Positions 1 to 44,911 of a DNA stretch of 44,911 bases are shown piece after piece; position 1 is the first letter of the stretch; every line of letters begins with the position of its first letter. A program made the translations under genes and the position numbers. The stretch covers positions 1-44,911 of the forward strand of contig NZ_JAODOO010000022.1 of assembly GCF_025398335.1 (NCBI RefSeq), given 5' to 3'. The notes beneath the pieces are model-generated. The model did no database searches. It was not told where the DNA came from and was given only the letters and a program-made list of their open reading frames with translations. The stretch comes from Clostridium sp. CX1. Lineage in GTDB: Bacteria; Bacillota; Clostridia; Clostridiales; Clostridiaceae.

Positions 1-7
1 TCAATTT
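1..7 (-). rRNA. 16S rRNA, first bases only (partial)
   Basis: Read on the minus strand, the last seven bases before the window edge are AAATTGA, the usual 5' start of mature bacterial 16S rRNA before GAGTTTGATCC. Just upstream the strand reads a clostridial-type pre-16S leader (AACCAGCAATTCTTTAATGA). The rest of the rRNA gene lies outside the window, so this is an inference from leader plus edge sequence. Confidence 0.55.
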
Positions 8-221
8 ATTGAGAAGATTCATTAAAGAATTGCTGGTTTATTCAAAAATAAGTTATCTTATCTTCACTCTGTTTAATTTTCAAGGATCATGTCGATTTAA
101 CTCGACTGCTTGTATATCTTATCATTTTCATCTTGCTTTGTCAATAAGATTTTTAATTTTTTTTATTTTCAATCTTTCTTGACAGCTTTTATATAGTATC
201 ACAAATATTTTTTAGTGTCAA
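8..221 (-). promoter_or_regulatory. rRNA operon leader with tandem promoters P1 and P2
   Basis: Two near-consensus sigma-A promoters lie in tandem on the minus strand. P1 has TTGACA at 216-221 and TACTAT at 193-198, with a 17-base spacer. P2 has TTGACA at 139-144 and TAAGAT at 116-121, also with a 17-base spacer. Right after P2 is a small hairpin (GTCGA/TCGAC, 91-106), then a boxA-like antitermination stretch (GATCCTTGAAAATTAAACAG, about 70-89) and the pre-16S leader. Twin consensus promoters followed by a boxA-like sequence are typical of rRNA operons in Bacillota. Confidence 0.85.
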
Positions 222-555
222 CAACACTTTTTTAAACATAACTAAACATTTGTAATACTTATTTGCCGCTCACCAAGCGACGAATGTTATTGTATCAGCT
301 TTAGTTTCTTCAAATCTAGCCCCAATACCACTTCAACCTAAATTAAGTTGCTTTTTCTTTACTTTTCTTTATATTTCTTTATATTTTATATAGCGGTACG
401 CCAGGACTAGTTTCTTATACTTTAGTTGTATTTCACCATATGAAGCAAGTTTAATATTGAAGTATTTAAATAATACACCAAAATGCCAATATCTTTTACA
501 AAAATGAAACAGTGGCACTTTCATTACTCTAATTGCCTCAACTATAAACCTTACC
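222..555. other. Intergenic region, possibly with decayed coding sequence
   Basis: No convincing gene is seen. On the minus strand a short run at about 288-338 translates as ARFEETKADTITFVAW followed by a stop, which looks protein-like, but an in-frame stop lies just upstream. A 76-residue open frame (369-599 minus) overlaps the end of the potassium channel gene, has no recognised motif and no good ribosome binding site. The stretch may hold remnants of an old gene, but this is weak. Confidence 0.3.
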
Positions 556-1356
556 CTACATTGTGTCGTTAAGGTTTTTCTCCTTAATATACTCTGCATA
601 ACTTATAATAGCTTTTCTTTCAATCTCAGTATATTCAGTAAGATCTAGAACAAACTCTTTTTCTAGCATTTTGTTCTTATTCTTTTGAAAGCTTTTAGTA
701 ATAAAATATGTGGAAATAGTACTTGTAAGAATACCTAAAAAACCAATTCCTGAAAACATTAGTAAGCAAGCAATAACCCTTCCAATTACAGTGGTTGGAC
801 TGATGTCCCCATACCCAACTGTAGTCACCGTAACAAAACTCCACCATAGAGCATCCCCAAAGCTATCAATAGACTGGCTAATACCTTTTTCTGCAAAGTA
901 TATCCCCACCGAACCTATCAGAGTTATCAAAATTGTAGCACATAATGAATAGATGAACCCATTAGTAAACAGGATGTCCTTTAGGTTATCAAATACTCTT
1001 AAGAAATAGGCAATAACTTTCAATAATTTAAAAATACTTCCTGATGGAGATGCTGTAAATAAATCAAAGGGAATAACTGCAATTAGATCAAAAATATTAT
1101 ATTTCCAATAATTTTTCTTTTCTTTAGATAACAAAAAACGAACAACTGAATCCGCTAGGAAGATAAAATAGATAACTTTATCAATAATATTTAGGTAATA
1201 TCGTTGAGTTGTATCAATAGAATTGGTAAACTGAAGTAACACTACTACCATTGCTATAATAGCCATAATACCAGCACTTATATCATATGCTAACTCTATG
1301 TTTTTATTATTTGTAAATTCTAAATGCTTTATTTTTAACGCCCCCTTTTCGAGCAT
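556..1356 (-). CDS. Voltage-gated-type potassium channel protein (Kv fold)
   Basis: A 266-residue inner-membrane protein with the potassium selectivity filter TVGYGD at residues 179-184 between two hydrophobic pore helices. Four further hydrophobic segments precede the pore (about 20-45, 55-78, 85-100, 105-135), giving the six-segment layout of the ion-transport family. The segment in the S4 position has only scattered positive residues (K110, K113, R120), not the regular Arg ladder of true voltage sensors, so strong voltage gating is doubtful. There is no RCK domain; a short charged tail follows the last helix. The start overlaps the end of the upstream DUF2238 gene by 22 bases with a modest AGG site, which suggests translational coupling. 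The function as a K+ channel follows from the filter; its physiological role is unknown. Confidence 0.85.
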   Translation of the reverse strand: MLEKGALKIKHLEFTNNKNIELAYDISAGIMAIIAMVVVLLQFTNSIDTTQRYYLNIIDKVIYFIFLADSVVRFLLSKEKKNYWKYNIFDLIAVIPFDLFTASPSGSIFKLLKVIAYFLRVFDNLKDILFTNGFIYSLCATILITLIGSVGIYFAEKGISQSIDSFGDALWWSFVTVTTVGYGDISPTTVIGRVIACLLMFSGIGFLGILTSTISTYFITKSFQKNKNKMLEKEFVLDLTEYTEIERKAIISYAEYIKEKNLNDTM

Positions 1357-1979
1357 AAACCTTGCAAAAAGAAATTATGTATGTTGGACAAAGTCAATAA
1401 TGAACAAATGCTTCCTATTAGCGCTAAAAACATATCCCACTGCGTATCCCACACATCCCCTTGTGTTCCTAAAAAAGCTTCTGCAGCAGTACCTGTAGCT
1501 TTTGCTACCCACCATTCTAATAATTCATAAGAAGCACTGATTGCTAAGCAAACAGATATAATTAAAAAGTTTAGCAGTTTTCCTTGTCTTAGGGGTGATT
1601 TACGTAATAGTATTTCTCTAATAATGATTGCAGGTATAAACCCCTGTACAAAATGGCCCAACCGATCATAGTAATTTCTAGAAAGGTGAAAAGTATCTCT
1701 TAACCAATTGAAGATAGGCATCTCTGCATAGGTGTAATGTCCACCAATAATTAAGATAATAGAATGTATCAATATGAGAATATAAGCTAGGTTGGTTAAC
1801 CTAAACCTATTGTATGTTAGTAGTATTGTCACTAAACCTATAATTGCAGGGAGTACTTCTAAAAACCAAGTGAACAAGTCCTTAGGGTTAATTATTGACC
1901 AAACAAATACTGCAATAAAAATAAATAGCATTAGCATATGAAGCTTATCTACTTCATTTTTAGCTCCATCTAATTTCAT
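1335..1979 (-). CDS. DUF2238 (YjdF-like) membrane protein
   Basis: A 214-residue integral membrane protein with about six hydrophobic helices. The sequence YDRLGHFVQGF and the later ELLEWW and DTQWDM stretches are hallmarks of the DUF2238/YjdF family, whose function is not known. A longer open frame begins seven codons upstream (2000), but AAGGAG lies eight bases before the ATG at 1979, so the shorter start is preferred. The 3' end overlaps the downstream potassium channel gene, so the two are probably one two-gene operon. The conserved polar and aromatic residues lie near or in the membrane segments. Confidence 0.85.
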   Translation of the reverse strand: MKLDGAKNEVDKLHMLMLFIFIAVFVWSIINPKDLFTWFLEVLPAIIGLVTILLTYNRFRLTNLAYILILIHSIILIIGGHYTYAEMPIFNWLRDTFHLSRNYYDRLGHFVQGFIPAIIIREILLRKSPLRQGKLLNFLIISVCLAISASYELLEWWVAKATGTAAEAFLGTQGDVWDTQWDMFLALIGSICSLLTLSNIHNFFLQGLCSKRGR

Positions 1980-2089
1980 TGTAATTCTCCTTACTATCAT
2001 TAATTCTATTTCACATTCTATTATACTGCTTATAAATGGAGAGCATGTATATATTTCACAAACTAATTATACATACTCTCTCAAAGCTT

Positions 2090-2632
2090 TTACTCTTCTC
2101 TAACTAAATATAAAAGATTGTCCTCTACATTGTACATAAGTGGAGCTACTAAAACTTTAGGATATTTCATCCTTAGACGTACTGCTTCACTTAGTAAAAA
2201 ATCAACTTCATCATCAATCTCAAACATAGGAGCAAAATTCATAAAATGTTCTTCTGCTCTCTTTTCATCCCATCCTGCATTTTCTACTAGACCGTTAACA
2301 AACTTATTTTTTTTGGACATCAAATTTACCATTCCACAGTTATTATGTCCTATCAACGCTATTGCCTTAACTCCACCAACTGAAACAGCATAAGATACTT
2401 TAAATTCACTAAAACGTAAGTTTCCACCACCAGTACGAAGAATATAAGCAAAATTACTTGGTATATTTAACTGTTTGCGGTTATCCATGCACATTCCTAT
2501 TAATAATTCTGCAGAAGAATACTGACCATCTAACTGTCCTAAGTTGTGACTAAGCAGAAGTTTTTCTACAGGAGTGCCTATGTACTTTGAAAATATATCT
2601 TCTCTAGATGTAACCTTTATTAATTCCTTCAT
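2090..2632 (-). CDS. Beta-class carbonic anhydrase
   Basis: A 180-residue cytoplasmic protein of the small, clade D-like beta-carbonic anhydrase type, which interconverts CO2 and bicarbonate. The zinc ligands are visible as Cys48, His96 and Cys99 (motifs CMDNR and GHNNCGM), and the Asp50/Arg52 pair that helps open the active site is present. Length fits the compact bacterial form. It stands alone, with an EamA transporter upstream in the same direction. The ATG has no proper Shine-Dalgarno next to it; the nearest, AAAGGAGG (2666-2673), is separated from the start by a hairpin (see separate entry). Specificity is fairly safe, the physiological role is not. Confidence 0.88.
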   Translation of the reverse strand: MKELIKVTSREDIFSKYIGTPVEKLLLSHNLGQLDGQYSSAELLIGMCMDNRKQLNIPSNFAYILRTGGGNLRFSEFKVSYAVSVGGVKAIALIGHNNCGMVNLMSKKNKFVNGLVENAGWDEKRAEEHFMNFAPMFEIDDEVDFLLSEAVRLRMKYPKVLVAPLMYNVEDNLLYLVREE

Positions 2633-2640
2633 AATTTTTT

Positions 2641-2673
2641 ACCAAAGTTAATAGACCTTGGTATACCTCCTTT
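2641..2673 (-). promoter_or_regulatory. Shine-Dalgarno plus intervening hairpin ahead of carbonic anhydrase
   Basis: On the minus strand AAAGGAGG (2666-2673) is followed by an 8-bp hairpin, ACCAAGGT...ACTTTGGT with one G-U pair and a six-base loop (2641-2662), and then by eight bases to the ATG at 2632. If the hairpin folds, the effective Shine-Dalgarno to start spacing falls to about eleven bases. No other start codon in the right frame is available, because an in-frame TAA lies just upstream. Confidence 0.55.
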
Positions 2674-2733
2674 GAATTTATTTTACATAATATTAGTTAT
2701 TAATTATAACTTAAGAAAATTCTAAACACAATA

Positions 2734-3609
2734 TTATCTTTTAAAGAATTTCCACTTTGTCTCCTCAGTAATAATTCCTAAGAAAATTATAATAGCCCCT
2801 ACTATCATTCTTGTTGACATTTCTTCTCCTAAAAAGGATACTGCAAATATTCCTCCGAAGGCAGACTCTAAAGTAAAAATTAGTGCTGTGCTTGTAGATG
2901 AGATATACTGTTGAGCTATATTCTGAACTAAAAAGGGTATTACCGTAGTCATGATTACAAGATAAGTGGTTGCTTTTATCATCTTCCCATCTAATTTTAT
3001 GCTATAAGACTCAAAAATTCCTGTAAGTAGAATAAAAAACACTGCCGTAATAGCAAACTGTATTATAGTTGAGATTATAGGATCAGACTCTTTACTAAAA
3101 TACTCTATAGTAATCATGTGACAAGCAAAGGATATGGAACAAAGTATAGATATTCCGTCTCCTTTATTAATGCTAAAGCTGTTATCTAATGTAAGCAACC
3201 CAATCCCAATAGTCGCCACTGCCGCTCCAGTAAGTTCATATCTATCTAAAGGTCTTTTGTTTATAACCCACGCTAAAAATGGTACTAATATTACGTAAGC
3301 TCCAACTATAAAAGATTGCTTTGAAGCAGTTGTATATAATATTCCTATTACTAAAAATAGAAAAGCAAAAAATAAAAAAATCCCAATTATAGAACCTTGG
3401 CATATGTCTTTCTTGGTTATCTTCTTAAGTTTTTTAAAAAATATACAGCTCAATATCAATGTTGAAAACCCAAATCTTAAAGTCATCAGTTGAAAAGGCT
3501 TTATATCATTTAGCACATCCTTTACAATAGCATAACTTGTGCCCCAAAACATTGCCACTACTGCTAATGTTAAAGAAGCAACAAGTGCTTTTTTATTTTC
3601 TATCCTCAT
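2734..3609 (-). CDS. EamA/DMT-family transporter
   Basis: A 291-residue inner-membrane protein with about ten hydrophobic helices arranged as two EamA repeats (about 12-145 and 155-285). Typical family features are visible: an N-terminal FWGTSYAIVKD stretch in the first helix, and the second-repeat signature around TLESAFGGIFAVSFLGE near residue 250. Members of the drug/metabolite transporter superfamily export amino acids, metabolites or drugs; the substrate cannot be told from sequence. It lies upstream of the carbonic anhydrase on the same strand and downstream of the sbcC terminator, so it probably has its own promoter in the short gap at 3610-3640. Confidence 0.85.
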   Translation of the reverse strand: MRIENKKALVASLTLAVVAMFWGTSYAIVKDVLNDIKPFQLMTLRFGFSTLILSCIFFKKLKKITKKDICQGSIIGIFLFFAFLFLVIGILYTTASKQSFIVGAYVILVPFLAWVINKRPLDRYELTGAAVATIGIGLLTLDNSFSINKGDGISILCSISFACHMITIEYFSKESDPIISTIIQFAITAVFFILLTGIFESYSIKLDGKMIKATTYLVIMTTVIPFLVQNIAQQYISSTSTALIFTLESAFGGIFAVSFLGEEMSTRMIVGAIIIFLGIITEETKWKFFKR

Positions 3610-3643
3610 TTATATCCCCCTTCGATTTATAATTTGAAAATAT

Positions 3644-3684
3644 GACGGCGTAACTTAGTAAGTATTTTCCTAAGTTACGTCGTC
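3644..3684 (-). terminator. Intrinsic terminator after sbcC
   Basis: A 15-bp stem with one G-U pair (GACGGCGTAACTTAG at 3644-3658 against 3670-3684) lies directly beyond the sbcC stop codon. The T-run after it on the minus strand is modest, so efficiency is uncertain. Confidence 0.7.
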
Positions 3685-3690
3685 TTTTAC

Positions 3691-6600
3691 TTATACTATA
3701 AACCTAGCTTTACTTCCTTCCTTAGCAGGAGTTATCTCCAACCGCACATCTATTCTTTCTTTTAACTCCTGAACATGTGATATGATCCCTACAAGTCTTC
3801 CCCCTTTTTGAAGATCTATAAGACACTGAATTGCATTATCTAAGGATTCGTTATCTAGTGTCCCAAAGCCTTCATCTACAAACATAGTATCTAAGCTTAT
3901 TCCTCCAGCATAGGATTGAACTACATCTGCTAATCCGAGAGCTAAAGCTAGAGATGCTTTGAAGCTCTCTCCTCCAGACAATGTTCTAACATGGCGTGCC
4001 TTTCCAGTATAGTTATCAAATATCTCAAGCTCTAGACCTTCCTGCTTCTTTCCTTTCCCCTTTTCTTCCTTTCTGGCTAATATAAATCTTCCTGAACTCA
4101 TCTTCCTTAGTCTTATGTTAGCAGCACTTATTATCTCATCAAAGTAGGCTGCTAGCACATATCTTTCAAAGGTTATTCTCTCGCTATTAAAACCATTAGC
4201 CATACTGGATAGTTCTCCAATAATCCTATACTCTTCTTCCTCTGCTGCTATAGTCTTGCTTATGTCCTCAATTTCCTTAAGAGACTTTTTGTTATTATTT
4301 ATTCTGGCAAAAATCTTTTTTTCCTGCTCTTCTAACTGTTCCTGGTGGACTTTAATTCCATTTAAAGCCTCTTTCAAGGTCTCAATGACAACTTCCCTTA
4401 ATTCTCCCGTTTCCTTCTTAGCTTTTTCAAGCATACCCTTTAAAGAATTTAAACTTTTATGATATTCTATTATATCCTTCTCTAAAAGCTTAATTTCTTC
4501 TTCAGTCATTCTAAATAAAACATATTGACTGTAATCTTCAAAACCAGAATCCTTAATCTTATTTCCTAACAATATTCTTTGTGTTTTAATTTCTGCAGTT
4601 TCTTCCTCTATATTCTTTCCCCTAGCTTCCTTATCTGCCTGTAAAGCAGCGTGTGCATTCTTAGAATCATTATAGTTATCTTGTGCCTTTTTATAAGAGT
4701 CTTCCAGCTCCTTTAAGCAGCTTTTGAGCTTATTAACTCTATCCGAAAGCTTAGCATAGGTTCTTATATCCTCAGGAATTTCCTCTTCGATATTCTTAAT
4801 TAGCTCCTCTTCACCTTTTACCTGACCGTATAGTTCTGTTCGCTCCTTCTCTAAAACATCTGCTTCCTCTTCTAATTTCTTTATATCAGTTTCTAGGGCT
4901 TTTATTTTCACTTCTATAGTTTCCTTGTTTTTCACAAGTTCTGCTACTTTATCCTGCTTCTCTTTTAACTTAGTTAACTCTGCTGCAAGGATTTTTCCTT
5001 TTTCCGATAAGAAATTAAGTACTTTACTTTCTTCAATGTCTTTTATATTTTCATTTAAGGATTCTTCTATCTTAATTGTTAATTCTGATAAGCTTTCCTT
5101 TTGACTCTTTATCCTTTGTTTTAAAGAAATAAGCTCTTCGTACCTTTTTTCTCTATCTTTAACTTTTTCATCATATAATGCCTTCTCTCTTTTCAGTTCT
5201 TCTTCTGTAGGGACTCCATCAATATGTTCTGCTGGTGATGGATGTTCTATAGAACCACACACAGGACAAGGCTCTCCTTCTCTTAAACTTTTTGCTAAAA
5301 GTCCTGCTTGCCCTCTCCTAAAGTTATCTTCCATGAGCTCATATTTTGCTTTTATCTTTTGAAACTCTATCTCAAATTCATTAAATTCATCACTTTCCTT
5401 TTTATGAGAAAGCTGAAGAGTAAAATATTCCTTCCATTTACTATAAATAAACCTCATTTCCTTAATAAGATTCTCATTATTCTCAACTTCCTTATTAAGT
5501 TTTACCTCCTCTGCCTTCGCTTCCTGTGCTAGCCTTAGTGCCTCATTGGATTTTTGGAGACTAAATTTTTCACTGCCTATCTTTTCTCTACAGTTCTTTA
5601 ATCCCTTTTCTTTATCTATAAGCTTTTTCTTAAGCTGTTCTTTTCTTATATTTTTTTCTTCATAACCTCTAACCTTTTCCTCATAATTATTTAAAGTAGT
5701 TATACTATCAGCAAGCTTCTTTCTTTCTGTATCCTTAGCCTCCTCTCTTTTCAGAGTTTCTCCCAATGATTTAACCTTCTCTTCTAGTTCTTTTACCTTT
5801 TCTTCTATATCCTTATGCTGGATAACTTTCTCTTTAATCTTATTTTCTCTTTCTACTAATAAATCCTCTACTAATTTTACCTCTAGGGCTTTTCTCCCCT
5901 TTTCTAAATTGTTTTGCTTTTTGTCATATTCTTCTTTCTTTAATAAAAGTTCATTATATTTATCATTAACTTCTTTCTTATCCTTGAGCTTTTTATTTAT
6001 TTCTTCTCCTTTAACTATATCCTTTTGAAGCTTTTCCTGTTGTTCTTTTAAACTTTTTATCTCTTCAAAGAGCTTATCTTTCTTCTCTCTGTCCTTTTCT
6101 ATAAGTTCCTTTGTAACCTGAATTATTTCAATTATATTTAAATTTTCCCCATTTATAAGCTTTAGCAAAGTTTCCTCTTCACTAGCATCAATATGCTTTA
6201 CATGAGTATCTCTTTGAGTTTTAATACTTTCAATTTTTTTATATAGCTCTTTACTTTGTTTATCTAATTTGGACTGAATAAATGCAAAAGCTTCAGTTCC
6301 AAATATTTTTCTAAATATTAGTTCCCTCTCCTTACTTTCCGCATCTAGAAGCTTTCTAAATTCTCCCTGAGGTAGCATTACAATTTGTCTAAACTGATTT
6401 TTATTTATTCCTAGTAGTTCACTTATTTTAGCATCAACATTGCTGACTTTGGTTATAACTTCATTGTTGGGCATTACTAATTCTGCATCTGCATTTTTTA
6501 TTAGGAAGCCTTCTCCTCTTGACTTTTTTCTTTCCTGTTGAGGATAGCGAGTTACCTTATACTCCTTGCCTCTAAGTAAAAATTTCAATTCTACAAAGGT

Positions 6601-6828
6601 AGAAGTTTCTGGTGAAGCAAAGTCACTTCTTAAACTATCTTTTTCTCTGGTTGTACCTGATGCTTCTCCAAAAAGAGCATAGCTTATACCATCGAAAATA
6701 GTAGTCTTTCCAGCTCCCGTAGGACCGGTTATTAAGAATATGCTTTTATCCTTCAGCTTTGTAAAATCGATTATTTCTACTGATGCATAAGGACCAAAGG
6801 CACTCATAGTTAACTTAAGTGGTTTCAC
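3691..6828 (-). CDS. sbcC: Exonuclease SbcC, ATPase subunit of SbcCD
   Basis: A 1045-residue SMC-like ATPase that with SbcD forms the Mre11/Rad50-type nuclease cleaving hairpins and DNA ends. The N-terminal Walker A GPTGAGKTT is at about 35-43. Two long Lys/Glu-rich coiled-coil arms flank a zinc hook with CPVC at 521-524. The C-terminal half has the ABC signature LSGGESF at about 950-956 and a Walker B region (FVDEGFGTLD) near 983. Length matches the family. One base separates it from the sbcD stop codon, so the two genes form an operon with sbcD first. Nothing odd is seen. Confidence 0.96.
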   Translation of the reverse strand: MKPLKLTMSAFGPYASVEIIDFTKLKDKSIFLITGPTGAGKTTIFDGISYALFGEASGTTREKDSLRSDFASPETSTFVELKFLLRGKEYKVTRYPQQERKKSRGEGFLIKNADAELVMPNNEVITKVSNVDAKISELLGINKNQFRQIVMLPQGEFRKLLDAESKERELIFRKIFGTEAFAFIQSKLDKQSKELYKKIESIKTQRDTHVKHIDASEEETLLKLINGENLNIIEIIQVTKELIEKDREKKDKLFEEIKSLKEQQEKLQKDIVKGEEINKKLKDKKEVNDKYNELLLKKEEYDKKQNNLEKGRKALEVKLVEDLLVERENKIKEKVIQHKDIEEKVKELEEKVKSLGETLKREEAKDTERKKLADSITTLNNYEEKVRGYEEKNIRKEQLKKKLIDKEKGLKNCREKIGSEKFSLQKSNEALRLAQEAKAEEVKLNKEVENNENLIKEMRFIYSKWKEYFTLQLSHKKESDEFNEFEIEFQKIKAKYELMEDNFRRGQAGLLAKSLREGEPCPVCGSIEHPSPAEHIDGVPTEEELKREKALYDEKVKDREKRYEELISLKQRIKSQKESLSELTIKIEESLNENIKDIEESKVLNFLSEKGKILAAELTKLKEKQDKVAELVKNKETIEVKIKALETDIKKLEEEADVLEKERTELYGQVKGEEELIKNIEEEIPEDIRTYAKLSDRVNKLKSCLKELEDSYKKAQDNYNDSKNAHAALQADKEARGKNIEEETAEIKTQRILLGNKIKDSGFEDYSQYVLFRMTEEEIKLLEKDIIEYHKSLNSLKGMLEKAKKETGELREVVIETLKEALNGIKVHQEQLEEQEKKIFARINNNKKSLKEIEDISKTIAAEEEEYRIIGELSSMANGFNSERITFERYVLAAYFDEIISAANIRLRKMSSGRFILARKEEKGKGKKQEGLELEIFDNYTGKARHVRTLSGGESFKASLALALGLADVVQSYAGGISLDTMFVDEGFGTLDNESLDNAIQCLIDLQKGGRLVGIISHVQELKERIDVRLEITPAKEGSKARFIV

Positions 6829-6829
6829 C

Positions 6830-8032
6830 TTATTTCCCCTCTTTCTCTACCTCTTCTATAATCTTTTTCATGATATTTAACTTGTCTTCTGTCAGCTCTT
6901 TTCCTCCTATAGCTTTATAGAATTCTCCAAAGAGCTGAAGCTTAGCTTTCTCTCTGTATCCTTTGGATGCAGAAGTTCTACTTTCCTCTAGTTGTCCCAG
7001 TTCTTCTCTTCTTAATCCCATTATATTTGGATAAACTGCTCTTAATTTAGATATAGGATCTACTAATTCTCCCTCATCTGTAAGAATTGCATACACGTAA
7101 TCTTCTACATTGCCTTGTTTATAAACTTCTGGATTTATCAGTTCATTTATTGGTCCCTTTATAATTCTCATATCCCTTCTAGGAGTTAATTCCCTTAGTT
7201 CTACAAAAACTTCTCCCTTTCCATTAATATTAACTACAGTTACACCTTTTTTGTGATCTCTTTCTGAAAAAGAGTACTTTAGCAAAGAACCGGAGTACCT
7301 AATTCTGTCACTTCCAACCTTCTGAGGTCTATGAAGGTGTCCAAGGGCTGTGTAGTTAAAGCAGTTAAAATATTCACCTCTTATTAAATCTGTACCACCA
7401 ATACTCAGCGGTCTTTCTGACTCACTGGTCTGAAGTCCTGCTTTTTTATGTACATCTTCATTTTCGCTATCTAAAGCCTCGTCTTTCATGAAAGTAACAT
7501 AGCCATGAGCTATCATTACACTTCTCTCATTTTCACTCATACTTTTCTTAACATTCTCTATAATCTTCTTCATGGAGTCATCATGGGTAGATATCTCTTC
7601 TTCCTGAAGAATGTACTTTATCTCTCTTGGATCTCCATAGGGAACTAAGTAGAAATTAACAGGACCTTCTTCATCCTCAATAACCACCTTTCTCACTTCC
7701 CTATCAACAACTCCAGCGATATGTAATCCATTTTTGGTTAAAATTTTACTTCCAAAGGATAACCTTTCTGCACTATCATGATTACCTGCTATAGCTAATA
7801 TAGGCACTTTTAATTCCAGTAGAATTCTGCTGAATACTTTGTCTAAAAGTTTCACAGCTTCCACTGGCGGCATACTTCTATCGTACAAGTCTCCTGCTAT
7901 AATCAAAGCACTAGGCTTTTCCTCCTGAATAACCTTTATAAGCTGCTCTAAAATAAACTGTTGTTCCTCTATCATACTAAATTCACTTACAATCTTTCCT
8001 ATATGCCAATCACCGGTATGAATTATTTTCAT
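6830..8032 (-). CDS. sbcD: Exonuclease SbcD, nuclease subunit of SbcCD
   Basis: A 400-residue Mre11-type metallophosphoesterase. Metal-binding motifs appear in order: DWHIG near residue 8, GDLYDR near 47, GNHDS near 84, and the later AHGYV and GHLH motifs (about 175 and 230), which ligate two Mn ions. The C-terminal region holds the capping domain and the Rad50-binding part. The start ATG at 8032 is preceded by GAGGTGAT. The gene lies immediately before sbcC and is co-transcribed with it. The complex processes DNA ends and hairpins in the cytoplasm. Confidence 0.96.
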   Translation of the reverse strand: MKIIHTGDWHIGKIVSEFSMIEEQQFILEQLIKVIQEEKPSALIIAGDLYDRSMPPVEAVKLLDKVFSRILLELKVPILAIAGNHDSAERLSFGSKILTKNGLHIAGVVDREVRKVVIEDEEGPVNFYLVPYGDPREIKYILQEEEISTHDDSMKKIIENVKKSMSENERSVMIAHGYVTFMKDEALDSENEDVHKKAGLQTSESERPLSIGGTDLIRGEYFNCFNYTALGHLHRPQKVGSDRIRYSGSLLKYSFSERDHKKGVTVVNINGKGEVFVELRELTPRRDMRIIKGPINELINPEVYKQGNVEDYVYAILTDEGELVDPISKLRAVYPNIMGLRREELGQLEESRTSASKGYREKAKLQLFGEFYKAIGGKELTEDKLNIMKKIIEEVEKEGK

Positions 8033-8048
8033 ATGGACATCACCTCAA

Positions 8049-9002
8049 TTAATATAGTTTAAATAATAATGTAATCGTCATTACAATAATATGACTAAAG
8101 TTAATTATAAAGAAATTCTTAACAGATACAACAAAGGTCTCTTTTTTGCTAGGATTATTAATAAATAACTTTATATTTTTATTTACTGGAATTAAAGTAG
8201 TTAATACCAGTAGGCTAGCTACCGGAGCTATTTTCAATAACACCAATATAACAATATCTGCATACCCAACATAATACAATATTTTAAATAGCTTTAATGC
8301 ATTCTCTCTTCCAATGTAGTATGGCAGAGTAAATCTTTTAATCTTTATATCCTCTTCCACATCACAAATATTGTTGGCAAGCATTATGTTTGCAATGCCA
8401 GTTACTAAAGGAATTGAAACTAAAAATATAAAAAGTATTTCTACTACATTAAGGCTTAGACTTAAAATATTATTTGTATACATTAAAGTAACTAATGCTG
8501 AATCATATATATGAATATAAATTGACAAAAATAGAATTATAAATCCCATAAAGAACCCTGAAAACACTTCTCCTAAGGGCATTCGTGAAATCGGAATAGG
8601 GCCAAAGGTGTATAGGATTCCTACTATAAAACAGATGACTCCAATTATCAAAAGTATTATATCTGTTTTCAGTGTCAGTAAAACTCCAAATATTACTGCA
8701 ATAGTAAGCAGTGCGAATATTACAAAGCTAGCTGTTTTTTCCGGTATCCTCGCATTTATGATAATATTTTCACTTTTACAATTCTCTCTGATAAGTTCCT
8801 TTTCCTTTTTATAGTCAAAATAATTATTAATAGCTGTTGTTGCCATATCAAAGGTTAAAAGGGATATGAACATTATTATAAAGTTTTCAAACTTAAAGCT
8901 ATTATAACGGTATAAAGCAAAAAGTGTTCCCAGAACAAAAGGAATTACACTTGCAAGTTTTGTTTGAATTTCAACTAGTTTTAGAAAGCTGCTTAATGTC
9001 AT
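8049..9002 (-). CDS. UbiA-family prenyltransferase (MenA-like)
   Basis: A 317-residue integral membrane protein with about nine hydrophobic helices. Both Asp-rich signatures of UbiA prenyltransferases are visible: NYFDYKKE near residue 68 and DVEED near 210, which bind the Mg-diphosphate of the prenyl donor. The overall form is like MenA, which attaches a polyprenyl chain to dihydroxynaphthoate, but no other menaquinone genes are nearby, so the aromatic acceptor is unknown. An open frame continues 42 codons upstream, but GGAGG sits six bases before the ATG at 9002 and the shorter protein starts where the family normally starts. Confidence 0.82.
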   Translation of the reverse strand: MTLSSFLKLVEIQTKLASVIPFVLGTLFALYRYNSFKFENFIIMFISLLTFDMATTAINNYFDYKKEKELIRENCKSENIIINARIPEKTASFVIFALLTIAVIFGVLLTLKTDIILLIIGVICFIVGILYTFGPIPISRMPLGEVFSGFFMGFIILFLSIYIHIYDSALVTLMYTNNILSLSLNVVEILFIFLVSIPLVTGIANIMLANNICDVEEDIKIKRFTLPYYIGRENALKLFKILYYVGYADIVILVLLKIAPVASLLVLTTLIPVNKNIKLFINNPSKKETFVVSVKNFFIINFSHIIVMTITLLFKLY

Positions 9003-9331
9003 TTGTATTCCTCCAGTACAATTAGAATAATATTCTAGAAAACATACCTTTAATTTTAGTTCTTTAAAAGATAGATAAATTAAAACTAAAATAATCGTAT
9101 TTTCACATACATTATACCCTTTCGTCATTTTTTTGCAAAGTTAAGACCGCTTGTATGACATTTAAAGGTATAACTAAACCTCCATAATTTAGCAAACTCA
9201 TAACATATCTCTAAACTTTTATTGCCAAATTTATGATACCTCTTTTTATTATAATAAAAAGAGAAAATTGTTCTAAATAGTAATGTGATTAATACTCTAG
9301 TAAAAGGAAATTAATATTTTTGGAGAGAAAG
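9003..9331. other. Divergent intergenic region with a perfect 24-bp palindrome
   Basis: This stretch separates the minus-strand prenyltransferase from the plus-strand flavoprotein and should hold both promoters. The only clear structure is a perfect 24-bp palindrome at 9240-9263 (CTCTTTTTATTA and its complement). It could be an operator, a small terminator-like hairpin or chance in AT-rich DNA. Confidence 0.5.
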
Positions 9332-10840
9332 ATGAGTAGAAAAAAAGTAATAATAATAGGTGCTGGGATTGCTGGACTTTCAGCAGGCTGCTATCTTCAG
9401 ATGAACGGTTATGAAACAGAAATCTTTGAGCTTCACGGCTCTCCTGGTGGTCTTTGTACTGGTTGGAGGCGACAGGGATATACCTTTGACGGATGCATTC
9501 ATTGGCTTTGCGGCTCAAGTCCTAAAAATGAACTTCATACCATATGGGAAGAACTTCATGCTATTGATGAGAAAAATATAGTTAACCATGAAATCTTTAT
9601 TCACACCGAACTAGAAAAAGGAAAAAGTTTTTCAGTTTACACCAACGTGGACAAATTACAGGAAGAAATGTTGAAGAATGCTCCTGAGGACAAAGAACTA
9701 ATAGAAGAATTTATAGATGCAATTAACCTTTGCAAAAAATTTGATATGCCTGTTCTAAAGCCTCAAAATTTATTTACCTTATTCCACAATATGAAATTTT
9801 TGTTTAAGGATTTTCCACTAGTAAAACTTCTAAATAAGTGGATGAAAGTGTCCATAGGAGAATTCCAGAAAAAATTTAAAAGTCCTCTTCTAAATAAAAA
9901 CTTCTGTAAATTATTTGGTATGTACGAAGAAATGCCAATTCTAGCTCTAGTTTATACCCTGGCGCTTTTTGATATTAATTCTGCTGGCTACCCTATAGGT
10001 GGGTCAATAGAATTTATAAAATCTATTAAAAACAGGTATTTAAGCCTAGGCGGCAAAATAAATTACAATTCAAAGGTTGAAAAGATACTTATTTCAAATA
10101 ATTCTGCTAAGGGGGTTAGGCTAAATAGTGGTAAGGAAGCTTATTCAGATCTTGTAATTTCAGCAGCAGATGGTCACTATACCCTCTATAATATGCTTGA
10201 TGACAAGTTTATAGATGAAGATATTGAAGGTTACTATAAAAGCTTTAAAACTTTCCCTTCTCTTCTTCAGGTATCTTTAGGTGTTGATAGACTATTTAAG
10301 GGAATACCTGATGCAGTTACTTATAATTTTAATTTTAGTGCTCCTATATACATTGATAATAAGAATACCATTAGTAGTCTAGGTCTGGTGATTTATAACT
10401 TTGACCCTACCATGGCACCTAAAGGCAAGACCTCTATAACTACTTTTATTGAAGCAGACTATAATTATTGGACTGAGCTAAGAAACTCTGATTTGGAAAA
10501 ATATAAGGCTGAAAAAGAAAGAATTGCAGAAGAAGTAATTGATAGGATAGATAAACTATTTGGAGAAGTAAAGTCCAAAGTAGAAGTTTATGATGTAGCT
10601 ACTCCTTATACCTACAAAAACCACACCAATAACTGGAAGGGAAGCTTTGAAGGTTGGATACCTACTATAGATAATCTAGATAAAACTCTTAAAAAGACTC
10701 TTCCAGGACTTAAAGATTTTTATATGATAGGTCAATGGGTCCAACCTGGAGGTGGTCTCCCTACTGGCGGTATGCACGGCAGACATATTGCACAGCAAAT
10801 ATGTAAAGAAGATAGACGAAGATTTAAAACATTAAGATAA
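9332..10840 (+). CDS. CrtI/phytoene-desaturase-like FAD oxidoreductase
   Basis: A 502-residue flavoprotein. The N terminus has a dinucleotide-binding fold, VIIIGAGIAGLSAG, followed by the conserved GGLCTGWRRQGYTFDGCIHW region of the carotenoid desaturase/all-trans-retinol saturase-like family. The C-terminal FAD motif, IGQWVQPGGGLPTGGMHGR (about 468-486), is also present. No carotenoid genes are near, so this is probably one of the many CrtI-like proteins of anaerobes acting on an unknown lipid or isoprenoid. An open frame starts four codons earlier with TTG at 9320, but that TTG overlaps the GGAGAG ribosome binding site, so the ATG at 9332 is the start. A strong terminator follows. Confidence 0.82.
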   Translation: MSRKKVIIIGAGIAGLSAGCYLQMNGYETEIFELHGSPGGLCTGWRRQGYTFDGCIHWLCGSSPKNELHTIWEELHAIDEKNIVNHEIFIHTELEKGKSFSVYTNVDKLQEEMLKNAPEDKELIEEFIDAINLCKKFDMPVLKPQNLFTLFHNMKFLFKDFPLVKLLNKWMKVSIGEFQKKFKSPLLNKNFCKLFGMYEEMPILALVYTLALFDINSAGYPIGGSIEFIKSIKNRYLSLGGKINYNSKVEKILISNNSAKGVRLNSGKEAYSDLVISAADGHYTLYNMLDDKFIDEDIEGYYKSFKTFPSLLQVSLGVDRLFKGIPDAVTYNFNFSAPIYIDNKNTISSLGLVIYNFDPTMAPKGKTSITTFIEADYNYWTELRNSDLEKYKAEKERIAEEVIDRIDKLFGEVKSKVEVYDVATPYTYKNHTNNWKGSFEGWIPTIDNLDKTLKKTLPGLKDFYMIGQWVQPGGGLPTGGMHGRHIAQQICKEDRRRFKTLR

Positions 10841-10841
10841 T

Positions 10842-10880
10842 AAAAATATCGGTGGAGAATTATCTTCCACCGATATTTTT
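10842..10880. terminator. Bidirectional intrinsic terminator
   Basis: A perfect 15-bp stem, AAAAATATCGGTGGA against its complement, with a nine-base loop and T-runs on both sides. It lies between two genes that end facing each other (flavoprotein, plus; lysine permease, minus) and can serve both. Confidence 0.9.
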
Positions 10881-10916
10881 ATTTATTATAAATTTGTTAA
10901 AATACTTTTTCTCAAA

Positions 10917-12359
10917 CTACTTATTAATATCAAAATCTACATCCATTAAGTCTATTACCTTTGTCTTATGCTTCATCTTATACCCTAGCCATAAAGCCAA
11001 GAATAGAGGTAGTCCTATATAGGAAGAAATTACTCCACTCCAATCTATCTTATCTGCTTGGAAGTAGCTAACACCCTGTCCCAAAATAACCACTGTACAT
11101 AGTACTAATGCTATAATTGGGCCTAATGGGAATAGTTTTGCTGTATATTTTAATTTACCTAAATCACGGCCTTGAGCAACATATGCCTTACGGAAACGAT
11201 AGTGACATAACGCTATACCTAACCATGCAACAAAGCCAGCAAGTCCTGAAGCTGCCACAAGCCATACATAAACTGTAGTCTCAGCATAAAGTCCTGTTAA
11301 GAAGCAAAGGGATGCTACAATTGTAGTTAATATCAATGAGTTTATTGGAACTCCTCTTGAGTTAACTTTTCCAAGCCATGCTGGTGCTTTACCATCCTTA
11401 GCCATTGCATACAACATTCTGCTTGAAGCGTACATTCCTGAATTTCCAGCAGATAAAACTGAAGTCAAGATAACTGCATTCATTAGTGATGCTGCTGCTG
11501 CGATACCAGCCTTTTGGAATACCATTGTGAAAGGACTTGTATCAACGCCCGCATCTGTGTAAGCTATTAATGCTCCTACAACAAAAATTGTTCCTAAATA
11601 AAATATTAAAATTCTCCAGAATATGGTATTTATGGCTTTAGGTATATTCTTCTCAGGATCTTCACTTTCTCCAGCAGCTATACCAACAAGTTCCGTTCCT
11701 TGGAATGAAAAACCTGCAATTAAGAATACCATAAATATTGATTTAGCACCTCCAACAAATGGTGCTTCTCCAACAGTAAAGTTTTTAAATCCTACTGCTT
11801 CACCACCAACTATTCCAAGAATTGTTGCGACTCCAACTATTAAAAATATAATAACAGTAATTACTTTAATACCAGCAAACCAGTATTCTGACTCTCCATA
11901 TGCTCTTGCAGATAAAAGATTAAGTCCAACTATTAATACAAGGAATAAAACACTCCAGACCAAAGCTGGCACACCAGGTAACCAGTACTTCATAAGCAGC
12001 GCACCTGCCACCATCTCTGCTGCAACGGTAATCGCCCAGTTATACCAATAATTCCATCCCATAGCAAATCCAAAAGCTGGATCAACAAATCTTGAAGCAT
12101 AAATTCCAAAAGAACCTGAGTCAGGCATGAAAGTTGCCATTTCTCCTAAACTAGTCATTAAGAAGTAAACCATAGCTCCTATACAAATATACGCCACCAT
12201 AGCGCCCCCTGGACCAGCCTGGTTAATTGTAGCACCTAATGCTAAAAATATACCTGTTCCAATGGCTCCTCCCATGGCAATCATGTTAAGATGTCTTGCC
12301 TTTAAACTTCTTTTAAGTTCTTGTGAACCTATATTGTTTTGTTCTGCAACATTTTGCAT
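10917..12359 (-). CDS. lysP: Lysine-specific amino acid permease (APC family)
   Basis: A 480-residue inner-membrane transporter with twelve predicted helices. The AAT/APC family signature is clear: HLNMIAMGGAIGTGIFLALG in helix 1 and the GESEDPEKNIPKAI loop near residue 230. Lysine as substrate is inferred chiefly from context: the gene is directly preceded by a lysine riboswitch with a terminator hairpin (12,421-12,661), which should switch expression off when lysine is plentiful. The ATG is preceded by AAGGGGG. The gene stands alone. Related permeases for other cationic or aromatic amino acids cannot be excluded by protein sequence alone, but the riboswitch argues strongly for lysine. Confidence 0.9.
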   Translation of the reverse strand: MQNVAEQNNIGSQELKRSLKARHLNMIAMGGAIGTGIFLALGATINQAGPGGAMVAYICIGAMVYFLMTSLGEMATFMPDSGSFGIYASRFVDPAFGFAMGWNYWYNWAITVAAEMVAGALLMKYWLPGVPALVWSVLFLVLIVGLNLLSARAYGESEYWFAGIKVITVIIFLIVGVATILGIVGGEAVGFKNFTVGEAPFVGGAKSIFMVFLIAGFSFQGTELVGIAAGESEDPEKNIPKAINTIFWRILIFYLGTIFVVGALIAYTDAGVDTSPFTMVFQKAGIAAAASLMNAVILTSVLSAGNSGMYASSRMLYAMAKDGKAPAWLGKVNSRGVPINSLILTTIVASLCFLTGLYAETTVYVWLVAASGLAGFVAWLGIALCHYRFRKAYVAQGRDLGKLKYTAKLFPLGPIIALVLCTVVILGQGVSYFQADKIDWSGVISSYIGLPLFLALWLGYKMKHKTKVIDLMDVDFDINK

Positions 12360-12420
12360 TTTTCTTCCCCCTTATCGGTTTTATTTTTTCCGATAAGTGA
12401 ATTAACTAAGATAAGCAATA

Positions 12421-12450
12421 AAAAATACCCCGAGCATTCACTCAGGGTAT
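12421..12450 (-). terminator. Riboswitch-controlled terminator
   Basis: A 10-bp stem (ATACCCTGAG against CTCGGGGTAT on the minus strand, one G-U pair, six-base loop) followed by a run of T residues. It lies between the lysine aptamer and lysP and is the likely expression platform: lysine binding would favour it. Confidence 0.88.
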
Positions 12451-12482
12451 AAAAATGTGCATTTCTATGCAACACCTATTAA

Positions 12483-12661
12483 TTCCACATTGAATGATAG
12501 CTCACCACAATTTACCTTGTGACAGTCTTGCATATGTTATATGCAAACCCAGCTATACAGCAGTAAAGCATATGCTGTATGCTTCGGCAAAGTTCCCTTT
12601 CAAACTGCTTCATCGTGCTTACCTCTACAGTTTTACTCTTAAACTCTGCGCCTCTACCTCA
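12483..12661 (-). ncRNA. Lysine riboswitch aptamer (L box)
   Basis: The minus strand shows the conserved L-box core elements in order: GAGGTAGAGGCGC at the 5' end (about 12,648-12,660), AAGAGTA, TTGCCGAAG, GCTGGG, AAGACTGTCAC, and GTGGTGAGCTATC near the 3' side (about 12,496-12,508). Their order and spacing match the five-helix lysine aptamer of Bacillota. A terminator hairpin and lysP follow directly. A plus-strand open frame over this region is a shadow. Confidence 0.93.
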
Positions 12662-12757
12662 GTTATTCACTTATTATACTAATTATTATACATGAGAACT
12701 TATAATTAGTAAACAACTTTTTTATGTTTTTCAACTTCCAATAGTCTACATTTTTCC

Positions 12758-13051
12758 CTATTGATACTCAAACATTATATTACAGCTTATTTCCGCTAGT
12801 TGAGCTTCATATTCACATTCCTCATATAAAGCTTCTGCATCACCATATCCATTAAGAATATTCTCAAAATATAATATTATAACTTTTTTTATGTACTCAG
12901 CGTAGTGATATTCCTTCGACTCCTCACCTTTTTCTATAGCTTCAAAATAAAGATTTTTAAATCTCTTTGCCATCTTGCCCATCTCATCGGCTTTGTCATT
13001 GTTAAATGCTTGCTCTACTACTTCCTTCGCTTTACTTAATCTGTCTACCAT
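12758..13051 (-). CDS. Small hypothetical helical protein
   Basis: A 97-residue acidic protein that I do not recognise. It is rich in Glu, Lys and Ala and seems all-helical (MVDRLSKAKEVVEQAF..., then a helix around AKRFKNLYFEAIEKG). No transmembrane segment, signal peptide or metal motif is visible. The start ATG is preceded by AGGAGG seven bases upstream, which supports translation. It lies alone between the lysine riboswitch and a divergent small gene. No function is proposed. Confidence 0.7.
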   Translation of the reverse strand: MVDRLSKAKEVVEQAFNNDKADEMGKMAKRFKNLYFEAIEKGEESKEYHYAEYIKKVIILYFENILNGYGDAEALYEECEYEAQLAEISCNIMFEYQ

Positions 13052-13194
13052 CTTCCAATATCCTCCTATTTAAAATAAATTTATACTTCAAATGTATTTA
13101 CATTTTGTCCATAGTGTATTAATATTATATCTGGTTTGTCCATAAAAGTTAATGTTTGCATTTACTTTTATATTACTATTAGATTATACTTTAT

Positions 13195-13236
13195 ATATGG
13201 AATTTAGGCCAACATACTCCAGTATAGGAGCCATAT
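13195..13236 (+). promoter_or_regulatory. 5'-UTR hairpin ahead of the 108-residue protein
   Basis: An imperfect hairpin with outer arms ATATGG (13,195-13,200) and CCATAT (13,231-13,236) and an inner stem CTCC/GGAG lies in the probable leader of the gene starting at 13,283. A plausible promoter, TTTACT then TATACT, lies just upstream (about 13,161-13,190). The role is unknown. Confidence 0.35.
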
Positions 13237-13282
13237 TATAAGTTTAAAATACTATTATCTCACTAATAAAGGAGTGCTACAA

Positions 13283-13609
13283 ATGAAGACATTTCAAGCT
13301 CTTATTAATGAAACTTTACAAGTTACAGATTTAGAAGAATTAGAAGCAGCAGCAGATTTATTTCAATTTGGTATCGAAAAAGGTCATTATAATAAAAGGC
13401 AGGCAGATGAATTTAATAATACCTATTGGAAGATGAAAAATATATGTTTAGCTTATGAAGTAGGCAAGGAAATAAAAGCTAATAAATTAGATATTATTAC
13501 TATTGTAACTAATGCTCCATCTGAAATAAAAGACAATAAAAATGAACTTGTTAACTATGTAAATGGCCGTATAAAAGCCCTTAAGGGTAAAATTAAAGGA
13601 ATCAAATAA
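13283..13609 (+). CDS. Small hypothetical protein
   Basis: A 108-residue protein with no family that I recognise. The N-terminal half is acidic and probably helical (LQVTDLEELEAAADLF), and the C terminus is basic (GRIKALKGKIKGIK). No membrane segment or Cys motif is visible. A longer frame from GTG at 13,274 overlaps the AGGAG site, so the ATG at 13,283 is the start. A strong terminator follows, so it is a single-gene unit. Confidence 0.7.
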   Translation: MKTFQALINETLQVTDLEELEAAADLFQFGIEKGHYNKRQADEFNNTYWKMKNICLAYEVGKEIKANKLDIITIVTNAPSEIKDNKNELVNYVNGRIKALKGKIKGIK

Positions 13610-13630
13610 TTTTTCTGTTGTTGTTCCTTG

Positions 13631-13679
13631 AAAAAGAGTGGCTAACCTGCTAAATTTAGTAGGTTAACCACTCTTTTTT
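13631..13679 (+). terminator. Intrinsic terminator
   Basis: A long stem (AAAAAGAGTGG, TAACCT and CTAAA segments paired with their complements, with single mismatches) followed by TTTTTT. It directly follows the 108-residue gene and could also work in reverse. Confidence 0.9.
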
Positions 13680-13812
13680 AAGTACATGGCCTTTGTGTCT
13701 TATATAAACTCCACCTTTTGTTTCTTCAATTACATTTCACTTTGTAACACTACAGCAAAAAAAAGCATATAAGATAATATACCCCAAGTTTATAATTGTG
13801 GAGTGATTATAA

Positions 13813-14334
13813 TTGAATGAGGAAATGGAATACTTTAATTATCTAAATTCCTTAAAAAGAAAGGAAATTAAAAATAAATTTAGTTTTCTTGGAGAAGGGA
13901 TAAGCAGAAGAGTCTATGATTTAAATAATGGACTAGTTTTAAAATTAGCAAAAGGCAGGGAAGGACATTATCAAAATCAAGTTGAGCATTTCGTTTATAC
14001 TCATGCAGATTTAAACCAAAAAAAGTATTTATGTCCGATTTTATTCTTTACACCAAGAATGATAGTAATGAAAAAGGCTGAACCGTTGACAAGCAAAATT
14101 AAAGCTAAATACTTAAACCTAAAAACAATTAGACCGGAAGAGTCTGCTTTTGAAGACATTAATAATTTAGCTAAGAGATTTTTGCTGTTATATGAAGATA
14201 TCGTGTCTCCAACTTCCTGGGGCAGCCTAAACGAAAAAAATGTTTTGATAGATTATGGTTGTACCTGCGAAGAAGGCGATAAATATTATCATCTAATATT
14301 TCGAATAAATAGATTGACGGATTTAGGACTCTAG
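13813..14334 (+). CDS. Kinase-fold protein lacking the catalytic Asp
   Basis: A 173-residue protein that resembles a shortened protein-kinase or aminoglycoside-phosphotransferase fold. Residues 27-35 (GEGISRRVY) look like a Gly-rich loop, Lys44 in LVLKLAKG is at the place of the ATP-binding Lys, and Glu58 may be the helix-C Glu. The catalytic loop reads SWGSLNEKNVLIDYG (135-149), as against HGDLxxxNxLxDxG in active enzymes: the Asn (143) and the DYG (147-149) are kept, but the His and catalytic Asp are replaced by Trp136 and Ser138. It may be a pseudokinase or a nucleotide-binding sensor. TTG at 13,813 is preceded by GGAG; an ATG four codons later is possible. A terminator overlaps the stop codon. 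Confidence 0.6.
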   Translation: MNEEMEYFNYLNSLKRKEIKNKFSFLGEGISRRVYDLNNGLVLKLAKGREGHYQNQVEHFVYTHADLNQKKYLCPILFFTPRMIVMKKAEPLTSKIKAKYLNLKTIRPEESAFEDINNLAKRFLLLYEDIVSPTSWGSLNEKNVLIDYGCTCEEGDKYYHLIFRINRLTDLGL

Positions 14335-14358
14335 CCCAAAAGGCTTAGTCCTTTTTTT
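14325..14358 (+). terminator. Intrinsic terminator overlapping a stop codon
   Basis: Stem AGGACT...AGTCCT with an inner AGCC/GGCT stem, followed by TTTTTTT. The 5' arm includes the last codons and stop of the kinase-fold gene. Confidence 0.85.
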
Positions 14359-14388
14359 ATAAAATACTGTCTTCTGTTAAAAACTCTT

Positions 14389-15186
14389 TTATGACCTCAT
14401 CTGCTCTACAAGCCTTTGTTGTATTCCCCTAACCATACTTGCTGATATTTTTCCTGGAAGTAACTTAGAGAGAATTATTGCTATCTTATTAATATTTCCA
14501 GGAATGATGAGTTTTTTATTCCTATTTAATCCCTCATAAGCAATTTTAGCAACCTGCTTTGCATCCATAGCACTTTTTATATCAGCTTTACCGGCTCTAT
14601 GAGAAAATTCCGTTTTAGTGGCACCTGGACAAACAGTAGATACCTTAATTCCAAAATCTTTTAATTCGTTTGTAATAGCCTCCGAAAAGGATAGAACATA
14701 AGCCTTTGTTGCATAATACACTGCAATATACGGCCCCGGCTGGTATGCTCCTGTAGATGCTATATTGAGTATTTTTCCTTTTCTTCTTTCAATCATGCTT
14801 CTTGATATTAGTTTAGTTAAAATAGTAAGAGATGTAATGTTTAAATGTATTATTTCAACATCTTTTTGATAATCTGTCTCATGAAATAAACCACAGCTTC
14901 CAGCTCCGGCGTTATTCACTAGCACATCAATCTCAATACTGTTATCTATTAGTTCATCATATATCTCTTCTGCAGAGCCTATTATAGATAAATCTTTTCC
15001 TATAATTTTAACCTTTGTATGAAAACTTTTGTATAACTGATCAGCAACTAATTTTAATCTTTCCAGGTTTCTAGCTACAAGTACAAGATTATATCCATCC
15101 TCTGCAAATAGCTTTGCTAATTCATATCCAATACCAGTTGATGCTCCGGTAATTAGTACTGTCTTTCTTTTATAATTATTATTCAA
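14389..15186 (-). CDS. Short-chain dehydrogenase/reductase
   Basis: A 265-residue classical SDR with a Rossmann fold. The cofactor loop TGASTGIG (about 14-21), NNAG (about 89-92), catalytic Ser in IASTGAYQP and the YxxxK pair (YYATK, about 156-160) are all visible. An Arg directly after the second strand (VARNLERL) suggests NADP(H). The C terminus is slightly extended and basic, as in the DltE/YqjQ-like subgroup; substrate unknown. An apparent GTG start at 15,195 overlaps GGAG, so the TTG at 15,186, eight bases from GGAG, is preferred. Confidence 0.88.
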   Translation of the reverse strand: MNNNYKRKTVLITGASTGIGYELAKLFAEDGYNLVLVARNLERLKLVADQLYKSFHTKVKIIGKDLSIIGSAEEIYDELIDNSIEIDVLVNNAGAGSCGLFHETDYQKDVEIIHLNITSLTILTKLISRSMIERRKGKILNIASTGAYQPGPYIAVYYATKAYVLSFSEAITNELKDFGIKVSTVCPGATKTEFSHRAGKADIKSAMDAKQVAKIAYEGLNRNKKLIIPGNINKIAIILSKLLPGKISASMVRGIQQRLVEQMRS

Positions 15187-15316
15187 AGTTATCACTCCAA
15201 AATTAAAAATTTAATTCAGTATTTTTATAGCACATAGATTTCTTTAAGTTACACAAGCTATTCTATAAATACATTATAATTTAAATTCACAAATATATAC
15301 AAAAGGTGGTGACGCT

Positions 15317-15493
15317 ATGATAAATGAAGAACTGCTTAATGTTGTAAAGGTACAGGAAACTTACAGCAAAAATGAAGCAAATGACTTTCTATCAAAAGGA
15401 TGGAAACTTATAAATGTATATACTAGTACCTTTTCCTTCGAACCAAGTGATCAAGTTAACGTATACGTATTGGGAAAACCTGATGATAGATAG
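15317..15493 (+). CDS. Small conserved-looking protein (58 residues)
   Basis: A short gene with a good ribosome binding site (AAAGGTGGTGA, six bases from ATG) and a terminator directly after it. The product starts MINEELLNVVKVQET and carries ANDFLSKGWKLINVY and VYVLGKP. The pattern of a helix ending in xGWKLI, then beta strands ending in YVLG, is like small DUF-type proteins of Bacillota, but I cannot name the family with certainty. It is transcribed divergently from the SDR gene. No signal or membrane segment is visible. Confidence 0.7.
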   Translation: MINEELLNVVKVQETYSKNEANDFLSKGWKLINVYTSTFSFEPSDQVNVYVLGKPDDR

Positions 15494-15505
15494 GTTTATA
15501 TATGA

Positions 15506-15536
15506 AGAACCGCACCTAATTAGGTACGGTTCTGTT
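15506..15536. terminator. Bidirectional intrinsic terminator
   Basis: A stem of AGAACCG and ACCTA with one mismatch, paired with TAGGT and CGGTTCT (15,506-15,533). It lies between convergent genes, the 58-residue protein and the ATC-hydrolase-like gene, with short T or A runs on either side. Confidence 0.8.
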
Positions 15537-15542
15537 TAAAAG

Positions 15543-15998
15543 TTATTTCTTTGGTTTAACTAGAAATCTACAGCAATCATCTCCACAGGTTTTGCAAAGG
15601 GGTCTTTCGAATTCAGCATTAAATCCCTCATATAATACATCATCTATTTCACAATATATAGAACCAATATTTTCAGCACCTAGTTCTTTCCACATATCAT
15701 GCATTGGGCAGTAAGTTATGTCATCAGGATTTTCTGGATCTCTTTCCCAAGATATGCCTGGCATATCTCTTACTTTCAAATAAGTATCTAGATTTATTGG
15801 CAATCCTTTTTCTCTAGCTTCCTCATACATAGACTCTAATCTAGCTTTTCCAAACTTAGTTACGGAAGCTCTTATAGCCTCTTCTCCTTTTTCTTTACCT
15901 AACCTGTCAATCATTTCTTCAGCCATAAAGTAATAAAGTTCCGCCATAAGCTTAGCCATTCTTTCTACTGGGTTATCTGTACTTCTTATTTTGCTCAT
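15543..15998 (-). CDS. L-2-amino-thiazoline-4-carboxylate hydrolase-like protein
   Basis: A 151-residue cytoplasmic protein that fits the ATC-hydrolase-like family (named for an enzyme in the thiazoline-to-cysteine pathway; most members are uncharacterised). The recognisable parts are an N-terminal helical half, then YCPMHDMWKELG (about 110-121), a YCEIDD stretch (about 129-134) and a C-terminal CKTCGDDCCRF (about 137-147). The clustered Cys residues may bind metal. GGAGG precedes the ATG. It is directly downstream of proC on the same strand (20-base gap), so the two are likely co-transcribed. The enzymatic role here is not established. Confidence 0.7.
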   Translation of the reverse strand: MSKIRSTDNPVERMAKLMAELYYFMAEEMIDRLGKEKGEEAIRASVTKFGKARLESMYEEAREKGLPINLDTYLKVRDMPGISWERDPENPDDITYCPMHDMWKELGAENIGSIYCEIDDVLYEGFNAEFERPLCKTCGDDCCRFLVKPKK

Positions 15999-16018
15999 AT
16001 TTATACCTCCATTTGAAA

Positions 16019-16858
16019 CTATTCTGCTTTTTTGCCTACCTCTTCCATACGAACTTTTCCAGCTTCCACAGCATTCATTACAGTTCCCCTAAAACCACCC
16101 TGTTCCAAGGCTCTAACTCCTGCAATAGTAGCCCCTCCTGGAGAGCACACCTTATCCTTTAATAGTCCTGGATGATCTCCAGAATCTAATACCATTTTAG
16201 CCGCTCCCATTACAGTCTGAGCCGCTAAAGTTTGAGCCATTTCACGGGTAAGACCCATTTCAACACCACCATCAGCCATAGCTTCAATAAACATGTATAC
16301 ATAAGCTGGTCCACATCCGCTTACAGATGTAATTGGATCAATTAAGTTTTCTGGTACTAGGTAAGCTACTCCTAATGCCTTAAATATCTGTAATGCAAGA
16401 TCTCCATGTTGTTTTTTTGCATTTTTTCCAAGAGCCAAACCTGATGCCCCTACGTTAACAAGCATTGGCGTATTAGGAATAACCCTAACAACAGGGATAT
16501 CTTTAAGGTAAGTCTCCATAGCAGCAGTCCTTGCTCCTCCAACTATAGAAATTACCACTTGTTCTTCTCTCCATGGACAATCCTTGATACTTTCTAAGAC
16601 TTCCTTAAGTACTTGAGGTTTTATTGCCAGTATAATAACATCACAATTTTTCACCAAATCAATATATCCTTGTTCTCTATTACTAGTTCCATGAGTAATG
16701 TTCAATTGTTCTTTTAAATACTTTATCCTTGAATCTAAAATATCCATCACGTATATTTCTTCGGCACTACATAATCCTGAATTTATCATTCCTTTAATGA
16801 TAGCCTCTCCCATTTGTCCGCCACCAATAAAACCAACCTTTTTACCCAACCTTTCCAT
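16019..16858 (-). CDS. proC: Pyrroline-5-carboxylate reductase
   Basis: A 279-residue enzyme reducing pyrroline-5-carboxylate to proline with NAD(P)H. The N-terminal Rossmann fold has GFIGGGQMGEAIIKG (about 9-23), followed by the AIKPQ motif near residue 80 and the C-terminal family signature (SGCGPAYVYMFIEAMADGGV at about 178-197 and SPGGATIAG near 240). The ATG at 16,858 follows AAGGAGG. proA and proB are not in the window. Together with the ATC-hydrolase-like gene it forms a probable two-gene operon. Confidence 0.95.
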   Translation of the reverse strand: MERLGKKVGFIGGGQMGEAIIKGMINSGLCSAEEIYVMDILDSRIKYLKEQLNITHGTSNREQGYIDLVKNCDVIILAIKPQVLKEVLESIKDCPWREEQVVISIVGGARTAAMETYLKDIPVVRVIPNTPMLVNVGASGLALGKNAKKQHGDLALQIFKALGVAYLVPENLIDPITSVSGCGPAYVYMFIEAMADGGVEMGLTREMAQTLAAQTVMGAAKMVLDSGDHPGLLKDKVCSPGGATIAGVRALEQGGFRGTVMNAVEAGKVRMEEVGKKAE

Positions 16859-17098
16859 GCTTATGTACCTCCTTAATAATCAATTCTAAAAGCTATTATA
16901 TAATATATTTAGAATTTTGTATAATTATTTTTCTAGTTATACAACGCTCCAATTTCTTAAATATTTTAGTACTGCAATAATTATATTCATATGGAATAAT
17001 TTTAATTATTATGCTTACAATAATTTATACATGCAATATTTTATAATAATCATATTTCAAACATCATTTTTAAAAACTACTACAAAGAAGGTGAATTA

Positions 17099-17764
17099 AT
17101 GAAAAAATTGTTATATATTACAGTTAACTCAAAACCTGAGGAAATATCTACTAGTAAAAAAGTAGGAAGAGAATTTGTTATCCGTTTCTTATCTAAGAAT
17201 CCCGAATATCGCATGGAGGAACTTGATCTTTATAATGAAGATATTCCTGAGATAAACCACAGAATATTTACCGGTAGAGGAGAGCCTGTATCAGGTAATG
17301 CTTATGATTCCTTATTAACAGGAGAGAAAAAATCAGTGAAAAGAATTATTGAGCTATGCGACCAATTTTTAAGTGCAGATACCTATGTAATTGCTGCACC
17401 AATGTGGAGCTCAAGCTTTCCTGCAAGACTTAAGAGATATGTAGATTGCATAATAATTAATAATAAAACAATAAAGATATATGAGCATAATGTAAAAGGT
17501 CTCCTAGACGATAAAGAAAGAGCTATGATTTACATCCAGTCTTCTGGAGGAGTTTATCCAAAGCTTTTCAATGGAATACTTAACCATGGAGTAGATTATT
17601 TTCAAGATATATTCAAATTTTTAGGTGTCAGCAATTTTGAAAAAATACTTGTACAAGGAGTGGATGACCCTTCTGTTGGCAAAGATAAAGCAATTGCAAA
17701 AGCCTACAAAGATATAGATAGCATAGTAAAGAAACTGTCTCAAAGTTCTTTACTTCATATATAA
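17099..17764 (+). CDS. azoR: FMN-dependent NADH:quinone/azo oxidoreductase
   Basis: A 221-residue flavodoxin-like protein of the AzoR family, which reduces quinones and azo compounds in the cytoplasm with NADH via FMN. Visible features are the N-terminal strand MKKLLYITVNSKPEEISTS with the phosphate-binding loop and the FMN-contacting APMWSSSFPARLKRYVD (about 99-115), followed by a typical SSGGVY stretch near 145. AAGGTG precedes the ATG. About 240 bases of AT-rich DNA separate it from divergent proC. The native substrate is not known. Confidence 0.88.
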   Translation: MKKLLYITVNSKPEEISTSKKVGREFVIRFLSKNPEYRMEELDLYNEDIPEINHRIFTGRGEPVSGNAYDSLLTGEKKSVKRIIELCDQFLSADTYVIAAPMWSSSFPARLKRYVDCIIINNKTIKIYEHNVKGLLDDKERAMIYIQSSGGVYPKLFNGILNHGVDYFQDIFKFLGVSNFEKILVQGVDDPSVGKDKAIAKAYKDIDSIVKKLSQSSLLHI

Positions 17765-17766
17765 AT

Positions 17767-17842
17767 AAAAAGCGCCAAGCCTTTGCGAAGCTACTGAAAA
17801 ACCTCTGCTTTTCAATAGCCTCGCCTTTGCCTGACGTTTTTT
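17767..17842. terminator. Long imperfect palindrome, bidirectional terminator
   Basis: Two 34-base arms (17,767-17,800 and 17,809-17,842) pair over most of their length, with an internal loop of four bases and several transition mismatches. A- and T-runs flank it. It lies between convergent genes (azoR, plus; YjfB-like gene, minus). The arms are longer than a normal terminator needs. Confidence 0.75.
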
Positions 17843-17876
17843 GTTTATCTGTATAGCAGACTATTACCCTTTTACG

Positions 17877-18053
17877 CTACACCCTTGTGTCAATGTGATT
17901 ACCTAAGTTAGGACTAGCTGCTTTTTCTAACATTTCTGTCATAGCTGCAGCAGTTTCTTTACCTGAATTCATCGCAAGCTTCATTACTGAAAGACTAGCC
18001 TGTTCCATAACTTTACTTTGATTCATAACTACTGATAATCCTGCAATATCCAT
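17877..18053 (-). CDS. YjfB-like putative motility protein
   Basis: A 58-residue protein starting MDIAGLSVVMNQSKVMEQAS and ending LGNHIDTRV, which matches the small YjfB family (putative motility protein, often controlled by flagellar sigma factors). The body is a single amphipathic helix pair rich in Met, Ala and Ser. An ATG 11 codons upstream opens a longer frame, but GGGAAG sits close to the ATG at 18,053 and the family starts with MDI. Function in motility is inferred from the family name only; no flagellar genes are near. Confidence 0.8.
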   Translation of the reverse strand: MDIAGLSVVMNQSKVMEQASLSVMKLAMNSGKETAAAMTEMLEKAASPNLGNHIDTRV

Positions 18054-18132
18054 GTTAACACTTCCCTTCTTTTCACAAAATATCATGCATATATAATTTA
18101 TTATCGTGCTTTGGCAAACTTTCTTAAACTTT

Positions 18133-19098
18133 CTAAAGTTTATGCATTAGTAAGCTGTCAGCTTCTCTGATATATTCGGTTAATACTTTTGCAGATTGGG
18201 CAAGCTGTTTTAATTCTTCATTATCTAAGTTTATAATCCCAATCTCACTAACTCCCTTCTTATGAAGAAAAGATGGTAAACTTAAAAATACCTTTTTTAT
18301 ATCATACTCTCCAGTTAACAGTGTGGAAATAGGAAGCATATCTTCTGAAAAACCAAGAATATTTTCTATAATTTTTACAACGGAACTAGATATTGCATAG
18401 CAGCTGTGTTCATTTCCAAGTCTTATATTCCACCCTGCCCTTTTGGTTTCTTCTAAAATCTCTTCTCTGCCTTTATAATCTAAAATAAGCTTTCTTGTGC
18501 TCAGGTATTGCTGTAAATCTATTCCTAAATACCTTGTTCGGCTCCATACCGGCACCATAGAATCTCCATGTTCCCCAATGATTTCTGCCTGGATTTTTGA
18601 TGCCTTAATTCCAAATCTTTCACTTAGTATATACTTGAATCTTAATGTATCTAAAAGTGTACCAGAACCTATTATTCTTGAATGTGGAAATCCTGAAAGT
18701 TTATATGCAACATAAGCCATGATATCCACAGGATTTGTCACTACTATGATAACTGACTCAGGGCTATACTTAACTAATTTAGGGATAATATCTTTATACA
18801 TATTTATATTATTCTCTAGCACGTCCATTCTTGTGCCATCCTTCTTTGGAAGCGCTCCCCCAGCTATAATAACAATATCTGAATTAAAAGAGTCCTCAAA
18901 ATCCCCACTCCTAATATCTGTTTCTGTTGTACAAGTCCTGCAATGAGCTAGGTCTAAAGCCTTTACTCTAGCCCTTCCTTCAGTTCTATTTATCAAGATT
19001 ATTTCCCTGGCAAGCCCTTTTAACATAAGTGTATAAGCAACTGTAGAACCAATAGTACCTGCCCCAATAATTGTGATTTTATTTCCCTCCCTAATCAT
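18133..19098 (-). CDS. Divergent L-lactate/malate dehydrogenase-family enzyme
   Basis: A 321-residue 2-hydroxyacid dehydrogenase. The NAD-fold loop GAGTIGST (12-19), catalytic His177 in GEHGDS, its partner Asp150, and the substrate-binding Arg153 and Arg90 are present. Two key sites differ from standard L-lactate dehydrogenase. The acidic residue after beta-2 that holds the NAD ribose is replaced by Asn37-Arg38, which suggests NADP(H). The specificity residue (Gln102 in LDH, Arg in MDH) is Pro84 in GALPKKDGTR. It may therefore reduce another 2-oxoacid. GGAGG precedes the ATG. It seems to be a single-gene unit. Confidence 0.85.
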   Translation of the reverse strand: MIREGNKITIIGAGTIGSTVAYTLMLKGLAREIILINRTEGRARVKALDLAHCRTCTTETDIRSGDFEDSFNSDIVIIAGGALPKKDGTRMDVLENNINMYKDIIPKLVKYSPESVIIVVTNPVDIMAYVAYKLSGFPHSRIIGSGTLLDTLRFKYILSERFGIKASKIQAEIIGEHGDSMVPVWSRTRYLGIDLQQYLSTRKLILDYKGREEILEETKRAGWNIRLGNEHSCYAISSSVVKIIENILGFSEDMLPISTLLTGEYDIKKVFLSLPSFLHKKGVSEIGIINLDNEELKQLAQSAKVLTEYIREADSLLMHKL

Positions 19099-19218
19099 AG
19101 TTTCCCCTCCAAAATTCTTAATTAGACAAACATCCTTGAAACTCAGGTTTCTTATAAAAATTTCTTTAATAGTTAATATCCATATAAATTAATTATAATA
19201 CATCTTCCTTAAAAATCC

Positions 19219-19254
19219 AAAAAGACACTAGATATTTAATCTTAGTGCCTTTTT
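19219..19254 (-). terminator. Intrinsic terminator after the siderophore-binding protein gene
   Basis: Stem AAAAAG-CACTA against TAGTG-CTTTTT with one mismatch, with a T-run on the minus strand. It follows the stop of the binding-protein gene by about 30 bases. Confidence 0.82.
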
Positions 19255-19284
19255 CTATCTTCTGTTTCTAATTTAGTAATTTTT

Positions 19285-20244
19285 TTATATTTTGTTTGAC
19301 TTTATAATATTTTCTATATCATTAAGCATTAAATTAGCAGATCTTACTCCTCCAGAAGTATTCCATATCGCATCATCTACAAGATATACTTTTCCACTTT
19401 TAGCCACCCCCAAATTCTGGAACATAGGGTCTTGTATCCATTCTTTCTCTCTTGCAGCTCCTTCACCATTTCCAGTTTCGTATGTATAGTAAAACATTAC
19501 ATCTCCATCTGCTTCTTTTAATCTTTCTTTTCCAATTTCTATAGTAAATTCATCGCTTCTCTGATTTTCTGGTCTAGCAAAACCTATTTGTTTAAATATA
19601 TTTCCTGCAAAGGTATCTCCTAAGTAAACTCTAGTCTTTCCTGGCATAAATCTTACTAAAGACACTTCTGTTTTAAGCTTCTCTCCTGCAAGCTTTGCAA
19701 TGTCTTTAGCCCTATTATCGAATTTCCCAATTATCTCTTTTCCTTCATTCTCTTTGTTCAGTACTTTTGCATAGAATTCAAAATTAGTTTTCCACTCTCC
19801 TCTAAGAGTATCTGAATATACTGTTGGTGCTATTTGAGATAATTGATTATAGATTTTCTCATGTCTCATTTTATTTCCAATAATTAAATCTGGCTTTAAT
19901 GCTGCCACTGCTTCTATATTAATCTGACTTTCAAAACCTAAGTTTTGAACTCCTTCCATATCCTTCTCAATGTGCTTGTACCAAGGCTTTCCTGTCCATG
20001 ATTGAGCTGCTCCAATAGGTTTTACCCCTAATTCAAGCAATGCCTCTGTCCCTTCATTAGTAAGTATTACTATTCTTTTAGGCTCATCTATAATTTCTGT
20101 TTTTCCCATAGCATGTTCTATAACCCTTGATGCTTTATCAGATGTTTCCTGTGGTTTTTCTGAGCTTTTACTTCCTGCACAAGCAGTAAGTGAAAAAGCT
20201 ATAACTAAAACACCTAATGACTTTGAAAATTTTTTAAACTTCAT
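19285..20244 (-). CDS. Ferric-siderophore ABC transporter substrate-binding lipoprotein
   Basis: A 319-residue class III periplasmic-type binding protein, anchored outside the membrane by a lipid. The N terminus is a lipoprotein signal with the lipobox LTAC ending at Cys22. The mature part has IIDEPKRIVILTNEGTEALLELGVKPIGA, typical of FhuD/FepB-like binding proteins for iron-hydroxamate or catecholate siderophores, then the long central helix region and the C-terminal lobe with a VYLVDDAIW stretch. It is divergent from the two permease genes and ATPase gene, with a Fur box in the shared gap. Siderophore type cannot be fixed. Confidence 0.9.
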   Translation of the reverse strand: MKFKKFSKSLGVLVIAFSLTACAGSKSSEKPQETSDKASRVIEHAMGKTEIIDEPKRIVILTNEGTEALLELGVKPIGAAQSWTGKPWYKHIEKDMEGVQNLGFESQINIEAVAALKPDLIIGNKMRHEKIYNQLSQIAPTVYSDTLRGEWKTNFEFYAKVLNKENEGKEIIGKFDNRAKDIAKLAGEKLKTEVSLVRFMPGKTRVYLGDTFAGNIFKQIGFARPENQRSDEFTIEIGKERLKEADGDVMFYYTYETGNGEGAAREKEWIQDPMFQNLGVAKSGKVYLVDDAIWNTSGGVRSANLMLNDIENIIKSNKI

Positions 20245-20325
20245 GCTAACACTCCTCTACATTTTTTTTACATTTTAGATATTAACATAGGATTTTTTAA
20301 ATGCAAGTGACTTTCATTTATATTT

Positions 20326-20344
20326 GATAATGATTTTCATTGAC
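20326..20344. promoter_or_regulatory. Fur box between divergent iron-uptake genes
   Basis: GATAATGATTTTCATTGAC agrees with the 19-bp Fur consensus (GATAATGATWATCATTATC) at 15 positions by eye. It lies midway between the binding-protein gene and the permease operon, so one site could repress both in iron-replete cells. Confidence 0.82.
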
Positions 20345-20418
20345 AGCTATTTTTTATTGAACTATACTTGAAATAGGTCTGTTAACATAATATTGGTAAC
20401 AAAGGAGTGTGTCACTAT

Positions 20419-21441
20419 TTGAAGAATATAAATGGAATAATAAACTTAAGAGATAATAAACAGAAAATACTACTACTTGTCATACTAGTATTTTTCCTAA
20501 TGCTTAGTTTTTTCGCTAGTATTTTACTGGGTTATACGAAAACATCCCTTAGTGATTTAGTAAATACATATTTGAACTATTCAAACAGTACAGAGCATAT
20601 AGTCATAAAAACCTCTAGAATTCCAAGAGCACTTACTGCCCTCTTTGTCGGAGCTAGTTTAAGTGTTTCAGGCTTACTGATGCAAACACTTACTAAAAAT
20701 CCTATGGCATCACCTGGACTACTTGGTGTTAATTCTGGTGCGGCTTTCCTTATGGTCTTTATCTATAGCTTTTTCCCAACACTTTCTCAAGGCTATACAA
20801 TACTTTTTTCTTTCACTGGAGCTGCCGTTTCCGTAGTTCTTGTGTATGCCTTAGCAGGTGGACTGAGAGGTTCTATTCAAACTTTTGATCTAACTCTTGC
20901 TGGTGCTGCAATATCTGCCTTTTTTATGTCATTTACCCAAATGATACTGTATAAAGACCAGAAGACTATGGAGGAGATTATATATTGGTTAACAGGCTCT
21001 GTTGAAGGAAGAAGTGTAGATAGTTTAATGAAAGTAGTACCCTATATAATTATCGCTTTAATCTTTTCTTTTATTATATCAGGGAAATTAAATATATTTT
21101 CACTTGGAGAGGAAACTGCCAAGGGCCTTGGTATTAATACAGAGTTCTTAAAATTACAAATAATACTATTGGTAGTAGTACTAGCTGGTTCTTCAGTTGC
21201 CGTAGCTGGTCCAATAGGACTTGTAGGATTAATTGTTCCTCACATTACTCGTTCTTTTATTGGTTCTGAATTTAAATGGACAATTCCCTACAGCATAGTC
21301 TTAGGTTCTATATTTTTATTGTTAGCTGACATTGGTTCTCGTTTCCTAATTTATCCCAAGGAAGTTCCTGTTGGGGCATTAACAGCTATCATAGGTGCTC
21401 CATTTTTCATCTATATAGCTAGAAAGGTGGAAAATAACTAA
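20419..21441 (+). CDS. FecCD-family ferric-siderophore permease 1
   Basis: A 340-residue inner-membrane protein with about nine to ten helices of the BtuC/FecCD family. The family stretches RIPRALTALFVGASLSVSGL and the ATPase-contacting GLVGLIVPHITRSFIG (about 270-285) are clear. A frame from GTG at 20,407 overlaps the ribosome binding site AAAGGAG, so TTG at 20,419, eleven bases away, is the likely start. Its stop overlaps the start of the second permease by one base, so the two are coupled and probably form the heterodimeric channel. Confidence 0.92.
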   Translation: MKNINGIINLRDNKQKILLLVILVFFLMLSFFASILLGYTKTSLSDLVNTYLNYSNSTEHIVIKTSRIPRALTALFVGASLSVSGLLMQTLTKNPMASPGLLGVNSGAAFLMVFIYSFFPTLSQGYTILFSFTGAAVSVVLVYALAGGLRGSIQTFDLTLAGAAISAFFMSFTQMILYKDQKTMEEIIYWLTGSVEGRSVDSLMKVVPYIIIALIFSFIISGKLNIFSLGEETAKGLGINTEFLKLQIILLVVVLAGSSVAVAGPIGLVGLIVPHITRSFIGSEFKWTIPYSIVLGSIFLLLADIGSRFLIYPKEVPVGALTAIIGAPFFIYIARKVENN

Positions 21442-22508
21442 TGAAGAAATTTTTAATACTTCGAAAGAATAAATTTTCTTTTATATATGAAAAAAGAAAT
21501 CTTTTAATGTTACTACTTACACTAGTTATTTCTATATTAGGGTTGCTTTTTAGTTTAAGTATAGGCCAAAGTAATATACCTATAATAGATGTAATAAAAA
21601 CCTTATTAGCAAATGAAGCTAATGGAAATTCATTTATAATAAACACTATAAGACTTCCTAGAACATTATCTGCATTTTTAGTAGGAGCCTCTTTAGCACT
21701 TTCTGGTGCTATTCTGCAGGGAATTGTAAAGAATCCTTTAGCTGAGCCAAATATTATGGGTATAGTAGATAGTGGTTCTGTTGGTGCACTACTTTTCCTT
21801 ACTTTATTTACAGATCCTAAAAATAACTCCTTAACAACTAGCATATTCTATATGCCTGTATTTGCTTTTGTCGGAGCATTTATAGCAGTATTCTTAGTTT
21901 ATTTTCTATCATTTAAAAGGGGAGTTACACCTTATAGATTGATACTAATAGGTATAGGAATAGCTGGTGCTGCAAAAGCCATAACTTCTATATTACTTAT
22001 CAATGGACCAGTAGTATTTATTAAAGAAGCAAGTATTTGGGTTACTGGTTCTGTATATGGTACCAATTGGACTCACGTTAAGCTTTTGTCTATTTGGTTT
22101 TTAGTTCTTTTCCTAACTACTCTAATATATATTAGAGAGTTAAACATTCAAAACTTAGAGGATAACATTTCTAAAGGACTTGGAAGCTCTTTAGAAAAAA
22201 ACCGATTTATTCTTATGATTTTAAGTGCAGCTTTAGCCAGTGGTGCAGTAGCTGTAGGTGGAGGAATTAGTTTTGTAGGCTTGGTAGCACCGCATATATC
22301 TAGAAAATTAACTAATTCGTCCTTTGGAAATATAGTACCCCTTTCCATATTAATAGGTGGAATAATAGTAATGCTGTCTGACCTAGTTGCTAGAACCTTA
22401 TTCTTCCCTTTAGATTTACCTGTTGGAATATTTACAGCTGGGATAGGTGCACCATTCTTTATCTACCTACTAGTTAAAAATCAAAAGCTTTTAAAAGGAG
22501 GAAATTAA
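21441..22508 (+). CDS. FecCD-family ferric-siderophore permease 2
   Basis: A 355-residue inner-membrane protein with the same BtuC/FecCD fold as its neighbour. It has RLPRTLSAFLVGASLALSGA near residue 70 and the coupling helix GGISFVGLVAPHISRKL near 275. It carries a longer N-terminal cytoplasmic stretch of about 25 residues before the first helix. It starts on the last base of the preceding stop codon and ends directly before the ATPase gene, whose ribosome binding site lies in its last codons. Together the three genes form a complete importer. Confidence 0.92.
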   Translation: MKKFLILRKNKFSFIYEKRNLLMLLLTLVISILGLLFSLSIGQSNIPIIDVIKTLLANEANGNSFIINTIRLPRTLSAFLVGASLALSGAILQGIVKNPLAEPNIMGIVDSGSVGALLFLTLFTDPKNNSLTTSIFYMPVFAFVGAFIAVFLVYFLSFKRGVTPYRLILIGIGIAGAAKAITSILLINGPVVFIKEASIWVTGSVYGTNWTHVKLLSIWFLVLFLTTLIYIRELNIQNLEDNISKGLGSSLEKNRFILMILSAALASGAVAVGGGISFVGLVAPHISRKLTNSSFGNIVPLSILIGGIIVMLSDLVARTLFFPLDLPVGIFTAGIGAPFFIYLLVKNQKLLKGGN

Positions 22509-23300
22509 ATGAGTTTATTTGCTAGCAATTTAACCTTAGGTTATGGTGAAAATATAATTCTGAAAGATATTAATGTTACTATACCAAAGAATAAAATATC
22601 GATATTAGTAGGAAGTAACGGCTGTGGAAAGTCTACATTGCTGAAAACTATGTCTAGACTTCTAAAACCTATAAGTGGTACGGTCTTTTTAGAAGACTTT
22701 AATATATTTGAAAAATCTACAAAAGAAATTGCAAAAAAATTAGCTATACTTACTCAGTCACCTACGGCTCCTTCCGATTTAACTGTATTTAATATAGTAA
22801 AACAAGGGAGATACCCCTATCAAAATTGGTTTAGTCAATGGAGTAAAGAAGATGAAGATATTTTAAATTACGCACTAGAAAAAACTGGTTTACTAGATAT
22901 TAAACATAAAAAGCTTTCTGATCTTTCTGGCGGACAAAAACAAAGAGTTTGGATTGCTATGACACTAGCTCAACAGACAGATATTATTTTATTAGACGAA
23001 CCTACTAATCATTTAGATATAAAGTATAAAATTGAAGTGCTAGACTTATTAAAAAACTTAAATAAAACGGAAAAAAGAACTATTATAATTGTTCTGCATG
23101 ATATTAACTTAGCTTGTAGATATGCAGATCACGTTATCGCAGTAAAAGATGGAAAAATATATGGAGAAGGTAACCCCAATATAATTATAACTGAAAAACT
23201 AATAAAGGATGTATTTGATATAAATTCTAAAATAATTCAGTGTCCTTTATTTAGAACTCCAATGTGTATAACTTACCAGTCTCTAAGCAAAACTGTTTAA
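22509..23300 (+). CDS. Ferric-siderophore ABC transporter ATPase (FhuC/FepC-like)
   Basis: A 263-residue cytoplasmic ABC ATPase. Walker A GSNGCGKST is at 35-43, the signature LSGGQKQR near 139-146, and Walker B IILLDEPTNHLD near 158-169, followed by the H-loop His in VLHDINLA. These, with the FecCD permeases next to it, fit iron-siderophore uptake. The ATG follows AGGAGG placed in the end of the upstream permease gene. A terminator follows, closing the three-gene plus-strand operon. Confidence 0.93.
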   Translation: MSLFASNLTLGYGENIILKDINVTIPKNKISILVGSNGCGKSTLLKTMSRLLKPISGTVFLEDFNIFEKSTKEIAKKLAILTQSPTAPSDLTVFNIVKQGRYPYQNWFSQWSKEDEDILNYALEKTGLLDIKHKKLSDLSGGQKQRVWIAMTLAQQTDIILLDEPTNHLDIKYKIEVLDLLKNLNKTEKRTIIIVLHDINLACRYADHVIAVKDGKIYGEGNPNIIITEKLIKDVFDINSKIIQCPLFRTPMCITYQSLSKTV

Positions 23301-23336
23301 TATTCATATTTAAACTCATTAATAAAACTAAGATAA

Positions 23337-23398
23337 AAAAGTGTATTGTAAAGGTAGCTAGTTTCATAAAAATTTCTACTCCTTTACAATACACTTTT
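23337..23398 (+). terminator. Intrinsic terminator after the siderophore importer operon
   Basis: Perfect arms of about 17-18 bp (AAAAGTGTATTGTAAAGG and its complement at 23,337-23,354 and 23,381-23,398) with a 26-base loop, followed by a T-rich stretch. Confidence 0.85.
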
Positions 23399-23455
23399 AT
23401 TTTTTAATTTACTTATTAATATTCTTGTTTAAAATATAAACTAAATCTCTTACAA

Positions 23456-25090
23456 TTATGCTGTTTTTGAGCCTTTCCATTCCGCAACATAATCCTCTAA
23501 TATACGGTTAAGAACTTGTCCAATACGAGAATAAGATTCGTCATTTAGATTTGCAAGTGATATTCTTATAGACCATTCAGGGCCATCAAATCCACTTCCG
23601 CTTAATAGTACAATAGAAGACTCTTCTGCTAATCGTAAAAGAACATCTAATGGTTTATAATTATCTTGTAAATACTTAACAAACTCATTATTGTAGTTGC
23701 GACTAGCCCATTCTAATAAATCAAATTGTGTATAGTAAGCAGCATCAAAAGGATCTGCCTGTAAATCAAGCCCCAATCCATCAAACAATAATCTTTGACG
23801 GCGGCGACAGATGTCTTTTGTTAACTGTTTATAATTATTTTCTCTATCAAGGATTGCAAATAGTGAAAAGAATGCCATTTGCACCTGTTGCGGTGTTGAT
23901 AAGCCTGCAGTATGATTAAGTGCTACTTGACGACTATCTGCTACAATTCTATCGATAAAAGGAATGTTATCTGGATCAGTGGAAATCCCTGAGTAACGAA
24001 TCCTTGCTCTTTCTTTCCTATCCTTATCTTGTTCTTTTAATAACTTGTCAAATACGTTATCTTCATGAAGTGCAATAGTTCCAAGACGCCAGCCTGTTAC
24101 TCCAAAATACTTTGAGTAAGAATAAACCCCAATAGTGTTATATGGTAGATCAGCCATTAAAGAACGGAAATTATCTACAAAAGTACCATATACATCATCT
24201 GAAATAATCATTAAATTAGGATTACAATTTTCAACAATATTCTTTAAATGGTTAATGGTTTCTGGTTTCATTGCAACGGAAGCTGGATTGCTTGGGTTAA
24301 CTATAAAAAGCGCCTTTATAGTTGGGTCACATAATTTTTCAATTTCCTCTTCAGGGTACTGCCATGTACGTGTTCCATCTGACTTTGTTTCATCAGCTAA
24401 AATTTTGACAACTTCAAAATTATAACGTGGCAGATGAGGAATTTCTAAATAAGGTGTAAAAATTGGCGCCATTAATGCAATCTTATCTCCTTTTGACAGT
24501 ATATTATTTGCGATTAAGGAATCAAAAATATAACACATTCCTGCAGTAGCACCTTCTACAGCAAATATATTAAACTTTCCTTCAAGAGGCTCGTTGTAGC
24601 ATAACTCTTGGATGAGGTAATCCTGAACTACACTCTCAACATGTTTTAGCATTCTATCTGGTTGAGGATAATTATCTCCAATAATACCATCTGCTAACTC
24701 ATATATCCAATCATCCGCCTTAAATCCCTTCACTGTTACACCATAGTTTATTATTTTTCTTAATAGTTCAATCCCCGGAGCATTTCCGTTATTTTTTACA
24801 AACTCTAAAAATCGACTAGCAATTCCATCTTTTTTTGGCATTCCTGCTAAATCACCATCTGCCCATACTCTGCGACTCTCTTCAATAGCAAAGTGACCAA
24901 AAGTGAAAAAAGCTTCTCTTGGAGTTGCTGCAATCCAATTAGGATTCCCTCTACCTGCATCTAACAATGAATGTGTTCCACTTTTCTTTGATTCTTCTGC
25001 AAGACTAATCAATTTATCCTTAAGCTCAAAGGGGCTAATCTTACCATATACTCTTTCAATTTCTTCTCTTTGAATACTAAAATTACTCAT
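23456..25090 (-). CDS. Aspartate 4-decarboxylase / aspartate aminotransferase-like PLP enzyme
   Basis: A 544-residue fold-type I PLP enzyme. Length, the N-terminal LDAGRGNPNW, and YSYSKYFGVTGWRLG with the PLP Lys at 327 fit L-aspartate beta-decarboxylase, which forms alanine and CO2 from aspartate and has some transaminase activity. NPSNPASVAM (about 265-274) and the PLP-phosphate/pyridine Asp in ISDDVYG (about 296-302) are also visible. GGAGG precedes the ATG. An Lrp/AsnC-type regulator gene lies just upstream in the same direction (about 90-base gap) and probably controls it. No aspartate:alanine exchanger is seen nearby, so proton-motive use of the reaction is not shown. Confidence 0.9.
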   Translation of the reverse strand: MSNFSIQREEIERVYGKISPFELKDKLISLAEESKKSGTHSLLDAGRGNPNWIAATPREAFFTFGHFAIEESRRVWADGDLAGMPKKDGIASRFLEFVKNNGNAPGIELLRKIINYGVTVKGFKADDWIYELADGIIGDNYPQPDRMLKHVESVVQDYLIQELCYNEPLEGKFNIFAVEGATAGMCYIFDSLIANNILSKGDKIALMAPIFTPYLEIPHLPRYNFEVVKILADETKSDGTRTWQYPEEEIEKLCDPTIKALFIVNPSNPASVAMKPETINHLKNIVENCNPNLMIISDDVYGTFVDNFRSLMADLPYNTIGVYSYSKYFGVTGWRLGTIALHEDNVFDKLLKEQDKDRKERARIRYSGISTDPDNIPFIDRIVADSRQVALNHTAGLSTPQQVQMAFFSLFAILDRENNYKQLTKDICRRRQRLLFDGLGLDLQADPFDAAYYTQFDLLEWASRNYNNEFVKYLQDNYKPLDVLLRLAEESSIVLLSGSGFDGPEWSIRISLANLNDESYSRIGQVLNRILEDYVAEWKGSKTA

Positions 25091-25179
25091 TCTTACATCC
25101 TCCTATTTCCTATCTACTGCTATGATTTTCTATGAAAGTTAATTTAATAAACTTACATAGTTTTACTCCTATTATTTAA

Positions 25180-25623
25180 TTAAGTATTTTTTATATCATT
25201 TATTATGTTTTCTTTTTCAATTGAAGAAAGAATTATAAAGGTTTCTGTATTACCAAAGGTTTGTATCTTTCCGATAAGTTTTTCTAAGGCTGCAATGTCA
25301 TCAAGTCTGGCTTTTAAAATTTTGCAATAGGGACCTGTAACTTGATAGCATTCAATTATAGAATTTTCTCCTTTTACAAATTCCATAAACTTTTCAGACC
25401 CTTGAACGCTAGTTCCTACATTTATAAGCACATTGATTTTTTTCCCTAGTTTATCATAGTCTACAACTGCTTTATAACCAGTTATAATATTTTCCTCCTC
25501 AAGCCTCTTTACTCGTTCTGCTACTGCAGGTGCACTGAGAGCTACCCTTTGTGCGAGCTCCTTCATAGGTATTCTTCCGTCTTCCAGAAGTATCTCAACA
25601 ATTTTGTAGTCTGTAGAATCCAT
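25180..25623 (-). CDS. Lrp/AsnC-family transcriptional regulator
   Basis: A 147-residue regulator with an N-terminal winged helix-turn-helix (MDSTDYKIVEILLEDGRIPMKELAQRVALSAPAVAERVKRLEEENII, about 1-50) and a C-terminal RAM ligand-binding domain (about 65-140). Earlier in-frame starts give eight more residues, but GGAGG is seven bases before the ATG at 25,623. It lies upstream of aspartate 4-decarboxylase on the same strand and probably senses an amino acid such as aspartate or alanine; the ligand is a guess. Confidence 0.9.
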   Translation of the reverse strand: MDSTDYKIVEILLEDGRIPMKELAQRVALSAPAVAERVKRLEEENIITGYKAVVDYDKLGKKINVLINVGTSVQGSEKFMEFVKGENSIIECYQVTGPYCKILKARLDDIAALEKLIGKIQTFGNTETFIILSSIEKENIINDIKNT

Positions 25624-26054
25624 AAACATTCCTCCTAGAAAAACCATCTTTTCTCTTATTATAAAATGAAATGAATAAATAATTCCTATTTTAATAGACT
25701 ATATTTGCAAGCCCCTTTAAGGTAAAACTATTTAAATTCATCTGTCATTTTTAAATTGTTTTTATTTTAGCACAGCACAATCACTATGTACATGTATAAA
25801 GTAATGCTATTTCATGTTTTTGTGTTATTAAATTAGTTGTTTGTGAAAAAAACTTAACTTAATAACAAATAAACTTATTTAAACCTAACTAAATATAGTC
25901 ATTAAATAAGTAAATTTCAGTAAATAAAAGCACTTTTAATATTGTTCAAATTAAACAATATTAAAAGTGCTTATTTCTAACTAGTAAATAAGTATTAACT
26001 TTATAATTCTTAAGATACTTAAATATAAAATGGGTATTTGTTAACTAATATAAG
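25624..26054. other. AT-rich intergenic region with two hairpins
   Basis: This should hold the promoter of the Lrp/AsnC gene and the terminator of the flavodoxin gene. Besides the terminator (separate entry), a 10-bp inverted repeat, ACTTATTTAA at 25,873-25,882 and its complement at 25,902-25,911, may be an operator or chance in AT-rich DNA. No coding sequence is seen. Confidence 0.5.
25928..25972 (-). terminator. Intrinsic terminator after the flavodoxin gene
   Basis: A perfect 19-bp stem (AAGCACTTTTAATATTGTT and its complement, seven-base loop) with a T-rich stretch on the minus strand. It follows the flavodoxin stop by about 80 bases. Confidence 0.85.
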
Positions 26055-26588
26055 TTACAATTTATTTATGCACTGAATAATAGGATTAATGGCTTTCTTA
26101 TCCGTCCAATCAACAGGATTATTGTAACATTCTAGCAACCCTTTAACATCCTCATCAAGTTGCTCTTCCTTTAGCCTCTTAAGTTTCATCTTAAGTGCAT
26201 TCATCATCATCTTATCAACAAAATCTAATTTATTATAATTAAAGGCTCCTCTTAAGTAAAAGAAAGTTATATTTTCTTTTATCTCTTCTTTAAAATTTTT
26301 AGATAATACCTGGTTTAGTTCGGACTCCCTACCAGGTGAGCAACCTACAGCAAATATTATAACTTTTTTATCCATTAGTTCTTTAAAATTATCAGTAATT
26401 ATTTTAACTCCGCTAACGCCAACTGCATGCATAAAGCCCCCAAATACTATAATGTCATACTTTTTCAGATCCTCAACTTTTATTCTCGAAGCTTCAAATA
26501 GATCCGCTCCAATCTCACTAGCTATCCATTCGGCATATCTTTTTGTACTTCCATATTTAGATTTGTAAATAACAACAGACTTTGTCAT
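26055..26588 (-). CDS. Flavodoxin-domain protein (HemG-like)
   Basis: A 177-residue flavodoxin-fold protein. The N terminus has the FMN-phosphate loop KSKYGSTKRYAEWIA (about 9-23), then VFGGFMHAVGVSG (about 50-62) at the isoalloxazine site, and FAVGCSP (about 80-86). This arrangement is that of the flavodoxin_5 group, which includes menaquinone-dependent protoporphyrinogen oxidase HemG; many clostridial members are general flavodoxin-like proteins and no heme genes are near. The C terminus (about 130-175) is an extra helical segment. The ATG follows GGATGTGGAG. Confidence 0.85.
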   Translation of the reverse strand: MTKSVVIYKSKYGSTKRYAEWIASEIGADLFEASRIKVEDLKKYDIIVFGGFMHAVGVSGVKIITDNFKELMDKKVIIFAVGCSPGRESELNQVLSKNFKEEIKENITFFYLRGAFNYNKLDFVDKMMMNALKMKLKRLKEEQLDEDVKGLLECYNNPVDWTDKKAINPIIQCINKL

Positions 26589-26649
26589 ACTTTACTCCAC
26601 ATCCTTATGGCATATATTTATAACCATATTATACCATAATCCTCAGCAG

Positions 26650-28263
26650 TTAAGCAGCCTTTTCTAACGCTTCACTTAAATCCTTACACATATTTTCTTC
26701 TCCAATTTTATGAATAAACCCAGCTTTCTCTAGTACAGAATAAGGCTGCTCCTGTACTCCAAGAAGTATTAATTCAGTGTTATGCTCTATACAACTTCCA
26801 TATAGGCCTTCTAACTCATGGAAGGCTGTAGCATCCATAGCCGGTACATTGTTCATCTTTAAAATTATAACCTTTATATCATCTTCTATTTCATCCACTG
26901 CTTGTTTAAACTTATCTGCCGCTCCGAAGAAAAAAGGTCCATTTATCTCATACATTAAAGTATCATTTGGAATACCCTTTTCCCTTTTATAAAGCTGTGA
27001 AGATAAATTTTCAACATTGGTAGTATCAGCCATTCTCTTCATAAATAGTAAACTAGATAAAACCACACTAACCTCTATAGCCATAACTAAGTCAATAAGT
27101 ACAGTTAGTGCAAAGGTAGTTAACAATATGAACATATCACTTTTAGTTGTACCAAGAAGCTCCTTAAATTCTCTCCACTGACTCATATTATATGCTACTA
27201 CCATCAGTATTGCAGCTAAGGTGCATAATGGAATCAGTTTTGCATAAGGCATAAACAATAACATAATTAGCAGTAATACTACTGCATGTACCATTCCAGA
27301 TATAGGCGTAGTTCCACCATTTTTAATGTTAGCTGCAGTTCTTGCTATCGCTCCAGTAGCAGGAATACCTCCAAATATACCTGAAGCTATGTTAGCCAGT
27401 CCCTGTGCAATAAGCTCTGTATTTGAACGATGTTTCTCTCCTGTCATGCCATCAGCCACTACTGCGGACAGAAGTGACTCTACCCCTCCAAGAAAAGCAA
27501 TAGTAAGGGCTGGATGAATTAGCTCCTTTACAACTTCAAGCTTTAATGCTGGTATATGAGCCCCTGGAAAAGCAGATGAAAGCTCTCCATACTTGCTTCC
27601 GATGGTATCAACGTTTAATTTAAAAAAATAGGCTAAAACAGTGGCAATTATTAAGGCTACCAAAGACCCAGGAATTGTTTTATTTATTCTTGGCCATAAA
27701 ACTATAATCAATAAAGAAACAATACCTAAAGCAACACTTGTCCAGTTAATGTTATTGATATTTGAAATATATATCTGCCATTTTCCTATAAATTCACTTG
27801 GCACATTATCAATGTTTAATCCTAAAAAATCTTTAACTTGGGTTGAAAATATGACTAGGGCAATACCACTAGTAAAACCTGTTATTATTGGATATGGTAT
27901 AAACTTCATCATCTTTCCTAGACGCAAAATACCCATTAGCACTAATATAATTCCTGCTAATATAGTTGATATTATAAGACCATCTAGTCCATACTTAGTC
28001 AATATTCCATATACAATAACCATAAAAGCACCTGTAGGGCCTCCTATTTGCACAGAACTACCACCTAAAAATGAAATTATAAAACCAGCTATTATGGCCG
28101 TGTGTAGTCCTTTTTCCGGAGATACTCCTGATGCAATAGCTAGTGCAATTGATAATGGCAATGCTATGACTGCCACTATAATTCCAGCAGTAATATCGCT
28201 GCAAAAAAGGTTGAAATTGTAATTTTTTATGCATGAAAAAAACTTAGGTCTAAATGTGGACAA
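26650..28263 (-). CDS. SulP-family anion transporter with STAS domain
   Basis: A 537-residue inner-membrane protein with the SulP fold: an N-terminal RPKFFSCIKNY motif, about twelve to fourteen helices including DITAGIIVAVIALPLSIALAIASG and GGIPATGAIARTAANI, and a C-terminal cytoplasmic STAS domain (about 435-535) containing the NNVPAMDATAFHELE loop. Such proteins carry sulfate, bicarbonate or other anions; the substrate is not clear. The start is TTG, supported by GGGTAGG upstream and by the match of the RPK motif to the family N terminus. Confidence 0.9.
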   Translation of the reverse strand: MSTFRPKFFSCIKNYNFNLFCSDITAGIIVAVIALPLSIALAIASGVSPEKGLHTAIIAGFIISFLGGSSVQIGGPTGAFMVIVYGILTKYGLDGLIISTILAGIILVLMGILRLGKMMKFIPYPIITGFTSGIALVIFSTQVKDFLGLNIDNVPSEFIGKWQIYISNINNINWTSVALGIVSLLIIVLWPRINKTIPGSLVALIIATVLAYFFKLNVDTIGSKYGELSSAFPGAHIPALKLEVVKELIHPALTIAFLGGVESLLSAVVADGMTGEKHRSNTELIAQGLANIASGIFGGIPATGAIARTAANIKNGGTTPISGMVHAVVLLLIMLLFMPYAKLIPLCTLAAILMVVAYNMSQWREFKELLGTTKSDMFILLTTFALTVLIDLVMAIEVSVVLSSLLFMKRMADTTNVENLSSQLYKREKGIPNDTLMYEINGPFFFGAADKFKQAVDEIEDDIKVIILKMNNVPAMDATAFHELEGLYGSCIEHNTELILLGVQEQPYSVLEKAGFIHKIGEENMCKDLSEALEKAA

Positions 28264-28650
28264 TTTAAAATACCTACCCTTCCTTATATATTTACTAAAT
28301 AAGTTGTATTTAAAACAACATATTCCATAATATCAAATTATCCCGTCGAAGTGAAAGGTTTAATAGGTTAAAATACCGCCTTATAAGTGGATATAAGCTT
28401 ATATTTTTTACATATTCTTTAATATGCTTAAAACTATTCCTTTTTTGTATATAACCTGACTTTAATTATACTTACTTGCTTAATTGTAAATAACTTGATT
28501 TTTTCTCTCTTATTGTTCATTGATATAACCTTATAATATTCATACTTATTAAAAACAACAGCTGTAGTGTTAATCATACACATAACTACACTGCTATTAC
28601 GTAAATAATAGTATGAATAAATACAAAAAAACTGTTAACAACCTAAGTTA
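28264..28650. other. Intergenic region with nested inverted repeats
   Basis: The gap between the SulP gene and aroD should hold the SulP promoter. It contains a nested inverted repeat: outer arms TATTCATACT (28,537-28,546) and its complement (28,610-28,619), inner arms TGTAGT (28,563-28,568) and ACTACA (28,585-28,590). No protein-coding sequence is seen. The element could be structured RNA or a regulator site. Confidence 0.45.
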
Positions 28651-28658
28651 TTAACAGT
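28631..28658 (-). terminator. Intrinsic terminator overlapping the aroD stop codon
   Basis: A 12-bp stem (28,631-28,642 against 28,647-28,658, one G-U pair, four-base loop) followed by TTTTTTT on the minus strand. The 5' arm includes the TGT TAA end of aroD. It is the first clear terminator after the long molybdoenzyme gene run. Confidence 0.88.
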
Positions 28659-29430
28659 CTCTATTTTGTGCATTATCATGAAGCAATTTAATAATATTAC
28701 GTAAATCTACTGCAGATATTTGTCCTGGTGCAGAAACTTTTTTAGCTGCTCCAAAAGTTAATGCAGATCCAAATAACCCTCCAGATACTCTACTTATAAT
28801 CCCTTTTCCATCCATTGATATTGTAATAATAGGCCTATCAGCATACTTCTCATTCATAATGCGAGTTGCATCTAAAAGTGTAATCACATCCTCAGAGCAA
28901 GTAGGCATAACTGCTATTTTAGGAATATCTGCTCCTAATTCTTGGGCCTTACATAATCTTGATATGATTTCTTTCTTCGCTGGTGTCTTGTTAAAATCGT
29001 GGTTTGATATAATAACTGCTATACCATTTCCATGAGCTATGTTAACCAATTCTTTTATAACTTTTTCTTCATTAAATAATTCAACATCAATGACTTCAAC
29101 AAGTTTTGTTTCAGCAATTGCTCTATTTAATTGAAAATAAGCTTCTACAGCAAGTTCTTTCTGTCCACCTTCTTTAGAACTCCGGAAGGTAAAGATTATA
29201 GGCTTGTCAGTTAAAATTCTTCTAATTGTTTCTAATGCTTCTTTGACTCTATCTATTTCTGTAACATCATCAAAGAAGTCTACCCGCCATTCAACAACAT
29301 CAAAATCCAGATTTCTTAAAAAATTAGCCTCTTCTGCCAATTCTAACAGCGTTTTTCCTATCATTGGTACACAAATTTTAGGTAAACCTTCACCTATTGT
29401 GACACTTTTAATATTAACTACTTTCTTCAT
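28651..29430 (-). CDS. aroD: 3-Dehydroquinate dehydratase, type I
   Basis: A 259-residue type I enzyme converting 3-dehydroquinate to 3-dehydroshikimate through a Schiff base. The catalytic pair is visible as His144 (SNHDF) and Lys171 (PKIAVMP), and EWRVDFF (about 47-53) and SGGLFGSALTFG near 214-225 line the substrate site. It lies 38 bases after the sigma-54 activator gene on the same strand, at the 3' end of the molybdoenzyme gene run, with no other shikimate genes in view. It may simply be read through from that operon, or have its own promoter. A role in catabolism cannot be excluded. Confidence 0.93.
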   Translation of the reverse strand: MKKVVNIKSVTIGEGLPKICVPMIGKTLLELAEEANFLRNLDFDVVEWRVDFFDDVTEIDRVKEALETIRRILTDKPIIFTFRSSKEGGQKELAVEAYFQLNRAIAETKLVEVIDVELFNEEKVIKELVNIAHGNGIAVIISNHDFNKTPAKKEIISRLCKAQELGADIPKIAVMPTCSEDVITLLDATRIMNEKYADRPIITISMDGKGIISRVSGGLFGSALTFGAAKKVSAPGQISAVDLRNIIKLLHDNAQNRDC

Positions 29431-29468
29431 AAGTATTTCTGATCCTTTCCTTAATTATTTTACCCAAA

Positions 29469-31370
29469 CTATAAAAATTGAGTTACATCAATATTATATT
29501 TTTTTATCTTGTTATATAAAGTATTTCTTGTTATATTTAATACCTGGGAGCAATGAGTTATATTGGCTCTATATTTTTTTAGTACTTTTATCAAATGCTG
29601 CTTCTCAACGTAATCTAAGTTTAGATATTCAGTCTTTAACTCTATAAAAGGTTCCATATCACAGCACTCTTCCCTAAAATAGTGAGTTGGTATAGATTCT
29701 GTATTTATGACTAATTCAATGACATTTTCCAGTTCCCTAATGTTTCCTGGCCAATCATGACTTAACATATTATTTATATATTGCTCAGGTATTTTTATAT
29801 CCGGCTTATTAAGTCTTTTACCTATACTCTTAAAAAAGTGCTTTGCAAGGAGTAAAATATCTGATTTCCTTTGCCTAAGAGGCGGCAAATATATTGGTAA
29901 AACATTTAACCTATAGTATAAATCTTTTCTAAAGTTGCCCTTTTCTACTTCTTTTTTTAAATCTCTATTTGTAGCTGCTATAATTCTAATGTCTACAGAA
30001 ATAGGCTTAGAGCTTCCTATTCTAGTTATGGTACCTTCTTGCACTACCCTTAACAACCTAGTTTGCATTTCTATAGGCATTTCTCCAATCTCATCTAGAA
30101 ATATAGTTCCTCCGTCAGCCATCTCGAAATTTCCTATATTTCCTCCCTTCTTAGCACCAGTAAAAGCCCCATCTTCATAGCCAAAAAGTTCTGCCTCTAT
30201 AAGCTGCTTAGGTATTGCCCCACAGTTTAATGCTACAAAAGGTCCATCGATTCTACTACTGTAATTATGAATTGATTGAGCAAATACTTCCTTGCCAGTA
30301 CCGCTTTCCCCCATTATTAGGATTGTAGACTTACTATCTGAAATCTTTTTTGCGTATTCTACTATTTTTAAAAAATTCTCATCTTCCCCAATTATCTTAT
30401 CAAAAGTATAAAAAGCTCTACAGTTTTGTGCTGCCTTCTTACTTTTTACCGAGTTTTTTCCTATCTCTTCAAATGTGTATACTATTTCAATTACATCCTC
30501 TTCTGAATTATATATAGGAATAGCTGTTAGATTACATTTAAAACTATTTCTTAATGCGTATATATTAACCTCTTGCGACACACTTTCACCTATATATATA
30601 CTTTTTCTAATTTCCTCCCAATCTTCAATTAGCTCACTCATTTCTGAGGTTTTTAACTTATTTTCTCTACTGCCAAACATATGCAGGCCCTTTTTATTAC
30701 ACATCTTAATTTTTCCATCTACATCTGACAGTATTAATGCTACAGGAATTTGATCAAATATAGTTTTTATATGTTTGTTTGTTACATCCTGTAGCCTATT
30801 GCTTTGCTTTGTCATCATTATATCTTCTATGGCTGCAGCTGCTGCCATCACCATACCTAAAGTATGGGATTGTATATGTTTTGCGTATCCAGTAAGATCT
30901 AGTACTCCAATAATCTTTTTGTTTTCATCTCTTATAGGGGCAGCGCAGCACCCCCATTTATGATACGCCTTAACAAAATGATCTTTTCCTAAAATTTTAA
31001 TTGGAGTTTTATCTCTTATAACCATACTCATAGCATTAGTTCCCATATCCTTTTCGTCCATAAATGCTCCTGGAACCATCTTCATAGCAAAGGCCTCTGA
31101 CAGTATTTTTTCGTTTCCTATAGAATTTAAAATACATCCCTCGCCATCAGTAAGAAGCGCAAAAAACTCGTGTTCTTTAGTTACTTCCGTAAGCATTTCC
31201 ATATAGGATGCAGAAGTTACAATCAATTCTCTATTTATAGCAATTTTCTTTTGTAACTCTACTTCATTTAGTATTTTCCTACTATATACTTGGTCTACAT
31301 TAATGCCCCACTTTTTACATCTTTCATGTGAATTTTTAATACTAAGTCTGAAAATTTTTTCATCAATCAC
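29469..31370 (-). CDS. Sigma-54-dependent activator (GAF-PAS-AAA-Fis)
   Basis: A 633-residue enhancer-binding protein of the AcoR/DhaR type. Residues about 50-190 form a GAF-like sensor, about 200-305 a PAS domain, about 325-560 the AAA+ domain with Walker A GESGTGKE (354-361), the sigma-54-contacting GAFTGA loop (401-406) and Walker B FLDEIGE (424-430). A Fis-type helix-turn-helix lies at the C terminus (about 590-630, ITRNTLYNKIKKY). The start is GTG with GGAG close by. It is near the distal end of the molybdoenzyme gene run and is the natural activator for the -24/-12 promoter at 44,556-44,571. The sensed ligand is unknown; an aldehyde or related metabolite is a guess. Confidence 0.93.
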   Translation of the reverse strand: MIDEKIFRLSIKNSHERCKKWGINVDQVYSRKILNEVELQKKIAINRELIVTSASYMEMLTEVTKEHEFFALLTDGEGCILNSIGNEKILSEAFAMKMVPGAFMDEKDMGTNAMSMVIRDKTPIKILGKDHFVKAYHKWGCCAAPIRDENKKIIGVLDLTGYAKHIQSHTLGMVMAAAAAIEDIMMTKQSNRLQDVTNKHIKTIFDQIPVALILSDVDGKIKMCNKKGLHMFGSRENKLKTSEMSELIEDWEEIRKSIYIGESVSQEVNIYALRNSFKCNLTAIPIYNSEEDVIEIVYTFEEIGKNSVKSKKAAQNCRAFYTFDKIIGEDENFLKIVEYAKKISDSKSTILIMGESGTGKEVFAQSIHNYSSRIDGPFVALNCGAIPKQLIEAELFGYEDGAFTGAKKGGNIGNFEMADGGTIFLDEIGEMPIEMQTRLLRVVQEGTITRIGSSKPISVDIRIIAATNRDLKKEVEKGNFRKDLYYRLNVLPIYLPPLRQRKSDILLLAKHFFKSIGKRLNKPDIKIPEQYINNMLSHDWPGNIRELENVIELVINTESIPTHYFREECCDMEPFIELKTEYLNLDYVEKQHLIKVLKKYRANITHCSQVLNITRNTLYNKIKKYNIDVTQFL

Positions 31371-31399
31371 TTTACTCCGCCCCTTTATAAAGTGAATCT

Positions 31400-32005
31400 T
31401 TAAATATGAGATAAAGTGTAGTTTACAGTACTTATACTAGTTGTTGATTGGTTAACTATTATTTTATTTATACACCCATAGTCCTGTTTTATTTTAAAAA
31501 TATTCTCTAAAGAGATTCCTAAAATATCACTTAGAATAATCCTATTAACCCCTGCATGAGCAACAATCACTGTACTTTCCTTTGTGTCTAGCACTATACC
31601 TTTGAATATATTTAATACTCTATCTTTAAAAACACCAAAGCTTTCCCCACCATCTGGTGTAAAATCTTTTATATACTTTCCTCGATTTTCAAATTCTTTT
31701 GGATACTTATTTTTTATTTCTTCAAAAGTTCTGTTTTCCCACTTACCCATATTTATTTCTCTTAACTCTTTTAATTCTACTTTTTCTATATTTCTACCTT
31801 CTGAAATAATTTCTGCAGTTTTCCTCGTTCTACTTAAATCACTACAATATATTTTTTCTATATAAATTTCACTAAAAAACTTTTTTAATTTCTTTCCTTG
31901 ATTAACTCCTTCCTCATTTAATAGTATATCTGAAAAACCTATGTATCTTTTTTTATCATCAGTATCTATTTTTCCATGTCTGACTAAGTAAATAATTTTA
32001 TTCAT
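31400..32005 (-). CDS. Histidine phosphatase family protein
   Basis: A 201-residue phosphatase with the LVRHGKIDTDD motif (about 7-17) holding the catalytic His10, and a second His in VAHAGVNR (about 148-155). The form resembles CobC/GpmB-type enzymes (alpha-ribazole phosphatase, cofactor-independent phosphoglycerate mutase-like), but no cobalamin genes are near. The start lies eight bases inside the preceding nucleotidyltransferase-HD gene, which signals translational coupling. In this operon it may remove phosphate from a nucleotide or cofactor intermediate; that is inference. Confidence 0.88.
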   Translation of the reverse strand: MNKIIYLVRHGKIDTDDKKRYIGFSDILLNEEGVNQGKKLKKFFSEIYIEKIYCSDLSRTRKTAEIISEGRNIEKVELKELREINMGKWENRTFEEIKNKYPKEFENRGKYIKDFTPDGGESFGVFKDRVLNIFKGIVLDTKESTVIVAHAGVNRIILSDILGISLENIFKIKQDYGCINKIIVNQSTTSISTVNYTLSHI

Positions 32006-33107
32006 ATGAGATAATTTCCTCTATACAATTAATTTTTTCTGCAATTTTCTCTGCATTTTTAAGTCTCTGCTCTATCCTTTTTATAATTTCTGTATCACGA
32101 CAGTATTTTTTAAAGGCTTTATTAAATCTTTCTTTAAGTGAGCTGCTTTCAGAGTCCATATTTAATTTATCTGCTAGATATACTATTTCTTTTTCCGTGA
32201 TTTCCTCTTTCTCATTTACTGAAATGTCCATATGAACTTCTATAATGTCACCAATTTCTCTATATCCTAAACTCCTCATAATTTTACCTGCTGCCTCTGC
32301 ATGGTTTTTTTCTTGCCTGACGATATCATGGAGCAGTGCAGCTGCTCTAATTTTATTTATATTTAAATTCTTACCTTTCCTATTTAATGTCTGAGCTATA
32401 TTTACAGCAGTTGCTGCTACAGCTTCTCCATGGCTTACTATTTTTTCAGGAACACTGTATTTCCTTAATATTGCACTACATTCCTCTTCATTTGGTGTGT
32501 CATAAAAAGTAAAATAATTTAGTAAATTATTATAATCTTCTAAAGTATCCATATCTAACAATATTCCATTATCTATTACTTCAATAGTTGATGAGTCTTT
32601 TTCGTATAAGCTTAGCACCTCTCTTAAGCCACCGCTGCTAATGTTTTTTATTATGTTATTCTTATACTTAGTAGATATTAAAGGGGGATGTCCTTTTTTC
32701 CCCTTAAATTGTGGATAAATAATACCCTTTTCTCCTTTTAAAAATTCTTCTTTAAGCAATTCCAAAGTCTTTATTTTTATTAGGGGTATATCCACAGGAA
32801 TTAAAAAAAAACCTTTTGAATCTTTATCAATTTCACTAAGTGCTTTTAAAACAGATGAACTCATTCCTTCTTTATACTTTTCATTTAGTATACACCTTAC
32901 CGATTCCTTCTTTAATACATTTACTATTTCCTCGGCTCTATGCCCCACTATAACTAAAATGTCCTCTATACCAGCACTAATAAAAGTTCTTATAATCATC
33001 TCTACCGCTGTAACCCCTCCAAATTTAAGTAGTGGTTTGAACCCATTCATACGAGAAGATAATCCTGCAGAAAGTATTATAGCTGAATATTTACAACTAT
33101 CTTTCAT
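31998..33107 (-). CDS. MobA/MocA-like nucleotidyltransferase fused to HD domain
   Basis: A 369-residue two-domain protein. Residues about 8-195 are a MobA-like NTP transferase with LSAGLSSRMNGFKPLL (12-27), the NTP-binding loop, and a metal-binding PVDIP near 104-108. Residues about 205-369 are an HD phosphohydrolase with His226, His260-Asp261, His292 and Asp313 as the likely metal ligands. Such transferases attach CMP to molybdopterin to make the cytosine dinucleotide used by xanthine-oxidase-family enzymes. The HD partner is not part of the classical MocA. I recall this fused form as the DVU_1551 family. It starts on the stop codon of the XdhC gene. Confidence 0.88.
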   Translation of the reverse strand: MKDSCKYSAIILSAGLSSRMNGFKPLLKFGGVTAVEMIIRTFISAGIEDILVIVGHRAEEIVNVLKKESVRCILNEKYKEGMSSSVLKALSEIDKDSKGFFLIPVDIPLIKIKTLELLKEEFLKGEKGIIYPQFKGKKGHPPLISTKYKNNIIKNISSGGLREVLSLYEKDSSTIEVIDNGILLDMDTLEDYNNLLNYFTFYDTPNEEECSAILRKYSVPEKIVSHGEAVAATAVNIAQTLNRKGKNLNINKIRAAALLHDIVRQEKNHAEAAGKIMRSLGYREIGDIIEVHMDISVNEKEEITEKEIVYLADKLNMDSESSSLKERFNKAFKKYCRDTEIIKRIEQRLKNAEKIAEKINCIEEIISYE

Positions 33108-34150
33108 TATTTTTTTTCCCTTCTTACTTTTATTAACTCTGCAGCAATACTTACCGCTATCTCTTCAGGAGTCTGGGCAGAAATTGGTAAACCTATTGGA
33201 GCATATACTCTAGAAAGGTCCTCATTGTTATATCCCTCTTCTAATAAATTATTGTAAGTAATCTTAATTTTATTTTTACTACCTATCATTCCAATATATT
33301 TAGCATTGGTTTTAAGCATCTGAGATAAAACTTCTTTATCATAAGCATGTCCTCTTGTAACTATTATTACATAACTTTGCTTGTCTATTTTTATTTTATC
33401 TGATAAATTCTTAAAGGAAGGAATTACAATAACCTCATCCGCTGTTTTAAATCTATCCATATTTGCAAATTCTGCTCTATCATCTAGAACAATAGTTTTA
33501 AAATCTACTAGCTTTGTTATATCTGCGAGCTTTTGGGATATATGCCCCGCTCCAAATATATATACAGTTTCAAGATTTAGTACCGGTTCTATAAAATACT
33601 CTTTATCGTTAACATCTACAGTATGAATAGTCAGTTCTTTAAATCTTTCCCTAACCTTTTTAAAAACCTCTTGTACAGAATCTTCTTCTTCTCCATAAAA
33701 ATCTGTTTCAGTACAAATCCACTTATAAGGTTTTCCTTCACCAAAACTATCTTTACTAATTCTACTAATTAAATAAAAGTTAACCCCTCTTTCTTCAAGT
33801 TCAAATGCCTTTTTATATATTGCTGTTATAGTACTTCCTTCACCATCTATATATTCAACTAAAACCTTTAAGTTTCCTCCACAAATCATTCCTATAGAAG
33901 AAGCTCCTTCATTGGATAAGTTGAAATCTTCAACAACAGAACATTTATTATTTAAAACCATATTAGCTAGTTTTATAGTTAAAGCCTCAAATATTCCTCC
34001 ACCTACTGTTCCTATGATAGAAAGGTCTCTTTTTATAATCATTTTGGTCCCTTTCTCCCTAGGGGCAGATCCAGATTTATCTAAGATAGTGACCAAAGCA
34101 AAGCTTTCTTTTTTATCCAAAAGTTCTATAATATCTTTATATAAAATCAT
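33107..34150 (-). CDS. XdhC/CoxI-family molybdenum cofactor maturation protein
   Basis: A 347-residue protein of the XdhC family, which binds the molybdenum cofactor, helps its sulfuration and delivers it to xanthine-oxidase-family enzymes. The N-terminal part has VTILDKSGSAPREKGTKMII (about 20-39), GTVGGGIFE and MICGGNLKVLVE. The C-terminal part is a Rossmann-like domain, VYIFGAGHISQKLADI (about 193-208), followed by GMIGSKNK near 295. It overlaps the neighbours on both sides by one base (stop/start TAATG). The context with a MobA-like transferase and Mop fits a role in Mop maturation. Confidence 0.92.
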   Translation of the reverse strand: MILYKDIIELLDKKESFALVTILDKSGSAPREKGTKMIIKRDLSIIGTVGGGIFEALTIKLANMVLNNKCSVVEDFNLSNEGASSIGMICGGNLKVLVEYIDGEGSTITAIYKKAFELEERGVNFYLISRISKDSFGEGKPYKWICTETDFYGEEEDSVQEVFKKVRERFKELTIHTVDVNDKEYFIEPVLNLETVYIFGAGHISQKLADITKLVDFKTIVLDDRAEFANMDRFKTADEVIVIPSFKNLSDKIKIDKQSYVIIVTRGHAYDKEVLSQMLKTNAKYIGMIGSKNKIKITYNNLLEEGYNNEDLSRVYAPIGLPISAQTPEEIAVSIAAELIKVRREKK

Positions 34151-35523
34151 TATCCTTCATACTCCCTTCTATAATCATAAATTCTTCGTTTTAAGGTTCC
34201 ATTGCCACTTTCCTTTTCTCTATCAGGAAGCAAAATTTTAATCTCTAAAATTCCTTTTTTAATAGATTTACTTATTACAGGTATTTGATTTAGATTTCTT
34301 ACAATTTCATCTTTTACAACTTCAAAGTTTTCCTTGCTAACATAAGCTGTTATAACAAGTTCACTTTTTTCTTCTATATTATTTTCTCTATAATTATACA
34401 ATTTTCCTTCCTTTTTATTGTAAATTTGTGATTTAGAGTTATCCATAACACTAACTTCATAATTCATAATTTCTTTTATTTTAATGAGATTTTCATCTAT
34501 ATCTCTCATATTTAAAAAATTACCATCATAAATTTCAACTTTATTTTCTATTCTTCCTAAAATTCTATCCATGGTCCTTAATACTGTACCGCAGTCGCAG
34601 GCCTTCGCACTGAATCTTCCTTTATCACCGGTGCGATACCTAATTAGAGGCATTCCTTTTCTTGTAAGAGTTGTGAATACTATTTCACCGTATTCTCCAT
34701 CCTTTACTTTTCTTCCTGTGGTAGGACTAACTACTTCAAAATATAGATCTGCTTCTCTTAAATGATATCCCTTTAGAGATTCACACTCTACTCCTCCCCC
34801 TAATCCCATCTCAGTCATACCATAATGAGTAAAAACCTTGCAATTCCCTGAATCCGTCAATTCCTCTATAAGTACATTAGGAACATAATCTGTACTTAAC
34901 AATACCTTTTCTATACTATTAGAAAAAACTTCTTTTTCCTTTCTACTTAATGAAAGCACCTGAACAGGTATTCCTACTAGGGAATTTATGTTTTTTAATT
35001 TGATAATATTCGATACTTCCTTTACATCTTTTATGGGGCCCTGTATATAGGATTCCACATTTATTCTACTTAAAGCCTTTTTTAATAAATCTCCTACAGA
35101 GCCAGATATTTCCCCGGGCAATAGTATGAGCACTCTATCATTACTATTTACAATATCCTTCATGCCTTCTTTAAAAAAATCTATAGTAAGCTCTTGATCT
35201 TCCTCTGTAAAAAATATTCTTTTTGATTTTCCTGTAGTTCCAGAGGTGTTAAGAGATACAATTCTACTTATATATTGTTGGGATACACATAAAAATCTAA
35301 GAGGATTGTCCTTTATATCTTCTGCTGTAGTAAAGGGGACTTTCTCAAAATCTTCAAAAGAATTAATATCATTTTCATTAATATATCTTAACTGTTCCTT
35401 ATAAAATCTACTATTATTTTTCACATAGTTTATATTTTCCTTTAGCTTTCTTAACTGATAGTCTTCTATGTCCCTGCTCCCTATTTTCTTAAATATCCAA
35501 TTTTCAAGAGATGTTTTTTTCAC
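34150..35523 (-). CDS. PaaK-like AMP-dependent acyl-CoA ligase
   Basis: A 457-residue adenylate-forming enzyme. The P-loop SLNTSGTTGKSKR (90-102), the later THYGMTEMGLGGG (about 232-244) and the hinge region RTGDKGRF near 297 are typical of the phenylacetate-CoA ligase-like group, which activates carboxylates as acyl-AMP and transfers them to CoA. Substrate specificity is not evident. The start is GTG with AGGAGG, two bases after the radical SAM gene. I recall it as the DVU_1553 family. It may activate the carboxylate made by Mop or a precursor of an unknown cofactor. Confidence 0.88.
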   Translation of the reverse strand: MKKTSLENWIFKKIGSRDIEDYQLRKLKENINYVKNNSRFYKEQLRYINENDINSFEDFEKVPFTTAEDIKDNPLRFLCVSQQYISRIVSLNTSGTTGKSKRIFFTEEDQELTIDFFKEGMKDIVNSNDRVLILLPGEISGSVGDLLKKALSRINVESYIQGPIKDVKEVSNIIKLKNINSLVGIPVQVLSLSRKEKEVFSNSIEKVLLSTDYVPNVLIEELTDSGNCKVFTHYGMTEMGLGGGVECESLKGYHLREADLYFEVVSPTTGRKVKDGEYGEIVFTTLTRKGMPLIRYRTGDKGRFSAKACDCGTVLRTMDRILGRIENKVEIYDGNFLNMRDIDENLIKIKEIMNYEVSVMDNSKSQIYNKKEGKLYNYRENNIEEKSELVITAYVSKENFEVVKDEIVRNLNQIPVISKSIKKGILEIKILLPDREKESGNGTLKRRIYDYRREYEG

Positions 35524-35525
35524 TG

Positions 35526-36881
35526 TTACTTCCTCCTGCGATATAAATAATTTCCCTTTATATCTGTAAGATTATATGCGCAGAAAGGAATAAGTTTACC
35601 TTCTGGATTTACCACATGTATGCAGCAATCCTTTACTCTCTCTAAATCTATATTCCAAACATCTTGAAAGGCCATACCGGAAATGCTAAAGGAATAATTC
35701 TTAATACTTTGGATAATATCGTCCCAGTTCATGATTTGTGAGGTACCCATTTTAATATTAGAGTTGACATTGTTTCTTTCGGACCAATTTCTAGCCACAA
35801 ACTTTTTTGCTTTTTCCGCTCCAGCTTCTGCTTTTTCACTGCTGCAGCAACAATCACTAGAGTGCTTAGTTACTTGAGATAGCTGTCCATTTCCTTTATA
35901 TATATAGTTACCATGGAAGGAGCAAAAAGAATTTTCACAACCTGGTGGTCTAAAGCTTTCCTCTTGAATTCTTCCCCCAGTCTGCTTTTCTATAGCCCTA
36001 ATCACCTCTGGTATAGTAACTCTATCCTCATCCTTAGGAATATCCGGAATCCTTCCAAAGTAACTTACTGGTTGAAAATGTACTCCTCTTACTGTTGGCA
36101 GATTTTCTAGAGCAAAATCTATAATAGCACCTATGTTGTCTATATTTATTTTAGGAACCAAAGTAGGAACAAGAATCACTCCAATATTATATTTTTTACA
36201 ACTTTCTATAGCCTTTAGCTTTAAGTTGAGAAGTTTTTTTCCTCTTAACTTTTCATATATGCTGTCATCCATACCGTCAAATTGTAGGAAAATAGAATTA
36301 AGACCTGCCTCTTTAAGCTTCTTAAGGTAGTCCTCCTCCTCTGCAATACGGACTCCATTAGTATTTAATTGTATAAAACTAAAGCCTATGGAATGTCCTA
36401 GTCTTATTATTTCTGGTAAATCCTCTCTTACTGTAGGCTCTCCCCCTGATATTTGTATATTGCAATTACCACTAGACTTTAAAACAGATCTATAAAGAAA
36501 CTCTATTTTATCTAGTGTTAATTCACTAAAACTGATGCCAGAATTAGCAAAACAAAAGCTGCAGTTTAAATTACATTTGTCTGTAACCTCTATAAGTGCA
36601 GTGCAGGTATGTTGCCTATGTTCTTTGCATAATCCACAATCAAAGGGACATCCTTTTTCTATCTCTGTAAAGGGAGTTTTAGGGTAGGAAGGTATTTTAT
36701 TTCTAATCCAGCTCTCTATCTTAGGACTATCCCTCCATATAATAGTTTTAAAACTCCCATGATATTCACATTCCTTTTGTAAGTAAACATTCGTTCCCTC
36801 TTTTATTTTTTTTGCTTCTATTTTCTTTAGACAAATAGGACATAAACTTTCTGTTTCAGAAATCACTGTAGCTTTATCCAT
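35526..36881 (-). CDS. trsS: Cys-rich radical SAM protein (TrsS-like)
   Basis: A 451-residue radical SAM enzyme. The SAM-cluster motif CNLNCSFC has Cys103, Cys107 and Cys110, followed by the SAM-binding GGEPTVRED (about 145). Extra Cys groups suggest further metal sites: a zinc-ribbon-like CPIC pair at 14/17 with Cys38, Cys78/82/85/93 just before the radical SAM motif, a C-terminal DCCCSS, and DCCIHVV with a later PFCAYN. I recall this as the TrsS family, some members of which are selenoproteins; here the positions are Cys and no in-frame TGA is needed. The reaction is not known. Its stop precedes the ligase gene by two bases. Confidence 0.82.
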   Translation of the reverse strand: MDKATVISETESLCPICLKKIEAKKIKEGTNVYLQKECEYHGSFKTIIWRDSPKIESWIRNKIPSYPKTPFTEIEKGCPFDCGLCKEHRQHTCTALIEVTDKCNLNCSFCFANSGISFSELTLDKIEFLYRSVLKSSGNCNIQISGGEPTVREDLPEIIRLGHSIGFSFIQLNTNGVRIAEEEDYLKKLKEAGLNSIFLQFDGMDDSIYEKLRGKKLLNLKLKAIESCKKYNIGVILVPTLVPKINIDNIGAIIDFALENLPTVRGVHFQPVSYFGRIPDIPKDEDRVTIPEVIRAIEKQTGGRIQEESFRPPGCENSFCSFHGNYIYKGNGQLSQVTKHSSDCCCSSEKAEAGAEKAKKFVARNWSERNNVNSNIKMGTSQIMNWDDIIQSIKNYSFSISGMAFQDVWNIDLERVKDCCIHVVNPEGKLIPFCAYNLTDIKGNYLYRRRK

Positions 36882-36883
36882 AG

Positions 36884-37336
36884 TTACTCCCTTTCTCCAA
36901 AATCGTATTCATGTTTATATAATATTTCCTGAAGTTTTTCATAGCTTTTTATAAGTATATTGCCGCACTTTATGGGATAACTTACATTGCCCTCACTATC
37001 ACTTATCACATGGGCTCCAACTATATCCCCGCATTCGATACTCTCGAATTCTTCTTCAAACCATTCCATATATTCGTTAATCATTTCATTAAAGGCTTCA
37101 CCTTTACTTTCTCTAGCTTCTCCTTTACCTGCATATAAGGATAAAATACATATACCTCCTGTAACAACTCCACAGGTTCTTTTTGAAAAACCTATGCCGC
37201 CGCAGAGCCCATTTACTGCTTTTATTAAATCCTTGTTTTCCTTTCCCTCTTCCTCTAAAGCCAGCTTAAGAAGTATTTGTGTGCAGCAAAAACCTTCTGA
37301 GGATAGCTTGTAAATATCAAATGCTATATCATTCAT
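36884..37336 (-). CDS. C-GCAxxG-C-C family Cys-rich protein
   Basis: A 150-residue soluble protein with Cys17-Cys18 in EGFCCTQ, then NGLCGGIGFSKRTCGVVTGGICILSLYAG (Cys45, Cys55, Cys63), which is the C-GCAxxG-C-C domain layout, and two more Cys at 102 and 124. Such proteins are thought to bind an Fe-S cluster or metal, usually in redox contexts, but their function is not settled. GGAGG precedes the ATG. It lies between the methyltransferase and the radical SAM gene and ends two bases before the latter starts. I recall the subgroup as DVU_1555. Confidence 0.85.
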   Translation of the reverse strand: MNDIAFDIYKLSSEGFCCTQILLKLALEEEGKENKDLIKAVNGLCGGIGFSKRTCGVVTGGICILSLYAGKGEARESKGEAFNEMINEYMEWFEEEFESIECGDIVGAHVISDSEGNVSYPIKCGNILIKSYEKLQEILYKHEYDFGERE

Positions 37337-37381
37337 CTTATTACCTCCAGATTACTCATATTTATGGAGAACTTTATTATA

Positions 37382-38101
37382 TTAAGTTTTTCTTCCGACT
37401 ATAATGAAATATCCAACCTTACACCTGCGCAAAATTTCTTCAAATTTAGAGGAGTTTATACTGCATTCAGTACTGTTACGCCAAAATATATTCATAGAAC
37501 CATACGTAAAAATAATTTTTATCATCAATTGCTTTAATAAATCTGAACAATCTTTGCAGAGGGCTATTTTAAATCCCTGTCTTATAAACTCCTCTTTTAA
37601 CTCCTCTAAATCATGAAGCCCTCTCATACAGCTATTAAAGGAAAAATCTTTTAATTCGTGAATAAATTGTGGATTCTTGGCATACACATCTGTAGCAATA
37701 AAATACCCATCTTTCGCTAAAACTCTATAGGCTTCAGAAATAACTTTATTTCTGTCCTCCATAAGAGATAATGTACACTCTGCAAAAATCCCTTTCATAC
37801 TGCTTTTTTCAAAGTCTAAAGATTCTCCCCTTCCCTCTACTAAATTAAGTTTTTCATTTCTCTTTTTTCCTATTTCTATTAATTTTCTTGAGGGATCTAT
37901 ACCGACAGCCTCTAATTCATACCTGTCCCATAAATACTCTACAGTAGCTCCCATTCCACAGCCTATATCTAATAGCTTATCTCCCTTTCTAAACTTACAA
38001 AATTCTACAGCCTCATCGGTTAAACAAAATCCCCCTGGTCTCAAGGTAGTTCCTAGAGCTTCCCTCATAGCCCTACTTTCATAAGCATTGCAACTGACCA
38101 T
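37382..38101 (-). CDS. Class I SAM-dependent methyltransferase
   Basis: A 239-residue cytoplasmic methyltransferase with motif I LLDIGCGMGATVEYLW (43-58), the acidic motif at AVGIDPS (about 65-71), and LVEGRGESLDFE then FAECTLSL further on. I recall this subgroup as DVU_1556. The substrate is unknown. A conserved-looking N-terminal Cys4, a mid-protein Cys (ALCKDCSDLL, about 196-205) and a second at the end (ECSINS) are possible metal or thiol sites. It starts two bases after the small redox protein gene. With a radical SAM protein next door it may modify a small molecule or a protein. Confidence 0.87.
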   Translation of the reverse strand: MVSCNAYESRAMREALGTTLRPGGFCLTDEAVEFCKFRKGDKLLDIGCGMGATVEYLWDRYELEAVGIDPSRKLIEIGKKRNEKLNLVEGRGESLDFEKSSMKGIFAECTLSLMEDRNKVISEAYRVLAKDGYFIATDVYAKNPQFIHELKDFSFNSCMRGLHDLEELKEEFIRQGFKIALCKDCSDLLKQLMIKIIFTYGSMNIFWRNSTECSINSSKFEEILRRCKVGYFIIVGRKT

Positions 38102-38103
38102 AA

Positions 38104-38310
38104 TTATTTGTCCTCCAGTCCCTTTTCCACTTCCAGCATTTTACCTGCCGCTAACTCTTCTGTTATAAGTACCATACCGCATTTAGGACATTTCATTAGT
38201 TCCACTTCAAAGTTTCCTCCAAGATAAGTTACATTTGTTTTTCTAAGCTGTAGATTTATACCACAATTAAAACAAATCCAAGGCACTTGCTCTTCACTTT
38301 TAGTATTCAT
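38104..38310 (-). CDS. Small two-CxxC redox or zinc-ribbon protein
   Basis: A 68-residue protein with Cys13-x-x-Cys16 (CFNC) and Cys41-x-x-Cys44 (CPKC), the layout of a zinc ribbon or rubredoxin-like protein. The pair spacing and the GMV after the second CxxC are like rubredoxin-related proteins, but the aromatic core of true rubredoxin is not seen. I recall it as the DVU_1557 family redox protein. GGAGG overlaps the end of the upstream large flavoprotein gene. It may shuttle electrons or bind zinc; which is not clear. Confidence 0.82.
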   Translation of the reverse strand: MNTKSEEQVPWICFNCGINLQLRKTNVTYLGGNFEVELMKCPKCGMVLITEELAAGKMLEVEKGLEDK

Positions 38311-38313
38311 ATT

Positions 38314-40575
38314 TTAGCCCTCCAAAACTTCCATTCTATGACTATAAACATTGTGAACAAGATATTTTTCTTGTTCATATTCATACTCAACCCAATAGGT
38401 CACATTTGCCAATCTTTTTCTAGCTAAAAAATGACCATTGTTAGGATTTACAAATTTCTCTACATTACTTTCAGCATTCTTTATAACCTTTTCCACATCC
38501 TGTAAAAGAATTAATTTATCTTCCATCTTTTCTTCTATAGACTCTGATAAAATAATATTTGCTGCTATTTCTCCACCATGGTGAATGCTTTCACCGTAAA
38601 GCTTTAATAACTCTTCTTTAACCTTAGTCCTATTTAATCTTCTTTCCCATAACTTAGGACCTTTTCTTTCTCCTAACTTTTCTAAGTCCTCACCATAAAT
38701 TAAATCTAAAATATGAAAAGCTCTCTTTCCTTCTAATGAAAATAAATCTCTGCACATTGAACAATAAACTACATAATCTTCCTCTGCTTCATTTATTCTA
38801 TCTTTTATGAATTCCTTTGACTGTTCTTTATTAGCATAATAAATAAGACCCCCATAGCCACAGCACTTAGTTTTTTCTCTTGAGAATTTAAGCTCCTTAA
38901 CAGAATGCCCTAATTTCTTTATGATTTTTCTAACACTATCTTGAAGTGTGCTATCATATCTCGTAGTGCAAGCATCATGTATACTTAAGGTTTTATACTC
39001 ATGTCTACTATTTTCCTGTGGTATTCCACTCTTATCCATAAACTCCCACAGTGAAACACAATTTATTTCTGGTATATAGGTTCTGAATATATTAGAGCAG
39101 GTTGAACAAGCTAGAATTAAAGAAGGCTTACCCATACTCTCCCACTTTTCAATAGTATTTTTAATGCTAGCCTCAAACTCTTTTTTGCGACCTGACCATT
39201 CTGCTGGTGCACCACAACAGCCTAGCATAATACCTACTCCATCTTTAATCTTTGTAGTCAAGTAACTATATATTTTAGAAATATACTCTGGGGAGGAGGC
39301 ACTTAGCTGACATCCTGGAAAGAATAGGTGGCTGCTGCGTTCAAAACCAGGCTGGTGTTTTAATAGAGTAAATTTATCACTATTACTAAATTCCATATCT
39401 TTCAAGGCAAAATCATGGGCGGAAGGAGGCATTTTTTCTTTTTCTACCATACTTTGACGGGTTTCTATAATTATATCCCTCATGTTAAGCTTTGAAGGAC
39501 AAACTTCACCACATAAACCACATAAGCTACAGGAGTTAATCATTTTATTTGCATGGTGATCTCCCAATATAATAGCTTCATTATGATTTATGCTTCTTAT
39601 ATAGCTCTTAGGAGTCATTTTGAATTTTTTTAGGTGTACACATGAATTAACACATTCAAGGCATTGACATCTAATGCATCTCTTTGCCTCTAAAACTGCT
39701 TCCTGTTCACTGTATTCACCTTTATCACTTCTGTTTATAGGCAATATTTTTTCAATATTCTCCGTGTTTAAAGTAAGAGGAGTAGTATAGGAACCTTCAT
39801 TTTCCCTTGATGCAGTCATAGATATTTTTTGAATATACCTGTCTACAGATACAGCTGCTCTTCTTCCTGTAGATATAGAATATATAACTGAATCATTTTT
39901 GTTTACTAAAGTTCCTCCTGCAAATACCCCTGGTATTTTAGTCTGAAATGTGGAATCACTAATCTCCAAATCTTGATGCCATTCTCCTGTATCTATGCAG
40001 ACCGCATCATAGTCCTTTGATATTTTTTGGAGTTCTTCTTCTCCTACTTTACTATTAAACCTTATGGATATTTTTCCTTTTTTGATATGCTCAAGCTCTT
40101 CCTTAAGAAGCTCTGGTGGTAATTGAAAATTCCACATCCTTCCACCTATTTCTGCTTTTTCTTCAAATATAGTCACAGCATAGCCTTTCTTATCTAAATC
40201 TAAGGCAACAGTAAGACCACTTATTCCTCCACCTACTACTGCAACAGTCTTACCATTTTTAGGTATGGGAAATTCTTTTTTTGGAGTTCCATAACCGTGC
40301 TTTATTACTGCTTTTTCAAGTGCACCTATAGATATAGCACCGCCCAAATCTTTTCTGATACAAACCTCTTCACAGGGATGATCACAGATGTTGCATATAA
40401 TTCTTGGAATAGGTACTCTTTTTGCTAAGGTTTTATAGGCCTTTTTAAGATTTCCTTCGCTTACTTCTGCAATAAAGGTCTTTATATCCACATGTATAGG
40501 GCACTGTGCTATACATGGAGATGGTTTATCTGTTATACATAGCTTCTCTTTACTCAACAATTTTTCTAAATCCAT
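38314..40575 (-). CDS. FAD/Fe-S/CCG-domain electron transfer protein
   Basis: A 753-residue multidomain protein. Residues 1-75 form a GltD-like Fe-S region (Cys13, 21, 25, 61, 64, 68, 72). Residues 111-250 are an FAD fold (VVGGGISGL at 114-122, GVFAGG near 216-221). Residues 300-360 have ferredoxin-type Cys groups (300/303/305/308/312 and 349/352/355/359). Residues 422-608 are two CCG repeats (Cys422, 453, 454, 490, 493 and Cys536, 571, 572, 605, 608) as in HdrB and GlpC, which hold a non-cubane Fe-S cluster. The NADPH-binding subdomain of GltD is absent. Residues about 645-753 are an extra domain I do not recognise. It follows Mop and is likely its electron partner. Confidence 0.88.
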   Translation of the reverse strand: MDLEKLLSKEKLCITDKPSPCIAQCPIHVDIKTFIAEVSEGNLKKAYKTLAKRVPIPRIICNICDHPCEEVCIRKDLGGAISIGALEKAVIKHGYGTPKKEFPIPKNGKTVAVVGGGISGLTVALDLDKKGYAVTIFEEKAEIGGRMWNFQLPPELLKEELEHIKKGKISIRFNSKVGEEELQKISKDYDAVCIDTGEWHQDLEISDSTFQTKIPGVFAGGTLVNKNDSVIYSISTGRRAAVSVDRYIQKISMTASRENEGSYTTPLTLNTENIEKILPINRSDKGEYSEQEAVLEAKRCIRCQCLECVNSCVHLKKFKMTPKSYIRSINHNEAIILGDHHANKMINSCSLCGLCGEVCPSKLNMRDIIIETRQSMVEKEKMPPSAHDFALKDMEFSNSDKFTLLKHQPGFERSSHLFFPGCQLSASSPEYISKIYSYLTTKIKDGVGIMLGCCGAPAEWSGRKKEFEASIKNTIEKWESMGKPSLILACSTCSNIFRTYIPEINCVSLWEFMDKSGIPQENSRHEYKTLSIHDACTTRYDSTLQDSVRKIIKKLGHSVKELKFSREKTKCCGYGGLIYYANKEQSKEFIKDRINEAEEDYVVYCSMCRDLFSLEGKRAFHILDLIYGEDLEKLGERKGPKLWERRLNRTKVKEELLKLYGESIHHGGEIAANIILSESIEEKMEDKLILLQDVEKVIKNAESNVEKFVNPNNGHFLARKRLANVTYWVEYEYEQEKYLVHNVYSHRMEVLEG

Positions 40576-40617
40576 TTTCCACCTCTTTATGATGAGATAT
40601 TATTTATTATGGAACTT

Positions 40618-40646
40618 AGAGAGTGAGAATAGAATTCTCACTCTCT
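40618..40646 (-). repeat. Perfect 13-bp hairpin between mop and the flavoprotein gene
   Basis: AGAGAGTGAGAAT (40,618-40,630) pairs with its complement (40,634-40,646) around a three-base loop. It follows the mop stop codon by about 45 bases. The minus-strand sequence after it is not T-rich, so it is a weak terminator at best and may instead stabilise the upstream transcript end. Confidence 0.7.
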
Positions 40647-40692
40647 AGTACTGAAATAATATAGTTACTTAATTATGAACTATAATTTTATG

Positions 40693-43413
40693 CTATTTTT
40701 TAAGTGCTGCTAAAACCTTTTCTGGTAAAGCTGGTAACTCAGTAATTTGTACTCCACAGGCATCATAAATTGCATTAATTATAGAAGCATGAGGTGCTGA
40801 TAATGGCATTTCACCTGCACCTGAAGCACCATATGGACCGTTTGGTCTCTTAGTTTCTTGATAAATTATTTCTATATTGTCAGGTACATCCTTGATTTGT
40901 GGAATTCCACATCCGGTAAGTGTAGTGTGTTTCTTCAAGTCTTCAAAGTCTTCGCTTAAGGCTAATCCAATACCTTGAACTAATCCACCATACATTTGAC
41001 CATCAACTACAAGCTTGTTAACTATAGTTCCTAGATCTGCTATTAAAGTAAGCTTATCTATATTAGTCTTTCCTGTAGTAGTATCTACTTCTACCTCTGA
41101 CATAAGAACACCATACATATAAGTTGGGAATGGGTTTCCTTGACCATCTTTTGGATCTGGAGCATTACAAGGTGCTGTCCATGATCCAGCATATTTTAAA
41201 TCTTTACCTGCAGCTACCATTTCATCATAAGTCATGTAAGTGCCATCAGCTTTTTTCATAGCTGCTAGTAGATTCTCACAAGCAACTCTAGTAGCATTAC
41301 CAGTTACAACGTTAGAACGGCTTCCACCTGCAGGACCGCTATTAGGAGTTTTCTCCATATCATTCATAACTAATTTTATTTTCTCTGGAGCTATTCCTAT
41401 TGGTTTTAAAGTTTCATGAGCTATAGTTAAAGTTCCCATGTCAGCTCCTTGACCATGGTCTTCCCAAGAGTTTCCTACAGTAACTCCTGCTTTAGTTAAC
41501 TCTGCCCATGCATGTGAAGTATCTGGACCATCAAGACCACAACCATAGATTAATAAGGAAGTTCCTACTCCATATTTTTTATCTCCGCCCTTAGCATTCT
41601 TCTCTGCAGCATTTTGCTTAGCTGTCTTATATAGTGGACGTAATTTTTCAATCATACTTGGTAAGCAGATTACGTCTGGATCACAGCCAGTAGGAGTTTT
41701 ATCGCCCTCTCTGTAAACATTCATATATCTCAATTCAAGAGGATCTACCCCCATCTTCTTAGCTAGTTTATCAACTAAAACTTCTGAAGCAAATAAACTC
41801 TGTGGTGAACCATATCCCCTGAATGCTGAACCCCAAGCATGGTTTGTAGCGACTGTTCTTCCGTTTCCTCTTATATTTGGAATGTTATATCCTGCACCCA
41901 TAAATTGTGAACCTCTAGTAGTTACAAGGTCACCAAATTCACAATATGGACCGTGGTCAACGGACCAGTCAGTTTCTAATGCATTGAATTTTCCGCTCTT
42001 GTCAGCACCTAACTTAAGATGCATAAAGAAAGGAGATCTCTTTCCAGTATAAGTTATTTGTTGATACATATTGAATTCCAAGAATACTGGTCTCTTTGTT
42101 ACTAATGCTGCTACCCCAAGAAGACCTTCCATAGTTGGACTAAATTTATATCCGAAAGTACCACCTGTAGGATTTTGAACTATTATTACGTCCTCTAGAG
42201 GAACTCCTATACCATCTGCTACCATAAGCGCATGGAAATGAAGTGCTACACTCTTTGAATGTATAACTAATTTCCCATCTTCGTTAAAATAAGCAAATCC
42301 AACATCTGGTTCTAGTGGAAGGTGTGGTTGTCTTCCTACATATGAATCATCTTCAACTACATATTCTAATGAATCCATTAAAGGTTTTGTATCTTCACCT
42401 TTTATAGTAGAACATTCAAAATAAATATTTGGTGTTCCAGGATGAATTTCTATAGCATCTTCAGCCATAGCTGCTGGAGCACTCATGTACGCTGGTAATT
42501 CTTCTAATTCCACTTTAACTTTTGCTGCTGCTGCTTCTGCTTGACATGGTGTATCAGCAAGAACCATAGCTATAGCATCACCAAATTGGAATACCTTTTT
42601 ATCATTTAATATTGGTCTTTCTAGTCCATCTCCTTTATTAGATGGGAAAGCCAATCCATTTATTCTATTAGTTCCCGGTACATCCTTATATGTTAGAACT
42701 CTATAAACACCAGGCATTTTTTCTGCTTCTGAAGTATCTATAGATAATATATTTGCATGAGATACTGTTGCTTGTACTAATTTAATGTGTAATGTATTTT
42801 CTGGAAGTTTTAATCCTAAATCTGCTCCAAAATCCCAAGTTCCTGTTACTTTTGCTAGTGCAGAAGGACGTATAGCCTTTGAACCTAAAAGACTTTCTCC
42901 CTTTGGAAGCTTACTCCATAATTCTTCTTTTGTTACTTCTCCACGGATTAACCTTGCTGCTTCCATAACTGCATCAACTAATGGCTTATATCCTGTACAT
43001 CTACATAGATTTCTATTTTTCTGGAACCAAGCTCTAACATCTTCTCTTGTTGGATTGTTATCACTTTCAAGTAGTGCTTTAGCTGAAACTATAAATCCAG
43101 GTGTACAGAAACCGCATTGTGCTGCACCATGTATCATCCAAGCTAGTTGTAATGGATGAAGATGTTTTTGGTCTCCAACTCCTTCTATAGTTATAATTTC
43201 TGCTTCATCAGGAACTCTTTTCATTCTAGTTATGCAAGATCTTACAACCTTGCCATTTAAAATTACAGAACAAGCTCCACATTCTCCTTTTCCACAACCT
43301 ACCTTAGTACCTGTTAAAAGTAATTGTTTTCTTAAAACATCAGATAAAAGCCCCTCTGCTTCTGCAATAACAGTTCTTTGAACCCCATTAATAGTTAAAT
43401 TCTTTTTTATCAT
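40693..43413 (-). CDS. mop: Molybdopterin-dependent aldehyde oxidoreductase
   Basis: A 906-residue xanthine-oxidase-family enzyme oxidising aldehydes to carboxylates with a Mo-cytosine-dinucleotide cofactor. The Fe-S ligands Cys40, 45, 48, 60 and Cys100, 103, 137, 139 fall at the same positions as in Desulfovibrio gigas Mop (907 residues), as does the catalytic Glu868 in GASGAGEMPL. There is no FAD domain, again as in Mop. The Mo domain runs from about 190 to the end with KFSPTMEG and AWGSAFRGYGSPQ. A longer frame from TTG at 43,431 overlaps the AAAGGAG site, so the ATG at 43,413 is the start. It is cytoplasmic or loosely associated and needs the maturation genes downstream. Confidence 0.95.
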   Translation of the reverse strand: MIKKNLTINGVQRTVIAEAEGLLSDVLRKQLLLTGTKVGCGKGECGACSVILNGKVVRSCITRMKRVPDEAEIITIEGVGDQKHLHPLQLAWMIHGAAQCGFCTPGFIVSAKALLESDNNPTREDVRAWFQKNRNLCRCTGYKPLVDAVMEAARLIRGEVTKEELWSKLPKGESLLGSKAIRPSALAKVTGTWDFGADLGLKLPENTLHIKLVQATVSHANILSIDTSEAEKMPGVYRVLTYKDVPGTNRINGLAFPSNKGDGLERPILNDKKVFQFGDAIAMVLADTPCQAEAAAAKVKVELEELPAYMSAPAAMAEDAIEIHPGTPNIYFECSTIKGEDTKPLMDSLEYVVEDDSYVGRQPHLPLEPDVGFAYFNEDGKLVIHSKSVALHFHALMVADGIGVPLEDVIIVQNPTGGTFGYKFSPTMEGLLGVAALVTKRPVFLEFNMYQQITYTGKRSPFFMHLKLGADKSGKFNALETDWSVDHGPYCEFGDLVTTRGSQFMGAGYNIPNIRGNGRTVATNHAWGSAFRGYGSPQSLFASEVLVDKLAKKMGVDPLELRYMNVYREGDKTPTGCDPDVICLPSMIEKLRPLYKTAKQNAAEKNAKGGDKKYGVGTSLLIYGCGLDGPDTSHAWAELTKAGVTVGNSWEDHGQGADMGTLTIAHETLKPIGIAPEKIKLVMNDMEKTPNSGPAGGSRSNVVTGNATRVACENLLAAMKKADGTYMTYDEMVAAGKDLKYAGSWTAPCNAPDPKDGQGNPFPTYMYGVLMSEVEVDTTTGKTNIDKLTLIADLGTIVNKLVVDGQMYGGLVQGIGLALSEDFEDLKKHTTLTGCGIPQIKDVPDNIEIIYQETKRPNGPYGASGAGEMPLSAPHASIINAIYDACGVQITELPALPEKVLAALKK

Positions 43414-43461
43414 ATACCTGTCTCCTTTCAAGGATAAATAAAAATATATTATATTAAAAAA

Positions 43462-44493
43462 TTAATATAATCCCCCTTTTCCAAAGCTGCAGTTTGGATA
43501 CCTGCACTCTTTGCATTGTAAACACATTCCCCCATGTCCAAGCTTTACAATATCATTCTTAGTTACTTTTTCTCCTGCTAATAGTCTTGGTATTACTAAA
43601 TCAAAAATCGTTATTTTATTGTACATAACACAACCTGGTAAACCAAGAACAGGAATATCATTTATATAGCTCAGCAAAAACATTGCACCTGGCAAAGTTG
43701 GTGCGCCATAAGAGACAATATCTGCACCTGCCTTTTTAATTCCTAGAGGAGTTACGTCATCTGGATCTACAGACATGCCTCCTGTAACAGTTATTAGCTC
43801 TACTCCCTCTTCTATAAGAGATTTAATAGACGCGGCAATGTACTCTGAATCATCCTTTGCAAATACCTGTTTTTCTACAGTACATCCTAATTTATCAAAC
43901 TTACTACGTATTACTGGTCCAAACTTATCTTCAATTCTTTTGTAAAATACTTCGTTTCCAGTTGTAACAATGCCAACCTTCTTGTTTTGTAAAGGTAATA
44001 CCTGCACTATAGGATAATTATCGCTGCAAATTCTTTCTATACTTTTAATTTTTTCCTCTTTTGTTACTAATGGTATAATTCTAGTTCCTGCAATAACTGT
44101 GTTTCCTTCTACTAATTGATTGGTATGCAATGTGGCAAACATTATATCATCAACACTATTTATATCATCCAAAGCCCTATAGTTTACCTTTAACAAACCT
44201 GGGTACTTTGATAATAGACTTACTTTTCCTTCCTTAGGCTCAGAAAAAGTTACTCCCTTTCCAGCTGCTGCCTTTGCCATTCTTATTGCGGCATCGTTTT
44301 CATGTAAGTCTCCCTCATTAAATTCCATAATAAATATGTGTTCTTTTCCCATATTTAAAAATCTCGGAATCTCCTCCTCAGTTATTATATGTCCTTTTTT
44401 AAATGCGACTTTTTTGTGCTCCCCAGGAATTATTTCAGTCATATCATGCCCAAGTACCATTCCCACTGCTTCCTGAACAGGTAGTAACCTCAC
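43462..44493 (-). CDS. Molybdopterin-binding protein (MoeA/MogA-like) with Cys-rich tail
   Basis: A 343-residue protein. The C-terminal half holds a MoCF-biosynthesis (MogA/MoeA) domain: GIVTTGNEVFYKRIED (174-189), VTGGMSVDPDDVTP (236-249) with the metal-binding Asp pair, LPGAMFLL and GLPGCV (284-289). The N-terminal half (about 1-165) lacks a recognised MoeA domain I pattern. The tail CLQCKECRYPNCSFGKG has Cys324, 327, 330 and 335 and looks like a metal site. The start is GTG with GGGGGAG upstream. It is the first gene of the operon, 45-50 bases ahead of mop, and probably inserts molybdenum into the cofactor for Mop; this is inference. Confidence 0.88.
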   Translation of the reverse strand: MRLLPVQEAVGMVLGHDMTEIIPGEHKKVAFKKGHIITEEEIPRFLNMGKEHIFIMEFNEGDLHENDAAIRMAKAAAGKGVTFSEPKEGKVSLLSKYPGLLKVNYRALDDINSVDDIMFATLHTNQLVEGNTVIAGTRIIPLVTKEEKIKSIERICSDNYPIVQVLPLQNKKVGIVTTGNEVFYKRIEDKFGPVIRSKFDKLGCTVEKQVFAKDDSEYIAASIKSLIEEGVELITVTGGMSVDPDDVTPLGIKKAGADIVSYGAPTLPGAMFLLSYINDIPVLGLPGCVMYNKITIFDLVIPRLLAGEKVTKNDIVKLGHGGMCLQCKECRYPNCSFGKGGLY

Positions 44494-44555
44494 AACCCAC
44501 TCCCCCTTTGTAAGTCTATTTAATTTGTAAAATAGTTGTATACATTAAAATATAT

Positions 44556-44571
44556 AGCAAGTCTTATGCCA
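44556..44571 (-). promoter_or_regulatory. Sigma-54 (-24/-12) promoter of the mop operon
   Basis: The minus strand reads TGGCATAAGACTTGCT. GG (-24) and GC (-12) are separated by the canonical ten bases and flanked by TGGCA and TTGCT, close to the consensus TGGCACGNNNNTTGCW. It lies about 60 bases before the start of the first gene. A sigma-54 activator gene is encoded in the same gene run. Confidence 0.85.
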
Positions 44572-44622
44572 TTAACTGGGATATGCCATTTTATGTAATA
44601 TTGTTTTTTTATTAACATTGAT

Positions 44623-44692
44623 TGCTAATTTTTTGAGCAAAATACCTTTATTATAACTGTTCATTTTTTAATCACTGTATAATTTTTGAGCA
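44623..44692. promoter_or_regulatory. Candidate activator-binding repeats upstream of the sigma-54 promoter
   Basis: Three similar 17-base sites occur at 44,623-44,639 (TGCTAATTTTTTGAGCA), 44,658-44,674 (TGTTCATTTTTTAATCA) and 44,676-44,692 (TGTATAATTTTTGAGCA). The first is a partial palindrome (TTGCT...AGCAA). They lie about 50-125 bases upstream of the promoter, the usual place for Fis-type enhancer sites. The region is AT-rich, so chance similarity is possible. Confidence 0.5.
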
Positions 44693-44794
44693 TTGAGATT
44701 AAGAAGATAGGTTATTCAGTTATTATCTTTCATATTGTTTAAAATCAATGCAGTAAAAAAAACCATGACTTTTCATGGATTAAGTTAATTAAAA

Positions 44795-44821
44795 ACCCCG
44801 TACTTTTTAAAAGTACGGGGT
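44795..44821 (-). terminator. Intrinsic terminator
   Basis: Perfect 13-bp stem ACCCCGTACTTTT and its complement, followed by TTTTTAATTAA on the minus strand. It insulates the mop promoter region from transcription entering from the right. Confidence 0.85.
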
Positions 44822-44889
44822 AAAACTATATTATTAGCAGACTTCACTTATCTTGTCTGATTGTGATTTATCGTAAACAATAAAAAAGC

Positions 44890-44911
44890 CTGTAAACATG
44901 AATGTTTACAG
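44890..44911 (-). terminator. Intrinsic terminator at the right edge
   Basis: Perfect 10-bp stem CTGTAAACAT and its complement, followed on the minus strand by GC and TTTTTT. It probably ends a minus-strand gene lying beyond the window. Confidence 0.7.

Follow-up and report, generated by a model that had tools for sequence, protein, structure and literature searches.

A conserved gene set that accompanies the aldehyde oxidoreductase Mop in anaerobic bacteria forms two modules and points to a possible electron-acceptor system

Why is a molybdenum aldehyde oxidoreductase encoded together with a radical SAM protein, a methyltransferase, a ligase and Cys-rich proteins? To our knowledge, the textbook assembly of the Mo-cytosine dinucleotide has no place for any of these, in agreement with the initial annotation, which had set them outside that pathway. 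The locus lies in the window, i.e. the whole analyzed stretch of 44,911 nucleotides from Clostridium sp. CX1. Eleven open reading frames, all of them open, form a packed minus-strand run from 44493 to 31400, and the strand and order given before hold. The gaps between them, from the first gene to the last, are 45, 117, 3, 2, 45, 2, 2, -1, -1 and -8 bases, matching the earlier description of 0-50 bases or overlaps except for 117 bases after mop. The features are the following, with model matches given as score/cut-off:

44557..44571, minus strand: sigma-54 (-24/-12) type promoter TGGCATAAGACTTGC, the sole match to the strict pattern in the window
43462..44493, minus strand: MogA/MoeA-like molybdopterin-binding protein (Pfam MoCF_biosynth 75.5/26.6) with a conserved C-terminal four-Cys tail
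40693..43416, minus strand: Mop, molybdenum aldehyde oxidoreductase of the D. gigas type (NF045668 1642.5/1100 bits; 1sij E=0)
38314..40575, minus strand: Diclust, with FAD domain, 4Fe-4S dicluster and two CCG motifs (NF045663 1030.9/530 bits)
38104..38310, minus strand: DVU_1557 family protein, Zn-ribbon/rubredoxin-like (NF045645 100.3/60 bits), C-terminus ...GKMLEVEKGLEDK-stop
37382..38101, minus strand: DVU_1556 family SAM methyltransferase (MTase) with Cys109 and Cys158 (NF045667 240.9/155 bits)
36884..37336, minus strand: DVU_1555 family C-GCAxxG-C-C protein (GCAxxG; NF045669 168.7/103 bits)
35526..36881, minus strand: TrsS, radical SAM protein of the Tes superfamily (NF045646 710.8/490 bits)
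34150..35523, minus strand: DVU_1553 family PaaK-like adenylate-forming ligase (NF045666 453.6/300 bits)
33107..34150, minus strand: XdhC-family maturation factor (NF045664 436.5/350 bits)
31998..33107, minus strand: fusion of a MocA-like nucleotidyltransferase and an HD domain (MocA-HD), DVU_1551 family (NF045665 441.5/315 bits)
31400..32005, minus strand: histidine phosphatase, CobC-like (CobC model 165.8/162.9, just over the cut-off)
29469..31370, minus strand: sigma-54 activator, closest to the PrdR and DhaR models but under the cut-off of each

Mop starts with ATG, and a TTG is also present at 43431. In the NCBIfam profile search the MogA-like protein passed no cut-off. Two features are additions to the initial annotation: the promoter, 63 bases ahead of the first gene, and the activator gene, 29 bases downstream of the operon, whose product is probably the regulator of the operon. 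The sigma-54 pattern was found within 400 nt upstream in 10 of 95 cassettes, two near-duplicate pairs being among these 10, compared with 5 of 980 random stretches.

The initial annotation had pointed out a resemblance to DVU_1551-DVU_1559 of Desulfovibrio, and it is confirmed: nine of the eleven genes exceed the curated cut-offs of the NCBIfam series named for that set (all nine models: NF045645, NF045646 and NF045663-NF045669). The window holds the same families as the D. vulgaris set, all nine cut-offs being passed, and differs from the model series in the MogA-like and phosphatase genes, which have no model in it. Gene order and adjacency to Mop match those of related loci other than the D. 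vulgaris locus itself. The core order recurs in Desulfobacterota, Bacillota and Chloroflexota, and with gaps in Synergistota, with local swaps and some splits; this recurrence across phyla indicates that the gene set is not due to chance. Mop was present in all 17 genomes with TrsS among 299 Bacillota genomes (in one as a fragment) and in 127 of 131 among 199 Desulfovibrionaceae, where contig ends account for three of the four exceptions. For Bacillota, the number of genomes with Mop but without TrsS varies with the treatment of partial matches, and we give counts only. Homologues that mostly lack a Mo hydroxylase would have argued against the proposed association with Mop; for TrsS proteins over the cut-off we found the opposite. 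The operon is one instance of a set that is conserved among anaerobic bacteria and rarely found without Mop. A search of the available literature for the DVU_1551-1559 locus names or for TrsS and TrsM found no functional paper, and no assigned role for the genes accompanying Mop.

The set falls into two modules, which the initial annotation did not describe. Split operons part Mop, Diclust and DVU_1557 from MTase, GCAxxG, TrsS and the ligase. In 80 named loci, with only those loci in each denominator that have enough sequence, Diclust (64/64) and DVU_1557 (63/63) were always kept downstream of Mop, followed by MTase (55/59), GCAxxG (54/57), TrsS (52/57) and the ligase (48/52), and by XdhC (35/47), MocA-HD (30/47) and the phosphatase (29/47). 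Natural fusions in 98 loci join Diclust with DVU_1557 (11) and TrsS with the ligase (1). In an apparent fusion of GCAxxG and TrsS (L111), the GCAxxG end and 150 residues at the start of TrsS are missing, and a deletion or an assembly fault is more likely. The sequence distances of TrsS, MTase, GCAxxG and the ligase track Diclust better than Mop. However, MocA-HD and the phosphatase show the same (correlations of 0.869 with Diclust vs 0.763 with Mop, and 0.824 vs 0.574, respectively), and the pattern therefore does not single out the second module.

Two further features absent from the initial annotation concern Diclust and DVU_1557. Diclust joins a GltD/Nfn-like FAD domain and a 4Fe-4S dicluster to two complete CCG motifs of the HdrB type, which were found in 83 of 83 Diclusts of at least 650 residues with conserved Cys; judging from partial profile matches, it apparently has no NAD(P)H domain. 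Foldseek matched it to EtfD (9ojn). Diclust shares the two CCG motifs with HdrB and EtfD-type proteins and is a candidate for disulfide reduction, but its CCG part is joined to the Nfn/GltD-like FAD domain, and no HdrA or membrane partner is among the eleven genes. All 84 DVU_1557 proteins have a C-terminal Lys (LEDK in 80), an end whose conservation is unmatched in any other cassette protein. CxxC-CxxC occurs in 80 of 85, the other five being fused forms without the pattern. The tail was predicted with pLDDT values of 60 and 50 for the protein alone and of 96, 92 and 81 in a natural Diclust fusion, a comparison by pLDDT at unequal alignment depth (24 vs 122 rows). Gene order, fusions and prediction support DVU_1557 as a putative partner or C-terminal domain of Diclust, on which its tail may dock. 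A structure-sequence search with DVU_1557 returned mostly zinc fingers and a weak match to MasE (9o8u, E 0.0035). Like LysW, which has a Zn ribbon, and DsrC, it is a small protein with a conserved tail at the exact C-terminus, although homology to either is unsupported. The LysW tail ends in Glu, and DsrC ends in a Cys motif whose C-terminal Cys makes it a disulfide partner. DVU_1557 ends in Lys instead and the operon has no ATP-grasp ligase; a conserved tail on a Zn-ribbon-like protein, as in a LysW-type carrier, is present, whereas the C-terminal Cys of DsrC is replaced by LEDK.

TrsS carries the metal-site residues of the tetraether lipid synthase Tes/GDGT-MAS (MJ0619, 7TOL), namely the Cys/His pattern of the rubredoxin site and of the two auxiliary clusters (N- and C-cluster) and the labile Met, Met403 aligning with the labile cluster ligand of Tes. 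It differs from Tes by a Cys or Sec where Tes has Ile in the alignment and by a segment about 38 residues shorter between two aligned stretches. TrsS reaches 385.3 bits, below the Tes cut-off of 450 (NF045702), and 25 Mop-linked TrsS form their own group with support of 100/99 in a tree of 38 rows that is midpoint-rooted only, in which support for the position of Tes is low (92/74) and some of the long branches may be misplaced. The score and the separate grouping led us to set aside a lipid role modeled on that of Tes. Cys93, which is Sec in one relative, was also dismissed as a hallmark of TrsS, as relatives outside the Mop group (L053-L056) have Cys as well. Of six plasmid matches, four records were examined, and in three of these a similar MTase comes after a TrsS relative that lies outside Mop cassettes.

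Cys109 of the MTase is invariant (73/73) and ArsM-like. By eye, two Cys stand at apparently equivalent places in the MTase and in the arsenite methyltransferase ArsM, Cys109 and Cys158 resembling its arsenic ligands; 5evj was a weak match of the MTase. The GCAxxG protein had no match among solved structures at E up to 1. Ligase activity is putative, since 17 of 68 complete ligases have at most 390 residues and motif matches are incomplete in both the short and the long group. In the short examples inspected, little sequence follows the YRTGD motif and the customary C-terminal domain, which in such ligases acts in thioester formation, is missing.

The HdrB-type motifs, the DVU_1557 tail and the two modules point to an electron-acceptor system. 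We propose an operon for anaerobic aldehyde oxidation, probably under sigma-54 control, with three jobs. Mop would oxidize aldehydes, as is established for the D. gigas enzyme, after the MogA-like, XdhC and MocA-HD proteins, judged by family, had assembled and inserted an ordinary molybdenum cofactor. Its electrons would pass to Diclust, an FAD/iron-sulfur protein with CCG motifs of the kind that reduces disulfides in heterodisulfide reductase. MTase, GCAxxG, TrsS and the ligase would act as a linked module that most likely makes a sulfur-type redox group, or loads it onto DVU_1557, for use at the CCG site of Diclust; neither Mop nor its cofactor would be their target. That the second module makes or loads such a group, through which electrons would pass from Mop to Diclust and DVU_1557, is a tentative reading that we consider possible rather than probable. 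Its most specific form is doubtful: TrsS and MTase would build a novel sulfur-containing prosthetic group, the ligase would attach it to the C-terminal Lys of DVU_1557, and there, as a new protein-bound redox cofactor, it would swing between Mop and the HdrB-type site of Diclust and accept two electrons.

One idea in the initial annotation was that the accessory proteins produce a modified cofactor or alter Mop after translation. TrsS and MTase would then mature Mop, either by altering its Mo cofactor or by a post-translational change, which would agree with the almost perfect co-occurrence with Mop, with the presence of TrsS relatives beside DMSO-reductase-family Mo enzymes (3/3), a link that the redox-group reading leaves unaccounted for, and with the match of the TrsS zinc ribbon to a Pfam domain named after HMPTM, presumably a pterin methyltransferase. 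However, in the available parts of its work, the group that solved the structure of the founder MJ0619 could not corroborate the pterin-methylase assignment, and pterin modification by TrsS, deduced from the domain name, was set aside for this reason. The window Mop is, by its NF045668 score and its full-length match to the likewise single-chain D. gigas enzyme (1SIJ, 1VLB; 63% identity), a Mop-type aldehyde oxidoreductase of predicted activity, and no difference bearing on the cofactor was seen. In a genome that encodes a Mop with 100% identity to the crystallized D. gigas protein, ten of the eleven genes follow one another at mop and MocA-HD lies elsewhere. Yet native D. gigas Mop, the first enzyme of the xanthine oxidase family with a solved structure, contained at 1.28 Å an ordinary pyranopterin cytosine dinucleotide without a sulfido ligand, according to the available passages of the two structure papers. 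These passages mention no other modification and do not discuss the neighboring genes; the word "post-translational" is absent from the first paper. Modification of Mop or its cofactor is disfavored because D. gigas carries the gene set and its Mop nevertheless has an ordinary cofactor, and we regard maturation of Mop as improbable. The same literature, as far as available, proposes flavodoxin as partner of Mop, from which it carried electrons in vitro; this observation and the lack of a DsrC-type C-terminal Cys in DVU_1557 speak against the redox-group reading. Least likely of all is a role in metalloid handling, in which MTase and TrsS would act on arsenic, or on some other metalloid, and so shield a Mo hydroxylase, a class that arsenite inhibits. 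Besides the ArsM-like Cys pair, a TrsS-MTase pair of Halorarius that follows a weakly arsenate-reductase-like protein (62.6/174.3) would fit, but with 67.4/240 and 50.6/263 bits the MTase stays well short of the ArsM models, the models that the operon genes matched include none for an arsenic regulator, pump or reductase, and the ligase, DVU_1557 and the split modules are left unexplained.

DVU_1557 could alternatively be a LysW-like carrier, on whose C-terminal Lys the ligase, MTase, TrsS and, as a biosynthetic step, Mop build a small molecule that is then released. The small Zn-ribbon-like protein with its conserved extreme C-terminus and the shared operon of ligase, MTase and radical SAM enzyme suit this idea, and pearlins and LysW, in the available passages of that literature, provide precedents for synthesis on a carrier peptide. 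It is nonetheless unlikely: none of the models that the eleven genes matched is for an ATP-grasp ligase, DVU_1557 is found with Diclust rather than the ligase, both where genes are fused and where the operon is split, and a proteome table places DVU_1559 (Mop) under ethanol metabolism, not biosynthesis. We give an equally low chance to processing of the Mop product, the third idea of the initial annotation, in which the ligase and its neighbors would convert the carboxylic acid to a CoA thioester for further metabolism. A PaaK-type ligase suits aromatic acids, and genes resembling iron alcohol dehydrogenases, named by eye, are nearby in 11 loci; against this stand the short ligases described above and the fact that TrsS, MTase and DVU_1557 would remain unexplained.

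Many sulfate reducers carry the aldehyde-oxidation gene set, as do some Bacillota and Anaerolineae. If its second module makes a new redox group, this route of aldehyde oxidation would use an unrecognized electron carrier, and the Tes radical SAM superfamily would gain a function beyond lipids. The DVU_1557 tail offers a defined site to inspect by mass spectrometry.

We demonstrate that the operon around Mop, a molybdenum aldehyde oxidoreductase of the D. gigas type, belongs to a real, widespread gene set that is a nearly obligate companion of this enzyme. All eleven packed genes claimed by the initial annotation are present in the window as described, with intergenic gaps of 45, 117, 3, 2, 45, 2, 2, -1, -1 and -8 bases in operon order. 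The proposed likeness to the DVU_1551-1559 neighbourhood also holds, as nine window genes exceed the NCBIfam cut-offs of the models for that set. The histidine phosphatase barely exceeds the CobC cut-off and the MogA-like protein (43462-44493) reaches no NCBIfam cut-off; the latter carries a conserved four-Cys C-terminal motif (C324, C327, C330, C335). A sigma-54-type promoter lies 63 bases upstream of the first operon gene and a sigma-54 activator gene 29 bases downstream of the operon. Sites with the sigma-54 pattern occur upstream of 10/95 related cassettes, including two near-duplicate pairs, versus 5/980 random stretches.

That the cassette belongs with Mop, as had been suggested, is borne out by the distribution of its radical SAM protein TrsS. 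Among 299 genomes of Bacillota, the window's phylum, 17 had a TrsS and 19 a Mop above the respective cut-off, and Mop was found in 17/17 TrsS genomes, over the cut-off in 16 and as a contig-end fragment in one (G076). In G072 an over-cut-off Mop adjoins a TrsS interrupted by the contig end (469.5 bits, cut-off 490). Two further genomes have an over-cut-off Mop: G207 gave no TrsS match and the sole TrsS-like match of G083 is a relative from another clade, while no TrsS was found in G073, which has a partial Mop; these three assemblies are fragmented (310, 450 and 220 pieces, respectively). DUF7479, the small Zn-ribbon/rubredoxin-like protein DVU_1557, exceeded its cut-off in 20/299 genomes. Of these, 18 are among the 19 genomes with an over-cut-off Mop, G083 being the exception; the other two are G076 and G285, the latter otherwise having only weak matches. 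TrsS was present in 7/7 genomes of the window's genus, its own counted, and in 0/27 genomes of other genera within its family.

In 199 genomes of the Desulfovibrionaceae, the family of Nitratidesulfovibrio oxamicus, Mop (E up to 1e-200) was matched in 133, a few of these being paralogues of only about 48% identity, and TrsS (E up to 1e-60) in 131, of which 128 were over the cut-off. Both were matched in 127 genomes (Fisher p 2.6e-39), and thus in 127/131 with TrsS. The four genomes with TrsS only comprise two in which a contig end interrupts Mop (G423, G502), one whose contig starts within the cassette (G481) and one without explanation (G309). Six had Mop only (G299, G335, G360, G432, G486, G494); Mop lies at a contig end in G299, G335 and G432, and G360 has paralogues only. 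At ten deliberately picked atypical loci, TrsS was located on another contig of the same genome in seven and not found in three; in 19 more genomes, traced from 20 named loci, it was present in every case.

A search of genome contigs with an alignment of Mop gave 504 relatives, the best of which make up the 80 named loci. Counting only those of the 80 with enough downstream sequence, Mop is followed by Diclust, an FAD and 4Fe-4S dicluster protein, in 64/64 and by DVU_1557 in 63/63, then by the methyltransferase (MTase, DVU_1556 family) in 55/59, the C-GCAxxG-C-C protein (GCAxxG) in 54/57, TrsS in 52/57 and the DVU_1553 ligase in 48/52. XdhC (35/47), the nucleotidyltransferase-HD protein MocA-HD (30/47) and the phosphatase (29/47) are less constant. 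For four of the five loci without TrsS the gene lies elsewhere in the genome; for L100 it was found neither at the locus nor elsewhere in the genome. Two pairs of loci (L088/L162 and L141/L163) divide the set into Mop-Diclust-DVU_1557 and a second module, MTase-GCAxxG-TrsS-ligase. Among 98 loci, Diclust is fused to DVU_1557 in 11 and TrsS to the ligase in one, as an open frame of 892 codons. Pairwise distances of the second module correlate better with those of Diclust than of Mop (TrsS 0.885 versus 0.628, MTase 0.76 versus 0.439, GCAxxG 0.839 versus 0.615, ligase 0.795 versus 0.334), values that ignore shared ancestry and come from loci mostly chosen by Mop identity. This pattern is unspecific because MocA-HD (0.869 versus 0.763) and the phosphatase (0.824 versus 0.574) also follow Diclust better than Mop. 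Iron-alcohol-dehydrogenase-like genes, recognised by eye, occur near 11 cassette loci and an ABC-transporter ATPase cluster, by eye of the molybdate type, near 13; L087 and L034 are among these loci.

The initial annotation had considered a modified cofactor or a change on Mop itself. In one Desulfovibrionaceae genome the encoded Mop matches the crystallised enzyme of D. gigas at 100% identity, and the locus reads as follows.

D. gigas mop locus, one strand: MogA, Mop, Diclust, DVU_1557, MTase, GCAxxG, TrsS, ligase, XdhC, phosphatase.

A nitroreductase-family gene lies between Mop and Diclust (L160, 7918-8571), and the MocA-HD gene lies away from the locus (330.3 bits, cut-off 315). Mop was purified from D. 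gigas cells, and the accessible part of the report on its native structure at 1.28 Å describes a pyranopterin cytosine dinucleotide cofactor and a sulfido ligand that is neither present nor needed, and mentions no post-translational change (PMC3877041). A second paper calls the definition of the metal centres and pterin rings "amazing" (PMC10223205). Since D. gigas has the gene set and its native Mop an ordinary cofactor, Mop is probably not the target of the accessory genes; any modification must be absent, lost or overlooked in the D. gigas material.

Diclust and DVU_1557 could instead be the operon's own electron-acceptor proteins. Diclust is similar both to EtfD and to the FAD half of Nfn/GltD proteins, and 83/83 sequences hold two CCG motifs, as found at HdrB-type disulfide-reducing sites. 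In DVU_1557 four Cys, one Tyr and the C-terminal end are invariant (24 aligned rows). CxxC-CxxC is found in 80/85 sequences, all five exceptions being fused forms, and 84/84 complete sequences (82 different) end in Lys, as LEDK (80), MEDK (2) or LEEK (2). No other cassette protein has a comparable conserved end, save Diclust fused to DVU_1557. Modelled alone with AlphaFold2, the window DVU_1557 scores 84-91 in the core and 60 (residues 51-60) and 50 (residues 61-68) in the tail, versus 96, 92 and 81 for the last three blocks of a natural Diclust-DVU_1557 fusion (whole-model pTM 0.90), at unequal alignment depth (24 vs 122 rows). It counts against this reading that flavodoxin is named as the putative partner of Mop and that electron transfer from Mop could be reconstituted with it in vitro (PMC10223205).

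The closest solved structure to TrsS is the tetraether lipid synthase Tes. TrsS keeps the metal-site residues of Tes, with Met403 occupying the labile-ligand position in 76/78 rows, but scores below the Tes model and groups separately in the tree. Position 93, Ile in the Tes alignment, is Cys in 80/81 TrsS rows (damaged L111 excluded); in L153 (Synergistaceae) an in-frame TGA falls precisely there, which fits selenocysteine. This Cys is shared by some TrsS relatives that do not belong to the Mop group. Relatives occur in six plasmid records, four of which were fetched, and in three, two haloarchaeal and one from Mycolicibacterium, an MTase follows directly, with DVU_1556 as best model at 130.1, 124.9 and 136.3 bits, all below its cut-off of 155. 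No such gene was seen behind the TrsS relative in the fourth, unannotated record. The haloarchaeal pair stands next to Mop-linked TrsS (95/86, midpoint root only) and the Mycolicibacterium relative elsewhere in the midpoint-rooted tree. In the MTase, Cys109 is invariant (73/73 rows) and Cys158 occurs in 62/68 ungapped rows, at places that by eye resemble those of the arsenic-binding Cys of ArsM. The ligase is PaaK-like, and 17/68 complete ligases have at most 390 aa. From the Cys-rich sites we infer that the second module may carry out sulfur-type chemistry.

Other-clade TrsS relatives adjoin DMSO-reductase-family Mo enzymes in 3/3 cases (L051, L052, L057); these enzymes score highest, without reaching a cut-off, against models of thiosulfate reductase and formate dehydrogenase. 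Such neighbours speak against the electron-acceptor reading, as they may mean that the TrsS superfamily serves Mo enzymes in some other way. More distant relatives adjoin membrane proteins that are Lgt-like by eye (L053, L055, L220, L222) and are possibly bacterial membrane-spanning lipid synthases. One cluster (L054, 9008-11814) has two TrsS-like radical SAM genes in tandem and, by eye, acyl-carrier-like protein and ketoreductase-like genes; it is possibly a lipid or natural-product pathway.

The cassette families are already catalogued by NCBIfam, and our literature searches found no functional paper on these genes. In conclusion, of the readings considered, the evidence most favours an operon for aldehyde oxidation that encodes dedicated electron-acceptor proteins and, linked to them, a module that would supply a redox group, probably of the sulfur type.
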